Assembly (NCBI GenBank): GCA_949710005.1
Contig: OX453272.1
Span: 35,620,636-35,684,635, forward strand
Reading direction: 5' to 3'
Source of the DNA: Ricordea florida
Taxonomy: Eukaryota; Cnidaria; Anthozoa; Corallimorpharia; Ricordeidae
DNA length: 64,000 nucleotides
Of the stretch, positions 1-64,000 are shown piece after piece. The notes beneath the pieces are model-generated. The model was not told the DNA's origin, ran no database searches, and was given only the letters and a program-made list of their open reading frames with translations. Each line of letters begins with the position of its first letter. The first letter of the stretch is position 1. The position numbers and the translations under genes are program-made.

Positions 1-17
1 CCACTGGTCTACTGAGC

Positions 18-203
18 TCAGTTATTTTCAATCGCTTCCATTTCTGCTTCTCGTTTGTTTTCTCTATACAACGCTTCTCTAGCGCGTTTATTGTATTCCT
101 GCAGTCTTTGACCCGGACCAGCTTTGACTTTATTGGGATCTTTTTTCTTTTCTGCCTTAACTGGTTTAGGTTCTTTCGTAATTTGTTCAGTTTCTTCGGA
201 CAT
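18..203 (-). pseudogene. C: small charged protein, homologue of 12,884-13,264
   Basis: 61-residue reading frame with an acidic start followed by a KKKDPNKVKAG stretch and an alanine/arginine-rich segment. The same arrangement (acidic start, KQKDPKKVAAG, basic helix) opens the small proteins at 12,884-13,264 in A and 35,483-35,809 in B. The C version stops before the membrane segment present in A and B, so it is shortened or a shorter relative. It lies last in the minus-strand series MCP, TFIIB-like, ATPase, 245-753 gene, matching its position in A and B. Function unknown; virion or membrane role is only inferred from neighbours. Confidence 0.5.
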
Positions 204-244
204 TGTTAATATAGTTTCATATCGGGTAATCTTTAATTAGCATT

Positions 245-753
245 ATCCGCCGTGCTAGCTGATTCCTCTATACATGTCTCTATGTTGCTGGCAGTTTCTT
301 CTTCGGTTAGTTTTATGTGTTTGACCACTTTAAATAATCCGCTAGCAAGTGCTACAAATCTTCCACCTTTTAACACTAATAGTCCGGCAATATTACACAA
401 TTCTCTCTTCACTCAATCATCCTCACAAAATCATCCACACAAACTTTCACAATTATCAATTGGTAATAGCTTACTTATTATAAGTGATGCAGTGTACAAT
501 GCAGAATCCACTAAATCACTAGTAACCTGTTTTCCAAGAATAACTTGATAACGATGATAATATTTTTCGACCTGTTTAGTGGATAGTTTTTAAATGTCTC
601 CTAGAGTTAATTCTTGACCCAAATATTGGCTTAAGTGGCCCCAAGACTAGCAAGAATAGCACGATTTTCTCTTTGGTTTTCAAGGGCCTCTTCGACTTTA
701 TCTCGCTTTTCTTCAGGTTTATTCGTATTTTCTAAATATTTTTCTACTGACAT
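245..753 (-). pseudogene. C: degraded homologue of the 12,184-12,822 gene
   Basis: Begins with an ATG at 753 just after the ATPase and reads, over several frames, a YLGQELTLGD motif, then a YYHRYQVILGKQV motif and an LLVLKGGRFVALAS motif. These align with the corresponding positions of the proteins at 12,184-12,822 (A) and 34,896-35,426 (B). Internal stops and frameshifts break it. The family occurs beside the packaging ATPase in cnidarian Polintons, from general recollection; its biochemical role is unknown to me. Confidence 0.55.
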
Positions 754-1345
754 TTTTATTTATAACTGATGGTATTTCTAGATAACAATTAAATGGGTAT
801 CTTAAACATAAACAAAGCCTCGAATATTTTTCTGATCTCAACAATTCTATAAATCGTTGACGAGTTTCCAAATCTAAATCCCCAGAAAAATCCTCGAACA
901 ACATTTTAGTTCCAAAATTTGAGATGGATTATGGAACGCAATAACGGCCGCTACATTATCTCGGAACGGGTTTAGATATGGAATTTAATTGTTGAGTACC
1001 CAAACAGATAAACCTTGATGCCTACCAGAAAAAGCTAGACTAATAAATTTATTGCTTCGCTGTTTGACTTCGTGACTCGAGGCACAATCATCCAAAATGA
1101 TTAATGTTTTAGTACCGGAAAATTCTGAGTTTCACAATCAGTTAATATTTGATTAAGTTCATCGCTATTGCTTGCATCTGGTGAAGCCACAAGAAATCTC
1201 TTATAATTACGGGCAAATCCTCGATACGTTTTATTGTTAATATAAGTTGGACATATTAGAACGATGTATTCAAATGCTTTTCTTAATTGATCCACTAAAT
1301 ATTGAGTTTTTCCACAATTTGTTGGTCCAGTAATTATGACATGAC
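719..1345 (-). pseudogene. C: FtsK/HerA-type genome-packaging ATPase, degraded
   Basis: Frame pieces give a P-loop GPTNCGKT near 1,315, then ICPTYINNKTYRGFA, a Walker B-like LIILDDC near 1,090, a LAFSGRH motif near 1,030 and the C-terminal LCLRYPFNCYLEIP near 790. The order and spacing match the ATPases at 11,535 (A) and 34,246 (B), which are more intact. At least one stop near 970 and several frameshifts disrupt it, and no ATG is evident at its beginning, which overlaps the end of the TFIIB-like gene. Known role of the family: motor that loads viral DNA into a capsid. Confidence 0.75.
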
Positions 1346-2148
1346 ACAGGCCTTAATTCTTCCATCCATGGTTAAATCACGAAATAACCATCTAATTGTT
1401 GATTCCGTTGCTCCACATGTTTTAGATATTTGGTTTATATTTAAGGGAGTGCCTTTTTTCATTGCTGTAGAATAAATACAGTCAGGTAGCGGCCATCGTT
1501 TGAGGACGATGTTTACCCATAATGTTGCAAGATTCCAATTTATTTGTGACCTTATCAACATCATCCAAATTGAGATTGAAATTCCAACAATAACAATCTA
1601 GGTAACCGGAATAGGATAGTGGTGTTTCATTGATCCGTTTCATGACTTTGCTAACATATCTTGGTGGTATTTTTAAACATTTTTGCGATATCTCGATAAT
1701 TTTGAGGTTTTCCACATTCACCTAATGCAAAATATACCGATGCTGCTTGGAGTCCTAAGTCACACTTGCCTCTTTGTCTGGGTCAGTTAATTTTATCTAG
1801 TAGTGAGCTACATTTATGTTTAGCTCGTTGAATAACTCTTTTCTGAATATGGTTTTGTTGGCAAATAGAATCAATATCCTCACATTTACAATTTAGTGAT
1901 CTTTCTTTAGATGGCATTGAATTCCAAATAGCTCTACGTCGTAAATGTTTTTCTGATTTACTCGGATTTAGCCGCGTTTGTACAAAAGTGCTTAACTCGC
2001 TTTGTGGTAATAATCCAGTTTTAGGAATATTATATTGTTCAAAATCACTACCATATTCAATGTCGCATTCGAAATTCGCACCGCATTCATTACAAATTGT
2101 ATCTAAATTTAGTTGGGTTAAACATTGATTTCCACATTTCTCACACAT
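1334..2148 (-). pseudogene. C: TFIIB-like transcription initiation factor, degraded
   Basis: The N-terminal part (2,148 downward) has two CxxC pairs, CEKCG and CNECG, spaced like the TFIIB zinc ribbon. Further on, partly in other frames, are an AASVYFALGE motif followed by KPQNYRDIA near 1,700-1,760 (first cyclin fold), a YVSKVMKRI-like segment, and GTPLNINQISKTCGATESTIR-type text near 1,380-1,460 matching the helix-turn-helix of the second cyclin repeat. Together this is the TFIIB architecture of about 270 residues. Frameshifts lie near 1,780, 1,690 and 1,550. It starts six bases after the capsid stop and runs into the ATPase, so it was part of the structural operon. TFIIB is normally a host or giant-virus gene; I know of no standard Polinton copy. 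Host retrocopy is unlikely given the position between two viral genes. Confidence 0.65.
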
Positions 2149-2154
2149 TTATGT

Positions 2155-2378
2155 TTAATATTTTATCGATTTTTTTAAGTCGTTATTCATAGCTTCCATA
2201 AGTGCATCACTTACTGTGAAAACATGGCAGGTTAATTATCCAGCTCCTGATTTATTTCGTGTGATGATTAATCGAACGCCATCTCTTGTATTATTGACTG
2301 CTAGCCCACCGCCATGTAAGGTATCATCCTCATAGTTTCTTAAATCAATCCATATAGCAGATCGGTTATTGTAAAAAT
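2155..2378 (-). pseudogene. C: major capsid protein, C-terminal fragment
   Basis: Reads SAIWIDLRNYEDDTLHGGG and, after an in-frame TAA, a CHVFTVSDA segment before the final stop at 2,155. This parallels the C-terminal end of the A and B capsid proteins (IFIDLR, LVHGDG, CHVFLLGDA). It is separated from the rest of the gene by the Penelope insertion at 2,379-3,597. Confidence 0.65.
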
Positions 2379-3597
2379 GAGCATTTCATTAACTCTGTCA
2401 ACTCGTTCCACCCAGCATTGAAATAATCTTGGCAAATTTCAGAAACCCCAATAGCTTTTCTCGATATCAACGTTTCAATCCACAACAACGGCCTATCAAC
2501 TAGTGTGTACTACAAACCTACAGACTCCCATAGTTATTTGTTGCACTCGGTCTTCTCACCCCACCCATGTTAAAAATTCCATTCCATATTCTCAATTCCT
2601 CAGACTTCGACGTTTATGTAGTGATGAGTTGGACATTTCCAGCAAATCAGAAGAAATGCTCCAGTTCTTCAAGAACCGTGGTTACCCTGACTCAGTTGTG
2701 AAGACAGCTCAACAACTCGCTCAAACAACTGACCAACACTCAGCACCACAAACGTCACAAAAGGAAGAGAGCCAGAGAATACCGTTCACACTCACTTTTC
2801 ACCCACTCAACCTACCTGTCAAGAACATCATTCTGAAGAACTTCAAGTTACTTCAGGATGACAACGAAACAGGCAGCATCTTCTCACTACCTCCACTAAT
2901 CTCATTTAAACGTAACAAAAACGTAAGCGATTTTTTAGTTAGAAGTACACTAAAATCAGACGAATCACCTGGCACATTCAACTGCACACGCAAAAGATGC
3001 AAAACTTGCCCTTTCACACAACACAGACAAAATAGCAGGACCTAAACGATCGTTTAAAATCACCGACCGTTTCACATGCATTTCTGCCAATGTTATCTAT
3101 TGCATAAAATGCACCTTATGCAAGAAGATATACATCGACGAGACCGGAAGGAGATTAGGTGACCGTTTCCGTGAACATATGCGTGACGTCGAACGAAATG
3201 ACAAAGATGCATCTAAACCTGTAGCGCGACACTTTAATCTACCTAACCACTCAACTCACAACATGGCGGTATGTGGCCCTTTCGTGCATCAGGGCAGCAC
3301 GGAGAGCCGTAAAAACCTAGAACAGAAGTTTATCTTCCAACTCGGTTCTCTTAATCCCCACAGTATCAACGAACGTTTCTCATTCATTTAATCATTCATC
3401 TAATTTATTCACTTCCATTCACACGCTGCTATGTTTCCACCAATAGCATGGCTCCAAACTTCTCTATATAAATTGTACGTAACCCACAATCCTCTCATTC
3501 GCTCCGACGAAGGGCTAACGCTCGACACGTCAGCACCTCCCATTTACCTTATGGTGGTATAACTTACTTAATCAACTCGTTTGATTTATCCAGTTTC
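2379..3597 (+). mobile_element. 5'-truncated Penelope-like retroelement (RT end plus GIY-YIG domain)
   Basis: Translation gives AFLDINVSIHNNGLSTSVYYKP, the region after the RT core in Penelope-like elements (shown here only in short: FLDINVSI, YYKPTDSH). A cysteine-rich linker (CTRKRCKTCPF), a GIY-YIG-type endonuclease tail (YCIKCTLCKKIYIDET, LGDRFREHM, ARHFNLPNHS) and a terminal NERFSFI follow. A frameshift lies near 3,045 and an early TAA near 2,424. A 12-bp direct repeat, TATTGTAAAAAT, at 2,367-2,378 and 3,598-3,609 flanks it and is the target duplication. The element interrupts C's capsid gene on the opposite strand. Its last 110 bp, including the TTATGGTGGTATAAC motif, recurs at 54,201-54,394. 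Confidence 0.8.
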
Positions 3598-3960
3598 TAT
3601 TGTAAAAATCGGTTTCTTTTACTTTATCTGTATCAAATCGACATTTAATGCATTGCCAGATGTCACAAGTAATCATGCTTTTGGAATATAATTGATTTGG
3701 AAAACCATCAACCTCAATGCAAATAGTTGAAATTCCTGGATTTGTAAATGCTTCACTATCTCTTTGACTGGCTGTAAAGTCGGCCAAAAATAAACATTAT
3801 ATTCCCAACATGGATCTTCGAGGTGGATAATATGTAAATTTAATACGCTGTCATTTGGCTTGGAAAAAGTAAATGTTTGAAACAAATTAATATTCTCGTA
3901 ATAAAACCCCATACCAACTACGCGGTTATCGCTTGATTAGCCAAATAGTCACTATCGATG
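3598..3960 (-). pseudogene. C: major capsid protein, middle fragment
   Basis: Two overlapping frames encode a FQTFTFSKPNDSVL segment and, after a frameshift near 3,780, RDSEAFTNPGIST, GFPNQLYSKSM and CDIWQ. These match the A and B capsid proteins at SFAKATDPIL, ESEVFLNPDVT, GVPNTLYPRGM and ADIWE. This is the second jelly-roll region of a double jelly-roll capsid protein. The fragment is cut on one side by the Penelope element and on the other by the 3,961-4,563 insertion. Confidence 0.7.
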
Positions 3961-4563
3961 GAACGATATTCTAATTCCTAATTTTACCTTCTTCTTTGCA
4001 TGAATTTTTTTTTTTGGCATTTTGCCTTGCATGAATTTTTTTTGGGGTTTTTCCCCACCCCCCCCCCCCCCCATCACTTTTCTAATGGTCCGTCCCTAAC
4101 GTCAACTCAAATTTTAGATCTAAGATCGTAGGGATAGAACACACCGTGGCCACATAATAGAGTACTACTGGGAAGTTTTCGTGGCCATCCTTGCAAGTAA
4201 ACTTCAAATAGAGAAGCACAAATCTAAGAAACAGGTAAAGTTGTAACGCTTAACAATAAATAGAATATCAAAAATGGATATAACAACAAAACCAAAAAAG
4301 CAGCTCTATTACTTTAGATAAGGGAACCTGTTCTCCATCTTATTTTCTTTCTTGTACTTATTTCTTCTTGTACTTTTATCTCTTTTCTTGTAATGTATTG
4401 TAATGTCTGTGGTTATAAATAAAAAAAAGGAAAAAAAATTACCTGCTTAAGTATGAATTAAACTATTTCCTTACTTATGAAAATATTTCCTACTTATTTA
4501 ATTACTTATTTACAACTTAACATGTTGTTGTTTCCGCTGTCTCAGAATGTCTCGTCGGAGCTA
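3961..4563 (+). other. Insertion in C capsid gene, probable retroelement 3' tail
   Basis: No coding match. The stretch has two near-copies of a TTTGCATGAATTTTTTTT-type motif, a run of C at 4,056-4,072, and ends with T-rich sequence followed by ATAAATAAAAAAAAGG and an A-run near 4,420-4,440, as in the 3' end of a non-LTR element. It separates two adjoining parts of the C capsid gene, so it is an insertion; its class is a guess. Confidence 0.4.
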
Positions 4564-4958
4564 CTATTCTCTGTGTAAATAAAAAAAATAAAAAAATAAT
4601 ATCGGATTATCAATTGGAATACAATATTTTTTTACCATGGATGCCTTTAGTCTCTCATCGTCGGTTTTGGAGTTATCAGCATTACCCGCTCCAGCACGTA
4701 ATCTTCGAAGATTAAGATTACTGATCTCTTGTCTAATGCGGTCTCTTCTAACTTCTGATTTTAAGTATAAATCTTCGTATGTAGTATATAAGTCATAACG
4801 TTTAGCTTCCTGGATTTTTTCACCTCCGTATGAGACCAAGATTTCTTTCATTTAATTCCTTCCTAGATTATTGACAACCGTATTATTTGCATGACCGGTA
4901 ACGACCAAATCAAATACCAGATAGACACTATCGGGGATGATCACCATGTTTTTAGCCA
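4564..4958 (-). pseudogene. C: major capsid protein, N-terminal third
   Basis: Minus-strand frame contains DSVYLVFDLVVTGHANNT and VVNNLGR, matching DTLALLVEVELGG, KHANNRVVDNLGR of the A capsid protein, then an ILVSYGGEKIQEAKRYDLY segment (VKMGDKTLEDLDRADL in A) and an RRDRIRQ helix. A stop after the LGRN text splits it. The extreme N-terminus lies across element A at 19,426-19,524. Function: main shell protein of an icosahedral virion. Confidence 0.75.
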
Positions 4959-4963
4959 ATTGC

Positions 4964-5298
4964 AGTAGTATAGTTGGGATCATTTAAATACCACCACCTC
5001 TAGAAGCCGTTTTTCAGCGTGGAAAGGCTCCCAAGGTAAAACAAAAATAGGATAAGAGGTGACAGTTAAATACCACACGCTAGAAGTCGTTTTTCAGTGT
5101 GGAAAGGGTCAAATCGTATAAACCACTCTAGAAGCTGTATTGAAAGGCGGTAAGGTTCCCAAGGCAAACATGCGCGAAGATGACCCGAAGATGACCCGAA
5201 GATGATCCGAAGATTTTCCGAGCGTTTTCCGAAAATTAATGAGCAATTTCAATTTAGACAAATATGCATACTATAAATCTTCGGAAAAAACGTTGGCG
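4964..5298. repeat. Element A left terminal inverted repeat
   Basis: Matches 19,086-19,420 in reverse complement over its whole length with few differences. Inside are three imperfect copies of a CTAGAAGYCGTTTTTCAG / TGTGGAAAGG module (near 5,000, 5,080 and 5,130) and a tandem GAAGATGACCC array at about 5,175-5,210, then GATTTTCCGAGCG. Repeats of this sort are candidates for integrase or terminal-protein/replication-factor binding; that role is inference. A TATAAA at about 5,271 lies upstream of the first gene. Confidence 0.9.
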
Positions 5299-5311
5299 TG
5301 CCACCATAAAC

Positions 5312-5902
5312 ATGCTTTCAGTCAAAGAGTTACGCGCTTTGGCAACAAAATACCAGATTCCCGGCAGGTCTAAGATGGTCAAAGCTCAATTGCGTCGTGC
5401 TATATTGGCACACCCTCAAGCGCGCGTGGACATAGAGCTCGCTGATAGGCGGGCGAATTTCAATCTGTCGTCCCGCGATGTTGCCCTCGTGTGGTTGAGT
5501 GGAGATGCGACACTGAGGGCAGACCTTTGCGACGGTACCTTCTATGCCGTTGATGATCAACTCCGGAGGGACTTTCAGGAACGCGGGCTGCCGCAAAAAC
5601 TCGCAGCTCTTCGTGACGCACATTTAGCTGACGTCATCTTGTATACAAAGTATTTCTATTATACAGAGTTCCGGTCCGCAGAGGTACGACTGATTTACCG
5701 CGAGTGCCAGCTCGCCCACAATCAATGGTTGGAAAATAGGGGCGGCGAATTTCTCCCTCTTTATGAAACAAGACAGTGTTTCTTTGAATTGTTGAGCGAC
5801 GCCCTCGCCATGTTAGAGCGGCCGGTGGAAGATGTCGAAGAGTTTGGCGCGCCTAAATTCGGAGCAACCATGAATTGGTTGAGCTCGTTGTGGCTCGACT
5901 AA
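5312..5902 (+). CDS. A: SAP-domain DNA-binding protein, 196 aa
   Basis: Residues 1-35 (SVKELRALATKYQIPGRSKM, then QLRRAIL) match the two-helix SAP DNA-binding fold. The remainder is charged and helical with no fold I recognise. An upstream ATG at 5,264 in the same frame lies inside the TIR; I prefer 5,312 because the B copy starts at the equivalent methionine and because the TIR-coded extension appears mirrored at the other end. The N-terminus resembles the first 35 residues of the polymerase, which starts just inside the opposite TIR. It may bind the element ends or viral DNA; inferred from the domain and position only. Confidence 0.75.
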   Translation: MLSVKELRALATKYQIPGRSKMVKAQLRRAILAHPQARVDIELADRRANFNLSSRDVALVWLSGDATLRADLCDGTFYAVDDQLRRDFQERGLPQKLAALRDAHLADVILYTKYFYYTEFRSAEVRLIYRECQLAHNQWLENRGGEFLPLYETRQCFFELLSDALAMLERPVEDVEEFGAPKFGATMNWLSSLWLD

Positions 5903-5964
5903 CCCTATTATCCCCACTTTTTTCAGTCAGGCAATTAGAGAGTAGCAATTAATAGACCGCAAAA

Positions 5965-6489
5965 ATGGATGTAATGGTCGCTGACAGCTTGAAAAAAGCA
6001 AACTATTCCTCTACTTTCCTCTCGCAGTTAAAACTCTTAGCAACCTCTTTCTTAGAAGACCCTCCAATTTCTCCCCATCCCAACCCAGAAAGCATCGAGG
6101 GGTATCTTTCAGCCAGCCCTCGACTTTGCCAGCGTGTGGTTTCGGGTGAGTTTGATCATCTTACATGGGGACCTCCAATTGAGAGGCGAAAAGAGGGGTA
6201 TAGACCAAGACCAATATCAAAAAGTAAAAGGTTGGCGTTGAACAAATTGTTGATGAAAGAGTTCGGGCTTGATTTACTCGAAAGAAAATCGATAGTAAAC
6301 CTCGTAAATCGTATTGAGGACAACTTGAGTTTTGTCTCAGACTACCGCCGGCTTCCAAAGCTGATATGGTTGTTGAAAGTAATCTTCGAACTCCGAGAGG
6401 ACCACGAAAGAGCCGCCAGGTGCGACATTTCACACATTCGACCGACGACGCTTCGAAAATACGATGCTTTATGGATCAAGCTGAAGTAA
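5965..6489 (+). CDS. A: hypothetical protein, 174 aa
   Basis: Not recognised. Starts MDVMVADSLKK, has a proline-rich DPPISPHPNP stretch around residue 35, a basic central part and a C-terminal LPKLIWLLKVIFELRED helix. The B copy (28,636-29,193) is about 85-90 percent identical by eye and eleven residues longer, because A has TAA where B has TTA. Lies 62 bases after the SAP gene on the same strand, suggesting an early-type pair. No cysteine-protease or nuclease motif seen. Confidence 0.65.
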   Translation: MDVMVADSLKKANYSSTFLSQLKLLATSFLEDPPISPHPNPESIEGYLSASPRLCQRVVSGEFDHLTWGPPIERRKEGYRPRPISKSKRLALNKLLMKEFGLDLLERKSIVNLVNRIEDNLSFVSDYRRLPKLIWLLKVIFELREDHERAARCDISHIRPTTLRKYDALWIKLK

Positions 6490-6518
6490 TCGCTCAACAT
6501 GGAAATAACAACCTCCAC

Positions 6519-7115
6519 TTAAGCGAGTTTTTCTCGCATCTCTGCGACCAGTTCGCTGCGAATCTCGGTCCGCAGCTTTGTCAGATCGAGGTCTTCGTTT
6601 TTTGTCACAGCTTTTTGTTTAATCTCGCGCTTGAGTGTTTCATATTTTTCAACCTCAGAGAGAATGAGTTGAAATTCCGTAGCGCTGATTTGGTTATCCT
6701 GTAAGGCTTTCGAGACCAGGTCGTTGATGGTACTCAACTTCGTCTCACCAATCGTGACGGTTCGCTCATGCTTGGAGATCTTTACGGCGATCCGTTTACT
6801 GACCCGGACCATCGAGGCTGACACGATTCCGAAGATGCCACCAATAGCACCCAGTGGAACCCCAACGACAATCCCAAGGCCGGTCAAAGAGGCGGCTAGG
6901 CCCGAAGCCGAAAGTATAACGCTCAGACTTCCAGCGGTTAAAGCTACCCCGTTTAGAATTGTCCGAGAGCGGGTATATTTTTTCCGAACCCCCTCGTAAT
7001 GGGCGATACTGTTTTTTAGGGCGGTCTGAATGTCACAAATCTTTTGAAGCCGAAACGAATGCCCCTCATCGTTGGGGGCGGTGGGAACCTTTGGGTACAA
7101 ACAATCAGATTCCAT
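6519..7115 (-). CDS. A: glycine-zipper membrane protein, 198 aa
   Basis: An N-terminal helix is followed at about residues 50-105 by a long hydrophobic block rich in small residues (SLSVILSASGLAASLTGLG and IVVGVPLGAIGGIFGI), typical of a membrane-inserting helical hairpin, then SKRIAVKISKHE and a charged C-terminal helix. Such proteins are frequent in cnidarian Polintons; I know no assigned function. A virion membrane-active role is inference. The encoded protein is identical to that of B (29,190-29,786). Start ATG is preceded by a TATATAGG box two bases upstream on the minus strand. Ends convergent with the 5,965 gene. Confidence 0.7.
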   Translation of the reverse strand: MESDCLYPKVPTAPNDEGHSFRLQKICDIQTALKNSIAHYEGVRKKYTRSRTILNGVALTAGSLSVILSASGLAASLTGLGIVVGVPLGAIGGIFGIVSASMVRVSKRIAVKISKHERTVTIGETKLSTINDLVSKALQDNQISATEFQLILSEVEKYETLKREIKQKAVTKNEDLDLTKLRTEIRSELVAEMREKLA

Positions 7116-7118
7116 GTC

Positions 7119-7799
7119 CTATATACAGAGCTCCAACAAAACTTCTGCCCTGGTCGTCGGTACCGTCCAAACTCGAAAGAGATTTCTTTTTGTGGGGTCG
7201 ACGGGGAGATAAAACGGTCGCAAATGCCACACCGAAGGCCCTTGAAGCTTCAAAGGCTCGACCTTCGCCAGTAGATAGGAGGGTTTGCCCCCTTCATACG
7301 ACTTGTTTGGGTCCACCAAATCGCAGTAGATTGAAACAGAGGGCGGCCCCCATTGTACAGGAACATGAATCAGAACGCGAGGGACTTCGGATATCCCCAA
7401 CAAGTCGGCTAGCTTGCTGTCTAGGATCACCTGTACTTGCGAGAAGAAATACACTCCAGTAGCGGTTATCCGAAGTTCACAAGTGCCCGCGGCGACATCC
7501 TTTCCATGCCCATAGACAATTGCCTGTTGTAGACAGTGGAGGTTGTACTCCCCCTTCGGAATTGAGACCAGAATGTTCCCTTTCGCTTTCCTGATCGTGG
7601 CAAAATCGGCGTTTCCTTCGCGAATGAGGTTCAATTTGTCCCATGAGTTGAGAGCGAAGAAATATATATCCATCGTTTTAAGTACTGTGATTTTTGTTTC
7701 AGGGATCTTCACGGTTCGAGCTGCGACACTCGAGAGTTCACCATCGACCGGAGGGTGAAGTTCGTTTACACCCTCGCTTGCCGCTATGCTGAGGGACAT
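7119..7799 (-). CDS. A: minor capsid (penton-like) protein, 226 aa
   Basis: Predominantly beta-type sequence of a length typical of the single jelly-roll penton protein of Polintons. Diagnostic-looking parts are ILVSIPKGEYNLHCLQQAI around residue 75 and the C-terminal SIYCDLV, PFYLPVD and LFRVWTV strands. In Polintons the penton gene normally accompanies the major capsid gene. Assignment rests on pattern memory, not on a search. B copy at 29,791-30,471 is nearly identical. It is read away from the 7,826 gene across a 26-bp shared promoter gap and lies three bases before the 7,115 start of the next minus-strand gene. Confidence 0.6.
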   Translation of the reverse strand: MSLSIAASEGVNELHPPVDGELSSVAARTVKIPETKITVLKTMDIYFFALNSWDKLNLIREGNADFATIRKAKGNILVSIPKGEYNLHCLQQAIVYGHGKDVAAGTCELRITATGVYFFSQVQVILDSKLADLLGISEVPRVLIHVPVQWGPPSVSIYCDLVDPNKSYEGGKPSYLLAKVEPLKLQGPSVWHLRPFYLPVDPTKRNLFRVWTVPTTRAEVLLELCI

Positions 7800-7825
7800 T
7801 TTATTTACTCGTGTATATATTCACC
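7800..7825. promoter_or_regulatory. A: 26-bp divergent promoter gap with TATATAT
   Basis: The whole interval between two divergent ATGs contains a single GTATATATTCACC box, so both genes must start from almost the same place. The homologous gap in B (30,472-30,497) keeps GTATATATACACC. Confidence 0.5.
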
Positions 7826-9271
7826 ATGCATAAAACCCACGAAATAGATCTTTGGTCTGTTATAAAAACAGCGTTTCCAAAAAAGACCGTAGAACATTTC
7901 GGTAAAACCTTAGAAAAAATTAAATTTCCGAAACAGAGCAATTTCCCCGAGGCCCTACTTCTCCGCAGCCCGGACAAATACCCCGTGCCTGCTGTTCCGT
8001 TCGCTGAAACGGTCTCTGATATAGCACCGCTGCTTCGAGAGCTCGAGATCTTCGTTGACCCAAAAATTTCTTTCAAAGCAGGAGTCCGAGACATATGGAA
8101 AGAAACAACTATTACACATCGCTCGGCAAAGGAGGCGCACCAATGGCTCTCTTCTCCGACGTATGAATATTGGCCTCAACAGCTGAATTTCGCCACATGG
8201 TGCGCAACTGCGGGGTGTGGGGTGACTATTACCGATTCGGTCAATAAAACCTTCCCGCCCATAGTTCAGGGGCTACTTCGCTTCCACGTATACTTCACCG
8301 TCCGCCGTATCCTATTCGAGCTCGGCTGCCCCCTCCCCGGAGACAAGGCGTTCCAAAAAACAAACAACCCACTTCGCAAGTCCGCCTTTGAAAGCCTCTG
8401 CATCGAATTCGGTCTGCCTAGAGCCCCGGACTTTCGCTGGAAGGGCGGTCGAAACCACGGGCTTGGAGACGTGTTCGTGGATTATCCGGTCGAAGGACCA
8501 AAGAACGAGTACGTCATCCGCCGCTATGACACCGAGTCCAACACATGGCCAGATAGCTTGAACCTCTTCTCAGATGAGGGTGGGAAAAAGAATAAAGGTA
8601 ATCTGTTGGCATTTATCCGAAACGATGCTGGCGGAGCACAATACAGCTGGTTTTCACCGAAAAAGGGTGAAGGTCTGACAGAGGCTGGCATGGGACGTCT
8701 AAATCGTAGTATCGAGGCTTTGGTATATTGTGTTCTTGGCTCGCAAGTCAAAACCCGATCTACTATCGTGGGGGCGAGCGGCAGTGCTGTTGAGACCCGC
8801 CAAATGTTTAGACAACTTCTAGAGGAGACAATCGTAGTAAACGATATCTCCACCGGCATCCAGAACTATCAAAGGGCTTTGTCCGACGCTCGAGCGCAGC
8901 TGAATCTGGCCGTGGCCCCAGGGCTCTGGTTGCTCCCCAGCCGGCTTGTTATTAATTCAAACAGCGTTCTCGGGTACAACAATGAGCTCCAGAAAGCGAC
9001 CAGCGATATGATTTTCGGGGTCAATCCGCGTGTGAACGAGCGGACACAACACCGCACACCGAAAATAAAAGCCCCACTCCCCCTTGTCCCGAAAACAACA
9101 CCGAAAACAAAAGCCCCAGTCCCCCTTGTATCGGAAACAGTGCTGAAAATAGAACCCCCAGTCCCACTTGGCCCGAAAACTAAAGCCCCCGTAGCCCCAA
9201 CGGCGCACGAGCGAAATCTAGCTGTAGTCACTGTTGTGGCCGCAGGTGCGACTTGGTGGTTGTTTAGGTAG
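7826..9271 (+). CDS. A: conserved Polinton protein with C-terminal membrane anchor, 481 aa
   Basis: Not functionally recognised. A central conserved region has GLLRFHVYFTVRRILFELGC (residues about 150-170), ESLCIEFGLP, YSWFSPKKGEGLTEAGMGRL and ALVYCVLGSQVKTRS. Then comes a proline/lysine-rich repeat (units around KAPLPLVPKTTPKT, about four copies, residues 415-460) and a hydrophobic tail (NLAVVTVVAAGATWWLFR) that looks like a tail anchor. Start chosen at 7,826 (MHKTHEIDLW) because B starts at the equivalent codon, although an in-frame ATG exists at 7,811. Related proteins recur in coral Polintons, as far as I recall without a function. A virion surface or vertex protein would fit the anchor and repeats, but that is a guess. 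Overlaps the next convergent gene by 8 bp. The B homologue is frameshifted. Confidence 0.7.
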   Translation: MHKTHEIDLWSVIKTAFPKKTVEHFGKTLEKIKFPKQSNFPEALLLRSPDKYPVPAVPFAETVSDIAPLLRELEIFVDPKISFKAGVRDIWKETTITHRSAKEAHQWLSSPTYEYWPQQLNFATWCATAGCGVTITDSVNKTFPPIVQGLLRFHVYFTVRRILFELGCPLPGDKAFQKTNNPLRKSAFESLCIEFGLPRAPDFRWKGGRNHGLGDVFVDYPVEGPKNEYVIRRYDTESNTWPDSLNLFSDEGGKKNKGNLLAFIRNDAGGAQYSWFSPKKGEGLTEAGMGRLNRSIEALVYCVLGSQVKTRSTIVGASGSAVETRQMFRQLLEETIVVNDISTGIQNYQRALSDARAQLNLAVAPGLWLLPSRLVINSNSVLGYNNELQKATSDMIFGVNPRVNERTQHRTPKIKAPLPLVPKTTPKTKAPVPLVSETVLKIEPPVPLGPKTKAPVAPTAHERNLAVVTVVAAGATWWLFR

Positions 9272-10245
9272 ACTTCTTCTTGTAGCGCTCGATGAGAAAC
9301 ACGACCACGGCTACGATCAAGAGCCAGGCGTTTTTCGCTAAGAAACCAACAGCTTCTCCGGCCGTGCGGAAGAGGAACGAGACAATGGCGCCTATGGCCC
9401 CAGGTAGTAGCTCCCCGATCTTTTTTCCGATGGTCTTCAACCCCCGCCCTACCCCCTGCGCTACGCCGGCGAGTCCCCGCTGTAAAGCCCCCAAGATAAT
9501 CCCAATGACCGTCCCAGCCGCTACGAGAACCCCCAGGACCCCTACTCCGTACTTCTTGAAAATAGCCCGAACGCGGTCCCGCAGAGACATTCGCTCCTCG
9601 ACGCCTTCACTTTCTCGCTCGAGTTCTTGAATCTCTTCCTCGCGCGCTGCAATCCGGGCCTCCACCGCACGCCTATCTTCCGGTGAAATATCGGGAGCGT
9701 CTCTTATCTCCTCGTCCTGTCGGTTTTGCTGCTCGAGCTCCTGAGTTCTGGCGTTATGCTGTTCCAAGATCTCGTCCGCGGATGGGCCCAGACGTTCTTT
9801 CAATTCTTTAGAGAAGTTCTTAGTTAAAGTATTACCATCCTTGTTTTTCAGTTGGCGCCACTTCGCGTTTTCGTCCAACCCATTACGAATCATAATACGA
9901 CCATCATCGCTCACGCCGATCTCGACTCCGTTAAGGAAGGGAAACTCGCTCTCCACCTCGAGCTTCGCATCTTGGCTTCCCAGTAACAGGGTTGGTCACC
10001 ATCTTCGTTTTTGGTCGTGCCCCCAGCAACAAGGACGAAAACGACGTTTCTGCTGTGGCAGGCTCACGGGGACGACCTCGCGGTCTTAAGTCATACATCC
10101 CGAATTGTTCTCCACCCTCCGGAAGATCGGCGGGGTCGAAGCTGGGGTTAACCCTCCCACCTTCAGCGCCACCGGGCTCATCAGGGTCGTCATCAGGGTC
10201 GTCATCAGGGGGTATCAAAGGCATCTCATCAGGGTTGATATCCAT
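9264..10245 (-). pseudogene. A: coiled-coil membrane protein, frameshifted
   Basis: Two overlapping frames (10,245-9,931 and 9,956-9,264) together correspond to the single 338-residue frame of B (31,947-32,963). Relative to B, A lacks 20 bases near 9,975, which shifts the frame after the TNPVTGKP motif. Parts in order: very acidic, proline-rich N-terminus (PPDDDPDDDPDEPGG), linker, coiled coil around EARIAAREEEIQELERE, then two hydrophobic stretches (GVLGVLVAAGTVIGIILGAL and WLLIVAVVVFLIERY) around a glycine-rich amphipathic segment. This is a common Polinton membrane protein type of unknown function. Confidence 0.7.
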
Positions 10246-10280
10246 TTTTGTTTCTGCCTATACATACAAGAAAAGTAAAA
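10246..10280. promoter_or_regulatory. A: divergent promoter gap before the capsid gene
   Basis: 35 bp separate the divergent starts of the coiled-coil gene and the major capsid gene and contain CTATACATACAAG. B conserves CTATACATACAAG in the same place (32,964-32,997). Confidence 0.45.
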
Positions 10281-11513
10281 ATGGCGTACATCTCCAAGAA
10301 GCTTGACCCAAGGGAGGAGCCGCGCAATTTGATGGCTGCAAAAGGAAATCGCGTCACCCACCGCCTGACCTTCCACCCGAGCTCGGCGAAACCAAAAGAG
10401 CTATTGTACGTTGACATCCCCAGACTTCCCGCCGACACCGTCCTAGTCCCAGACACCCTAGCCCTTTTGGTCGAGGTGGAGCTAGGCGGAGCGTCGAAAC
10501 ACGCCAACAACCGCGTCGTCGATAACCTGGGGCGCTGCTTGATTCGGAGTAGGGAAGTCAAGATGGGTGATAAAACCCTAGAGGACCTAGATCGAGCCGA
10601 CCTTGTTGGAGTGTTCTCCGACCTGTGGCTTCCCACCGAAGAGCGTGCCAATCGCGTCGAACAAGGGATCCAGACAACCGCGGTCAACAAAATCCGCTCA
10701 GAGGCCGGCGACAAAGGCGATGTGGCGGGGGACGTGGCAATTTCCGTGGCCTTCCCCAAGTATCGGCTACCACTCGATCTCGAGCTCCTGCGCACCCACG
10801 GCGCTCTCCATACGGCAAGTCTTCCACCGATTCGGTTGGAGCTCACACTCGCCGCCCCCGAAGATGTCATCAAAAGCTCGGATCCTACCAAGGTTGGCAC
10901 CTACGAGCTCAAAAACATCGAATTGGTGTACCAAGTTATCCAGTCGCTCATTGTGGCGCAGCACGTCCCTAGCGTGGTTCTCTACAACCGCATCTCGCAC
11001 TACAAAGTGCTATCCTTCGCGAAGGCCACCGATCCAATTCTCACGGACAACATCCCCGCGCAACTCAAAAGCTTTGTGGGTGTCCTGTTCCTGTTCGTCA
11101 ACCCGCACACCTCGGGAGCTCGAGAAAGCGAAGTCTTCCTGAACCCCGACGTAACAAAGGTTGAGTTCGACCTCAACGGCGTCCCCAACACGCTTTACCC
11201 CAGAGGTATGCGACCCGCAGATATTTGGGAGACGGCGCGAGCCGGCGCAGAATGGTTGGTGCACCCCCAAGCTCCTCCACTCTCTGGGATCACCTCTACT
11301 TTGTTCTTCCATAACAAATACGGGATCTTCATCGATCTCCGCATGGCACGCGACCACCTTGTGCACGGCGACGGACAAGCAGCCCTCGGTCCCGGAAAAA
11401 ATCTTCAGTTCCGGATCTATCGAAAGACCGGCGGCAGTGGTCATGTCAACTGCCACGTCTTCCTCCTAGGTGACGCAGCATTCGACCTCAATAGCCAAGT
11501 CGTCTACTATTAA
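10281..11513 (+). CDS. A: major capsid protein (double jelly-roll), 410 aa
   Basis: Length and gene position (between minor structural genes and packaging ATPase) fit the Polinton major capsid protein. Conserved stretches include TLYVDIPRLPADTVL-like beta segments, KHANNRVVDNLGR, KMGDKTLEDLDRADL, GVPNTLYPRG and the C-terminal NCHVFLLGDAAF. Such proteins trimerise into pseudo-hexagonal capsomers. Start at 10,281 (MAYISKKLDPREEP) is shared with B; a longer in-frame start at 10,248 is not conserved. The frame is open throughout. B copy 32,998-34,227. The homologous gene of element C is the one into which A itself inserted. Confidence 0.85.
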   Translation: MAYISKKLDPREEPRNLMAAKGNRVTHRLTFHPSSAKPKELLYVDIPRLPADTVLVPDTLALLVEVELGGASKHANNRVVDNLGRCLIRSREVKMGDKTLEDLDRADLVGVFSDLWLPTEERANRVEQGIQTTAVNKIRSEAGDKGDVAGDVAISVAFPKYRLPLDLELLRTHGALHTASLPPIRLELTLAAPEDVIKSSDPTKVGTYELKNIELVYQVIQSLIVAQHVPSVVLYNRISHYKVLSFAKATDPILTDNIPAQLKSFVGVLFLFVNPHTSGARESEVFLNPDVTKVEFDLNGVPNTLYPRGMRPADIWETARAGAEWLVHPQAPPLSGITSTLFFHNKYGIFIDLRMARDHLVHGDGQAALGPGKNLQFRIYRKTGGSGHVNCHVFLLGDAAFDLNSQVVYY

Positions 11514-11534
11514 TCGTCTCCTTATATAGCCTAG

Positions 11535-12181
11535 ATGGATTTTCTCACCGACTTGATACCGGCCACCTGCTTATAGTCGGTCCAACCGCTTCCGGGAAGT
11601 CGAGACTGGTTGTCGAAGCTCTCCGCGGACCTTTTCGAGGGAAGTTCCACGTCTTGTGCTTGATTTTCCCGACGTACGTCCACAACAAAACATATCGGGG
11701 ATTTGCCCACAAAGACCCCGGCTTCGTAGCCCTGGCACCAGGGAACTCGGGTGGTGAGATTGAAAAGTGTCTTCGACTTTGCACCGCGGTCTTCGAAGGG
11801 CGTGGCCAGGTGTTGCTTATTCTGGACGACTGCGCCGCCAGCGAAGACGTCAAAAAACAACGGAGCGCTCTCGTAGAGCTGGCTTTCTCTGGCAGGCACA
11901 AGAATTTTTCAGTTTGGCTTTTGACCCAACAGTACACGAGCGTCGCAAAAGCCTTCCGGGAGAACGTAGCCGCGACGTTGACGTTTTACAGTCCGAGCGA
12001 GCTCGATGGGAAAACGCTTTGGGAGAACTACGGGGTAGGACATCCCAAGGAGGAGCGGCACCAAATGCTATCCGCGCTCAAGGAGCATCCGTACGCCAGA
12101 CTTTGCTTCCGTCTCCACCATCCATTCGATATCGTGTTGGAAATCCCAGCTCCCAGCAAAATTGTTTCGGCGGATATATAG
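11535..12181 (+). pseudogene. A: genome-packaging ATPase with one-base deletion
   Basis: ATG at 11,535 follows a CTTATATAG box. Compared with B (34,246), one base is missing around 11,558-11,562 (GATACCGG against GATACGCGG), so the first frame stops at a TAG at codon 13, before the P-loop. The rest of the ATPase is open in the other frame: P-loop GPTASGKS encoded near 11,580, then Walker B LLILDDC near 11,820, LLTQQY near 11,920, and the C-terminal IPAPSKIVSADI. Family: FtsK/HerA-like (A32) motor that packages viral DNA. Whether the lesion is real or a sequencing error needs reads; as given the protein lacks its nucleotide-binding start. Confidence 0.8.
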
Positions 12182-12183
12182 TC

Positions 12184-12822
12184 ATGGATGACACCGTGCT
12201 GGATGAAATTCTCCGCGAAGAAGGGATATGTCCCAGCGAGCCTCCCGTAGACGATGCTCAGGACGAACGGGAGGCGCTGGCTATTCTCGCGGCCGCGGGC
12301 AATACCAAGGAGTACTTGGGGAAGGAGCTGTCGCTGGGCGACGTCCACAAGCTCTCGAGGAAAGAGGTTGCTTCGCTCCATCTTCGTTACCAGGTGACCC
12401 TCGGAAAGCAGGTCGAGCGCAGTCTCTCTAGCGGCTTCTTAAAAGTCGCGTGCAAGGTGGTAAGCCATTTGTTGGGAGCAGTAGGTAAGCAGCTGGATTC
12501 CGAGCAGGCGCTGTTAGAAGACCTCCAGCAGGATGCCCTGATCAGGCGTGAGTTAAGCTATGGGGCGGGTTGGATCGCGGTCCGCGGAGGCCACTTGGTG
12601 GCGCTAATGGCTGCTCTGGCGCATGTAGGCTGCCACACAGAGTCTGCGCTCTGCGTCGATAGACTGTCCCACGCTGGAAGCTCGACGACCGCAGACCCAG
12701 ATGCTAGAAAACCTGTGGTTCCTCTTGCAAAGTCTTCGACGACCGCAGGCCCAGATGCTAGCAAACCTGTGGTTCCTCTTGCAGAGTCTGTCTGCGACGC
12801 CGGAGGCTCGACGAATCGCTAG
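12184..12822 (+). CDS. A: ATPase-adjacent conserved protein, 212 aa
   Basis: Starts two bases after the ATPase stop. Conserved core: EYLGKELSLGDVHKLS, LHLRYQVTLGKQVE, GAGWIAVRGGHLVALMAALA. The C-terminal 50 residues hold two copies of an 18-residue repeat (SSTTADPDARKPVVPLAK, SSTTAGPDASKPVVPLAE), whereas the B copy has one. Family common in cnidarian Polintons, function unknown to me; the order ATPase then this gene is also kept in element C. Ends with a CDAGGS segment whose DNA recurs in the integrase gene of A. Confidence 0.7.
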   Translation: MDDTVLDEILREEGICPSEPPVDDAQDEREALAILAAAGNTKEYLGKELSLGDVHKLSRKEVASLHLRYQVTLGKQVERSLSSGFLKVACKVVSHLLGAVGKQLDSEQALLEDLQQDALIRRELSYGAGWIAVRGGHLVALMAALAHVGCHTESALCVDRLSHAGSSTTADPDARKPVVPLAKSSTTAGPDASKPVVPLAESVCDAGGSTNR

Positions 12823-12883
12823 GGTTCCACTAGCAATTTTTTTGGTGTTTGTATAGTAATTACCAACATCTTGTCTGAAAGTG

Positions 12884-13264
12884 ATGGAAGAAGAAGATCG
12901 TATTACAGCGCCAGCCGCTCCCGTAGCTCCGAATAAGCAGAAGGATCCTAAGAAGGTCGCGGCTGGCCGAGCCCTCGCGGGTAGGAACAAAGAAGCTCGA
13001 CAAGCTCTGGCTCGAGAGCGGTCTCGCGAGAGCCACGACGACGAACCACACCGAGCTACGACAAGCTGGAGCTCTGTCAATTGGGGGCTCCTGATTGCCG
13101 CAGGGAGCCTCTTCGCCAGTCTGTATAGTCTGTATCTAGCGCATCTCAAGCAACCGCAGCAGCAGCCAAGTCTGCGAGTCTACGACGCACTTCGTGCCCG
13201 CCCGGAGGGCCAGCTTACTCACCCGCCACCCGAGCCTGCGCGGTCTCGCGAAATTATGGAATAG
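12884..13264 (+). CDS. A: small single-pass membrane protein, 126 aa
   Basis: Acidic start (MEEEDR), basic KQKDPKKVAAGRALAGRNKE helix, then a hydrophobic segment around residues 65-85 (WGLLIAAGSLFASLYSLYLA) and a proline/arginine-rich tail. Start chosen at the ATG rather than the GTG one codon before. A TATAG motif lies about 30 bases upstream. Homologues in B (108 aa) and C (61 aa) show the charged N-terminal part is the conserved one. Role unknown; likely a minor virion or membrane protein by location. Confidence 0.65.
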   Translation: MEEEDRITAPAAPVAPNKQKDPKKVAAGRALAGRNKEARQALARERSRESHDDEPHRATTSWSSVNWGLLIAAGSLFASLYSLYLAHLKQPQQQPSLRVYDALRARPEGQLTHPPPEPARSREIME

Positions 13265-13286
13265 ATTTTTGTATTGTATAGTCTCG

Positions 13287-13502
13287 ATGGACAACAAAGT
13301 CGTCTCCACTGTGGTCGAAGCGGCAACTCTGACAGGCATTGCTGCTGGTATTGGTTGGGTGGGGAAAAGGGTTCTCAAAACGCCTATGATCTCGGACCCT
13401 TCCTCGTCGATTGAAAACTACGCGAAGTGGGTTGCAGTTCTCTCAGGAGCGATAGCAGCTAGACAATACTTAGTCGATAAAAAGATAATCCCAACTGAGT
13501 AG
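13287..13502 (+). CDS. A: small protein with two hydrophobic segments, 71 aa
   Basis: Two hydrophobic segments (VEAATLTGIAAGIGW and WVAVLSGAIAARQYLV) around a short polar loop, ending KKIIPTE. A GTATAGTCTCG box immediately precedes the ATG. B encodes the same length (35,832-36,047). Two bases from its stop to the next ATG suggest co-transcription. Function not known. Confidence 0.65.
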   Translation: MDNKVVSTVVEAATLTGIAAGIGWVGKRVLKTPMISDPSSSIENYAKWVAVLSGAIAARQYLVDKKIIPTE

Positions 13503-13504
13503 AG

Positions 13505-13936
13505 ATGGTAAGCATAGCAGTTATGGTGGGTGGGGCTATCCTGAACGCTACGGCCTTTGTAGGTGGGTCGTATCTCGCTCGGGCGCTTTCTGGGAAAGGT
13601 CCCGATGCAATGGTGGCTGAGCGGAAGCGCCACGACAAAGCCTTGGAGAAGTACCAGGCTGACTGGGCTGCCTTTCAGAAACGCCGCGAGAAGCTGGCAG
13701 ATTGGGAAGTAGAGCAGGAACGCCTGCGCAATAGAGCTGACCAAGACACAGCCGCAACGAACCGCGCTCTCGACCTGTACGCTAAAACCCATCCTCGTCC
13801 CACAGCGGTTGATGACCACGACGCCCCGAAATGGAGCGATTATTACCGTCCTTCGAGTTCCCAGCGAACGGGTGAATTGGCCTATGTAGGGGGTGGGATG
13901 CTCGCCATTGGGTATGCTGCTAGCCGATGGTTGTGA
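13505..13936 (+). CDS. A: coiled-coil protein with terminal hydrophobic segments, 143 aa
   Basis: An N-terminal small-residue hydrophobic segment (VMVGGAILNATAFVGGSYLA) is followed by a charged coiled coil (about residues 40-95, RKRHDKALEKYQADWAAFQK), a conserved DYYRPSSSQ motif, and a C-terminal GELAYVGGGMLAIGYAASR segment. This arrangement and the YRPS motif are characteristic of a recurrent Polinton protein; its role is unassigned as far as I know. B copy 36,050-36,481 is about 92 percent identical by eye. Confidence 0.7.
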   Translation: MVSIAVMVGGAILNATAFVGGSYLARALSGKGPDAMVAERKRHDKALEKYQADWAAFQKRREKLADWEVEQERLRNRADQDTAATNRALDLYAKTHPRPTAVDDHDAPKWSDYYRPSSSQRTGELAYVGGGMLAIGYAASRWL

Positions 13937-13974
13937 GACCACAATAGCTTTTTTCGCGATGGAGCTATAGACCA

Positions 13975-15063
13975 ATGGAAGAGAAGCCTGTCTACGACGC
14001 CGGAGGCTCGGCGCTGTCTGCGACGGACTTGGTCCGCCTCCGGAGCAAGCTGTCTGGCATCTACTACAGCCCCCAGGGCTATTGGAAGGGGCACGCCGCG
14101 TCGAAGAAGTTGGCGGACGCAGCTGGCGTCTCTGAAGATACAGCCCTGGCTTGGCTAGAAAAACAGGCAATTTGGCAGATCTACCTCCCGCCTCCACAGC
14201 GCATACCAAGGCCGAGGTTCAATGTCTCAACACCAAACGAGGTTCATCAGGCCGATCTTCTATTTCTACCTCATGACCGCCCGGGACGTGGGCGGAAGCT
14301 TTACAAATATGCGCTCACTGTGGTCGATGTTGCCTCGCGCTACAAGGACGCTGAGCCGTTGGCTTCAAAGGAAGCGAGAGAAGTCGCGGGAGCGTTGGAG
14401 CGCATCTACAAGCGAAGTCCTTTGACCTGGCCCAAGCTACTCCAAGTCGATCCGGGAAAAGAGTTCATGGGTGCTGTCTTACCTCTACTAGCTCGCCACA
14501 ATACAGAAGTCCGGCGTGGCCGCGTGGATATCCACCGAGACCAAGCGATCGTTGAGAGATTCAACAGGACTCTAGCCGAGCGGTTGTTCGGTTACCAGTA
14601 CGCCCAGGAGATGCTTCTTCCCGAAGGAGAAAGATCGGTACAGTGGGTGGTTCGGTTGCCTGCGGTTGTCGAGGCTTTGAACAACGAACCGACGCGGTTG
14701 ATCGGAAAAAAACCGCAGGATGCCATCGAATCCAAATCGGTGGTACAAAAACCTTCCGTCGTTGTACCGGGGAGGGCGGTTGGTTTGGAGGAGGAGAGAC
14801 TTTCGTCTGACGCCAGCGTACGATATTTATACCAGCCTGGTGAACAGGAGGGCGGGCGAAGACGCGCAACGGACCCAATTTGGAGTCTCGAGGTTCTCGA
14901 GCAAGAACGCGCGATTGTTCGGCCTGGCGAGCCTGTGGTCTACTATCTCAGAGACGGGCCCAAACGAGGCTTTGTCCGCGAAGAGCTTCAGATAGTGCCT
15001 TGGAATACTGAATTACCCCCTGAAGGTGTACTCAAGGGGTTCGGTGTGAATCCCGTTGGGTAG
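13975..15063 (+). CDS. A: retroviral-type DDE integrase, 362 aa
   Basis: Catalytic core: first Asp in HQADLLFLP (near residue 94), second in LQVDPGKEF (near 160), Glu in AIVERFNRTLAE about 35 residues later, so a D,D(35)E triad is complete. C-terminal DPIWSLEV, PVVYYLRDGPKRGFVREELQ is the SH3/chromo-like end typical of Polinton integrases. It inserts the element, giving the 5-bp duplications seen here. Residues 5-25 (around VYDAGGSALSATDLVRL) are an in-frame extra segment missing from B, and share DNA with the end of the 12,184 gene. Ends convergent with the polymerase, overlapping by 51 bp. ACTATAGACCA-type box directly before the ATG. Confidence 0.9.
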   Translation: MEEKPVYDAGGSALSATDLVRLRSKLSGIYYSPQGYWKGHAASKKLADAAGVSEDTALAWLEKQAIWQIYLPPPQRIPRPRFNVSTPNEVHQADLLFLPHDRPGRGRKLYKYALTVVDVASRYKDAEPLASKEAREVAGALERIYKRSPLTWPKLLQVDPGKEFMGAVLPLLARHNTEVRRGRVDIHRDQAIVERFNRTLAERLFGYQYAQEMLLPEGERSVQWVVRLPAVVEALNNEPTRLIGKKPQDAIESKSVVQKPSVVVPGRAVGLEEERLSSDASVRYLYQPGEQEGGRRRATDPIWSLEVLEQERAIVRPGEPVVYYLRDGPKRGFVREELQIVPWNTELPPEGVLKGFGVNPVG

Positions 15064-18000
15064 AACTCGTCTCTTGTCGTAGTAAGCGGAAAGCCCGAGT
15101 TTCTCCTGGTGGTACGTTGTCATCTTTCCGTGGTCCATTCGGAATCCCCGGTTTTCTGCCAGGTCGAGTGCTCCATACAGGGCTGCTTTGTATCGGCCCC
15201 AGGTCAAATCGTTGTCTTTTTTCGACATCCCCTTCGCCGAGGTTTTACTTTTTCCTGTCCCATCGTCTACGTAGTACGCCTTGCTGCATAGAGCGATGGC
15301 CCGGGTTCCCTCGAACTCGAGTTTGAACAGGTTCGGCGTCCGGCCGCTCCATTTATCCCAAGCCAGCCATTTCTTTTTGCAGCCCTCGAACTCTTCGCGG
15401 AGCTCGGGGCGGACGACGTCGTCCAGGTTTTTCCCGGCGATTTCCATGTACAGGCTATCGGTATCCATCTGTAGGAGCTCGAAGGATCTTCGGTCTACGA
15501 AATGGTCCAGGAAGTCGTAGTAGAATTCGAGCATCCGTAGTTTGGCTAGCTGATAGACTGTGATTCCGATTTGGAACGGGCGGGTGATCTCGATCTTCTG
15601 CTTCCTCCTGTGGATCTCGTAGGCGTAACCTATTTCGTCGAGGTCCTCGAACCAGGAAGAGCGGAGAGCACGATCGACAACCGCTTCGTCATCTGTGTAG
15701 GAGACCAATGTCTGGCGCTCCAGCGCTTCGATGAATTTACCGTAGCAGCTATTCCCTAGTAGTTTAAACAGGTCAGCGAATAGTGCTTTGTCCTTGTTGG
15801 TATCCCCTTCTCGTCGAGCTTCTGTAACCTGGTCTACGAACCAGCCGAAGATCTTTTGCGGTTTGTAGTTGATCGTCCGGTACACCTCGGTGACAACTAA
15901 ACCGTGGGCGAGGTACCAGCGGAGCAGAGGGGCGTACAACAGAATCTTCTTGGCCCATAAGGCCCCGACAAGCTTCGGTTCTGTTGAGCGGGTTCGTCCC
16001 ATTCGCTCGAGATAGTCCAGCATCTCTTGGGGAACCGCTTCGATGGGGATCTTCTTGCTGTGGAAGAGCGGGGGCATTTCTTCGAACTTTGGCCAGAGGT
16101 GTTCGGGGACCTCGATGTCAACCTCGGCGAACCCGAACCACCTTCCTTCTCGTAGAGCCTCCACAAACCCATCGACATCGTCCGGACTACGGTAGTGGAT
16201 CACCGTTCCCTCCCCACAGGGCATAGGGGCTGCCATGGTAGAGAGGTAGAGCGCGTTCGCGTCGTAGCCGAGGATGCGTTGACATTGGTGGGCCTGGTCG
16301 TATTGGTGCGACCGGATCCGCGAGACCCCCACCTCGTGGTAGCGGGTAAATACAATCGAAGGCCCTCCGACAACCGCCGCTTTGAGCATGTCGTACGCTT
16401 CTTTGTTGGGGGCATACAGCTCGGGCGGGTTGGGGCTGCGAAGTGTGCCTCGCAAGACGAACCTCATCGACACTCCAGGTAGACTAACCGCATCTTTGAA
16501 GATGTCGATTCCATACGTGGTGTAGAAGTCTGGCATTTTGGCCAGGGCTTCGACGAAGGGCCCCACGTCGAGATTGTTGTAGTAGCGGAGCCAGTCCGCG
16601 AAGGTCTGCATCCCCTTCTCCCGGAATACCCGCTTGCAGTCTCGATATTCCGAAAGGGAAAGAAGATATTTGCCTTTCAGTTTCGAAAACCACTGTGGGT
16701 AGTCCGGTAGGCCAGGGAAGTCGAGCTTGTCGGGCGAGTCGAACCATTCGTACGGAAACCAAGACTTCGTGAGAGTGCAACCGTAGGCTTTGACCCAAGC
16801 ATCGTAGGTTTTGCCAGGACCGATGTAGTTCAAAACGTCCAGAAATTTGAAGCCCGGAGTTGTGATAAACATAACCTGGTTTTCCTTACACCCCACTTTG
16901 ATGGACTGGTCGGTCGTCTTGCAGATTACTGGGACGAAGTGGTTCCGGATCAAGTTCAAATCGTACTTCCCCGAATTGAATCCAAGCACAGGGACTTGGT
17001 CGCACCACTCTTCGATCGCTTCCCGATACTTTTTTGGTAAGAGCTCGATGGTGTCGGGCAGGAACCTCGCATTAACATGTTCGCGTATCCGAACGGCCCG
17101 TCGTTCTAGCGCTCGAACAAATTCTTCGACCAACAACTTAGACTCTCGTACGCATAGGTGTTTGGGAGTCGGATCCAGGGTGTCTGATATGGAGACGGAG
17201 ATAGGAACGTGGTCTCCCTCTATAGTCAAATCGGCGGTCGGCTTTTTCGCACTGGACTTGTCGAGGTAACTCTCGAAGTCGTACACGATCGCGTGGGGGT
17301 AGGTTGTTGTCTTTGGATCGGGGATGCGATCTTTTCTCCAAGGTTTTGGCTCCTCGTGCTGCCACCTAACCACAAGACGATACCCGGCGGCGCGGAGTTT
17401 GGCTTCACGCCCGAGTGTCTGTTGGTATACCATTTCGCGTGTGACAGGGCTTTCCTTTTTCTTGGAAAGATTCTGAAGTAGCTCCTGGCGTTGCTTCGGT
17501 GATGGGAAACAGATTTTACATCCGTGCCATAGGCAACCATTGAATTGGAAGACGGTCTTTGAGATGGGATCATAACCATCTACGGCGCAACCTTCTATCA
17601 TTCGCTCGCCTCCATGTCCACATAGCTGGTGATGGATATGGATGCCCCTAGTGCGGGCTTCATACTCGAGCCACTGTAGCGCTTGTATGCTATCCAGTTT
17701 TTGTGGGTAGAAAGCCTTCTCAAAGGTCGATTGTGGAGCTTCAACTTTCTCTCCTTTGCAGACAACTTTTGTCTCACCTTCGATGCAACGGTCTGCATGG
17801 CGATGGAGATGGCAGGACTGTGTAAGCCGCGCATTGCACTCCCCACACACGTATACATGCGCTAGTTTCTGTATGTCGCGAATGAGAAACGCGTGCCCCT
17901 CGTATACGCCGATCGTCATTGGTGGAATACCTACTTTTTCATAGTGTGCTGGTTGCCTCCGATGCAGCCAATCTCCAGACTCTGTCGGTTCGTATACCCG

Positions 18001-19011
18001 GATCCCGAGTCGGAAGTGCTGCTCTACTTTTCGCAGCCCGTCCAGAGAAAAGCCCTTCGGGGGCCCAACCCCTGGGCAATTCTCGTGCGATTGGTATATC
18101 TCTCTAGCGAGAGCTTGGGCTTGTAGGGTGCAACGATCCACACGCGCCCCTCTATGGACGGCGATACACCGAAAGAGACAGAGGTTATCTCCGTACGTGT
18201 CCAAGGAGTACAACCCCCGCTTTCTTCGGAGCCAGTCGGGTAGTGGTCCTGTACCCAACAGAGGCGCCTGCCGATCTACTACGACCTTGACTTCCACATA
18301 GATAAAGCGAATGAATACCCATTTGGTGCTAGGTCGCTCGATTTGGACCCTTGACAAGCGCTTCTCGTCTTCCGCCTGCACCCAGTCTCTAGCTTCCGGC
18401 TCGAGCCGCTGGATCCAGGGACTGCCTTTTGCTGTTTTTCTCCACAACATGATTTTTCCCGTTTCGATGTGTCTTAGTCGATAGGTGTAACTGTATCGCA
18501 GATAGCAGCTGGTGACGACCTTCTCGTGGAGCTTATCCATAATCCGATCCACCAGAGGCCCGTCCACGCCTCAGAAGAAAGACCACTTCCAGAAGCGCCG
18601 CCCGTGTTGCTCACCCTCTCTTTCTCCATCCAACTCTTCGAGTATTCGTGACCCTTCTGCGATAATAGATCGCGCTAAGGGGGCTCGCCGGTTTTATATT
18701 TTTCTACGAGCTTCTGCTCTCATAGTTGGAGTAGTCCTCTTTTGGACACCCTCCGCGAGAAGAGCGGCGTCAACCTCTCTCGCAAGTTGACGGAGTTCAC
18801 GGGCGCGTTGCCACTTCTTGTGTGGGTTCTCTATCCCTCCTCCGGTTATAGCAGGGTATATCCCCGTCTGTAGCGCTCGCCGGAGTCTTTTCCTCCATTC
18901 CACGGCGCGTGCCTCTGCGATAGCTCGCAAAAGGTCAGCTTTTCGTAACCTCGAGCTCGCGGTCAAACCATAGCTTCTTGCTAAAGAGCGTAACTCTTTG
19001 ACGGTGGACAT
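15013..19011 (-). pseudogene. A: protein-primed type B DNA polymerase, two premature stops
   Basis: Same architecture as the intact B copy (37,495-41,472). Two in-frame nonsense codons lie in the N-terminal part: a TAA at 18,694-18,696 (after EARRKI) and a TGA at 18,571-18,573 (CGA in B). Downstream, 1,184 codons are open and hold OTU-like CLFRCIA, CxxC/HxxxH finger, exonuclease YDFESYLDK, GFNSGKYDLNLI, polymerase motifs DANALY, KLLGNSCYGK, DTDSLY and KGMSKK. If translation restarted after the stops only the SAP part would be lost. Start at 19,011 (MSTVKELRSLA) follows the TIR by about 75 bp. Confidence 0.85.
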
Positions 19012-19085
19012 AGTGTGGAAATACCTTTGATACACCACTCTCTAAATGGAAATACTTTTGGTATCGCCACTCTCTAAATGTGTGT

Positions 19086-19420
19086 CGCCAACGTTTTTTC
19101 CGAAGATTTATAGTATGCATATTTGTCTAAATTGAAATTGCTCATTAATTTTCGGAAAACGCTCGGAAAATCTTCGGATCATCTTCGGGTCATCTTCGGG
19201 TCATCTTCGCGCATGTTTGCCTTGGGAACCTTACCGCCTTTCAATACAGCTTCTAGAGTGGTTTATACGATTTGACCCTTTCCCCACTGAAAAACGACTT
19301 CTAGCGTGTGGTATTTAACTGTCACCTCTTATCCTATTTTTGTTTTACCTTGGGAGCCTTTCCACGCTGAAAAACGGCTTCTAGAGGTGGTGGTATTTAA
19401 ATGATCCCAACTATACTATT
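19086..19420. repeat. Element A right terminal inverted repeat
   Basis: Reverse-complement match of 4,964-5,298. Differences include CTCCCC/CTTTCC-type single changes and the terminal ATT in place of ACT. Followed by target duplication ATTGC (19,421-19,425). Confidence 0.9.
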
Positions 19421-19425
19421 ATTGC

Positions 19426-19524
19426 GGAATATTTAGGAAGATAGTTTCTTCTGGCTTCGCTGATGATGGATTCATTGTAACCCGATGAATAGTGGATGTC
19501 GCTTTTAAACCAAACGGAACCTTC
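19426..19524 (-). pseudogene. C: major capsid protein, N-terminal start region
   Basis: Minus-strand frame contains HRVTMNPSSAKPEETIFLNIP, equivalent to HRLTFHPSSAKPKELLYVDIP in element A (shown in short: NPSSAKPEET, IFLNIP). It stops at the element A boundary and, discounting one ATTGC copy, the frame continues at 4,958. This is direct proof of where A inserted. Confidence 0.8.
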
Positions 19525-19920
19525 AATCAATTCATCAATCAATCAATACTTTATTTATACACGTAACGCCTAGGAGCTATATAAGCTCGTTAATAATACG
19601 TACGTGTGTGAAATTACATTCACAAAGGCCATACCCCAACACCGGGAACTACGTCCCCTACTCTTTGCGAACAGCGTGTGGGTTCTTTAACGTCCCACGA
19701 AGTTATTTTAACCAAGGGCTGTGAGACGAGACCTACGGTTTATCGTCCTTATCCGAGAAGACTAGAAAGTCTAACCATTTGCAGATGTCATTACAAAGGC
19801 AGCATATTCTCCTCAAATAATTTAAAGACCCTGAGTGATGGTCCGGCCGAGGTTCGAACCCACGACCTCCCGCACGATAGTCCAGTGCTCAACCAACTGA
19901 GCTAACTGGTCGGCGGTTAA
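19525..19920 (-). mobile_element. tRNA-derived SINE
   Basis: On the minus strand near 19,918 to 19,840 the sequence has an A-box (TTAGCTCAGTTGGTTGAGC) and B-box (GGTTCGAACCT) spaced as in a tRNA, then an unrelated body and a TTGATTGATTGA-type tail near 19,530. Typical tRNA-headed SINE of about 390 bp. It lies between the capsid and integrase remnants of C. Confidence 0.75.
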
Positions 19921-20002
19921 ACCTTGAACGATAGATAGGTTTGGATCTTATTTATCGCTTATTGAGATAGACATTTATGATTTATTGGATTTAAATCTTT
20001 AA

Positions 20003-20890
20003 ATGGAATTATCCAAGATCTATTATAGTACTGATGGTTATTGGAAGCGTTATTCCGCCAATGAAAAGCTTGCAAGTAAAGTAAATGTTAGTAAATTGGT
20101 CAGAAAAGCAAGCGATTTGGAAAATCTATTTATCCCCTCCAAAATACATACCGAGGCCGAGATGGACCGTGAAATAAACCTAATGAGGTACATCAGGCGG
20201 ATCTGTTATTTTTGCCCTTCGATAGATTTCGAGGTAAGACTTATAAGTGTGCATTAGTCGTCGTCGATGTTGCAAGAAGATACAAGGATATGCTGAAGCG
20301 CTTACATCGAAAGAGTCTAGCGAGCTGGCTCGTGCTTTTAAAAGACTACAGAAATATTGATGAAGCAGCATAATGTCATTATACAGAGAAGCGAAGCAAA
20401 TAATCACCGTTCTCAAGCGCTTGTGGTCATCAGTATTACCAGGAATTTTTGATTGAGGACAGATCTAGAATTTGGGTTAAAAGGCTCCCTGGTATTATGA
20501 AGGTTTTAAATTCGACTCCAACACGTTTGACTGGTAGACAGCCGATTATGGCTTTAATTTAAAATTGGAGAAGTTAGAGATTATGGGTGGAAGATATAAA
20601 CGAGCCGTAGGTATAGATGAACCCCGGTTACCTATGGCTGTTTACGTCAGATATTTATTGGCTAACGGCGAGCTGGAATCTGGTCGGAGGAGAGCCACTG
20701 ATCCCTATTGGTCGTTGGAAATTTATGAACTTAATCGAATTATTGTTAGCAAAAATCAACCTGTTTTGTATTACTTGAAAATGGACCTAGAAGATCTTTT
20801 ACCAGGGAGGAATTATTGGTGGTTCTTTACGATACCGCATTACCTCCTGAGCAAGTGCTTAATAATTAGATTTCTTAAGGGTGTTACACT
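20003..20890 (+). pseudogene. C: DDE integrase, degraded
   Basis: Opens with MELSKIYYSTDGYWKRYSA, matching the A/B integrase start (SGIYYSPQGYWKG). Then, across frameshifts, come a VVVDVARRYKD-like core, KQHNVIIQRSEA, LPGIM, NSTPTRLTGRQP and the C-terminal RRRATDPYWSLEIYELNR, QPVLYYL. A central piece including part of the catalytic core has been deleted or scrambled near 20,350-20,420. Same orientation relative to the polymerase (convergent) as in A and B. Confidence 0.8.
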
Positions 20891-21495
20891 TTAAACAACA
20901 AAGCACGCAATTTGATTTTGTATGCCCGATTTTGTTGTTTAATCCCTCCAGAGATACTAGATCAGAATCGAATTTAACATATTGTAATTTAATTTTACAG
21001 TCCGAATAAAAACAGTGTGTATATTTTTCTATTAGATCACGTAAAAATGGTTTATCTACATGATTTTCCGGATCATATCCATTATATTTTTTTTGTCTTT
21101 AGCTATGCTGTTATCATGCATTCGGTTGACTGTTACTTCGATTTCGTCAGAGCAGGATTTGCATTTCTTTTTTTGTCTTTTCATGTATACATACCTGGGA
21201 TCCATAACATTCGATGCATTGCTTGCCTATTTTTTTGTGTTTACATATCTGAGATCCTCCGCACTTGCCACACTCTTCTTTTAGTCGTTCATGTACATGC
21301 ACATATTCCTACTTCATTACAGTCACGACATCTACTTTTTTGTTTACCATGTGGACATCTATTCTTCTTTCTGTATTTTCTAGCATGTTCTCGACACTTC
21401 GAACAAGATTTCATTTCTCGCCCTTCTTTGATGAAAGAACTTGGACATCTATAGGTCTTACATCGTTTACAATTCACATTACTTGGTTCACTCAT
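20890..21495 (-). pseudogene. C: zinc-repeat protein with CxH/CxxC units and HNH-like tail
   Basis: Starts MSEPSNVNCKRCK, then SFIKEGREMKSCSKCREHARKY (in short: CSKCREHA), then repeated units of the form CPHGKQKSRCRDCNEVG and CKHKKIGKQCIECYGSQVC, where CxH and CxxC pairs alternate. Further down, in a broken frame near 20,900-20,990, a VSLEGLNNKIGHTKSNCVLC motif resembles HNH-type nuclease cores. Such CxH/CxxC repeats occur in giant-virus and virophage proteins. At least two frameshifts. Function inferred only as nucleic-acid binding. Confidence 0.5.
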
Positions 21496-21509
21496 ATACT
21501 AATACGATT

Positions 21510-22076
21510 GTCTTTCAATTTTACAGTTCGTTGAAATATTTTCTAAAAATTCCTCTGATAAATTCACATGCATCTCGTACTTATTGGTATGTTATTGATA
21601 ATGTTATATTTATCTTCCCAGAGAGGAAGACTATTATTTTAATCGCTTTTCATATATAGTTTGGTAAACAATTATTACTCCACAGTATTTATCCTTATCA
21701 AAATAACAGTTAACCACTTCGGGTTGAGTGTTCATTAAGTTGGCTAATTTATCCCGATTTATAGGGAAACTACATTTAGTCGCCGAATTGATTAGACAAA
21801 TACATGCATTACTGGGTGTATTATCGTTTAATTTACGTTTTAGCATACAGTGTACTAGTAGCGTCAATGCCATCCTCTAAAGACTTGCATCCCACTAAGA
21901 CTAAAGTTCCATTCTTAAACAACTTACAATTAATTTGCCTTTCTCCTAGATTAACTATTATGCATGGTTCTTTGATTTTTAAACTTCCCACTTTTATATG
22001 GATTGATTCCAATAATCTGGTCATTAAATTTCATATCTAAATCAACATTTGTGTTACTGTGGGATTTCAGAGTCAT
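21510..22076 (-). pseudogene. C: TBP-like transcription factor, degraded
   Basis: The ATG at 22,076 overlaps the polymerase stop. The first half has INCKLFKNGTLVLVGCKSLE, the signature of the C-terminal strand pair of a TBP lobe. The second half has FPINRDKLANLM, a CYFDKDKYCGVIIVY segment equivalent to the YxPxxxPGVxxxY of TBP, then KIIVFLSGKINIT and a CEFIRGIFRKYF helix: a full second lobe. Frameshifts near 21,960, 21,850 and 21,590 break it. It resembles the divergent TBP-like proteins of giant viruses more than canonical TBP. It would bind promoter DNA and recruit TFIIB, for which C also has a gene. Confidence 0.6.
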
Positions 22077-22286
22077 CGTTTATCAACCGTAATTGGCTCA
22101 TTAATGGAGTTAAAATGTCCAATGGCATATGTGTCGGTTGAGTCTTTTCTGATAATTCTTTTATCATCAAACGGTGATAATGCAACTTTGTTAATCGTTT
22201 CTGTGTAGATATCATGTAATCTGCTATTTATTACATTCATTTTCAGGTATTGTTTTTCCTGTTTAGATAGACACTCTTTGTAATCC
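22077..22286 (-). pseudogene. C: DNA polymerase, C-terminal end
   Basis: Reads DYKECLSKQEKQY, then MNVINSRLHDIYTETINKVA and LSPFDDKRI, the conserved C-terminal end of adenovirus-like Polinton polymerases, ending at a TGA that overlaps the TBP-like start. Joined originally to 24,373-27,037 but separated by the repeat block at 22,287-24,372, with roughly 100 codons missing. Confidence 0.7.
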
Positions 22287-24372
22287 TACGGAAGCTTTAA
22301 AGGGACATCTATAAAATTCTTGAGTTCGAGTTGTTGAGTACGAGTTCGAGTTGTTAAGTACGAGTTGTTGAGTACGAGTTCGAGTTGTTAAGTAGGAGTT
22401 GTTGAGTACGAGTTCGAGTTGTTAAGTAGGAGTTGTTAAATACGAGTTGTTAAATACGAGTTTGAGTTCTTAAGTACGAGTTTGAGTTGTTAAGTACGAG
22501 TTCGAGTTGCTAAGTACGAGTAGTTAAGTACGAGTTGTTAAGTACGAGTTGTTAAGTACGAGTTGCTAAGTACGAGTTGCTAAGTACGAGTTGCTAAATA
22601 CGAGTTGTTAAGTACGAGTTGTTAAGTACGAGTTGTTAAGTACGAGTTGCTAAGTACGAGTTGTTAAGTACGAGTTGTTAAATACGAGTTGTTAAGTACG
22701 AGTTGTTAAGTACGAGTTGTTAAATACGAGTTCGAGTCGCTAAGTACGAGTTGTTAAGCACGAGTTGTTACGTACGAGTTGCAGGCAAAATTATATTCCT
22801 ATAGGATGAATAACAGTTTTGAAAATATGAAATGCAAAAGCATCCAGAAATCTGTTATTAAACGAGAAATATTTCATGAGGATTATACGGAAGCTTTTAA
22901 GGGACATCTATAAAATTCTTGAGTTCGAGTTGTTGAAGACGAGTTCGAGTTGTTAAGTTCGAGTTGTTAAGTACGAGTTGTTAAGTACGAGTTCGAGTTG
23001 TTAAGTACGGGTTGTTAAGTACGAGCTCGAGTGGTTAAGTAGGAGTTGTTAAATACGAGTTCGAGTTGCTAAGTACGAGTTGTTAAATATGAGTTGTTGA
23101 GTACGAGTTCGAGTTATTAAGTACGAGTTGTTAAGTGCGAGTTGTTGAAGACGAGTTCGAGTTGTTAAGTACAAGTTGTTAAATATGAGTTCGAGTTGCT
23201 AAGTACGAGTTGTTGAGTACGAGTTCGAGTTGTTAAGTACGAGTTGTTAAATACGAGTTGTTAAATACGAGTTCAAGTTGTTAAGTACGAGTTGTTAAGT
23301 ACGAGTTCGAGTTGTTAAGTACGAGTTGAGTGGTTAAGTAGGAGTTGTTAAATACGAGTTCGAGTTGCTAAGTACGAGTTGTTAAATACGAGTTGTTGAG
23401 TACGAGTTCGAGTTGTTAAGTACGAGTTGTTAAGTGCGAGTTGTTGAAGAGGAGTTCGAGTGGTTAAGTACTTGTTGTTAAATATGAGTTCGAGTTGTTG
23501 AGTACGAGTTCGAGTTGTTAAGTACGAGTTGTTAAATACGAGTTGTTAAATACGAGTTCAAGTTGTTAAGTACGAGTTGTGAAATACGAGTTGTTGAGTA
23601 CGAGTTCGAGTTGAATCAGCGGTATCAAAGCATGTGAGGAGGGAGCTATGGTTCTGCTTTATTCAGGCAATTTCTCGCTAGATTCGGTTGTGCCGGTTCA
23701 GATTCAACAAAAACTGTTTCTTTCAAGCAAACACCAGCTTGACTTGACGAATCCTTGCAACTTTCTCCAGGACATATTGTCTTGTTATTGTTTATACTTA
23801 AAATGAAATATTTTCTATTCGGCAAACCGCAAGAGAATACAAACAACCATATGTTGTATAAAGGAATAACATGCACCAGTAATTGAGAAAGCTTCGCCAT
23901 TCATGGTCAATCATGCCTAATTATTCCTTTTAGCCCAAGGATCTTTACTACAATGCAAGTTAAATTAATGTTGGAAATTAAACAACTCGATTTCGGTCCA
24001 GTTGCGTGGTAAACGAGATTCATGACCCGTCAGCAATTAAAATGTGAAAGATACGTGTTGCATGTTCCGTATTTCCTTGTAATAATGGGGCAAAACACCC
24101 TTGACAACCTCAATGTAATGAAAAAGTAGGAATAATACACCAATAGTTGCAGCAACTGGGCCTCCTCCGCAATAAATCTTTTTCAGTCCAAATCATTGTC
24201 ACTCGCAGAACTCAACAGATTTTGCTCCCGCGATACTTTCGTTTTAATACCGATGATTCAACTCGAACTCGTACTTAACAACTCGAACTCGTACTCAGCA
24301 ACTCCTACTTAACAACTCGAACTTAGCAACTCGAACTCGTATATAACACTCGTACTTAACAACTCGTACTAA
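22287..24372. repeat. 2-kb insertion made of GAGTTGTTAAGTAC tandem repeats
   Basis: A 14-bp unit GAGTTGTTAAGTAC, with frequent extra GAGTTC hexamers and AAATAC/GAGTAC variants, fills about 22,325-22,780 and 22,920-23,610. Both arrays are preceded by the same leader (GGAAGCTTT..AAGGGACATC, TATAAAATTCTTGAGTTCG). A short array in the opposite orientation lies at 24,247-24,370. Between 23,615 and 24,245 is non-repeat sequence without recognisable coding. The block splits C's polymerase gene and looks like a transposable element with tandem-repeat ends. Confidence 0.75.
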
Positions 24373-27037
24373 AAATCTTTTGTTTTAATTTCATATAATA
24401 GAGAATCGGTGTCCGTTAAAAGCAGTTTCGAATTATTCCCTTATTTGGGTTTTATATATTTATAATGGAATTTATACATTAAACGCAATTCTAATATACA
24501 CATGCCAAGGTAAATTGGCTTTTCGAATATGAACTCATCTTGCCCCAAATGAATCGAAGCAAGATTTTCATCAAATATCGTATAATTTTGGAAAGTAGGT
24601 ATAATTATTTATTTTTTAGCACATTTTAAATCTTTAACCAGCTTGATCTCTTTCCTGTTTCTGATATTTTCCATTGTTTTACCGAATATGGAATTATTCG
24701 TTAATTTAAAAAAGTCTTTTTCGAAGTCGTTAGAGGCTTTCTTTCTTAGATTAGTATTAAGGTCAACATATTTTTTCATCCATTCCGATTCTTCAAAAGT
24801 AACACGGCGATGAATTTTGGTTAATATTAAACCATGTTTCAAATATAGTTTTAGATCAGTCTCGATGCAGAACATATTCAGTCTTACTTTTAAAAGTTGG
24901 AACTAGTTTTTCTACTTTATCCACTTTTAGATGTTCAAGGGCTAGCGGGTAGTCATTATGTAAGTCGTGTAATTCACGCGGGTAGGCTAAATCAACTTCT
25001 AATATACCAGGAACATTTTCCCAATTCGTTAATTCCTCAGATGTCATGAACCTAAAACCGTGCGCTGGTAATTTTTAGCTCATGGCCCATCCGTATAAAT
25101 TATTGGCGTCTAGATACATTAATAAATTGACTTGGTTTTGTTGGGTCATAGTCTTTCACGTATTTAATGTTTGCTTTTCAGTACCTATTACTAATCATTC
25201 AAACACCACCCTTGTACCTTTTTCAACCAGATCTAAAATTTTTATATCCCTTAGCAGTTCTAATTTGACATCTGTTAATTTTAAGCAGGCATCCCACGCT
25301 AGACTAGGTGCTGTATAATACCAGACCGGGTCCAATTTATAATTTTCCAGGCATATATCTCGAACGTTCTCAAACACATCCGATAATAATAAAAATTCTG
25401 ATTTCAAATATAGATCGTGATAATCCTGTGTATATTTCATTTCAAATACGTTCCATATTTTGCAGGCGTGCTGTTAGTCTTCCTCAGAAATATTTTCACT
25501 GTATAATTGTGAGTAGAATTCTTGTTTAGTTGGTAATTCTGGGGTATTTTAATTTATTATAACTATCAAACCAATCATATGGGAATACCCTCTTTCTATG
25601 TAATAATTCTAATTGAGTTCCTTTATAATATTGCGATAAATTAATGAACTTGTCTTTAGGCAAATTGTTGTCTTAATTATCTAAGCTTGTTGCCATAAAT
25701 CTAAAACTACCGATAAATCGTAATTTAATATATACAGGAACTTTTTTGGCAATTTTATCGATTCTAGTATCTACTTTTATGTTTTTAGAAAATGAAATGT
25801 ATCTTTTTTCCGTATTTGCAATACAATCTATTTTTCCGTCATTTTCTTCAGTTACATTTAATTTTTAATGAACAAATGCGAGACATATCCGGTTAAATTA
25901 TGTAATATTACTGGAATGAATTGTGGTATTTGGTAATTTACGTTGCACTCATTGTGAGCAGCTCCTCGATATTTCATTGTTAAGTGGCAATGATCTAAGG
26001 CTTTATCACCATTTAATGGTTTATCACAAATTTAGTATAAATACTCAGGTGATTATACAAAATCGCGTGCTCTGATTGGTTCGCTATCTCGGATTATTAG
26101 CCCATAATCACTTAGACGAACAAAATGGCTGCCAGTCGTTCGCGCGCTTTTGATAAAATACTTTTTTTCGTGTTGTACAACGCTTTTTCTTTTCTTTTTT
26201 GAAAAAATCAACTGTGTATTTATACTAAAACAATTATTCGCCGAAGGCGAATAATTGTTAAATGGCAATGGGTGGAATTGTTTAATTCGATTCGATCTGA
26301 AACTGAAAGTATAACACCCATGGGAAATTTAATTTTTTGGTATTTCTCATGAGTGGTTTTTTCTAAACTTAATACAAATTTATGTGCTACGTCATCATCT
26401 TCGGATTTTGCAGTATTACGAATTTTACAAATCGCAATATCGCTGGGCTGTACAAAATAACACCAACCAGATGGAGTATGTTTTTGGTATTTTTGGGTAA
26501 AACGTTTTTCCTCACTTGGTAGACATGTAGAAATTTTTTCGGTGAAGCACTCAAAATCTGCATATATTACAAAAGGTACTCTCATCTTCTTATTCTAATT
26601 TTTGAATTGGATGGCTTTGGGGGATCCATCTGGATTTATTGGCATTGTGGTATGAACTTTTTCTCTTTGGCTACGATACTTGTTATGCTTAAATAGTGAT
26701 GGTTGACAATTAAATGAATTTAAACACCGAAAACAAAAAGCCTAGTATATCCATGATTATTCATTTTATGAAGACAAGAGTCTACTAATATTTTTAATCC
26801 AACAATAATGATTAGTTTTTTCATTGGTTATTAACAGCAAATTTATATATTGATCGCTTTCTAGAAGTTTGGTATTATTTCTTAATGTACTAAATTTCTT
26901 CGTTTGATCATTGTATCCAATAACATTAATCGAATATGGTTTATGTTTTTCAAATTCATCCATGTCTTTATAGGTTACTGGAAAATTAATATTATCCCAG
27001 TTGAATTGTTTGAAATTTTCAATCATTTTTGATGTTA
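24373..27037 (-). pseudogene. C: protein-primed type B DNA polymerase, main part
   Basis: Many frame pieces in order: INFPVTYKDMDEFEKHKPYS and HYCWIKNISRLL (N-terminal OTU-like region), VIYADFECFTEK (exonuclease I), HDLYLKSEFLLLSDVFENVR, LDPVWYYTAPSLAWDACLK, then [62 protein letters not shown] (motif B) and DTDSLLYEIKTKDF (motif C). This belongs to the adenovirus/Polinton family but to a different branch from the A and B polymerases. Many stops and frameshifts. Element B is inserted in its N-terminal region and the frame continues at 41,787. Confidence 0.85.
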
Positions 27038-27042
27038 GCCTT

Positions 27043-27345
27043 AGTAGTATATAAGGAATGAATCAAATACGGATTTCTATATAAGCCGTTTTTCAGTGTG
27101 GAAAGGCTCCCAAGTATAAAAGGAAGGGGTTCCAATTTAGAAATGAACCGTTTTTGCCTATTTTCCGATTGAAAGCTCCAATTTAGAAATGAAGCGTTTT
27201 TTTCCTATTTCCGAAGATGAACCGAAGATGACCCGAAGATGAACCGAAGATACCCCGAAGATTTTCCGAGCGGTTTCCGAGAGTTAATGAGCTATTTCAA
27301 TTTAGACAAATATGCATACTAGAAATCTTCGGAAAAACGTTGGCG
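27043..27345. repeat. Element B left terminal inverted repeat
   Basis: Matches 41,547-41,781 at both ends of the repeat; the left copy has about 70 extra bases in the middle containing a duplicated TCCAATTTAGAAATGAA module. Has a GAAGATGAACC/GAAGATGACCC tandem array at about 27,223-27,265, as in A. The inner 100 bp is shared with the A TIRs, the outer part only partly. Confidence 0.85.
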
Positions 27346-27400
27346 CAACGCGGCGTGCGTGTGCAAATCTTCAACTTCGGTAGTTGCATAAGGTTCTACT

Positions 27401-27652
27401 ATGACTTCGGCAGAGTTGACGGCGGGAGAGATGTACGGGGTTTCTGATGAGGAAACAGAGGAGTTAACTCCTTATGTTCTTGAGGACGAGGAGGATGAGG
27501 TGTTCGAGGCGTCCTGGTGGGAAGTGGCGGAGCTTCATGGGGAAGAAGAGTTTGAGGAGGACGACCTCATTCGACTGCAACTTAACGAGTTCGCAGCAGA
27601 AATAGATGCTGCTTTGGAAGCGGGAGTGTTTGAGACTGCGCCTAGCGCTTAA
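27401..27652 (+). CDS. B: very acidic small protein, 83 aa, absent from A
   Basis: ATG at 27,401, 55 bp inside the TIR. Composition dominated by Glu/Asp (DEETEELTPYVLEDEEDE, EEEFEEDDL) with two Trp (SWWEVAEL) and a C-terminal helix. No family recognised; an acidic mimic or transcription-activating protein is possible but unsupported. No counterpart between TIR and SAP gene in A. Start context and open frame support it, but short acidic frames can arise by chance. Confidence 0.5.
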   Translation: MTSAELTAGEMYGVSDEETEELTPYVLEDEEDEVFEASWWEVAELHGEEEFEEDDLIRLQLNEFAAEIDAALEAGVFETAPSA

Positions 27653-27967
27653 TTAGCGCGTTGTAGACTGTAACTTTTTTCGGTATATATATATAGAACA
27701 CGGAGGAAAAATTGAGAGCGTTTATTTTAGATGGTATGAAGGGGAAGAAATTTAAATACCAGTACTGCTAGAAGCTGTTTTTCAGTGCGGAAAGGGTAAA
27801 ATCGTATAAACCATAAATACCAGTGTGAAAAGGGTCAAACCGTATAAACCTCTCTAGAAGCTGTATTGCAAGGCAAACAAATACGAATTGGTGTGGGAGT
27901 ACAATAAACGCAACGCAAAAAGTATTTCCATTTAAAGAATAGAAGAATATCGCTATTATATATAGAC
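27653..27967. other. B: non-coding stretch holding internal TIR-like modules
   Basis: Contains a TATATATATAGAAC box near 27,685, then at about 27,750-27,870 copies of the TIR modules (CTAGAAGCTGTTTTTCAG, GGAAAGGGTAAAATCG, CTCTAGAAGCTGTATTG) that in A lie only inside the terminal repeat. Ends with TATTATATATAGAC directly before the SAP gene ATG, a likely promoter. Confidence 0.6.
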
Positions 27968-28573
27968 ATGCTCACCGTCAAAGAGTTACGCGCTTTGGCA
28001 ACAAGATACCAGATTCCCGGCCGGTCTACGATGGTCAAAGCTCAACTGCGTCGTGCTTTATTGGCACACCCTCGAGCGCGCGTGGTGATAGAACGTGCAG
28101 ATAGGCGGGCGAATTTCAATCTATCGTCCCGCGATGTCGCCCTCGTGTGGTTGAGTGGAGATGCGCGGTTGCGAGAACAGCTTTGTGACGGCACCTTCTA
28201 TGCCGTCGATGATCGACTCCGGAGAGAGTTTCAGACCCGTGGGGTGCCAAGAAAATTAGCGGCACTTCTTGAAAATGTCGGCCGAAACAGATATTTTACT
28301 TCCGTCATCGCGCCTATAAAACGCTTGTATTATCAAGAGTTTCGATTCGAGGAGGCTCGTTTGATTTACCGCGAGTGCCAGCTCGCTCACAATCGCTTTC
28401 TGGAAAATAGGGACGGAAAATTTCTCCCGCGTGGTGAAACACGAGAATACTTCTATGAATTATTGGATGACGCGTTTGCCATGTTTGAAAGAAAGGTGAA
28501 AAACATCGAAGAGTTTGGTGCGCCCGGATTCGGAGCAACTATGAATTGGTTGAGCTTGTTGTGGGTCGACTAA
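27968..28573 (+). CDS. B: SAP-domain protein, 201 aa
   Basis: Homologue of 5,312-5,902 with the SAP motif TVKELRALATRYQIPGRS at residues 3-20 and identical start context after TATATATAGAC. The 120-150 region (NVGRNRYFTSVIAPIKRLYY) differs from A by substitutions and five extra residues, the rest being about 80-85 percent identical by eye. DNA-binding role by domain. Confidence 0.75.
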   Translation: MLTVKELRALATRYQIPGRSTMVKAQLRRALLAHPRARVVIERADRRANFNLSSRDVALVWLSGDARLREQLCDGTFYAVDDRLRREFQTRGVPRKLAALLENVGRNRYFTSVIAPIKRLYYQEFRFEEARLIYRECQLAHNRFLENRDGKFLPRGETREYFYELLDDAFAMFERKVKNIEEFGAPGFGATMNWLSLLWVD

Positions 28574-28635
28574 CCCTACCATCCCCACTTTTTTCGGGCA
28601 GGCAATTAGAGAGTAGCAACCAATAGACCGCAAGA

Positions 28636-29193
28636 ATGGATGTAATGGTCGCTGACAGCTTGAAAAAAGAAAACTATTCCTCTACTTACCTCTCGCAGTT
28701 AAAACTCTTAGCAACCTCTTTCTTAGAAGACCCTCCAATTTCTCCCCATCCCAACCCAGAAAGCATCGAGGGGTATCTTTTAGCCAGCCCTCGACTTTGC
28801 CACCGTATGGTTTCGGGTGAGTTTGACCATCTTACATGGAACTTTCCAACCGACCGGCGAAATGAGTGGTATATACCTAGACCAAGATCAAAAACTAGAA
28901 GGTCCGCGTTGCAAAAATTGTTGATGAAAGAGTTCGGGCTTGATTTATTCGAAAGAAAATCGATAGTAAACCTTGTGAATCGTATTGAGGACAACTTGAG
29001 TTTTGTCTCAGGCTACCGCCGGCTTCCCAAGCTGATATGGCTGTTGAAAGTGATCTTCGAACTCCGAGAGGACCACGAAAGAGCCGCCAGGTGCTACATC
29101 TCAAACATTCGACCGACGACTCTTCGAAAATACGAGGCTCTATGGTCCAAGCTGAAGTTATCGTTCAACGTGGAAATAACAACCTCCACTTAA
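28636..29193 (+). CDS. B: hypothetical protein, 185 aa
   Basis: Homologue of 5,965-6,489. Reads eleven residues past the A stop and overlaps the convergent 29,190-29,786 gene by four bases. Starts MDVMVADSLKKENYSS. No recognisable domain. Confidence 0.65.
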   Translation: MDVMVADSLKKENYSSTYLSQLKLLATSFLEDPPISPHPNPESIEGYLLASPRLCHRMVSGEFDHLTWNFPTDRRNEWYIPRPRSKTRRSALQKLLMKEFGLDLFERKSIVNLVNRIEDNLSFVSGYRRLPKLIWLLKVIFELREDHERAARCYISNIRPTTLRKYEALWSKLKLSFNVEITTST

Positions 29194-29786
29194 GCGAGTT
29201 TTTCTCGCATCTCTGCGACCAGTTCGCTGCGAATCTCGGTCCGCAGCTTTGTCAGATCGAGGTCTTCGTTTTTTGTCACAGCTTTTTGTTTAATCTCGCG
29301 CTTGAGTGTTTCATATTTTTCAACCTCGGAGAGAATGAGTTGAAATTCCGTAGCGCTGATTTGGTTATCCTGTAAGGCTTTCGAGACCAGGTCGTTGATG
29401 GTACTCAACTTCGTCTCACCAATCGTGACGGTTCGCTCATGCTTGGAGATCTTTACGGCGATTCGTTTACTGACCCGGACCATCGAGGCTGACACGATTC
29501 CGAAGATGCCACCAATAGCACCCAGTGGAACCCCAACGACAATCCCAAGGCCGGTCAAAGAGGCGGCTAGGCCCGAAGCCGAAAGTATAACGCTCAGACT
29601 TCCAGCGGTTAAAGCTACCCCGTTTAGAATTGTCCGAGAGCGGGTATATTTTTTCCGAACCCCCTCGTAATGGGCGATACTGTTTTTTAGGGCGGTCTGA
29701 ATGTCACAAATCTTTTGAAGCCGAAACGAATGCCCCTCATCGTTGGGGGCGGTGGGAACCTTTGGGTACAAACAATCAGATTCCAT
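29190..29786 (-). CDS. B: glycine-zipper membrane protein, 198 aa
   Basis: Identical in protein sequence to 6,519-7,115 of A, with only a few silent base changes visible, in contrast to the surrounding genes. Hydrophobic block at about residues 50-105. TATATAGGGGT box immediately upstream of the ATG. Confidence 0.7.
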   Translation of the reverse strand: MESDCLYPKVPTAPNDEGHSFRLQKICDIQTALKNSIAHYEGVRKKYTRSRTILNGVALTAGSLSVILSASGLAASLTGLGIVVGVPLGAIGGIFGIVSASMVRVSKRIAVKISKHERTVTIGETKLSTINDLVSKALQDNQISATEFQLILSEVEKYETLKREIKQKAVTKNEDLDLTKLRTEIRSELVAEMREKLA

Positions 29787-29790
29787 ACCC

Positions 29791-30471
29791 CTATATACAG
29801 AGTTCTAACAAAACTTCAACCTTGGTCGACGGCACCGTCCAAACTCGAAAGAGATTTCTTTTTGTGGGGTCGACGGGGAGATAAAACGGTCGCAAATGCC
29901 ACACCGAAGGCCCTTGAAGCTTCAAAGGTTCGACCTTCGCCAGTAGATAGGAGGGTTTGCCCCCTTCATACGACTTGTTTGGGTCCACCAAATCGCAGTA
30001 GATTGAAACAGAGGGCGGCCCCCATTGTACAGGAACGTGAATCAGAACGCGCGGGACTTTGGATATCCCCAACAAGTCGGCTAGCTTGCTGTCTAGGATC
30101 ACCTGTACTTTCGAGAAGAAATACACTCCAGTAGCGGTTATCCGAAGTTCACAAGTGCCCGCGGCGACATCCTTTCCATGCCCATAGACAATTGCCTGTT
30201 GTAGACAGTGGAGGTTGTACTCCCCCTTCGGAATTGAGACCAGAATGTTCCCTTTCGCTTTCCTGATCGTGGCCAAATCGGCGTATCCTTCGCGAATGAG
30301 GTTCAATTTGTCCCATGAGTTGAGAGCGAAGAAATATGTATCCATCGTTTTAAGTACTGTGAGCGTTATTTCAGGGATCTTCACGGTTCGAGCTGCGACA
30401 CTCGAGAGCTCACCACCGACCGGAGGGTGAAGTTCATTCACACCCTCTCTTGCTGCTATGCTGAGGGACAT
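29791..30471 (-). CDS. B: minor capsid (penton-like) protein, 226 aa
   Basis: Homologue of 7,119-7,799 with about ten substitutions; same length, same KGEYNLHCLQQAIVYGHGKD and SIYCDLVDPNKSY segments. Penton identity is by pattern and position. Confidence 0.6.
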   Translation of the reverse strand: MSLSIAAREGVNELHPPVGGELSSVAARTVKIPEITLTVLKTMDTYFFALNSWDKLNLIREGYADLATIRKAKGNILVSIPKGEYNLHCLQQAIVYGHGKDVAAGTCELRITATGVYFFSKVQVILDSKLADLLGISKVPRVLIHVPVQWGPPSVSIYCDLVDPNKSYEGGKPSYLLAKVEPLKLQGPSVWHLRPFYLPVDPTKRNLFRVWTVPSTKVEVLLELCI

Positions 30472-30497
30472 TTTATTTACCTGCGTATATATACACC
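30472..30497. promoter_or_regulatory. B: divergent promoter gap with TATATATA
   Basis: 26 bp between divergent ATGs, containing GCGTATATATACACC, conserved with A 7,800-7,825. Confidence 0.5.
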
Positions 30498-31954
30498 ATG
30501 GATCAATCCCACGAAATAGATCTTTGGTCTGTTATAAAAAGATCTTTTCCAAAAAAGACCGTAGAACATTTCGGTAAAACCTTAGAAAAAATTAAATTTC
30601 CTAAACATAGCAATTTTCCACAAGCTCTTCTTCTCCGCAGCCCGGACAAATACCCCGTGCCTGCCGTTCCGTTCGCTGAAACAGGCTCTGAAATCACACC
30701 GCTGCTTCGAGAGCTAGAGATCTTTGTTGATCCTAAAATCTCTTTCCAAGCAGGAGTCCGAGACTTCTGGAAGGAAACGACCATCACACATCGCTCGGCA
30801 AAGGAGTCTCTCCGCTGGCTTTCTTCTCCGAAGTACGAATATTGGCCTCAACAGGCCAATATTCGTACTTCGCCACATGGTGCGCGACTTCGGGGTGTGG
30901 GGTGTCCATTACCGACCCGGGCAATAAAACCTTCCCGCCCATAGTTCAGGGGCTGCTTCGCTTCCACGTATACTTCACCGTCCGCCGTATCCTATTCGAG
31001 CTCGCCTGCCCCCTCCCCGGAGACAAGGCGTTCCAAAAAACAAACAACCCACTTCGCAAGTCCGCCTTTGAAAGCCTCTGCATCGAATTCGGACTGCCTA
31101 GAGCCCCCGACTTTCGTTGGAAGGGCGGACGAAACGAAGGTCTTGGAGACTTGTTTATAACGTACCCAAGCGAGGGCCCAAAGAACTTGCACGTCATCCG
31201 TGGCTATGACATCTCGGCTAACACATGGCCTGGTGGCGCGAATATCTTCGCAGACGAGGGAGGGCAAAAGATTTTCGGGAATTTGTTGGCATTTATCCGA
31301 AACGATGCCCACGGCGGAGCGCAATACAGCTGGTTTTCACCGAAAAAGGGTGAAGGACTGACTGAGGCTGGCATGGGCCGTCTCAATCGTAGTATCGAGG
31401 CTTTAGTTTATTGTGTTCTTGGCTCGCAAGTCAAAACCCGATCTACTATCGTGGGGGCGAGCGGCAGTGCTGTTGAGACCCGCCAAATGTTTAGACAACT
31501 TCTAGAGGAGACAATCGTAGTAAACGATATCTCCACCGGCATCCAGAACTATCAAAGGGCTTTGTCCGACGCCCGAGCGCAGCTGAATCTGGCCGTCGCC
31601 CCAGGGCTCTGGTTGCTCCCCAGCCACCTGGTCATCAATTCAGAAAGCGTTCTCGGGTACAACAACGAGCTCCAGAAAGCGACCAGTGATATGACTTTCG
31701 GAGTCAATCCTAACGTAAACGAGAGGACACATAAGCGCACGCCGAAAATAAAAGCCCCACTTCCCCTTGTCCCGAAAACAACACCGACAACAAAAGCCCC
31801 AGTCGCCCTTGTATCGGAAACAACGCTGAAAATAGAACCCCCAGTCCCACTTGTCCCGAAAACTAAAGCCCCCGTAGCGCCGTCCGCGCACGAGCGAAAT
31901 TTAGCTGCAGTCACTGTTGTGGCCGCAGGTGCGACTTGGTGGTTGTTTAGGTAG
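30498..31954 (+). pseudogene. B: anchored conserved protein, frameshifted by hairpin mutation
   Basis: Homologue of 7,826-9,271. The first frame runs 30,498-30,944, and the remainder is in another frame from about 30,873 to 31,954. At 30,829-30,872 a six-base piece of A (CTGAAT) is replaced by fourteen bases that perfectly mirror the upstream sequence, giving a 19-bp-arm hairpin with loop TCAACA and a net +8 shift. All downstream motifs (RFHVYFTVRRILFEL, WFSPKKGEGLTEAG, proline/lysine repeats, tail anchor TVVAAGATWWLFR) remain open. Confidence 0.8.
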
Positions 31955-32963
31955 ACGTCTTCTTGTAGCGCTCGATGAGAAACACGACCACGGCTACGAT
32001 CAAGAGCCAGGCGTTTTTGGCTAAGAAACCAACAACTTCTCCAGCCGTGCGGATGAGGAATGAGACAATGGCGCCTATGGCTCCAGGAAGGAGGGCTCCA
32101 ATCTTTTTTCCGATGGTCTTCAACCCCCGCCCTACCCCCTGCGCTACGCCGGCGAGCCCCCGCTGTAAAGCCCCCAAGATAACCCCAATGACCGTCCCAG
32201 CCGCTACGAGAACCCCCAGGACCCCTACTCCGTACTTCTTGAAAATAGCCCGAACGCGGTCCCGAAGAGACATTCGCTCTTCCAAGGATTCTCTTTCCAG
32301 CTCAAGTTCTTGAATCTCTTCCGCGCGCGCTGCAATCCGCGCCTCCAAAGCACGTCTATCTTCGGGTGAAATATCGTGAGCGTCTATTATCTCCTTGTCT
32401 TGTCGGTTTTGCTGCTCGAGGTTTTCTATTGTGTTGTTATGTTCTTCGATCATCTCACCCACGGAGGGTCCTAGAACTTCTTTCAATTCTTTAGAGAAGT
32501 TCTGCGTAAAACCACCATCCAAGTTGCGCAGTGGTCGCCACGTCTTATTTTCCCCCTCCCACACACGAATCATAATACGGCCACCGACAATACCGATTTC
32601 GTAACCGTTAGCTCGGGGATATTCGTTCTCCAATTCCAACTTCGCATCTTTCAGCAGTTTTTCGCTGATTGGCCTCCCATCAAAAGGGTTGGTCACCATC
32701 TTCGTTTTTGGGCGTGCCCCCTGCAACAACATTGTATCAATTGGCTTACCAGTAACAGGGTCGGTCGAAAACGACGTTTCTGCTGTGGCAGGCTCACGTG
32801 GACGCGATCTTAAGTTATACATCCCGATTTGCTCGTTACCTTCGTCATCGTCGGGCAACGTTGGAAACGGGCTACTAGTCTCCTCACCTTCAGCACCGGC
32901 GGGCTCGTCCGGGTCGTCATCAGGGGGTATCAAAGGGGTCATCTCATCAGGGTTGATATCCAT
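31947..32963 (-). CDS. B: coiled-coil membrane protein, 338 aa
   Basis: Intact counterpart of 9,264-10,245. Acidic, proline-rich N-terminus (PPDDDPDEPAGAEGEE), two related segments DPVTGKPIDTMLLQGARPKT and NPFDGRPISEKLLKDAKLE (an internal repeat of about 20 residues of the form [DN]PxxGxPI), a coiled coil at about residues 185-235, and C-terminal hydrophobic helices around VLGVLVAAGTVIGVILGAL and WLLIVAVVVFLIE. The [DN]PxxGxPI repeat resembles the short repeats seen in some large-DNA-virus proteins; role unknown. Overlaps the convergent 31,954 end by 8 bp. Confidence 0.7.
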   Translation of the reverse strand: MDINPDEMTPLIPPDDDPDEPAGAEGEETSSPFPTLPDDDEGNEQIGMYNLRSRPREPATAETSFSTDPVTGKPIDTMLLQGARPKTKMVTNPFDGRPISEKLLKDAKLELENEYPRANGYEIGIVGGRIMIRVWEGENKTWRPLRNLDGGFTQNFSKELKEVLGPSVGEMIEEHNNTIENLEQQNRQDKEIIDAHDISPEDRRALEARIAARAEEIQELELERESLEERMSLRDRVRAIFKKYGVGVLGVLVAAGTVIGVILGALQRGLAGVAQGVGRGLKTIGKKIGALLPGAIGAIVSFLIRTAGEVVGFLAKNAWLLIVAVVVFLIERYKKTST

Positions 32964-32997
32964 TTTTGTTTCTGTCTATACATACAAGACAAATAAA

Positions 32998-34227
32998 ATG
33001 GCGTACATCTCCAAGAAGCTTGACCCACGGGAGGAGCCCCGCGCTCTCATGGCCGCAAAAGGAAAGCGTGTCACCCACCGCTTGACCTTTAACCCGAGCT
33101 CGGCGATCCACAAAGAGACTCTTTACGTTGACATTCCCAGACTTCCAGTCGACACCGTCCTAGTCCCAGACACCCTAGCCCTTGTAGGCGAGGTGGCGCT
33201 AGGCGGATCGACGAAGCACGTCAACAATCGCGTTGTCGACAACCTGGGGCGCTGTTTGATTCGGCGACGGGTCGTCAAAATGGGCGATAAAACCCTAGAG
33301 GACTTGGAGCGAGCTGACCTTGTTGGAGCGTTCTCCGACCTGTGGCTTCCCACCGAAGAGCGAGCTAAACGTATCGAGCAAGGGATCCAAACAACCGCGG
33401 TCAATAAAATCCGCTCAGAGGCCGGAGACAAAGGCGATGTGGCAGGGGACGTAGCAATTGCCGAGGCCTTCCCAAAATATCGGCTACCACTTGACTTTGA
33501 ACTCCTGCGCACCCACGGCGTTCTCCATACGGCGAGTCTTCCACCAATTAGGTTGGAGCTCACCCTCGCCGCCGCCAAAGATGTCATCGTAAGCTCGGAT
33601 CCGACCAAGATTGGGAGCTACACACTAAAAAACATAGAACTGGTGTATCAGGTGATTGAGTCCCCCGGTTACGCGCAGCACGTCCCGAGCGTGGTTCTTT
33701 ACAACCACATCTCGCACTACAAAGTGATCTCCTTTGCGAAGGCCACCGAGACAATTCTCACGGACAACATCCCCGTGCAACTCAAAAGCTTTGTGGGTGT
33801 CCTGTTCCTGTTCGTCAACCAGTTCCCCGCGGGAGGACGACACAGCGAAGCCTTCTCGAACCCGGGCGTGACAAAGGTTGAGTTCGACCTCAACGGCGTC
33901 CCCAACACGCTGTACCCCAGCGGCATGCTCCCCGCAGATATTTGGGAGACGGCTCGAGCCGGCGCAGAGTGGTTGGTGCACCCCCCAGTTCCACTCTCGG
34001 TGGTCACCCCTACTGGGTTCTTCCATGACAAATACGGGATCTTCATCGATCTCCGCACGGCACGCGACCACCTTGTGCACGGCGACGGACAAGCAGCCCT
34101 TGGACCGGGAAAAAATCTTCAGTTCCGGATCTATCGAAAAGCCGGCGGCGGTGGCACTGGCAACTGCCACATCTTCCTCCTAGGTGACGCAGCATTCGAC
34201 CTTGGAAGTCAAGTCGCCTACTATTAA
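32998..34227 (+). CDS. B: major capsid protein, 409 aa
   Basis: Homologue of 10,281-11,513 at roughly 88 percent identity by eye. Start MAYISKKLDPREEP; the frame is open further upstream but that part is the antisense of the acidic gene. Contains KHVNNRVVDNLGR, KMGDKTLEDLERADLVG, GVPNTLYPSGM, NCHIFLLGDAAF. Double jelly-roll shell protein. Confidence 0.85.
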   Translation: MAYISKKLDPREEPRALMAAKGKRVTHRLTFNPSSAIHKETLYVDIPRLPVDTVLVPDTLALVGEVALGGSTKHVNNRVVDNLGRCLIRRRVVKMGDKTLEDLERADLVGAFSDLWLPTEERAKRIEQGIQTTAVNKIRSEAGDKGDVAGDVAIAEAFPKYRLPLDFELLRTHGVLHTASLPPIRLELTLAAAKDVIVSSDPTKIGSYTLKNIELVYQVIESPGYAQHVPSVVLYNHISHYKVISFAKATETILTDNIPVQLKSFVGVLFLFVNQFPAGGRHSEAFSNPGVTKVEFDLNGVPNTLYPSGMLPADIWETARAGAEWLVHPPVPLSVVTPTGFFHDKYGIFIDLRTARDHLVHGDGQAALGPGKNLQFRIYRKAGGGGTGNCHIFLLGDAAFDLGSQVAYY

Positions 34228-34245
34228 TCACCGCCCCTATATACT

Positions 34246-34962
34246 ATGGATTGTCTCACAGACTTGATACGCGGCCATCTGCTTATCGTTGGCCCAACGG
34301 CGTCCGGGAAGTCGAGACTGGTCGTCGAAGCTCTCCGTGGGCCTTTTCATGGGAAGTTCCACGTCGTGTGTTTGATTTGCCCCACCTACGCTCACAACAA
34401 AACATATCGGGGATTTGCCCTGAAGGACCCCGGCTTCGTCGCCCTGGCGCCATCGAACTCGGGCGGTGAAATTGAGAAGTGCCTCCGGTTGGCGGTCGCG
34501 GTCTTCGAAGGACGTGGCCAGGTGTTGCTTATTCTGGACGACTGCGCCGCCAGTGAGGACGTAAAAAGACATCGCAGCGCTTTGATCGAGCTGGCTTTCT
34601 CTGGCAGGCACAAGAATTTTTCAGTGTGGCTTTTGACCCAACAATACACGAGCGTGGCAAAAGCGTTCCGGGAGAACGTAGCCGCGACGTTGACGTTTTA
34701 CAGTCCGAGCGAGCTCGACGGGAAAACGCTTTGGGAGAACTACGGGGTGGGACACTCGAAGGAGGAGCGGCACCAAATGCTATCCGCGCTCAAGGAGCAT
34801 CCGTACGCCAGACTTTGCTTCCGTCTCCGCCATCCATTCGATATCGTGTTGGAAATCCCAGCCCCCAGCAAAATTGTTTCGGCGGATATATTGTCATGGA
34901 TGACACCGTGCTGGATGAAATTCTCCGCGAAGAAGGGATATGTCCCAGCGAGCCTCCCGTAG
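34246..34962 (+). CDS. B: genome-packaging ATPase, 238 aa with stop-codon loss
   Basis: P-loop GPTASGKS at residues 16-23, ICPTYAHNKTYRGFA, Walker B LLILDDCAAS near 98-107, LAFSGRHKNFSVWLLTQQY sensor-like region, ending IPAPSKIVSADI. In A the codon after SADI is TAG; in B it is TTG, so the protein runs 25 codons on into the next gene in another frame before stopping at 34,962. Preceded by CCTATATACT directly at the ATG. Confidence 0.85.
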   Translation: MDCLTDLIRGHLLIVGPTASGKSRLVVEALRGPFHGKFHVVCLICPTYAHNKTYRGFALKDPGFVALAPSNSGGEIEKCLRLAVAVFEGRGQVLLILDDCAASEDVKRHRSALIELAFSGRHKNFSVWLLTQQYTSVAKAFRENVAATLTFYSPSELDGKTLWENYGVGHSKEERHQMLSALKEHPYARLCFRLRHPFDIVLEIPAPSKIVSADILSWMTPCWMKFSAKKGYVPASLP

Positions 34963-35426
34963 ACGATGCTCGGGACGAACGGGAGGCGCTGGCTATTCTC
35001 GCGGCCGCGGGCAATACCAAGGAGTACTTGGGGAAGGAGCTGTCGCTGGGCGACGTACACAAGCTCTCAAGGAAGGAGGTTGCTTCGCTCCATCTTCGTT
35101 ACCAGGTGACCCTCGGAAAGCAGGTCGAGCACAGTCTCTCTAGCGGGGTTTTGAAGGTCGCGTGCAAGGCGGTCGGCCATTTGTTGGGAGCAGTAGGGAA
35201 AAAACTGGATTCCGAGCAGGCACTGTTAACAGACCTCCAGCAGGATGCTCTGATCCGACGTGAGTTGAGCTACGGAGCTGGCTGGATCGCTGTCAACGGA
35301 GGTCGATTGGTGGCGCTAGTGGCTGCACTGGCTCATGTAGGTTGCCACACAGAGTCTTCGACGGCCGCAGGCCCAGATGCTAGCGATCCTGTGGTTCCTC
35401 TTGCAGAGTCTTCGACGGATCGCTAG
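34896..35426 (+). CDS. B: ATPase-adjacent conserved protein, 176 aa
   Basis: Homologue of 12,184-12,822 with the same EYLGKELSLGDVHKLS and YQVTLGKQVE motifs. Only one copy of the C-terminal SSTAAGPDASDPVVPLAE repeat. Its first 67 bases are overlapped by the extended ATPase frame. Confidence 0.7.
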   Translation: MDDTVLDEILREEGICPSEPPVDDARDEREALAILAAAGNTKEYLGKELSLGDVHKLSRKEVASLHLRYQVTLGKQVEHSLSSGVLKVACKAVGHLLGAVGKKLDSEQALLTDLQQDALIRRELSYGAGWIAVNGGRLVALVAALAHVGCHTESSTAAGPDASDPVVPLAESSTDR

Positions 35427-35482
35427 GGTCCCGCTGGCAATTTTTTGGTGTTTGTATAGTATACGAGCCCTGTCTGAAAGTG

Positions 35483-35809
35483 ATGGAAGAAGAAGATCGT
35501 ATTACAGCGCCGGCCGCTCCCGTAGCTCCGAATAAGCAGAAGGATCCTAAGAAGGTCGCGGCTGGCCGAGCCCTCGTGGCTAGGAACAAAGAAGCTCGAC
35601 AAGCTCTGGCTCGAGAGCGGGCTCGTGAGAGCCACGACGAACCACACCGAGCTACGACAAGCTGGAATGGGGGGCTCCTGATTGCCGCAGGGAGCCTCTC
35701 CGCCGGTCTGTATAGTCTGAATCTAGCGCATCTCAAGCAACCGCAGCAGCAGCCAAAGCTTACTCACCCGCCACCCGAGCCTACGCCCTCTCGTACAATT
35801 ATGGAATAG
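35483..35809 (+). CDS. B: small single-pass membrane protein, 108 aa
   Basis: Homologue of 12,884-13,264, shorter by deletions in the linker and in the C-terminal tail (A has an extra SLRVYDALRARPEGQ block). Charged N-terminus, one hydrophobic segment around GGLLIAAGSLSAGLYSL. Confidence 0.65.
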   Translation: MEEEDRITAPAAPVAPNKQKDPKKVAAGRALVARNKEARQALARERARESHDEPHRATTSWNGGLLIAAGSLSAGLYSLNLAHLKQPQQQPKLTHPPPEPTPSRTIME

Positions 35810-35831
35810 ATTTAGCTTTAGTATAGTCTCG

Positions 35832-36047
35832 ATGGACAACAAAGTCGTAAACACTGTTGTCGAAGCGGCAACTCTGACAGGCATTGCTGCTGGTATCGGT
35901 TGGTTGGGGAAAAAGGTTCTCAAAACGCCTATGATCTCGGACCCTTCCTCGTCGATTGAAAACTACGCGAAGTGGGTTGCAGTTCTCTCGGGAGCCGTCG
36001 CAGCTAGGCAATACTTAGTCGATAAAAAGATAATCCCAACTGAGTAG
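35832..36047 (+). CDS. B: small protein with two hydrophobic segments, 71 aa
   Basis: Nearly identical to 13,287-13,502; GTATAGTCTCG box directly precedes the ATG. Two bases separate its stop from the next start. Confidence 0.65.
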   Translation: MDNKVVNTVVEAATLTGIAAGIGWLGKKVLKTPMISDPSSSIENYAKWVAVLSGAVAARQYLVDKKIIPTE

Positions 36048-36049
36048 AG

Positions 36050-36481
36050 ATGGCAACCATAGCGTTGATGCTTGGTGGGGCTATCCTGAACGCTACGGCC
36101 TTCGTAGGTGGGTCGTATCTCGCACGGGCGATTTCTGGGAAAGGTCCCGATGCAATGGCGGCTGAGCGTAAGCGTCACGACAAAGCTTTGGAAAAGTTCC
36201 AGGCTGACTGGGCTGCCTTTCAGAAACGCCGCGAGAATCTGGCTGATTGGGAAGCAGAGCAGGAACGACTGCGAAATCGCGCTGACCAAGACACAGCTGC
36301 AACTAACCGCGCTCTCGACTTGTACGCTAAAACCCATCCTCGTCCCACAGCGGTTGATGACCACGACGCCCCGCAATGGAGCGATTATTACCGTCCTTCG
36401 AGTTCCCAACGAAAAGGTGAACTAGCCTATGTAGGTGGTGGGATGCTAGCCATTGGGTATGCTGCTAGCCGATTGTTGTGA
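36050..36481 (+). CDS. B: coiled-coil protein with terminal hydrophobic segments, 143 aa
   Basis: Homologue of 13,505-13,936: hydrophobic start LMLGGAILNATAFVGGSYLA, charged coiled coil, DYYRPSSSQ motif, hydrophobic end. Co-directional with the integrase gene that follows after 38 bases. Confidence 0.7.
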   Translation: MATIALMLGGAILNATAFVGGSYLARAISGKGPDAMAAERKRHDKALEKFQADWAAFQKRRENLADWEAEQERLRNRADQDTAATNRALDLYAKTHPRPTAVDDHDAPQWSDYYRPSSSQRKGELAYVGGGMLAIGYAASRLL

Positions 36482-36519
36482 GACACAATAGCTTTTTTTC
36501 GCGATGGAACTATAGACCA

Positions 36520-37545
36520 ATGGAAAAGAAGCTGTCCGATATCTACTACAGCCCCCAGGGGTATTGGAAGGGGTTCGCTGCCTCGAAGAAGTTGGCAGAC
36601 GCGGCTGGCACCTCTGAAGATGCCGCCCTGGCGTGGCTAAAAAAACAGGCAATGTGGCAGATCTACCTCCCGCCCCCGCAACACATACCAAGACCGAAGT
36701 TCAATGTCTCAACACCAAACGAGGTTCATCAGGCCGATCTTCTATTTCTACCTCATGACCGCCCGGGACGTGGGCGGAAGCTTTACAAATATGCGCTCAC
36801 TGTGGTCGATGTTGCCTCGCGCTACAAGGAGGCTGAGCCGTTGGCTTCAAAGGAAGCGAGAGAAGTCGCGGGAGCGTTGGAGCGGATCTACAAGCGAAGC
36901 CCTTTGTCCTGGCCCAATCTACTCCAGGTCGATCCAGGAAAAGAGTTCATGGGAGCTGTCTTACCTCTAGTAACTCGCCACAATACCGAAGTTCGGCGTG
37001 GCCGCGTGGATATCCACCGAGACCAAGCGATCGTTGAGAGGTTCAACAGGACTCTAGCCGAGCGGTTGTTCGGTTACCAGTACGCGCAGGAGATGCTTCT
37101 TCCCGAAGGAGAAAGATCGGTTGAATGGGTGACTCGGCTGCCTGCTGTTGTCGCGGCTTTGAACAACGAACCAACGCGGTTGATCGGGAAAAAACCGCAG
37201 GATTCCATCGAAGCCAAATCGGTGGCGCAAAAACCTTCCTCTGTTGTCCCGGGGAGAGCGGTTGGTTTGTTGGAGGAGAGACTTTCCTCTGACGCCTACT
37301 TACGGTATTTATACCAGCCGGGTGAGCAGGAGGGTGGGCGAAGACGCGCAACGGACCCAATTTGGAGCCTCGAGGTGTACGAACAGGCGCGTGCGGAGAT
37401 TCGACCAGGCGAACCTGTGGTCTACTTTCTCAGAGACGGGCCAAAACGGGGCTTCGTCCACGAGGAGCTGCAGGTAGTACCTTGGAATACCGAATTACCT
37501 CCTGAAGGTGTACTCAAGGGGTTCGGTGTGAATCCCGTCGGGTAG
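36520..37545 (+). CDS. B: retroviral-type DDE integrase, 341 aa
   Basis: Catalytic Asp in HQADLLFLP, Asp in LQVDPGKEF, Glu in AIVERFNRTLAE; C-terminal DPIWSLEVYEQ and PVVYFLRDGPKRGFVHEELQ. Starts MEKKLSDIYYSPQGYWKG without the extra segment found in A. The start chosen is the ATG after ACTATAGACCA. Overlaps the polymerase 3' end by 51 bp. Confidence 0.9.
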   Translation: MEKKLSDIYYSPQGYWKGFAASKKLADAAGTSEDAALAWLKKQAMWQIYLPPPQHIPRPKFNVSTPNEVHQADLLFLPHDRPGRGRKLYKYALTVVDVASRYKEAEPLASKEAREVAGALERIYKRSPLSWPNLLQVDPGKEFMGAVLPLVTRHNTEVRRGRVDIHRDQAIVERFNRTLAERLFGYQYAQEMLLPEGERSVEWVTRLPAVVAALNNEPTRLIGKKPQDSIEAKSVAQKPSSVVPGRAVGLLEERLSSDAYLRYLYQPGEQEGGRRRATDPIWSLEVYEQARAEIRPGEPVVYFLRDGPKRGFVHEELQVVPWNTELPPEGVLKGFGVNPVG

Positions 37546-40500
37546 AACTCGTCTCTTTTCGTAGTAGGCGGAAAGCCCGAGTTTCTCCTGGTGGTACGTT
37601 GTCATCTTTCCGTGGTCCATTCGGAATCCCCGGTTTTCTGCCAGGTCGAGCGCTCCATCCAGGGTTGTTTTGTAGCGCCTCCAGGTCAAGTCGTTGTCTT
37701 TCTTGGACATCCCCTTCGCCGAGGTTTTGCTTTTTCCTTCGCTGTCGACGTAGTACGCCTTGCTGCATAGAGCGATGGCCCGGGTTCCCTCGAACTCGAG
37801 TTTGAACAGGCCCGGCGTCCGGCCGCTCCATTTATCCCAAGCCAGCCATTTCTTTTTGCAGCCCTCGAACTCTTCGCGGAGCTCGGGGCGGACGACGTCG
37901 TCCAGGTTTTTCCCGGCGATGCCCATGTACAGGCTATCGGTATCCATCTGTAGGAGCTCGAAGGATCTTCGGTCTACGAAATGGTCTAGGAAGTCGTAGT
38001 AGAATTCGAGCATCCGTAGTTTGGCTAGCTGATAGACTGTGATTCCGATTTGGAACGGGCGGGTGATCTCGATCTTCTGCTTCCTCCTGTGGATCTCGTA
38101 GGCGGAACCTATTTCGTCGAGGTCCTCGAACCAGGAAGAGCGGAGAGCACGATCGACCACAGCTTCGTCGGCTGTGTAGGAGACCAATGTCTGGCGCTCC
38201 AGCGCTTCGATAAACTTGCCGTAGCAACTATTACCCAGCAGTTTAAACAGGTCAGCGAATAGTGCTTTGTCCTTGTTGGTATCCCCTTCTCGTCGAGCTT
38301 CTGTAACCTGGTCGACGAACCAGCCGAAGATCTTTTGCGGTTTGTAGTTGATCGTCCGGTACACCGCGGTGACAACTAAACCGTGGGCGAGGTACCAGCG
38401 GAGCAGAGGGGCGTACAACAGAATCTTCTTGGCCCATAGGGTCCCGACAAGCTTCGGATCTGTTGAGCGGGTTCGTCCCATTCGCTCGAGATAGTCCAGC
38501 ATCTCTTGGGGAACCGCTTCGACGGGAATCTCCTTGCTGTAGAAGAGCGGGGGCATGTCTTCGAACTTTGGCCAGAGGTGTTCGGGGACCTCGATGTCAA
38601 CCTCGGCGAACCCAAACCACCTTCCTTCTCGTAGAGCCTCCACAAACCCGCCGACATCGTCCGGCCTACGGTAGTGGTTCACCGTTCCCTCCCCACAGGG
38701 CATAGGGGCTGCCATGGTAGAGAGGTAGAGCGCGTTCGCGTCGTAGCCGAGGATGCGTTGACATTGGTGGGCCTGGTCGTATTGGTGCGACCGGATCCGC
38801 GAGACCCCCACCTCGTGGTAGCGGGTAAATACAATCGAAGGCCCTCCGACAACCGCCGCTTTGAGCATGTCGTACGCTTCTTGGTTGGGGGCATACAGCT
38901 CGGGCGGGTTGGGGCTGCGAAGTGTGCCTCGCAAGACGAACCTCATCGACACCCCAGGTAGACTTACCGCATCTTTGAAGATGTCGATTCCATACGCGGT
39001 GTAGAAGTCGCGCATTTTGGCCAGTGCTTCGACGAAGAGGCCCACGTCGAGATTGTTGTAGTAGTGGAGCCAGTCCGTGAAGGTCTGCATCCCCTTCTCC
39101 CGGAATACCCGCTTGCAGTCTCGATATTCCGAAAGGGAAAGAAGATATTTGCCTTTCAGTTTCGGAAACCACTGTGGGTAGTCCGGTAGGCCAGGGAAGT
39201 CGAGCTTGTCGGGCGAGTCGAACCATTCGTACGGAAACCAAGACTTCGTGAGAGTGCAACCGTAGGCTTTGACCCAAGCATCGTAGGTTTTGCCAGGACC
39301 GATGTAGTTCAAAACGTCCAGAAATTTGAAGCCCGGAGTTGTGATAAACATAACCTGGTTTTCCTTACACCCCACTTTGATGGACTGGTCGGTCGTCTTG
39401 CAGATTACTGGGACGAAGTGGTTCCGGATCAAGTTCAAATCGTACTTCCCCGAATTGAATCCAAGCACAGGGACTTGGTCGCACCACTCTTCGATCGCTT
39501 CCCGATACTTTTTTGGTAAGAGCTCGATGGTGTCGGGCAGGAACCTCGCGCGAACATCTGTGCGCAAGCGCTGGGCCCGTCGTTCTAGCGCTCGAACAAA
39601 TTCTTCGACCAACAACTTAGACTCTCGTACGCATAGGTGTTCGGGAGTCGGATCCAGGGTGTCTGATATGGAGACGGAGATAGGAACGTGGTCTCCCTCT
39701 ATAGTCAAATCGGCGGTCGGCTTTTTCGCACTGGACTTGTCGAGGTAACTCTCGAAGTCATACACGATCGCGTGGGGGTACGTCTCGGTTTTTCGTTCGG
39801 GGATGCGGTCTTTTCTCCAAGGTTTTGGCCACTCGTGCTGCCACCGAACCACAAGGCGATAGCCAGCGTCACGGATTTTTGCTTCTCGCTTGAGCGTCTG
39901 TTGGTATGCTATCTCGCGTGTAACAGGACTGTCCTTTTTCTTGGAAAGATTCAGAAGTTGCTCCTGGCGTTGCTTCGGCGATGGGAAACAGCGTTTGCAC
40001 CCGTGCCATAGGCACCCGTTGAATTGGAAGACGGTCTTTGAAATGGGATCATAACCGTCTACGTCGAAACCTTCTATCATTCGCTCACCTCCATGCCCAC
40101 ATAGCTGGTGATGGATATGGATCCCTCTGGTGCGGGCTTCATACTCGAGCCATTGGACGGCTTGAATGCTATCCCGTTTTTGTGGGTAGAAGACCTTCTT
40201 AAAGGCAGACGGCGGAGCTTCCACTTTCTCTCCTTTGCAGACAACTTTTGTCTCACCTTGGGTGCAACGATCGGCGTGGCGATGGAGGTTGTTGGACTGT
40301 GTGAACCTTGCATTGCAATTCCCGCACACGAACTTTTTCGCGAGTTTCTGGATGTCGTGAATGAGAAACGCGTGTCCCTCGTAGACGCCGATCGTCATTG
40401 GTGGAGTGCCTACTTTTTCATAGTGAGCCGGGTGCCTCCGATGCAGCCAATCTCCAGACTCTTGTGGTTCGTATACCCGGATCCCTAGCCGGAAGTGCTG

Positions 40501-41472
40501 CTCTACTTTCCGCAGTTCGTCCTGAGAAACCCCTGGGCAAGTCTCGGGTGATTTGTATATCTCTCTAGCGAGAGCTCGAGCTTGGCGAGTGCAACAATCC
40601 ACACGCGCACCTCGATAAACGGCGATACACCGAAAGAGGCAGAGGTTATCTCCATACGTGTCCAAGGAATACATCCCAGACTTTCTTCTTAGCCAGCTGG
40701 GTAGTGGTCCTGTCCCCAACAAAGGCGCCTGCCGATCTACTACAACTCTTACTTCCACAGAGATAAAGCGGATGAAGACCCACTTGGTGTCAGGTCGCGC
40801 AATTTGGTCACCACTCAAGCGCTTCACGTCTTCCGCCTGCACCCAGTCTCTACCTTCCTTCTCGAGATATTGAAACCAAGGGCTGCCTTTTACGGTTTTG
40901 TGATACAACATAATTTTTCCCGTTTCTAAGTTCCTGAGCCTATACGTGTAACTGTATCGCAGATAAAAGCTGGTGACGACCTTCTTGTGGAGATTATCCA
41001 TAATCCGATCCACCAGAGGACCGTCCACGCCTCGGAAGAAAGACCACTTCCAGAAGCGGCGACCAGCTTCCTCTCCCTCTCTCTCTCCATCCAACTCTTC
41101 GAGTATACGCGCGCCTTCTCGCACCAGAGATCGCGCTAAGGGGGGTCGCCGTTTTTCAATTTTTCTACGAGCTTCTGCCCTCATCGTTGGGGTAGTCCTC
41201 TTTCGGACACCCTCCGCGAGAAGAGCGGTGTCGACCTCTCTCGCAAGTTGCCGGAGTTCACGAGCCCGCTGCCACTTCTTGTGGGGGTTCTCTATATCCC
41301 CTCTGGTTATAGCAGGGTATCTCCCCGTCTGTAGCGCTCGCCGGAGTCGTTTCCTCCACTCCACGGCGCGTGCCTCTGCGATAGCTCGCAAAAGGTCAGC
41401 TTTTCGTAACCTCGAGCTCGCGGTCAAACCATAGCTTCTTGCTAAAGAGCGTAACTCTTTGACGGTGGACAT
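37495..41472 (-). CDS. B: protein-primed type B DNA polymerase with SAP, OTU-like and zinc parts, 1,325 aa
   Basis: Intact. Residues 3-35 SAP-like (STVKELRSLARSYGLTASSR); about 275-385 an OTU-like cysteine-protease-type region (YGDNLCLFRCIA with Cys near 277, later EGHAFLIHDI with the candidate His); about 390-415 a zinc finger (CGNCNARFTQSNNLHRHADR); about 565 exonuclease motif YDFESYLDK; near 677 GFNSGKYDLNLI; then a YNNLDVG motif; polymerase motif A YDANALYLSTM near 911; motif B KLLGNSCYGKF near 1,079; motif C QMDTDSLYM near 1,177; KGMSKK near 1,240. This is the adenovirus/Polinton class that replicates linear DNA by protein priming; it would copy the element from its TIR ends. Start at 41,472 is 75 bp inside the right TIR. 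Confidence 0.9.
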   Translation of the reverse strand: MSTVKELRSLARSYGLTASSRLRKADLLRAIAEARAVEWRKRLRRALQTGRYPAITRGDIENPHKKWQRARELRQLAREVDTALLAEGVRKRTTPTMRAEARRKIEKRRPPLARSLVREGARILEELDGEREGEEAGRRFWKWSFFRGVDGPLVDRIMDNLHKKVVTSFYLRYSYTYRLRNLETGKIMLYHKTVKGSPWFQYLEKEGRDWVQAEDVKRLSGDQIARPDTKWVFIRFISVEVRVVVDRQAPLLGTGPLPSWLRRKSGMYSLDTYGDNLCLFRCIAVYRGARVDCCTRQARALAREIYKSPETCPGVSQDELRKVEQHFRLGIRVYEPQESGDWLHRRHPAHYEKVGTPPMTIGVYEGHAFLIHDIQKLAKKFVCGNCNARFTQSNNLHRHADRCTQGETKVVCKGEKVEAPPSAFKKVFYPQKRDSIQAVQWLEYEARTRGIHIHHQLCGHGGERMIEGFDVDGYDPISKTVFQFNGCLWHGCKRCFPSPKQRQEQLLNLSKKKDSPVTREIAYQQTLKREAKIRDAGYRLVVRWQHEWPKPWRKDRIPERKTETYPHAIVYDFESYLDKSSAKKPTADLTIEGDHVPISVSISDTLDPTPEHLCVRESKLLVEEFVRALERRAQRLRTDVRARFLPDTIELLPKKYREAIEEWCDQVPVLGFNSGKYDLNLIRNHFVPVICKTTDQSIKVGCKENQVMFITTPGFKFLDVLNYIGPGKTYDAWVKAYGCTLTKSWFPYEWFDSPDKLDFPGLPDYPQWFPKLKGKYLLSLSEYRDCKRVFREKGMQTFTDWLHYYNNLDVGLFVEALAKMRDFYTAYGIDIFKDAVSLPGVSMRFVLRGTLRSPNPPELYAPNQEAYDMLKAAVVGGPSIVFTRYHEVGVSRIRSHQYDQAHQCQRILGYDANALYLSTMAAPMPCGEGTVNHYRRPDDVGGFVEALREGRWFGFAEVDIEVPEHLWPKFEDMPPLFYSKEIPVEAVPQEMLDYLERMGRTRSTDPKLVGTLWAKKILLYAPLLRWYLAHGLVVTAVYRTINYKPQKIFGWFVDQVTEARREGDTNKDKALFADLFKLLGNSCYGKFIEALERQTLVSYTADEAVVDRALRSSWFEDLDEIGSAYEIHRRKQKIEITRPFQIGITVYQLAKLRMLEFYYDFLDHFVDRRSFELLQMDTDSLYMGIAGKNLDDVVRPELREEFEGCKKKWLAWDKWSGRTPGLFKLEFEGTRAIALCSKAYYVDSEGKSKTSAKGMSKKDNDLTWRRYKTTLDGALDLAENRGFRMDHGKMTTYHQEKLGLSAYYEKRRVLPDGIHTEPLEYTFRR

Positions 41473-41546
41473 AGTGTGGAAATACCTTTGATACACCACT
41501 CTCTAAATGGAAATACTTTTGGTATCGCCACTCTCTAAATGTGTGT

Positions 41547-41781
41547 CGCCAACGTTTTTCCGAAGATTTATAGTATGCATATTTGTCTAAATTGAAATAG
41601 CTCATTAACTCTCGGAAAACGCTCGGAAAATCTTCGGGTCATCTTCGGGTCATCTTCGGAACTCGGAAAATTCTCTTAAAATCCAAATTGGGACCCCTTC
41701 CTTTTTATACTTGGGGTCCTTTACACGCTGAAAAACGGCTTATATAGAAATCCGTATTTGTTTCATTCCTTATATACTACT
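41547..41781. repeat. Element B right terminal inverted repeat
   Basis: Reverse-complement match of the outer and inner parts of 27,043-27,345. Contains CATCTTCGGGT tandem units (complement of GAAGATGACCC). Followed by duplication GCCTT at 41,782-41,786. Confidence 0.88.
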
Positions 41782-41786
41782 GCCTT

Positions 41787-42587
41787 TGTGGATCTTTAGT
41801 TACTGGAAAAACAGCCGAACTTACAGACCATTTAAAACACTCATTATCATTTCAATTCATAACATTAACAACAGCTTTTTTATCCGCAATAAATTTAGGT
41901 AATTGTATGTAACGACTGCCTGATATATATCGGATCTGCCTCAACAACTTGCATATCAAAATGTTCAACATCAACGAATTTCCAACCTGTGCCTTCAGCT
42001 TCGAATTTAGGTACTTTTTCTAATATCGTTCTGGTTATTTTATGTAATATTTGCATTATGTTATGCGATTCAGTAATTGATGTTGGTTTTCCACCATTGA
42101 ATCCGGCATACATTTCTTTCGATTCCCTAGTCGGTGAGTCCAATCTAAACCTACAAGTTAGTACTGAAATCTCTACTTCACGGGTTTATCCATATTTCTA
42201 ATAGTACTCAAAAGTGAAAGCCTTATATTATTCATAAATGATCTAGCATCACCGGTGTCCCCATCAATTCTACTGATTTCTAAGATAATTTTGAAGCGCG
42301 GTTTGATGTTCTTTTAAAGCATAATTGGCTTGATTTAGGTAATTTTTGTAAAGTTGTTTTATACTTGCTTTTAAATCCTCAACTTTTTGATCTACGTTTC
42401 TTCGGATTGGTGGTGGCACGTAAGACAGAAGCTAATCGGTAAACTCTCTCAGTCGGCGTCTTGTTTCTACAGCTAATCTCACTCGACGTAATGTGCTTTG
42501 ATTTGATGTAACTGGTGTTGCTCTCAAAACTGGCACATTTATTTCTGAAACAGGCTGATCCATTATGTTTTGCGCTTGGCCGGCCAT
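41787..42587 (-). pseudogene. C: DNA polymerase, N-terminal part
   Basis: From an ATG at 42,587 (MAGQAQNIMDQP) the frames read RRVRLAVETRRRL, a helical KASIKQLYKNYLNQANYALK segment, then ESHNIMQILHKITRTIL and GTGWKFVDVEHFDMQVVEAD. After a one-base shift near 41,925 there follow a PKFIADKKAVVNV text and an NDNECFKW Cys region (equivalent of the OTU-like Cys site). Several stops. Ends at the element B boundary; the frame continues at 27,037 after removing one GCCTT. Confidence 0.8.
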
Positions 42588-42640
42588 TAATTAATAATAA
42601 ATTGAAAGATCGATTTCTTTAATATTTAAAGACACTAAGT

Positions 42641-42868
42641 ATGATTGTTTATACAATGTTGAGTTATTGTTTAAAAGAGCGAAAAGAAACAAAATGTATA
42701 CCTGGTAGTGAAGAATATGTTGTAAAGAGTAATGAAAAATTTATGGTTAAATGTATTTGTGCAAGCTGCGGATCCAAAAAGGAGAAATTTATCTCACAAA
42801 CAACTTATTATTCTCATAATGAAAGAATAGATGTGGAGTCGATGCAAAATATTGGATTGGGGGGATAG
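42641..42868 (+). CDS. C: small DUF5679-like zinc protein, 75 aa
   Basis: Starts MIVYTMLSYCLKERKETK and has CICASCGSKKEKFIS. This resembles the short adenovirus/Polinton core-type proteins that begin SYCLKCKKKT and contain a KCAVCGSKKS motif (DUF5679), one of whose usual CxxC cysteines (here E) is replaced. Divergent from the polymerase, 53 bases away. Open frame over its length, but in a decayed element, so function is unlikely. The next 90 bases, to about 42,960, still look like C sequence. Confidence 0.55.
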   Translation: MIVYTMLSYCLKERKETKCIPGSEEYVVKSNEKFMVKCICASCGSKKEKFISQTTYYSHNERIDVESMQNIGLGG

Positions 42869-42960
42869 GGGTGGATTTTGGTGATGGTTTATATGAATTT
42901 GATGCGGCGTTTTGGTTACCTCGTTAAAAATTTGTTTGGATTTTAATTTATTTTGAGGTG

Positions 42961-43993
42961 GACCAGAGTCGGCATCGCCCCACTATTTCAAAGGAAAAGG
43001 TTGCGCTTTCGTTCCAGCCTGGCTCACAAAGAACAGCTTACAGAAGCTTTGCTCTGTATTTGAAGGTGTTTTGAAAAATGCTTTTACAACGTTAACGGTT
43101 TATTACTTTTTATTACAATGCATTAACGTCAGTGTTAAAGGAAGGTCTCAATGGAGTGATGACTTTTACGGCTAACGGTTGATATTTTTGACTGTTTTAC
43201 GGCTAACGGTTAATATTTTGGGCTGTTTTACGGCTAGCGGTTTTATAATATTATTTTTTACGGCTAACGGCTAACATTTTTTAATATTTACGCCTAACGG
43301 CTAATTTTTTTGCCCGTTTTACGGATAACGGTTAACCCCATTGAGACCCTCTTAAAAGAGCCCGGGTAAAAGAGATCAATCGTTGGATCGTGCTTTTCGC
43401 CACCTGAAACGGACCTATGATGGGGCATTTGAACTGCTCTTTGGCCCGGGGAGGGGGACATTTGAACAGTCAAAAGCCGGATAAATTCAAATGCCCGGAG
43501 GGGGATGTTGAAGCTTCGAATTGACCGGTATATTACTCCCTGTATTGTACTCCACTATGTCCTATTACTCTAACTTATCACTTTGTTTGATAATCCCATT
43601 TTCTTGTTTTTGTTAATTCAAATCAGAGGGTCTGAATGGGGTTTAGTGTTTCGTGTTATTTGCCCATATTTTATAGTGTTTACTGTTATATTAACCATTT
43701 TTTTAATGTTTTATGCTCTTGAAAAAAATACTGTTTAGTGTTTGAAAGGAGATCCCAAAGTTCTTTTAGCATTTTCAAATTTTATCTGCTCTGCTGGGTG
43801 ATATGTTGTGACAAATGGCAAGACTCTCGTTTGAGTCTTTTTTCTTTGTTGGAGAGCCAACCTTCTGTTCTAGAAGCAGACTCCTGTTAGGGACCTCTCA
43901 ATGAAGTTATTAGGGTATCCTCGCGTTTTGAGGCGTAGTTTGTGTTAACTACTTCTTCTTCGAGTTGTTTTATTCACTAAGGATAAATAATTT
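42961..43993. other. Intergenic, includes TTTTACGGCTAACGG tandem repeat
   Basis: No coding potential seen. At about 43,160-43,345 a repeat of roughly 32 bp built on TTTTACGGCTAACGGTTAAT occurs about six times with variation. A short TCACTTTGTTTGATAATCCC stretch near 43,575 resembles the Penelope tail at 54,375-54,394. The remainder is unassigned. Confidence 0.5.
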
Positions 43994-44877
43994 CTACCTA
44001 CAGCAATAACGGAACAGACTTACTGGAAACCTACTGTAGTAATCTGCTATCAGCAGGTAGTTAGTAGATTGGAACTCAAAAAAGTCGACTCCTAACTTCT
44101 CCCAAGGTCCTTGAGGAACTTCATGGGGCATCAGTGTCTCGCGTTGCTGGCTTCTTGAAAAAATGCGGCACGCTTCACAATCTTGGGCAATCTGAAGTAT
44201 GTCTGTTGTAATCCCTGGCCAAGACACAGCTTCTCGGGCTCTTAACTGCATCTTTTCAATACCAAAGTGACCTTCATGGATCGTTTGGAGAACTTTGTTT
44301 CGCAGTTTCTCAGGAACGATGAGCCGATGTCCCTTGAAAAGTAGACCATTTTCTGCACTAATCTCCTCTCTATACGTCCAATAGTCAGCTAGTAAGGGGT
44401 GGCAGTCTCTCTTTGATTCTGGCCATCCATTTGATACTACTTCCATCAACAAACTGGATGTGGTATCCTCAGCGGTAAAACGTCTGAAATCCGCAATTCT
44501 TGTAGAGTCGGCGGGAATTTCATCTGTGAGCATGTGAACTGGGATGTAATCTTCTTCCACTTCGCTCTCTCTGGTTGGCTGGGGGGACAACCTGGATAGT
44601 GCATCGGCCACTACGTTGTCCTTTCCTTTCAGATAGTCGATGTTGACATCGTACTGTGATAAGCGAAGTAACAATCTCTGTAAACGAGGCGAATTAGACG
44701 CTATAGATTTCTTCCATACGCTGACCAAGGGCTTGTGATCTGTTTGTACAGTCACTGTGTACCCATACACATAATGATGAAATCTTTCAAGAGCAAAAAC
44801 GACACTCAGCAATTCTCGCTCAATATTTGAATAGCGTTGTTCCGTTTCTGTGAGACTTCTTGACGAGTCATTGAAAT
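43994..44877 (-). mobile_element. Ty3/gypsy retrotransposon fragment (RNase H, integrase start)
   Basis: Frame open from about 44,877 to 43,994 on the minus strand. LTETEQRYSNIERELLSVVF is the RT/RNase H junction, VQTDHKPLVSVW and RLQRLLLRLSQYD the RNase H, KGKDNVVADALSRL its end. HEGHFGIEKMQLRAREAV, WPGI and CEACRIFSRSQQ form the integrase H2C2 finger, and LGVDFFEFQSTNYLL the first catalytic strand. It stops shortly afterwards, so the element is truncated on both sides. No LTR found nearby. Confidence 0.85.
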
Positions 44878-47800
44878 TCAGTGCAAAAATTTGAAATTAA
44901 ATTTTTGTATGTATATTACTAACAGGTAATTAAATGATTTCGAGTGCAATTTTGTATAAATAAGCACTCATTAATTTTTCAAAGACTAAAAATTGCACGA
45001 GCCTGTAGGGCTCGTGCATTTTTTTTCAGTCCAAAAATTTGCTTGTGTTTATGTATTCCAAATGGCAGTCGAAACCATGTATTTTATTGCCTACACAGCT
45101 GTGCTTACCAGTCTTCGGTTTCTCAGTCCCTTATTACCTGGCCTATCACCATCGAATACTTTTTTCAACCTGCGTATCAAATCCATTGTTCCCAAATCAC
45201 AACTACGTTCCCTTTTCGTTTCGCACAGGATATCAATTGAATCTAGAGTGTATAAATGACGTAAGCCGATCAAAACTCAAACTAAAAGAACGCACAACGG
45301 GTGGCTTCGTCACGTCTTCCTTCGTCACGCAACGTGCTGACTAGACGTGACTTTCTGTTATGCGACTCATGTAAAGCGTCGAGTGATTTGGCGGACTTGC
45401 GTAGGCGATTTCGTTCAAGGCATAATTTGCTGATTTGTATAATCGTACCTTTAATTACGTAAATTTGCATAGGTATTTGCTACAAGATGGGAAAGTGCAA
45501 AGTTTTGTCTTCGTGTCCAGTGTGTTAATTGAATATGATATGACAACACTGGTTCGGCAGACAGCATTTTCCGAATTTTATGCTGTTGTGTTTGGACGTC
45601 GCCATTGTCTTTACTGCTTCTAAAGACTGAAAACCCAACTTTTGGTAGGTAACTGCCCGTCTTCTTCTTCTGCAATCTCTGTTTAGATCTGCGGGAGGCG
45701 TTTAATTCTCCCACAGGAAGTGTGGCTTTTCACAACTTGAACTAGAAGCCTCTTGCTAAATTCAAAGTCAATTGTTTTTATGAAAGCGGTTTTTTTTTTT
45801 ATCGCACTTTGGTTTATGTGGCGTGAACCGTGATTAATTTAACAACACAACCTAAAAATAACTTTGTGATCGACCAAATACATTGAAGGTTAGTCGTAGA
45901 CTAAGATTTCTCAGATTTTGAAGAATTAGAGAAAGCGTACAGAATGTGCGAGAAGACCCAACGGGTCACAACAGATGTCTGCCTGTGCTTCAGGTATCTC
46001 TGGTTCTTTCTCGAGTTATGACCTCAAAACCTGTGAATCTTTAAGGAGGAAAATATTAACTAACCGTCCTAAACATTTTTACGACTAAAGGTGTAGAACA
46101 CTGATGGTGAAACATGGATATAGTAAAAAGCTGTCAGCGAAAGGGGATTAATGTCAGTTGATTAGCGATACTTGGACAGATTTCGTATTGCCCTTATAGA
46201 CTTAATTTCAGGTTTATTAGACAAGACTTCGTTTCTTAGTTATAAATATAAAGAAGAACATGTGTGTGCTAAACGTTTGAGGATAATGTCCTAATTGGGT
46301 GCCAAAAACTGTACACAAAACAACATCGAAGATTGTTTAACCGCGAAATGTAAACTGATATGATAAAGAGAATTGTGCATGATTAAATTAATCGTTCTAC
46401 AAAGCAGCGTGGTCCGCCCATACAACCGCACATGTTAAGTGATAGGCTGAAAGAATTCAAATCACGACAAACTATAATATTTTACAAGCACCAATTTAGT
46501 TGGAACCCTGTCAGGGAGGATTTTTAGAACAATAGGTCAACAAATAAAGAAACCAAGAATTCAACAACGCAACGACATGAGTGACAGTATGATATTACGC
46601 TGGTTTAGATTATGAAAGTAACTTCAAAAGTTAATTTACGAGCGAATGTTTCGACGCTCCTATCAAGTGATTTCCTCAGGAGAAAAAGGGCCGAGAGATC
46701 ATCTAATGATGCAGTGACAGTAATAATGGCAGTGACCAGTGTATGGACCCCCTGGGGGGGTACTCCCATAAATTTTGGATAGGTGTGTGCTGCCAAGGGT
46801 CTAAGGGGTTTCCATATGACGGGTAAAATTCGTCTGGCGTTAGACAGAGTAAAATCTGTCAAATCTCTCTTGTGAGTGAAAGATGAAGCAAACGAAAATT
46901 GATACCCTGTTTAAGGCCCAAACAAGAAAAATAACACCCTATTCAAGGGAAAAACAAAAACTAAAAATAGCTTGAACTGGTCAACTTTATTTCGTTTTTT
47001 TAAGATTACTGGAAGTTGACATCAAGCATAGTATAGTAGACTAGCTGATACAATTTAGGCACCCTATCTAAAGATCACAGCAGGAACACTATGCTAACAT
47101 GGGCAAAAATGATACCCTATTTAAAGATCAAGAACCTCAAAAACCATACCCTATCCCATGGCACATACCCATATACCCCCCCCCCCCCCCGTATGAACCG
47201 AAGGGCAGTATGGTGGACATAAATGCCATACATTCCCTTTGAATTGAAGTAACCCCCCCCCCCAGCCAAAAAAAAATAATTTCCTGAAAATGAGATTTTT
47301 TCTTACAATGATCGAGTCTTTTATCAAAATAGCTCCCAAAAATGCCTGTTGAAATCCAGCTGTCTTAAAAAAAATGTCAAAACATTTCAGAACAGGGAGG
47401 CCATCTTTAAGAATTTTCATTTTTCTAATCTGATTTTCAGGCTAGATCTCAATGTCACAATTTCATGGAAGCACAATTTTGCTGCTTAATTCAGTTATTA
47501 TCTTATTTTCTACTCGCTGTCGTTTTGTAGCCTTGTCACCAGTTATGACTTTCCCTAACTAGGTCCTAACAGTAAATTTGAAACTTAAATTCAAACAACC
47601 TTTGTATTATCTCAAGATTTTATGTTTTGAGTATCTTGCTCAAATCTGGATTTAAGATAGGGCACACCTGACCAAACATTTCTCTTTCTCTGTGTTTAAC
47701 CCTTTACTCCCTGAGAGTGACCAACATGCATCTTCTCTTAAACATAATACTACAAAGGTAACCATAGAGCTCATGAGAACATGCAATCTGAAAACTTGTA

Positions 47801-48260
47801 TAGGATTTTGTTGATATAACATCAAAATCTCCACGCTGATGTGATGAAAGATGTATTGAGATCAGTTAGAAGAATTAAGATTTTGATCTCAGGGGTTAAA
47901 GGGTTAAAGGTTTGTAATGTAAATTTTCACTTGTAGGCAAGTAGTGTGTATTATAAGTAAAATAATCATCCACGTTTGACCAATGTAATGACTAGTAATA
48001 CCTAAATAATGAAATGATGAATAGTCTGATGGTATTTACTAATGATGATAATGATGATGATAACCATCTTTTTTACCACTATCACTAATATTATTTTTGT
48101 TTGTTATTAATATTTCTTTGTTGAAGTATCTATTTATTGTTTGGTTATTTGATTTTCTCTTTCATTTTTCAAGATGTGGCTTAAATTTGTTGCTCACTTG
48201 TAATGACTCTAGCTGTGATGTAACGCAGTGTATGAGAGACATTGCGTGAATCAAGTGCGG
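44878..48260. other. Intergenic, no gene recognised; dispersed repeat fragments
   Basis: Short frames here have no recognisable family. A GC-rich stem, TTGCACGAGCC..GGCTCGTGCA, lies at about 44,993-45,021. Around 46,735-47,230 is a repeat-like stretch with GGGGGGGTACTCCCATAAAT, several TACCCTATTTAAAGATCA-type phrases and runs of C at 47,176-47,190 and 47,252-47,263. The immediate 5' region of the ANKRD6-like gene (47,906-48,260) shows no obvious TATA box. Confidence 0.4.
47698..47905. mobile_element. MITE-like element with AACCCTTTA ends
   Basis: Begins AACCCTTTACTCCCTGAGA and ends GGGGTTAAAGGGTT, imperfect terminal inverted repeats over about 208 bp, no coding capacity. A related copy lies at 48,887-48,982. 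Confidence 0.55.
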
Positions 48261-48377
48261 ATGTTCAAGAAGAGTAATGCTGGTGATCAGCTTCTTATTG
48301 CAGTCAAGCTCAATAAAATCCCTGACATATCCAGACTGGTTGCTCTGGGTGTTAATGTAGACTCTCGCATAGACAAG
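48261..48377 (+). CDS. ANKRD6-like exon 1 (start codon)
   Basis: 39 codons from ATG, MFKKSNAGDQLL through NVDSRIDK, degenerate first ankyrin unit, followed by GTAAGT. Confidence 0.75.
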
Positions 48378-51300
48378 GTAAGTTAATCAACATGTTACTT
48401 CTTAAGGTTCCACCCCTTCAATTTGGGAACCATAAAAATATGAAACCAACTTGAATTATAGTTAAACAGATTGACAGCATCAAGAAATTACTGATCTTTA
48501 GTTAATTTCACTTCTACAAGATGGGAAAAGAAAAGGGAGAAATAAAATGAATGAATTTAAAAGATATCTCTTTATCTTTGCCTGCTATAAGCTGGTCATC
48601 ATTGTTTTCAGTGGTTTTCAAATCTCTTATATGTCTCCTTGTTGGTCTTCATGAGATCAAATGGTTGCTATAATTATTGTTAGGATACGCAGGTTCTTTT
48701 ATGTGAATTATTGTGCAACCAGATGGTGTCACAAAACTTTAGTCTGCAGGGCACTTGATATTTTTTCCAGGAAAACAAATCATATTTTACATAAAAGTGG
48801 AATATTGTTTCAGTTTCACCTGCAAAGTTGAAGCAATATGGTTTTATCAATGATTTCCCTCTCAATTTATTTTAGAAGTGGATTTTAACCCTTTAATCCC
48901 CAATAGTGTCTATAGATTTTACTCTGGCTAATGCCAGACGATTTTACTTGTCACAGGGAGACCCCTTGGGGCTTAAAGGGTTGTCTCCTTTCAGAATAGA
49001 ATGTCACAGGAAAAATACCAGGTCTCCATTATGGGTAGGATAGGTTGGTTTTAGGGTATTTAAAGAATACGCACATTTTACTCAAATTTTGGATGAGTGA
49101 GACTAGTCCCAAACAGAGGACTTGTTAGGGGGGTTCTTTATGCCACCAGTCTGAGTTACAGAAGCGACTTCTGGTCTAGCTCTGCTTTGGTTCACTTGTG
49201 TGGGGACCTTATGAAAAACATTTGACTTGCACAGCTCACCTCCAGGGAGCTTGCCCACCACGAATGGTTACTGCCCTAACGAATGTTAGAGTATCATCAT
49301 CATCATCATCATTTTCAATGCACGTGAATTCATGAGTGACAATCAAGGATTTTAGCAGTTCGCGTTTCATGGAATGCACTTGAATCTCGATTCTCAGGAT
49401 GGTTTTCAATAAATCACGATTCACAGACAACAAAAATGGTTGATTACAAGGTCATGAAAATAAGCTTGCTCCCCCTCCATAATGGGAATCTGGTGTTTTT
49501 TCCTGTGTATTTGATTTAAATTGATCATGGACAGGCAGCATTAAGATGCACTAGCCAACTCAGACTCTGCTTTTATGACAATTAGGCTAATGAGTACTTA
49601 TTAACTAATTACTTATTAACTTAGTACTTATTATGTAATATTCTAGTCTGTTAATGTCTTTTTTGTACTTGTTTCCTTTTTCTTAGAGTGGGAAGACAGC
49701 CCTCCATTATGCAGCCTTCAAAGGACAGCTGTCTGCAGTTAAAGCACTGATTCAGGCTGGAGCTGACTTGGATATAACAGATGAGGTAAAAAATACAAGT
49801 AATTGTATGGAATATATGTCACTTATGATTCAACTGAAGAAGGCAATGAAATAGAGAGTTTTTTGTGTTTCTTATGTCCCAGATATCATGTACATGGCAT
49901 GTCCCAGGTGAAAATCTTTGCAGTATCTTTGAGGAACTTAAAAGACCCACACAGATCTTCAAAGAAATGCAAAGATCCTCAAAGTCAAGGATCTTTAAAG
50001 GATCCTCAAAGATTTCATGAGGATCTTCACAAGATCTTCTGAAGATCCTGGTAAAGATCCTTATAAAGATCTTTTAAAGATCCTTAAGGATATTGCTAGG
50101 ATCTGTAAAGGATCTTTAGAAGATCTGTAGGATTCCTGCAAAGATCTTCTAGGTACATGCAAGAATCTTCAAGGATCCTCAAGGATCTGGGCAAGGTCGC
50201 TGAGGATCTTGACAAGAATTTTGAAGATCCTTAAAGATCTGTGAGTGTTTTTTTATCAAGATCTTCAAAGATCTGCACAAGGATCTTCATGCAGATCTTC
50301 AAGGATCTTCAAAGATCCTTCAAAGATTTTCACCAGGGGTAAGCTCTGGGGAAAGCACAAGATTGCCCTGAGGATGGGACGTTAGCTCCATACAACCCCA
50401 AACTATGCATACACCTAACACCAGATGAGCTTTGCACTCTCCCCATATTGCACATACACAGTATATAAAATGGTATCCAAATGAAGGAAGGGGCTTACTC
50501 AGCCAGTTTATGAAAAATGGAGATGCCATAAATGTTGCCTCTTTAAGGAAAGAGTTCTCTGGTAAAATCTTAGTTTTTGTACCCATCTTCCCCCCCTCTT
50601 CTTTCCCTCCCCCCCCCCTTGAAAAAAAAGAGAGGTAGAGAAAAGAAAAGAAAAAACCCAAAAGCTCTCTTGCATGTCCCCAAGAATTAATATGTCTTCG
50701 TTTTCCCCTGAGGGTAGTGTTCTCCAATCATACAGGTTTGCAATATTATGGTATTATAGAGTTGCTAATTACATTGCATCAACAGAATGGAGCTACAGCC
50801 CTTCACCGTGCTGTCATTGATGGTCACGAAGATATCGTTAAAACTCTGCTGAAGGCTGGAGCATCTGTTGATAAAACTGATGAGGTGAGTAATTAATCTT
50901 ACCAACTGCATTGCCCAAATCAGAAAGGTTCTTATCATGTTGGAGTGAAATAAAAGTTTCCTGGAGATGTACATCTCCAGGAAACTTTTATTTCACTCCA
51001 ACATGATAAGAACCTTTCTGATTTGGGCAATTGCAAGCTTAGCTGTCACATACCCAGTTCTCCATAGTAGTACCCTAGCTGCCTTAATCGATATATTCCG
51101 TAAATTTCAATAACCACCATTTCAGAATTTCTGTTTTGATCTGTTTTAGAGTGGAAACACAGCAGTTCATGAGTCTGCTTGGAATGGCTACAGCAAATGC
51201 GTGGAGCTTCTAGTTGCAGCAAAATGTAATGTGAATATTCATAACCAGGTGAGTAGTTCTTAATAACTGAATGATACTCGCAGCTATGTATGCATGTAGT

Positions 51301-54300
51301 CAGTGTGGCAGATAAGACCTGAAAAAATTCAGGCTTAAACAGGATTCAAACTCATGACCTAACCAACTGAGCTATCAAGCCAACTGGGAGCTGGTCATTG
51401 GTGAGTCCAAAGTGTCATTACAACTTCACGTCGATTTAAGTGTGTCATTCAGAAATGGTTTAAACTGCTGGCATTTTTACCTTGTGGGCTCGCTTTATTC
51501 CTTTGGGCATTCGCTTCGGAAGCCACCGTTGAGACACCGAAGTGTGTTGAATAAGTTCGGTTTTATTCGTTTGGGAAAAGGTAAGATCTCTTGGATGAAG
51601 ACCTAAAGCGACTTCAAAGGAATGGAACAATAGCGCAATTAAAACGACTTCGAGCGCCGGAACTTGTGAGCGCATCCTTTTGTTCTTGACGTGTGAGTGA
51701 ACACCAAGAAATGTCCGCGGGCATTTCATGCATTTGAGTTTTTCGTGAAATGTTTTGAAGTTTGATTTGTATTTATGAAGATAGAGCATTTTGAGAGCTA
51801 CAAAACGAGATCTTGAATGAGGATTTTTGGTTACTGTAAGCCAAAATTCGACTAATGCGTTATTTATTCGCGTATTGGCGGTTTCGATCTGCAAAGGAAA
51901 CTTTTAGCTTAGACATCCCAGGGGACACGTAGGATGGATTCAGGACTGATTCATCCATGGAGAGATCATTGAATGAATTAAATTCCTTCGCAAAAATGTC
52001 GCTTTTAATATTTTTTGAAAGAAGGGTGGTTTGACAGCTTTTCAAGGAAGTTTGAATGAGGCATTTCAGTCAAGATTCGTCAAAGTGATCTGAGGTCTAA
52101 GCCGCCATGTTGATTTAGTTACCTTCGCGCGAAGCCTTCTTGTTTGGATGTGGGATCCGTAAATAAAGAAGTGTGTTGATAAATTTAACTTTCCTCTTAA
52201 ACGAATCATGCAAGACTTGGATTTGTGATGTTATTGTGAACTCTAAGCGTTCTGAGTTCTTTAGAAAATTATCTACAGCTTGAAGAATATTTTTGGAATT
52301 AGGCGCACCGTGTTTACATATCACGCATTCGATTCGAGATTGCTTGAGATCATTCCGAGATAAGCGCGTGCTTGCTCATAAATCGTAATAATTTGTTTGT
52401 TGCTTTCCATTGCTGTTTATTAGCCGAAACTCTTTTGCCTTTTGTCTCATTAAAGTGCCCACTTAAAGCTCACGAAAGGCAAAGCGGATACGGCATACTT
52501 CGAAATTGCGAGCAGAACCGGACAGAACAGGGACAAGAGGAGTTACATTTGACGCGTGCGGCTTTTGAAATGTCTTAAATGTTATCCGTCACTTAAAAGA
52601 GAAAGATCAGAGGTCTTGACGAGATGAGTTTCGCCAATTCAAGATCTTTGATTCGAGATTTTCGATAGATGCAACCAATTTTAAGCGCGGACCGGCGCGG
52701 GATTTTGTCTTGAAACACAAGGGGAAAATAAACTGATGTGAAATATCAAGAAGGCCATTACCAGAGAAAAAAAAGATAACCCAAGTTTCGAGATAGACAA
52801 TTTGTCTTTGTTTATTTATCTTGCATTGAGTGTGTGTCAAAAGATACTTCAGCTAGCGAGCGGGGTTGTGAATGTTCTTTCAAATGAACATCGGTCGGTC
52901 CGAGCTTCATTCCCTTGAGATGACACACTTATCATGTTACAGAAATGCGAGTTACCTAACCCTAAACTCAGTCAAGCAGCCACTTCCTCTGTTGACCCTG
53001 AGGTTTCAGCATGTTTCATTTAAACAAAAGAATTATATCTCACCTACATCAAAGGGTTTGCGCTATTCGGAAACGAGCCGCATCTTCGGCAATTAATAGT
53101 TATGAATGATTAATGAGTAAGAACAATAGCTTGAATATATGAATACTTAACGACCTCGATTTTCGAGGTTCACACTTAAATCGACGTGAAGTTGTAATGT
53201 ACCTGTAAAGGATGAACAAGTGAATGTAAAGATATGAGAATTTCATATATGTGCACTGCAGTAGAAAGATGACTAGTATTAACCTTATTATTAAGCCCCA
53301 GTGTCAAAATACAGATTCTCCTTACTGGACTCCATACCTGTCAAACAGCATGAGTAGGGAGATTGTGTTACTAGCCGGATATCAACACAGTTCATTTCTG
53401 ATCTTCCCTTGCATTCTCATTACATGGCAGCCTTGATTGATGTCACTTGGAGCCAGGAAGTAACTGAGCAACTTTAGAATACCCTGTCAATTCATTTACA
53501 TGTGTCGGTTTTCTTTTGAAGAACGAGGCATATTACAATGGACTCTATTGTTATTCATGAGTATGTTAATGAAGTGGCGCGGTGTTCGGAAATTTAGCCC
53601 GGCTGTCTCGTACCATGACACTCGGCCATCAGGTGTGAAAATCGTGAGCCACAAAGTCATAACAGTCAATTTGAATGTAATTCAAGATTTGAACCTCGCA
53701 GTATTGACCAATTTTGAGCCGTCACCATTTAGTCTGAAAAAAGAGCAGCTTTGAATGAGCCCACTATTTACCTGTTCCCAGTGCAGTTGGCTGGTTCGGC
53801 TCAATTGGAAGAGCATGGCACTGGTACTAGCGAGGTCGCCGGCTTGAATCTCGTTCCAGCCTCTTTCATGGTAAGTTGCAATTGTTGAAAATGACATCAA
53901 TACCGCGAGGGTCAATCTTTAGTTGCGTCCTAACCGCGTTGCAAAATACATGATTTATTTCATATATACTCAATTTGTTGATTGAATTGTTTTGTGATTT
54001 AGACAGGATATACCAGTCTTCATTTGGCCGCTCAAAATGGTCACTGCAAGACGATACGGGTGTTATTAAATGCAGGGTCGAATCCATTGGCTAAAAACAG
54101 TGTAAGTGAGCCCTAGGATCTGAATAGTAATTCAATATAAGCATAGTTAATGGAGGGAGACTATTAACCATTAACTATGACATAAGTGAACTAATAAATT
54201 GGGATAATCAAACAAGTTGATGAAGTAATTTATACCACCGTAAGGAAAAAAGGAGGTGCTGAGGTTTCGAGCGTTAGCCCTTCGTTAGGGCGAAGGGCTA

Positions 54301-57300
54301 ACACTCGAAACGAACGGCGAACGCTCGAAACGTCATCACCCCCTTTTTACCTTACGGTGGTATAACTTACTTTATCAACTTGTTTGATTATCCCAATTTC
54401 TTGTGTTTCAATTCCCCACCAACGCAGCACCAGTTCCTTTAGAAACTACCCCTACAACACTTATGTGCTAGTTTAAAGACTCTTGTGTTCTTATCTGTTA
54501 GTTTGATAATTATTGTAAGAGCGAAGTTGTATATTGATTATTTATTGAAAAGGTTAGCCAGTTGTCCAGGATACCCCATTGGTCTTTAAAACCATCTTAA
54601 CATAACAGGGCCGTTAAATTGAAGAGTGTTAAAATAAAATTGTGAAAGCGTTGTGGTTAATAGGTCGCACATCAACAAACAAACTTGTGCTTCAATTCCC
54701 CACAGACGCAGCACCAGTTTCTTTTGAAACTCCCCCCCCCCCACCCCCACAATATTTGTAATGCCAACATTGACACGGGGAGGGGAAAGCAAGCGATTTC
54801 CCGATTATGTTACCAGAAAGCAATTTTCCAAAATTATTTAGCAGGGATTCTTTGTTGCGAATCGCATTTCTACCTCGCAATTCGCTTTTTAGCTGTGCAA
54901 GTACTAGTGTGCAAGTACTAGTGTGCAAGTACTAGTGTGCAAGTACTAGTGTGCAAGTACTAGTGTGCAAGTAAGTACCTGCATTTCTGTTTAATCCATA
55001 GTATGGTGACACTCCCTTGCATATAGCAGTGCGATATGGCCACGTGAAGGCTTGTGAAGTTCTCTTTGAGACCAGGATTAACATCTCTGAACAAAATAAT
55101 GTAAGTTAATTGATCCTTAATGAGGCGTGGCGTTGTGTGTTTTTTGCGGCTGGGGATATATCATTACTAGTAGATTTAAACTCTTTGTAGCATAAGAACG
55201 CCTTCGCACACTACTAACAAATCGTTGTTAGGCCACAGAAGGTCGTCGGGGTTGTCGAAGGGTCCCGCCCTGTGATTGGTTGTTCGGTGACGTGGCTCTT
55301 GCAGGAGAGTTTTTTCCTGGGGATAGAGGGGGAAGGTGTAGAAGATAACAGCGGTAAAACGCTGTATTTTACTTTCTGCCTGAATTAACCCTTACCCCCG
55401 GCTCTTTTTTTTTGCGCTACCTTGGCGAATCATTTTGAGTATCCAGCAATCGGAGGTAAGTCTTCGCGGTTTTTGTGGTTACTGGCTTGGGGCCAGTAAC
55501 GCACTATGTCATGGTCTTGTTAGTAAGTCTTGTTTTCAGAAGTGGGAAGTACCTCCGACAGCGTTCCGAAATGGCTCGAGGTTTTGTCGAGTTCTTTTTG
55601 TCGCTGTTTACGAGTGAAAATACTATGTTTGAGAAAAAAATGTTTCTTACAGTTATGAACTGTTAGGATTTCGTCAGATATAAGCATTCCGAATGAAAAG
55701 TAGCAACTTTTACAATCAATATGCCTTCTACGAACCGTCGATGATTCAACACGCCCAGTATTTGGTGAACCCGTTGACCGAACCTGCCGAATGTAAATTG
55801 ATAATTTAAGAGACAAGTTTGCATTTCTAGCTAATATACTTGAACATGTTATTGTTCAAATTATCATGAAAGTTATAGAAAAGTTTATATTTCTAACTTT
55901 ATACTTGTTTCAATGCACGTGTCATTATAAAAATCATAGAAAAGTTTATCTAACTTTATACCCTAACCAGGAGCCCATCACCCGGTGATGGGCTCCTGAC
56001 CCTTACATGTTAATGCATACATTTATTATGAGAATTGAAGACAACTTCATTTTCTAACTTACACTGTAATATATTATTATTCAAATTGTTATGAATGTGA
56101 ACAAGTTAAGAATTTAATTTTTCGCATTATAAGATGCTATTATTCAAATTATTATGGAAATTCAGGATGTCACTGATATTCTATCAATTTAATATTGTTG
56201 GCGCTGTCATTTTCAAATGAAGATATATACATCCTTTGACATGGCTTCTTTTCTCAATGCTTTAATGCCAATTTAATACCAGTAACGGAATCCTTCATCA
56301 TGCAATATCTGTCCAGTATTCAACCAAACAAAGCGACTGGATTAGACGGTTTGTCAGCGCGTCTCCTGAAAATGGCTGCTCCTGCAATCGCAAAACCACT
56401 CGCCAAGATCATCAACCTGTCAATCACCGCGAGGATATTCGCAGTATCATGGAAGCTCGCCAGAGTGACCCCGGTATTCAAAGCTGGTGACTACCTCTGT
56501 GTCGGAAACTATAGGCCCATCAGTGTCCTACCAGTGATATCTAAAGTGGTGGAGCGTCATGTGCACCTTGCAATGTACCGTTTCTTTAATAGTCATGACC
56601 TTTTGTTTAAGCACCAATCTGGCTTCAGACCATTTCACTCGTTTGAGACAACTCTTATTGAACTTGTTGATCATCTGCTAATGAATATGGACAGCGGTTG
56701 CATGACTGGACTGACACTGATTGATTACAGGAAAGCCTTTGATCTTGTCGATCACGATGTCCTACTTCAAAAGCTGCAGGTTTATGGCTTCTCTGACGCG
56801 TGCCTATGTTGGTTCAAGTCATACCTTGAGGGGCGACAACAAAAAGTATGTGTCCAAGGAAAGCTATCGGGCTCTCTGCCAGTAACATCAGGCGTACCAC
56901 AAGGATCAATACTCGGACCACTCCTGTTCATTATTTTCATTAACGACCTACCTCTTCACATGAAAACGACCAGCATGTACATTTACGCCTATGATACGAC
57001 GCAATTCGCAGCAGGCCGTAGCGTGGAAGAAATCAAGACATCGTTGGAGGGAGATCTCGCAGTCATCAGCAAATGAGCGGACGACAACAAAATGGCTCTG
57101 AACACTGAGAAAACAAATGAACACCATGCTAGTATGCAGCCGTTCCAAACATCGGGTGTTGGACGAAAATAATACGTATTTGAATGTATCCATCTCAGGT
57201 AGACCAGTAGAGACTGTCAAAAGTACTAAGTTACTTGGTCTTCACATCGACGATGCCTTAACGTGGTCCATCCATGTTGAAAAGACAAGGGCCAAAGTAT

Positions 57301-60300
57301 CAAAGCGGTTAAGCTTATTATTGAGGACAAGAAAATTTCTGACAAGGCAGGCCCGACTGGCGTATTACAATGCCATAATACAGCCAGTAATGGACTACGG
57401 AGCAACTATTTGGGGTGACACAACAGCTGCATCAAGGAATACCATGCTACTCTTGCAGAAACGTGCGGCCCGTATCATAACAGACTCTAGATGTGATGCT
57501 TGCTCTGATGTGTTATTTAAGGAGCTGAACATTGTTCCTTTTCAAGAGAGAGTAAAGAAAGCAAAGGCAAAGATGATCTTCAAAATTCAATGTCCGACTT
57601 ACTTACGAGTCAAGTTTAAGCTTTTCCGCGAAATTCATGCAAATGGAACAAGAAATTCGGCTCACAATATTATACTTCCGAAAGTTAAAAAAGGGTCGGG
57701 TGTGCGGACTTTTACCTTCAGTGCAGCAAAAATTTGGAAGAGCCTGCCAAATGAAATGAAAGCGTGTAAATCATACGATGGTTTTTGTAGCCAACTCAAA
57801 AGTGTGACTCTTTCGGCTTAGGTAGCTTTCTAGAAATGAATTTGTCATTTATATCTACGTAGCTAGGGATTTATAATTTGACCTGTATATTTTAGTTTTC
57901 TTTCTTTGAAGGCCGCGTGTATATTATCTGTAGATATTTAGTGTCACCCTCATTAAAAAACGTTTATAATAATAACCACATGTCCTTCCAGAGGACTTTT
58001 ATTGATAACGTCACAAGTTATGGCATTGACTACTCATGCTGATAGTAGTTCTATATTTCACAGGATGGAAGCACTGCACTCCATATTGCTGCAAGTATGG
58101 GACATGAAAAGCTTGTCGGGATGCTGCTTAGAGCAGGATGTCTTATTGGTGTCAGGAACAACGTGAGTAAATTTGTCACCTTGTAGTGACGTGGGCTTTT
58201 TATAAGATTGATATAGGCAGATCTTTTTAATGCTACTTTAATATGTGATTACTTCTAATACATTTTTCCATTTAAATTTCATCAATTTGGAGTCATAGAC
58301 ACTTTACGTAACACGTAATTTTCTGTCACTCTTATTCTCGAAAATGCATAATAGACTGGTCCACAAGCAGCAATTGCCAATCTAAGCCGGTCAGTCTTAC
58401 ATCAGTAGTGATAGCGAAATTATTGAAGGACTCAGTTTGTTTAAAGAGGGTTGTCCAATACATGGCTCCACTGGAGTTACAGTTTTTCTTTCTGTGAGAG
58501 ACTTGCTTGTGTACATTACATATGTAGCGTGCTTGTCTCTGGCCATGGCTTAAAGAACGAGGTATAATGCTTGTGTAGTGTGCTTGTCTCTGGTCATGGC
58601 TTACAGAGCGAGGTATACTACATGTGTAGCGTGCTTGTCTCTGATCATGGCTTAAAGAACGAGGTATATTACATGTGTAGTGTGCTTGTCTCTGGTCATG
58701 GCTTAAAGAACGAGGTATATTACATGTGTAGCGTGCTTGTCTCTGATCATGGCTTAAAGAACGAGGTATATTACATGTGTAGCGTGCTTGTCTCTGGTCA
58801 TGGCTTAAAGAACGAGGTATATTACATATGTAGTGTGCTTGTCTCTGGCCATGGTTTAAGGAACGTGGTATGTTGCATGTGTAGCGTTCTTGTCTCGGGT
58901 CGTGGCTTAAAGAACGAGGTATATTGCATGTGTAGCGTGCTTTTCTCGGGTCGTGGCTTACCGGACGAGGTATTTCACGACAAGACTTCCCGAAACTCCT
59001 GTGGACTCCGACAGACTCAACTGGAATCTAGTGGAGTACATTGGACATGGATGTTGGTTGTCTCTGGTAGAATTCTTTTTTACTTTACTGGCATTACTCA
59101 CAGGTTGGAGACACTGCAAAGGACCTAGCTATCCAAGATGGTTTCAAACGGATTGCTCAACTCCTTACTCCAATTAGAGGAAGTTCGATAAAGGTATGGC
59201 GTAGACCTTAAACCATTTTACTATTGGATACCGTTGGTAATAGGAATGATAATAACAAAGATAATTATAATAAAGTTAAAAATTATGCCAATGATAATAA
59301 CAATAATTATGTGAAACGTGAATTTTTCGGCAGTGCCACAGGCACCCCCAGAAAATAGAAAATCCGAGTTCTCCCAATACGTGGAACTTCGCTATAACGA
59401 ACCCCGCTATAACGAAGACCCCGTTATAACGAACAAAATCTGAAAGCCCGGCAGAATTACAGTAAAATATGTGGATACGAACCCCGCTCTAACGAACCCT
59501 GCAATAACGAAATTCCCGCTATAACGAACAGATTTTGACGGTCCCAACGCACAATTTACCCCGCTATAACGAATATTTTGTCCGATCGCTCGCAGCAGTC
59601 AGTAAAGACGACAGATTTGAGTAGAAAACACATCTTGCTTTATTCCGGTTTTGTCAAATACGGTACGTGTACTACTTGTAGTCTTGAATGAATCCTTCAG
59701 CGTGCTGACACGTCTTCCTTATCGTCAATTATGGACACAAGCTATGACACTGTGGACGGCTTCTTGTGCTCAAATTTGTGGGTGGCTGGAATTTCCAAGC
59801 CGATGCCTTTGTTTCTTCTTTTCCCTGTGACTTCGACTGAGATTTTCCCTCCATGTTTGAGGAATAAATGAAATGTTTGAATAAATAAAATGCTTCCGAG
59901 GCGAAAGCCGTAGTACGACTAGTGACACGCGGAAATTTTTTTTTTGTAGAGACAAATAGGGAATCGATTTCTCACAGGTGTTACTGTTACTTCGGAATTT
60001 TAAAGTTTATTGAAATTGTTTTTGAATTTGATGTCTTGATGGTCAGCGTGTTACACTCACAATTTACAGTATCAAATGAATAAAAATGTTTTCTAAGTAC
60101 ATGTAGTTGTTGTTTATCAAGTTACCCCGCTATAACGAATATTTTTGCTGTTAACCAGATAATTCGTTATAGCGGGGTCTTCGCTATAACGAAGACCCCG
60201 CTATAACGAACATTTTTTTCGGTACCGCGGCACTTCGTTATAGCGGGGTTCCACTGTAGGAGCCTTCCGATGAGAAGTACGGACTCTACCACTGAGCTAT

Positions 60301-63243
60301 GGGAGACTCCTGTGAACAGAGCCATTGAACTGTCTTCTTTCACCGTCTTTATTATATAACAACAATGATTATAATGATCAAAATGATAATAATAATCTTA
60401 ATTGAGGATAAGAGCACGATTTATTGATGATTTACAGAAAGTTCCTCAAATAACATACTCACCAAACTGCTTTAGAAAACTAAGAAGAACCAGATCTTGA
60501 AAGTTAAAAAAAAATGTCTGAAATGATTAGTCCCATATTATGCTACGAGCAGTCTGTCTTTTTTCCTCAGATCCTCCACGCTAGGGAGCAGGGGAAAAAA
60601 GACTGCTCAGTCGAAGTCTGGTCCAATGTAGAGCTATTCGTGAATTCCTCTAGCGATTTCGAGGATTTTGTGTCATGTGTACAAGTTGTCAAGTGAACAC
60701 CTTTCAGGTTAAGGAGAGCGAGTGTAATTTTTGGCTATCGTTTGCTTCCCTCCCTTCTTATCATTCATCAAAAAAGAATGTCAAGAAATTCGACTACCGG
60801 TAGACGCGTTTTTGCTGTTAAGCCTCGGTATGGCGTGTTGGGCATTATAAGAGAAGGACCGCGGGCGGAGCGATAGCCACAACGGCGGGAAACCAAACCT
60901 TGCATTCGGATGATTGTCACACGTGCTGTTCTTTGTTGAAATGAACAGCAATATTTAACCATATTTTCGTTGACAATCTGTTGTAGAGATCCAAAAAGGA
61001 GAAGAAAGAGGAGCGAAGGCCCCGTAGCGTAGATGTGTCGCATCTGTACAGCGAAATAACGGGCTCTACGGAAACCACGCTTGGCACACAACTGTGGATA
61101 CCAAGACCCGCTGACCCTGAGAACTCCGTTTCTCAGGTATGACGTTAAACACACGCGACACGCGTGGGGCTCACGAAGTATATCTCAGTGCAAAATTTGT
61201 ATTGGTTGGCTACACATTATAACGACTCGGATTGCAATAAAAACACAGAAATGGGAAAGCGAAAAATACAACTCAGATGGCGAGGAAGCCGCATAAAACT
61301 ATGAGAGTTGATAGATTTGCGGCGTTCCCTTCATTCGCAGTTTATCCTCGTGTAAAACAAGTTTTCTTGTCAAGTCGAGTCTCGTCAATTTTTCTTGTCG
61401 TTCTCAATGTTGCCACCGTGTTTGGTTAAGCTCCCTGCAGTTTCTTAGAGTACTGCATTTTGTATTTTACGCTTACAGCTTCACTTTGTTTTTTTTGCTT
61501 ATTTAATTGTTCAAAGGTGAAGTAGGTTACTTTCACGTCTTTCATTAATGTTTGTTATACCACACTTTAGGACTCTAATTGTTTTGCGGCGGATGAATCC
61601 ATACCATGGCCCTGTTTGTTGGAACTGAATCGTGGTGCCATATCATATGGTGCTGTTCGTTTCAGAAAACTTAGTGAAATGATTCTAAGACGGTTTTCTT
61701 GCGTACTAAATTATTACAAGGATGAAAATTTCTCTTGCTGATCTCTTAGAAATCGTGGAGCAAACGAGACTTCTCTAAAAACTTCCTCTCGAGAGGCCGC
61801 AAGGAAGATAGGGAAGGAAGGAAAGTTGCTAAACCTAAACAGTTGATTATCAAGTATGAAGAGATGTGCTCTATTGAACGAGAGTACAGCAGGGCCCTCA
61901 AGAAACGACATGAAAAGTCAAGGAGGGCGTCATCCAAAAAGAGCAACTCAAAGAGCAGTCTAAAGTCACAGGTAAAGAAACAGGAATCACGCGCGTTTTT
62001 GAGACGCGGACGGCAACCGGAAGTGCGCTGTTCTCCATTTTAACTTGTCTTCACACAACTACACTTACATTGATTGGTATCTTTTCTCCATTAGAGATGA
62101 TCACTATAAAAATCTGGGAGACACCACTGTCGTGGCACGCGAAGTGTTCTCTTCCGGTTGCCGTCCGCGCCTCAAAAACGCGCCTGCTTAAGCTCCCAAA
62201 TGTTTCGTGGACGTGGACGTGTGCAGCGGGATGAATGAGACCTCAGTGATAGCTGGGACACTGACACGTTTATAGAGCAATATAGCCAATAGCAAGAGAG
62301 GTTCTATTTCAGCGCATAGGGTGTGATGGTATATGACAGCGCCTACTATTGGACAATGATATTCATGACGTAAGAGGTCTTTCCTCTCATAGAGGTCACA
62401 AATATCATGCTAAATACGTGAACTAAACTAGGTTTACGTGGGCCAATAAAATTACAATGCAGTGCTCAAGGCTTTTGTGTCCTTAGACAAGAACCGTAAC
62501 CCAGAAGTATTTATGGGCGCGTGCGATACAATGCTGCGTAACCCACCGATGGAGTACACGTGGGATCCACATCACATTGGGAGTAACAATACTTCCCTAC
62601 TTCATGTTAGAGAAACCAGGATGACCTCGAGAAGTGTTGGCTTAGTGGTCGTGTGTGCCGGCCCAACCTTTACCTTAGATTCAGTCTTGTTTGTTAGGCA
62701 TGATACACAACACTCTCTTTTGGCATTGTGTTATATTCAATTAGGAGAGCACGTGCGGCGCTGTAGTGAGAGAGAGCACTCGCCTCTCACCTCTGCGACC
62801 TGGGTTCGAGTCCCGCCGTCCCACGTGGGTTGAGTTTGTTGTTGGTTGTCTCCTTGCTCTGAGGGTTTTTCTCCTGGTTCTCCGGTTTTCCTCCTTCCAT
62901 AAAAACCAACAACTCTAAATTCCAATTCGATCTGGAAATTTTAAAGGGATCTCAGTAATCGGCCTTCACTGTTGTGGTGTCAATTCCTGACATAAAAGCT
63001 TACAGACAAAAAGTCAAGTAAATTTAAATTTATTTCATGTGGCTCAATTATTGAAACTCAACGTAGATTGGAATAAGTTTATGATTGAAGGAATTGAAAT
63101 TTGTCATTGAAGGAATTATATGTTCTCTTTCATTAAAATTACTCTTTTATCGCTTTGTAGGAAGACAGAATATGCTCTGAGCCAGGGCTCCATGTGTTAC
63201 AAGAAAAGTTTTCCTCTCGAGCTGAGAGTGGAAAGCGAAACGG
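48261..63243 (+). CDS. ANKRD6: ANKRD6/diversin-like ankyrin-repeat gene, at least ten exons, incomplete at 3' end
   Basis: Coding exons: 48,261-48,377; 49,687-49,785; 50,786-50,884; 51,150-51,248; 54,003-54,101; 55,002-55,100; 58,064-58,162; 59,104-59,193; 60,987-61,136; 61,750-61,971; possibly 63,161-63,243. All junctions through 61,971 are AG/GT and phase 0. The protein starts MFKKSNAGDQLLIAVKLNKI, has eight ankyrin-type repeats (TALHYAAFKG, TALHRAVIDG, TAVHESAWNG, TSLHLAAQNG, TPLHIAVRYG, TALHIAASMG), then a basic RSKKEKKEERRPRSVDVS segment and a Lys/Ser-rich helix (SIEREYSRALKKRHEKSRR). The HESAWNG repeat and the basic ERR-RSV segment right after the last repeat are the pattern of vertebrate ANKRD6 (diversin), a Wnt/planar-polarity scaffold that binds Dishevelled and casein kinase I. 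Orthology is judged from memory. The C-terminal half lies beyond the window. Confidence 0.75.
48887..48982. mobile_element. Short MITE-like element with AACCCTTTA ends, intron 1
   Basis: AACCCTTTAATCCCC at the left and GGGGCTTAAAGGGTT at the right form a terminal inverted repeat of a 96-bp element, related to 47,698-47,905. Confidence 0.6.
49687..49785 (+). CDS. ANKRD6-like exon 2, one ankyrin repeat
   Basis: TTTTCTTAG acceptor, 99 bp, GTAAAA donor. SGKTALHYAAFKGQLSAVKA then LIQAGADLDITDE. Confidence 0.85.
49930..50335. repeat. Degenerate AAGATCCTCAAAGATC-type repeat, intron 2
   Basis: Some forty GATC tetranucleotides in about 400 bp, embedded in variants of AAGATCCT, AAGATCTTC and AAGGATCTT in both orientations. 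No coding function. Confidence 0.75.
50786..50884 (+). CDS. ANKRD6-like exon 3, one ankyrin repeat
   Basis: CAACAG acceptor, 99 bp, GTGAGT donor. NGATALHRAVIDGHEDIVKT, then LLKAGASVDKTDE. Confidence 0.85.
50910..51031. repeat. Perfect 122-bp palindrome, intron 3
   Basis: Two 61-bp arms with no spacer, symmetrical about 50,970/50,971 (CTGGAGATGT/ACATCTCCAG). Every base of the arms pairs. It begins 25 bp after exon 3. Confidence 0.95.
51150..51248 (+). CDS. ANKRD6-like exon 4, one ankyrin repeat
   Basis: CTGTTTTAG acceptor, 99 bp, GTGAGT donor. SGNTAVHESAWNGYSKCVEL, then LVAAKCNVNIHNQ; HESAWNG in place of HLAAxxG is shared with diversin. Confidence 0.85.
51322..51402 (-). mobile_element. tRNA-like SINE head, intron 4
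   Basis: On the minus strand, TAGCTCAGTTGGTTAGGTC (A-box) and GAGTTTGAATCCTG (B-box) at tRNA spacing. No clear tail. Confidence 0.5.
51416..53199. mobile_element. 1.78-kb inverted-repeat element, intron 4
   Basis: Exact 29-bp inverted repeats at 51,416-51,444 and 53,171-53,199 (CATTACAACTTCACGTCGAT at the outer left). The longest internal frame (51,460-51,894, minus) shows no transposase motif, so a non-autonomous DNA transposon is the simplest reading. It accounts for most of the large intron 4. Confidence 0.65.
53785..53870 (+). other. tRNA-like sequence, probable SINE remnant
   Basis: GGCTCAATTGGAAGAGCATG (A-box-like) and GGCTTGAATCTCGTTCC (B-box-like) 30 bases apart. The acceptor ends do not pair, so it is not a functional tRNA gene. 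Confidence 0.4.
54003..54101 (+). CDS. ANKRD6-like exon 5, one ankyrin repeat
   Basis: GTGATTTAG acceptor, 99 bp, GTAAGT donor. TGYTSLHLAAQNGHCKTIRV, then LLNAGSNPLAKNS. Confidence 0.85.
54201..54394. repeat. Inverted pair of Penelope-element tails, intron 5
   Basis: GGGATAATCAAACAAGTTGA at the left and its complement at the right, with ATACCACCGTAAGG/CCTTACGGTGGTAT and GAAGGGCTAACxCTCGA inside. The right half matches the last 100 bp of the Penelope insertion (3,490-3,590). Confidence 0.7.
54894..54972. repeat. 14-bp tandem repeat GTGCAAGTACTAGT, intron 5
   Basis: Five full copies plus a partial one, nearly perfect, ending 30 bp before exon 6. Confidence 0.9.
55002..55100 (+). CDS. ANKRD6-like exon 6, one ankyrin repeat
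   Basis: ATCCATAG acceptor, 99 bp, GTAAGT donor. YGDTPLHIAVRYGHVKACEV, then LFETRINISEQNN. Confidence 0.85.
56230..57975 (+). mobile_element. Jockey/CR1-like non-LTR retrotransposon fragment, intron 6
   Basis: RT motifs in order: KATGLDGLSARLLK, RVTPVFKAGD, NYRPISVLPVISKVVER, QSGFRPFHS, LIDYRKAFDLVDH, GVPQGSILGPLLFIIFINDL, then YAYDTT where active elements have YADDTT. A stop near 57,074 and a frameshift at 57,117 follow, then the thumb/tail region to 57,821 and an A-rich end near 57,955. 5'-truncated with no endonuclease; dead. Confidence 0.85.
58064..58162 (+). CDS. ANKRD6-like exon 7, one ankyrin repeat
   Basis: ATTTCACAG acceptor, 99 bp, GTGAGT donor. DGSTALHIAASMGHEKLVGM, then LLRAGCLIGVRNN. 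Confidence 0.85.
58527..58975. repeat. 48-bp minisatellite, intron 7
   Basis: About nine copies of a 48-bp unit containing TGTAGCGTGCTTGTCTCTGG and GGCTTAAAGAACGAGGTATA. Because 48 is a multiple of three, one frame stays open (58,571-59,128) and gives a 16-residue periodic peptide; I regard this as a by-product. Confidence 0.9.
59104..59193 (+). CDS. ANKRD6-like exon 8, last ankyrin-type unit
   Basis: ACTCACAG acceptor, 90 bp, GTATGG donor. VGDTAKDLAIQDGFKRIAQL, then LTPIRGSSIK. Confidence 0.8.
59381..60259. mobile_element. Pogo/Tigger-like MITE with CGCTATAACGAA repeats, intron 8
   Basis: Left end GTGGAACTTCGCTATAACGA, right end TTATAGCGGGGTTCCACTGT, the terminal pattern of pogo/Tigger elements. 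Many internal copies of CCCCGCTATAACGAA in both orientations cluster in the first 200 and last 140 bases. No transposase. Confidence 0.7.
60260..60312 (-). other. Half tRNA-like sequence, SINE remnant
   Basis: Minus strand has CATAGCTCAGTGGTAGAGTC (A-box) but no B-box; directly abuts the right end of the MITE. Confidence 0.35.
60987..61136 (+). CDS. ANKRD6-like exon 9, basic linker
   Basis: GTTGTAG acceptor, 150 bp, GTATGA donor. RSKKEKKEERRPRSVDVSHL then YSEITGSTETTLG and PRPADPENSVSQ. The KKEKKEERR-RSV stretch follows the repeats as in diversin. Confidence 0.75.
61750..61971 (+). CDS. ANKRD6-like exon 10, Lys/Ser-rich helix
   Basis: ATCTCTTAG acceptor, 222 bp, GTAAAG donor, phase 0. Contains KQLIIKYEEMCSIEREYSRA followed by LKKRHEKSRRASSKKSNSK. 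Exon extent is predicted from splice signals and frame only. Confidence 0.6.
61991..62183. mobile_element. 193-bp MITE with 33-bp inverted repeats, intron 10
   Basis: GCGCGTTTTTGAGACGCGGA..ACCGGAAG at 61,991-62,023 is mirrored at 62,151-62,183 with one mismatch. No coding capacity. Confidence 0.8.
62745..62905 (+). mobile_element. tRNA-derived SINE
   Basis: AGTGAGAGAGAGCACTCGCC region followed by B-box GGGTTCGAGTCCCGCC, then a T/C-rich body (TTCTCCTGGTTCTCCGG) and ending near CATAAAAACCAACAAC. Confidence 0.55.
63161..63243 (+). CDS. Possible ANKRD6-like exon 11
   Basis: CTTTGTAG acceptor, 83 bp open in the expected frame (EDRICSEPGLHVLQEKFSSR), donor GTAATG. Weak: no domain and a non-optimal donor. 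Confidence 0.3.
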
Positions 63244-64000
63244 GTAATGAAGTATTGTTTAAGATTTTAACCCCGATTTCTATTTGCGACTTACCAATAC
63301 GCTTAACTGCTCCATATTTTTAATTTCATTTTTTTTTCTCTATTTTCTTGTTATCCTTTCCCCAGAAAATTGGAGTGTGTTAATTATTGAACATTAATTT
63401 TTCATAATTATCGACTTTTAATAATTCTTAATAATTATGGATTAATTATTGACTTGTTTGAAAACCCAATGCTTACGTCTTTGTGCTTCTACTTAATCAG
63501 ACAATATGAAGCACTAGTGAGTTGTCCAGTATTAAACCGGTGTCAATCCGTCGTCCTCGTATCCGTAATTGTTTTATTTTCTTTCGCATGTTTTTCTTGG
63601 GCGGTATTTTGTTTTTAGTTCTGTTTTCATTTTTCTATTCTTCATTTTTTCCTAGCATCGCTTTTTTTCACTTGCCCACTGCAAAGGGCACGATTTTATT
63701 ATAACATAATTCCATCCGAAATTTCAACTAGATAGATTTTGTTTTCTTTTCACGAAATCCATGAACAGGAAATTGCATTGTCGTAATCGAACACTGTTTG
63801 ATGTAGGACTAAAATGTATAATCTTTGAAGAAACCGCGAAATGCTCGCGGCTTGCGGCATCTAGCTCTCTTGAAAGGGCTCTGATTTGATTATAGGCTTG
63901 GCATTGACAAAGTGAAGTGTTGATCTGTTCACTGATAACTGAACCGGGTTTGTCTAAACCGAGAGGGTTTGACGCGTGATAATTTTTGTTTTCACCAGAC
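63244..64000. other. Intronic or intergenic, nothing recognised
   Basis: AT-rich, with a few TTAATAATTAT-type runs around 63,380-63,450 and no frame of interest. Confidence 0.4.

Follow-up and report, generated by a model that had tools for sequence, protein, structure and literature searches.

A decayed AT-rich Polinton in the corallimorph Ricordea florida with TBP-like and TFIIB-like pseudogenes

A 64,000-nucleotide stretch of the Ricordea florida genome (GCA_949710005.1, contig OX453272.1, positions 35,620,636 to 35,684,635; hereafter the window) contains the broken remains of an AT-rich Polinton in which two pseudogenes, one related by sequence to TBP and the other to TFIIB, reside within the same element. 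We tentatively favor the view, with a chance close to even, that this Polinton once carried its own TBP-like and TFIIB-like factors, which would have programmed an RNA polymerase that it did not encode, likeliest the RNA polymerase II of the host. The kinship of the two proteins to TBP and TFIIB and their common residence are read from the sequence, and promoter use and polymerase recruitment would follow from them. Function is deduced here from family membership alone because the window holds a broken copy and the only other copy found, P0001, is chimeric. The features are collected in Table 1.

Table 1. Features of the AT-rich Polinton and of the elements nested in it (positions in the window)
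Feature	Positions	Strand	Remarks
Small ORF common to GC-rich Polintons	212..640	-	downstream of the ATPase
Packaging ATPase of AT-rich Polinton	767..1352	-	
TFIIB-like pseudogene	1337..2148	-	zinc ribbon, B-linker and first cyclin repeat; a second repeat only by eye
TFIIB-like pieces	1786-2148, 1654-1782, 1485-1721, 1337-1597	-	
Rest of capsid (MCP) gene of AT-rich Polinton	2203..4963	-	matched 4962-4597, 3817-3641, 2376-2203
GIY-YIG-like retroelement fragment inserted in MCP gene	2455-3388	+	weak, E 0.1
GC-rich Polinton 1, nested in MCP gene	4964..19420		terminal inverted repeats 99.7% identical; flanks AATTGC / TATTGC, one mismatch
Start of MCP gene	19421..19958	-	matched 19422-19505; frame open to 19958 across 402-base insert 19527-19928
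Retroviral-type integrase of AT-rich Polinton, broken	20003..20866	+	tblastn with GC-rich integrase, E 1.1e-47
Cysteine-rich repeat gene with HNH-like end	20862..21498	-	between TBP-like gene and integrase; no convincing Pfam match
TBP-like pseudogene, two lobes	21524..22076	-	Pfam, PDB and shuffle comparisons; P0001 match
TBP-like open pieces	21954-22079, 21836-22030, 21637-21876, 21584-21649, 21524-21580	-	three frames
ATGA, TBP-like start codon and stop codon of preceding frame	22073..22076	-	
DNA polymerase B gene region of AT-rich Polinton, in pieces	22076..27062	-	polymerase demonstrated only at 24453-24902; rest by eye or position
GC-rich Polinton 2, nested further along AT-rich element	27043..41781		five-base GCCTT common to flanks
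Piece past nested element 2, read as N-terminal part of AT-rich element's polymerase	41855..42185	-	

The TBP-like pseudogene and its second copy

The three peptides that an initial annotation had taken as traces of two TBP lobes all occur in two minus-strand frames, namely FKNGTLVLVGCKS at 21881-21919, FDKDKYCGVIIVY at 21664-21702 and VFLSGKINIT at 21602-21631; the plus strand of 21510-22076 is broken by stops. Lobe 1, an unmodified 65-residue piece (21836-22030, minus strand) and one of ten pieces submitted to Pfam, matched PF00352 with E 2.2e-4 and 21.5 bits, slightly below the curated cut-off of 22.9 bits. Against archaeal TBP it scored z 8.6, none of 1000 shuffles equalling its score, and 27 of its 29 PDB matches listed at E<=10 were named TBP, TFIID or TBP-containing chains (best E 0.0039), the other two being an ECU04_1440 protein and a C2 domain-containing protein-like entry. 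The remaining pieces are weak when taken singly. Pieces 21584-21649 and 21637-21876 gave z 4.3 and 2.2 against archaeal TBP, the latter finding no match in a PDB search, and the N-terminal piece 21954-22079 gave z 0.7 against the same protein; the C-terminal piece 21524-21580 (z 0.2) is not above chance.

Joining the pieces with X and omitting the N-terminal one yielded two matched stretches of PF00352 at E 1.3e-8 and 35 bits, and only in this joined form do the two tandem lobes exceed the 22.9-bit cut-off. Lobe 2 alone, joined in the same way, reached E 0.0012 (19.1 bits), and adding the N-terminal piece to an X-joined lobe 1 brought no gain (E 0.0017). The proposed two-lobed architecture is therefore supported once the pieces are joined, with lobe 1 above chance by itself and the pieces of lobe 2 weak singly. 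When the joined gene and P0001 were combined into a profile, TBPs came out on top in the PDB (E 0.0046) and made up six of the nine matches listed at E<=1. At the positions that we take to be the four DNA-wedging aromatic residues of TBP, the alignment of the TBP-like gene has F, F, Y and F. By its sequence, the gene is real but broken, and related to the TBP family.

P0001, a protein of 176 residues encoded on a 9.9-kb contig, was the only match of the TBP-like query at E<=10 (27 candidates from 5.8 billion proteins), with E 3.7e-28 and 54% identity over 65% of the query, and again the sole match in a second protein search with the TBP alignment (777 candidates). On its own, it reaches PF00352 only with E 0.0048, and the alignment of its residues 46-176 with archaeal TBP spans both lobes (z 9.8). 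Its N-terminal part is not TBP and matches the element piece 25676-25864 (E 1.8e-14), and its remaining residues match three TBP-like pieces (E 4.2e-22, 3.9e-14 and 5.3e-6); tblastn gave both relationships as well. Presumably, this N-terminus and piece 25676-25864, for which Pfam returned no match, represent the polymerase exonuclease. P0001 thus appears to be a chimera, in which two parts of the element lying 3.6 kb apart in the window have been fused as if by deletion. Since it joins the TBP-like domain to another part of the element, the TBP-like gene accompanies the element in a second copy. The AlphaFold model of P0001 cannot test the TBP fold because its mean pLDDT is 38.7; in this low-confidence model, lobe 1 comprises strands 67-73, 76-82 and 87-91 and a helix 96-110, with block means of 44 to 62.

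Intact relatives, which the initial annotation had proposed to find, did not emerge from protein, viral-contig or genome-contig searches, the chimeric P0001 being all that was found. Genome contigs searched with P0001 yielded no relative, nor did viral contigs searched with TBP lobe 1, the polymerase piece, P0001, the GC-rich MCP, the TFIIB alignment, P0005 and 22076-22285. The viral-contig result carries little weight because even the TFIIB queries matched none there.

The start of the TBP-like gene had been described as overlapping the stop of the polymerase gene. The overlap itself exists, as an ATGA shared with the stop of the preceding frame. That frame, 22076-22285, showed no polymerase match in Pfam and scored z 0.7 against the polymerase of the neighboring GC-rich Polinton; with its polymerase identity failing this direct test, the observation is only partly confirmed. 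By eye, 22076-22285 would be the C-terminus of the polymerase. The polymerase itself is demonstrated at 24453-24902, on the same strand and 2.2 kb upstream of the TBP-like start, with repeat arrays between them. PF03175 matched there above its cut-off (E 7.8e-8, 32.1 bits, at 24609-24875), and 24612-24902, compared with the GC-rich polymerase, gave z 17.3 as the sole above-chance piece of the ten read as polymerase. The other nine scored from -1.7 to 1.6 in the same comparison (seven other pieces within 22076-27062, -0.4 to 1.6), and five putative polymerase pieces had no polymerase match in Pfam. Past nested element 2, the reading of 41855-42185, which we take to be polymerase, continues over the empty site, interrupted by one stop, when one of the two junction positions tried is used; its scores against the GC-rich polymerase were z 0.6 and -1.7.

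Two further observations concern the presumed polymerase region. Piece 25861-26031 has a weak match to PF02945 (endonuclease VII; E 0.0027, below cut-off), and an approximately 14-base unit is repeated in arrays whose orientation at 22287-23613 is opposite to that at 24259-24373.

The TFIIB-like pseudogene

None of the four TFIIB-like pieces had a TFIIB-family match in Pfam when submitted singly. Joined with X, they matched PF00382 over the first cyclin repeat at E 6.5e-4 and 20.1 bits, below the cut-off of 23.6. PF08271 found no match in the pieces, whether single or joined, and PDB searches with two of them returned no TFIIB. A protein database search gave four matches at E<=10 out of 142 candidates (P0002-P0005, E 0.014 to 0.3), of which all four contain PF00382 and three PF08271. 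Judging by their linker motifs, we assume these proteins to be of giant-virus type. The profile of P0002-P0005 picked 1786-2148 at E 6.1e-10 and 1654-1782 at 0.037 from 2502 six-frame segments, and nothing else at E<=1.

The C-x2-C and C-x2-C pairs and the linker of the TFIIB-like gene align with those of P0003-P0005 (zinc ribbon and B-linker), and the motifs LLPQSxLST and MPxKERSL are common to the gene and P0003. Piece 1786-2148 scored z 11.0-13.2 against P0002-P0005 versus 3.1 with yeast TFIIB and 5.2 with human TFIIB, and piece 1654-1782 scored 3.2-7.8 versus 1.8 and 5.0, respectively. The pieces of the second repeat, at z -0.5 to 2.6, are not above chance piecewise, and 1337-1597 scores highest with yeast TFIIB (z 2.6). 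From these comparisons, only the N-terminal part of the TFIIB-like protein appears to be nearer to P0002-P0005 than to yeast or human TFIIB.

One interrupted element

The AT-rich stretch 19420-27042 is flanked by two GC-rich Polintons, which are 87-92% alike in the self-comparison and possess terminal inverted repeats. Residues 21-48 of the GC-rich MCP match 19505-19422 and residues 48-170 match 4962-4597, on either side of nested Polinton 1, and the MCP reading over the empty site of this Polinton stays in a single frame (E 1e-27). GC-rich Polinton 1 is younger than the AT-rich element containing it. On the other side of the capsid start, a 402-base insert bounded by a nine-base duplication with one mismatch, in which ARAGORN found no tRNA gene, separates MCP and integrase. 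Discounting the insert, the distance from the integrase start at 20003 to the recognizable capsid at 19505 is 95 bases, about half of which is open in the capsid frame, so that the termini of two separate elements would hardly fit in between. The start codon of the capsid is not fixed because the nearest ATG, at 19974, is out of the capsid frame. The derivation of the TBP-like and TFIIB-like genes from two neighboring elements is disfavored by the continuity of the MCP and by this spacing. Together with the nested-insertion geometry, the same evidence supports the proposal that both genes belong to one element.

Read in the minus direction, the gene order is polymerase, TBP, the cysteine-rich/HNH-like gene, integrase (on the opposite strand), MCP, TFIIB and ATPase, and the genes after the ATPase extend past the left boundary of the window. 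We take the cysteine-rich gene to be EsV-1-7-like. Integrase, DNA polymerase B, MCP and ATPase are thus found together in the AT-rich element, the polymerase being demonstrated for only one of its pieces. On the right side, no terminal inverted repeat with a convincing likeness to the GC-rich repeats was found, and the left end lies beyond the window.

Five of the 14 GC-rich proteins (integrase, MCP, ATPase, the small ORF and polymerase) have a relative in the AT-rich parts, the likeness of the polymerase being distant (24%, E 1.5e-8). The polymerases, at 37495-41472 in the GC-rich and 24453-24854 in the AT-rich element, are barely alike, although integrase, MCP and ATPase are recognizable relatives; for this reason, the two lineages may have exchanged polymerase modules.

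Origin and use of the factor pair

The AT-rich element shares integrase, DNA polymerase B, capsid and packaging ATPase with the Polintons, Mavericks and adintoviruses of animals, and two relatives nested in it have terminal inverted repeats and short duplications of the target site. Unlike these systems, the AT-rich element has TBP-like and TFIIB-like genes. Transcription of small DNA virus-like transposons is, to our knowledge, little studied. Mavirus and other virophages, which are related to Polintons, are transcribed by machinery other than their own; we know of none that encodes TBP or TFIIB, nor of a Polinton that encodes RNA polymerase subunits. The terms TFIIB, TATA and TBP are absent from the main text of PMC10120064 and PMC12721341, and the terms TFIIB and TATA from that of PMC12945077. 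Within the literature covered, which includes coral polintoviruses incompletely, we found no description of TBP or TFIIB genes in a Polinton, adintovirus or virophage, coral or other cnidarian ones included. Provisionally, the combination of TBP and TFIIB in a Polinton would be new.

Both factors do occur in one genome among the giant viruses (Nucleocytoviricota), as in the AT-rich element. They are described together in megavirus chilensis (PMC11464507) and in the Mimiviridae (PMC3620924), and giant viruses also encode RNA polymerase subunits (PMC11464507). Mirusviruses resemble the AT-rich element in having a virus-encoded TBP but are large herpesvirus-related viruses. According to PMC10132985, whose main text does not contain the term TFIIB, a TBP gene cluster is present in 59% of the mirusvirus genomes and in 0% of those of the Nucleocytoviricota. 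Sporadic TBPs in integrated elements of an alga have been ascribed to putative mirusvirus elements (PMC10675990).

The mechanism that we tentatively favor runs as follows. The TBP-like protein would have attached to the AT-rich promoters of the element and bent them, and the TFIIB-like protein, by docking on the bound TBP-like protein, would have brought in a multi-subunit RNA polymerase of the eukaryotic type. This polymerase, not encoded by the element, would most likely have been host RNA polymerase II acting in the nucleus, so that expression of the element's genes could dispense with the factors by which the host recognizes promoters. RNA polymerase II is the first choice because it is nearest at hand in an animal nucleus. 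No RNA polymerase subunit was found among the pieces of the AT-rich element submitted to Pfam, the element being incomplete in the window, and the lack of an RNA polymerase of its own is plausible for a Polinton. A profile search found no match to TBP or TFIIB at E<=1 in the two GC-rich Polintons, which means that relatives manage without them. If the mechanism is true, the element, having both core initiation factors and no RNA polymerase, would offer an example from nature of mobile DNA that replaces the component of the transcription apparatus by which promoters are recognized, and it would tie Polintons to giant-virus transcription. The broader version, in which an animal Polinton lineage carries a portable, giant-virus-derived TBP and TFIIB module that programs an unencoded RNA polymerase independently of host TBP/TFIID, is possible, although we would sooner doubt it than assert it.

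Because the TFIIB-like protein is, in its N-terminal part, nearest to presumed giant-virus proteins, the polymerase of a large virus is possible as the partner, and this leaning would favor a viral polymerase at least as much as RNA polymerase II. The Polinton may accordingly have lived like a virophage, being expressed when a large DNA virus was present, with the pair serving the RNA polymerase of the co-infecting virus and at least the TFIIB gene taken from it. We regard this, the main rival, as unlikely, yet worth serious consideration. It draws on the scores of 1786-2148 (z 11.0-13.2 against P0002-P0005, versus 3.1/5.2 for yeast/human), on the motifs common with P0003 and on the presence of TBP and TFIIB in giant viruses (PMC11464507 and PMC3620924). 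However, the other TFIIB pieces show no such preference, 1654-1782 reaching z 5.0 with human TFIIB and 1337-1597 being best with yeast at 2.6, and a virophage can manage without factors of its own, as does one reported in PMC11464507 to encode no transcription factors. The giant-virus label of P0002-P0005, which carry no database names, is moreover our assumption.

A repressive role is improbable. As decoys, the factors would occupy host or viral promoters, or the polymerase, without initiation and so damp competing expression. The TBP-like protein is indeed far from cellular TBP (best PDB profile match E 0.0046), and family membership alone is no proof of productive initiation, but two partner factors in one element, including the polymerase-contacting zinc ribbon and B-linker part of TFIIB, argue for productive use.

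Slightly less credible still are chance passengers, that is, fragments of another virus or of host genes that ended up in a Polinton already in decay. Many other insertions do interrupt the element, and the frame overlapping the TBP-like start failed the polymerase test (z 0.7). Yet the TBP-like gene overlaps the preceding frame by ATGA, the TFIIB-like gene is packed between MCP and ATPase on their strand, and P0001 again pairs the TBP-like domain with a piece of the AT-rich element. Least probable of all is that the TBP-like gene had another function, for example as a nucleic-acid-binding protein of TBP-related fold unrelated to initiation, as its low similarity to any solved TBP and the poor P0001 model (pLDDT 38.7) would permit, but the presence of two lobes in order, and of a TFIIB-like gene that accompanies them in one element, speaks against it.

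Several minor observations concern other parts of the window. Its retroelements have a cnidarian, probably anthozoan, appearance. An ORF of the GC-rich Polintons (28636-29193, also 5965-6489) looked like a TFIIB cyclin domain to the eye and was rejected, with no Pfam match and an hhalign probability of 0.1; the model of 28636-29193 has a pLDDT of 38.7. The hexamer TATATA occurs five times in each GC-rich Polinton, versus about 0.6 expected and a maximum of three in 100 shuffles, the two counts not being independent because the elements are related. An ATG opening at least 148 codons follows it at a distance of 2-16 bases at three of the five sites in Polinton 1 and at four of five (two overlapping) in Polinton 2, a spacing much shorter than is usual for a TATA box of RNA polymerase II. 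We do not claim these hexamers as targets of the factors described here, TBP and TFIIB matches being absent from the GC-rich Polintons. Finally, a 51-base tandem array at 58511-58973 forms an open reading frame throughout.
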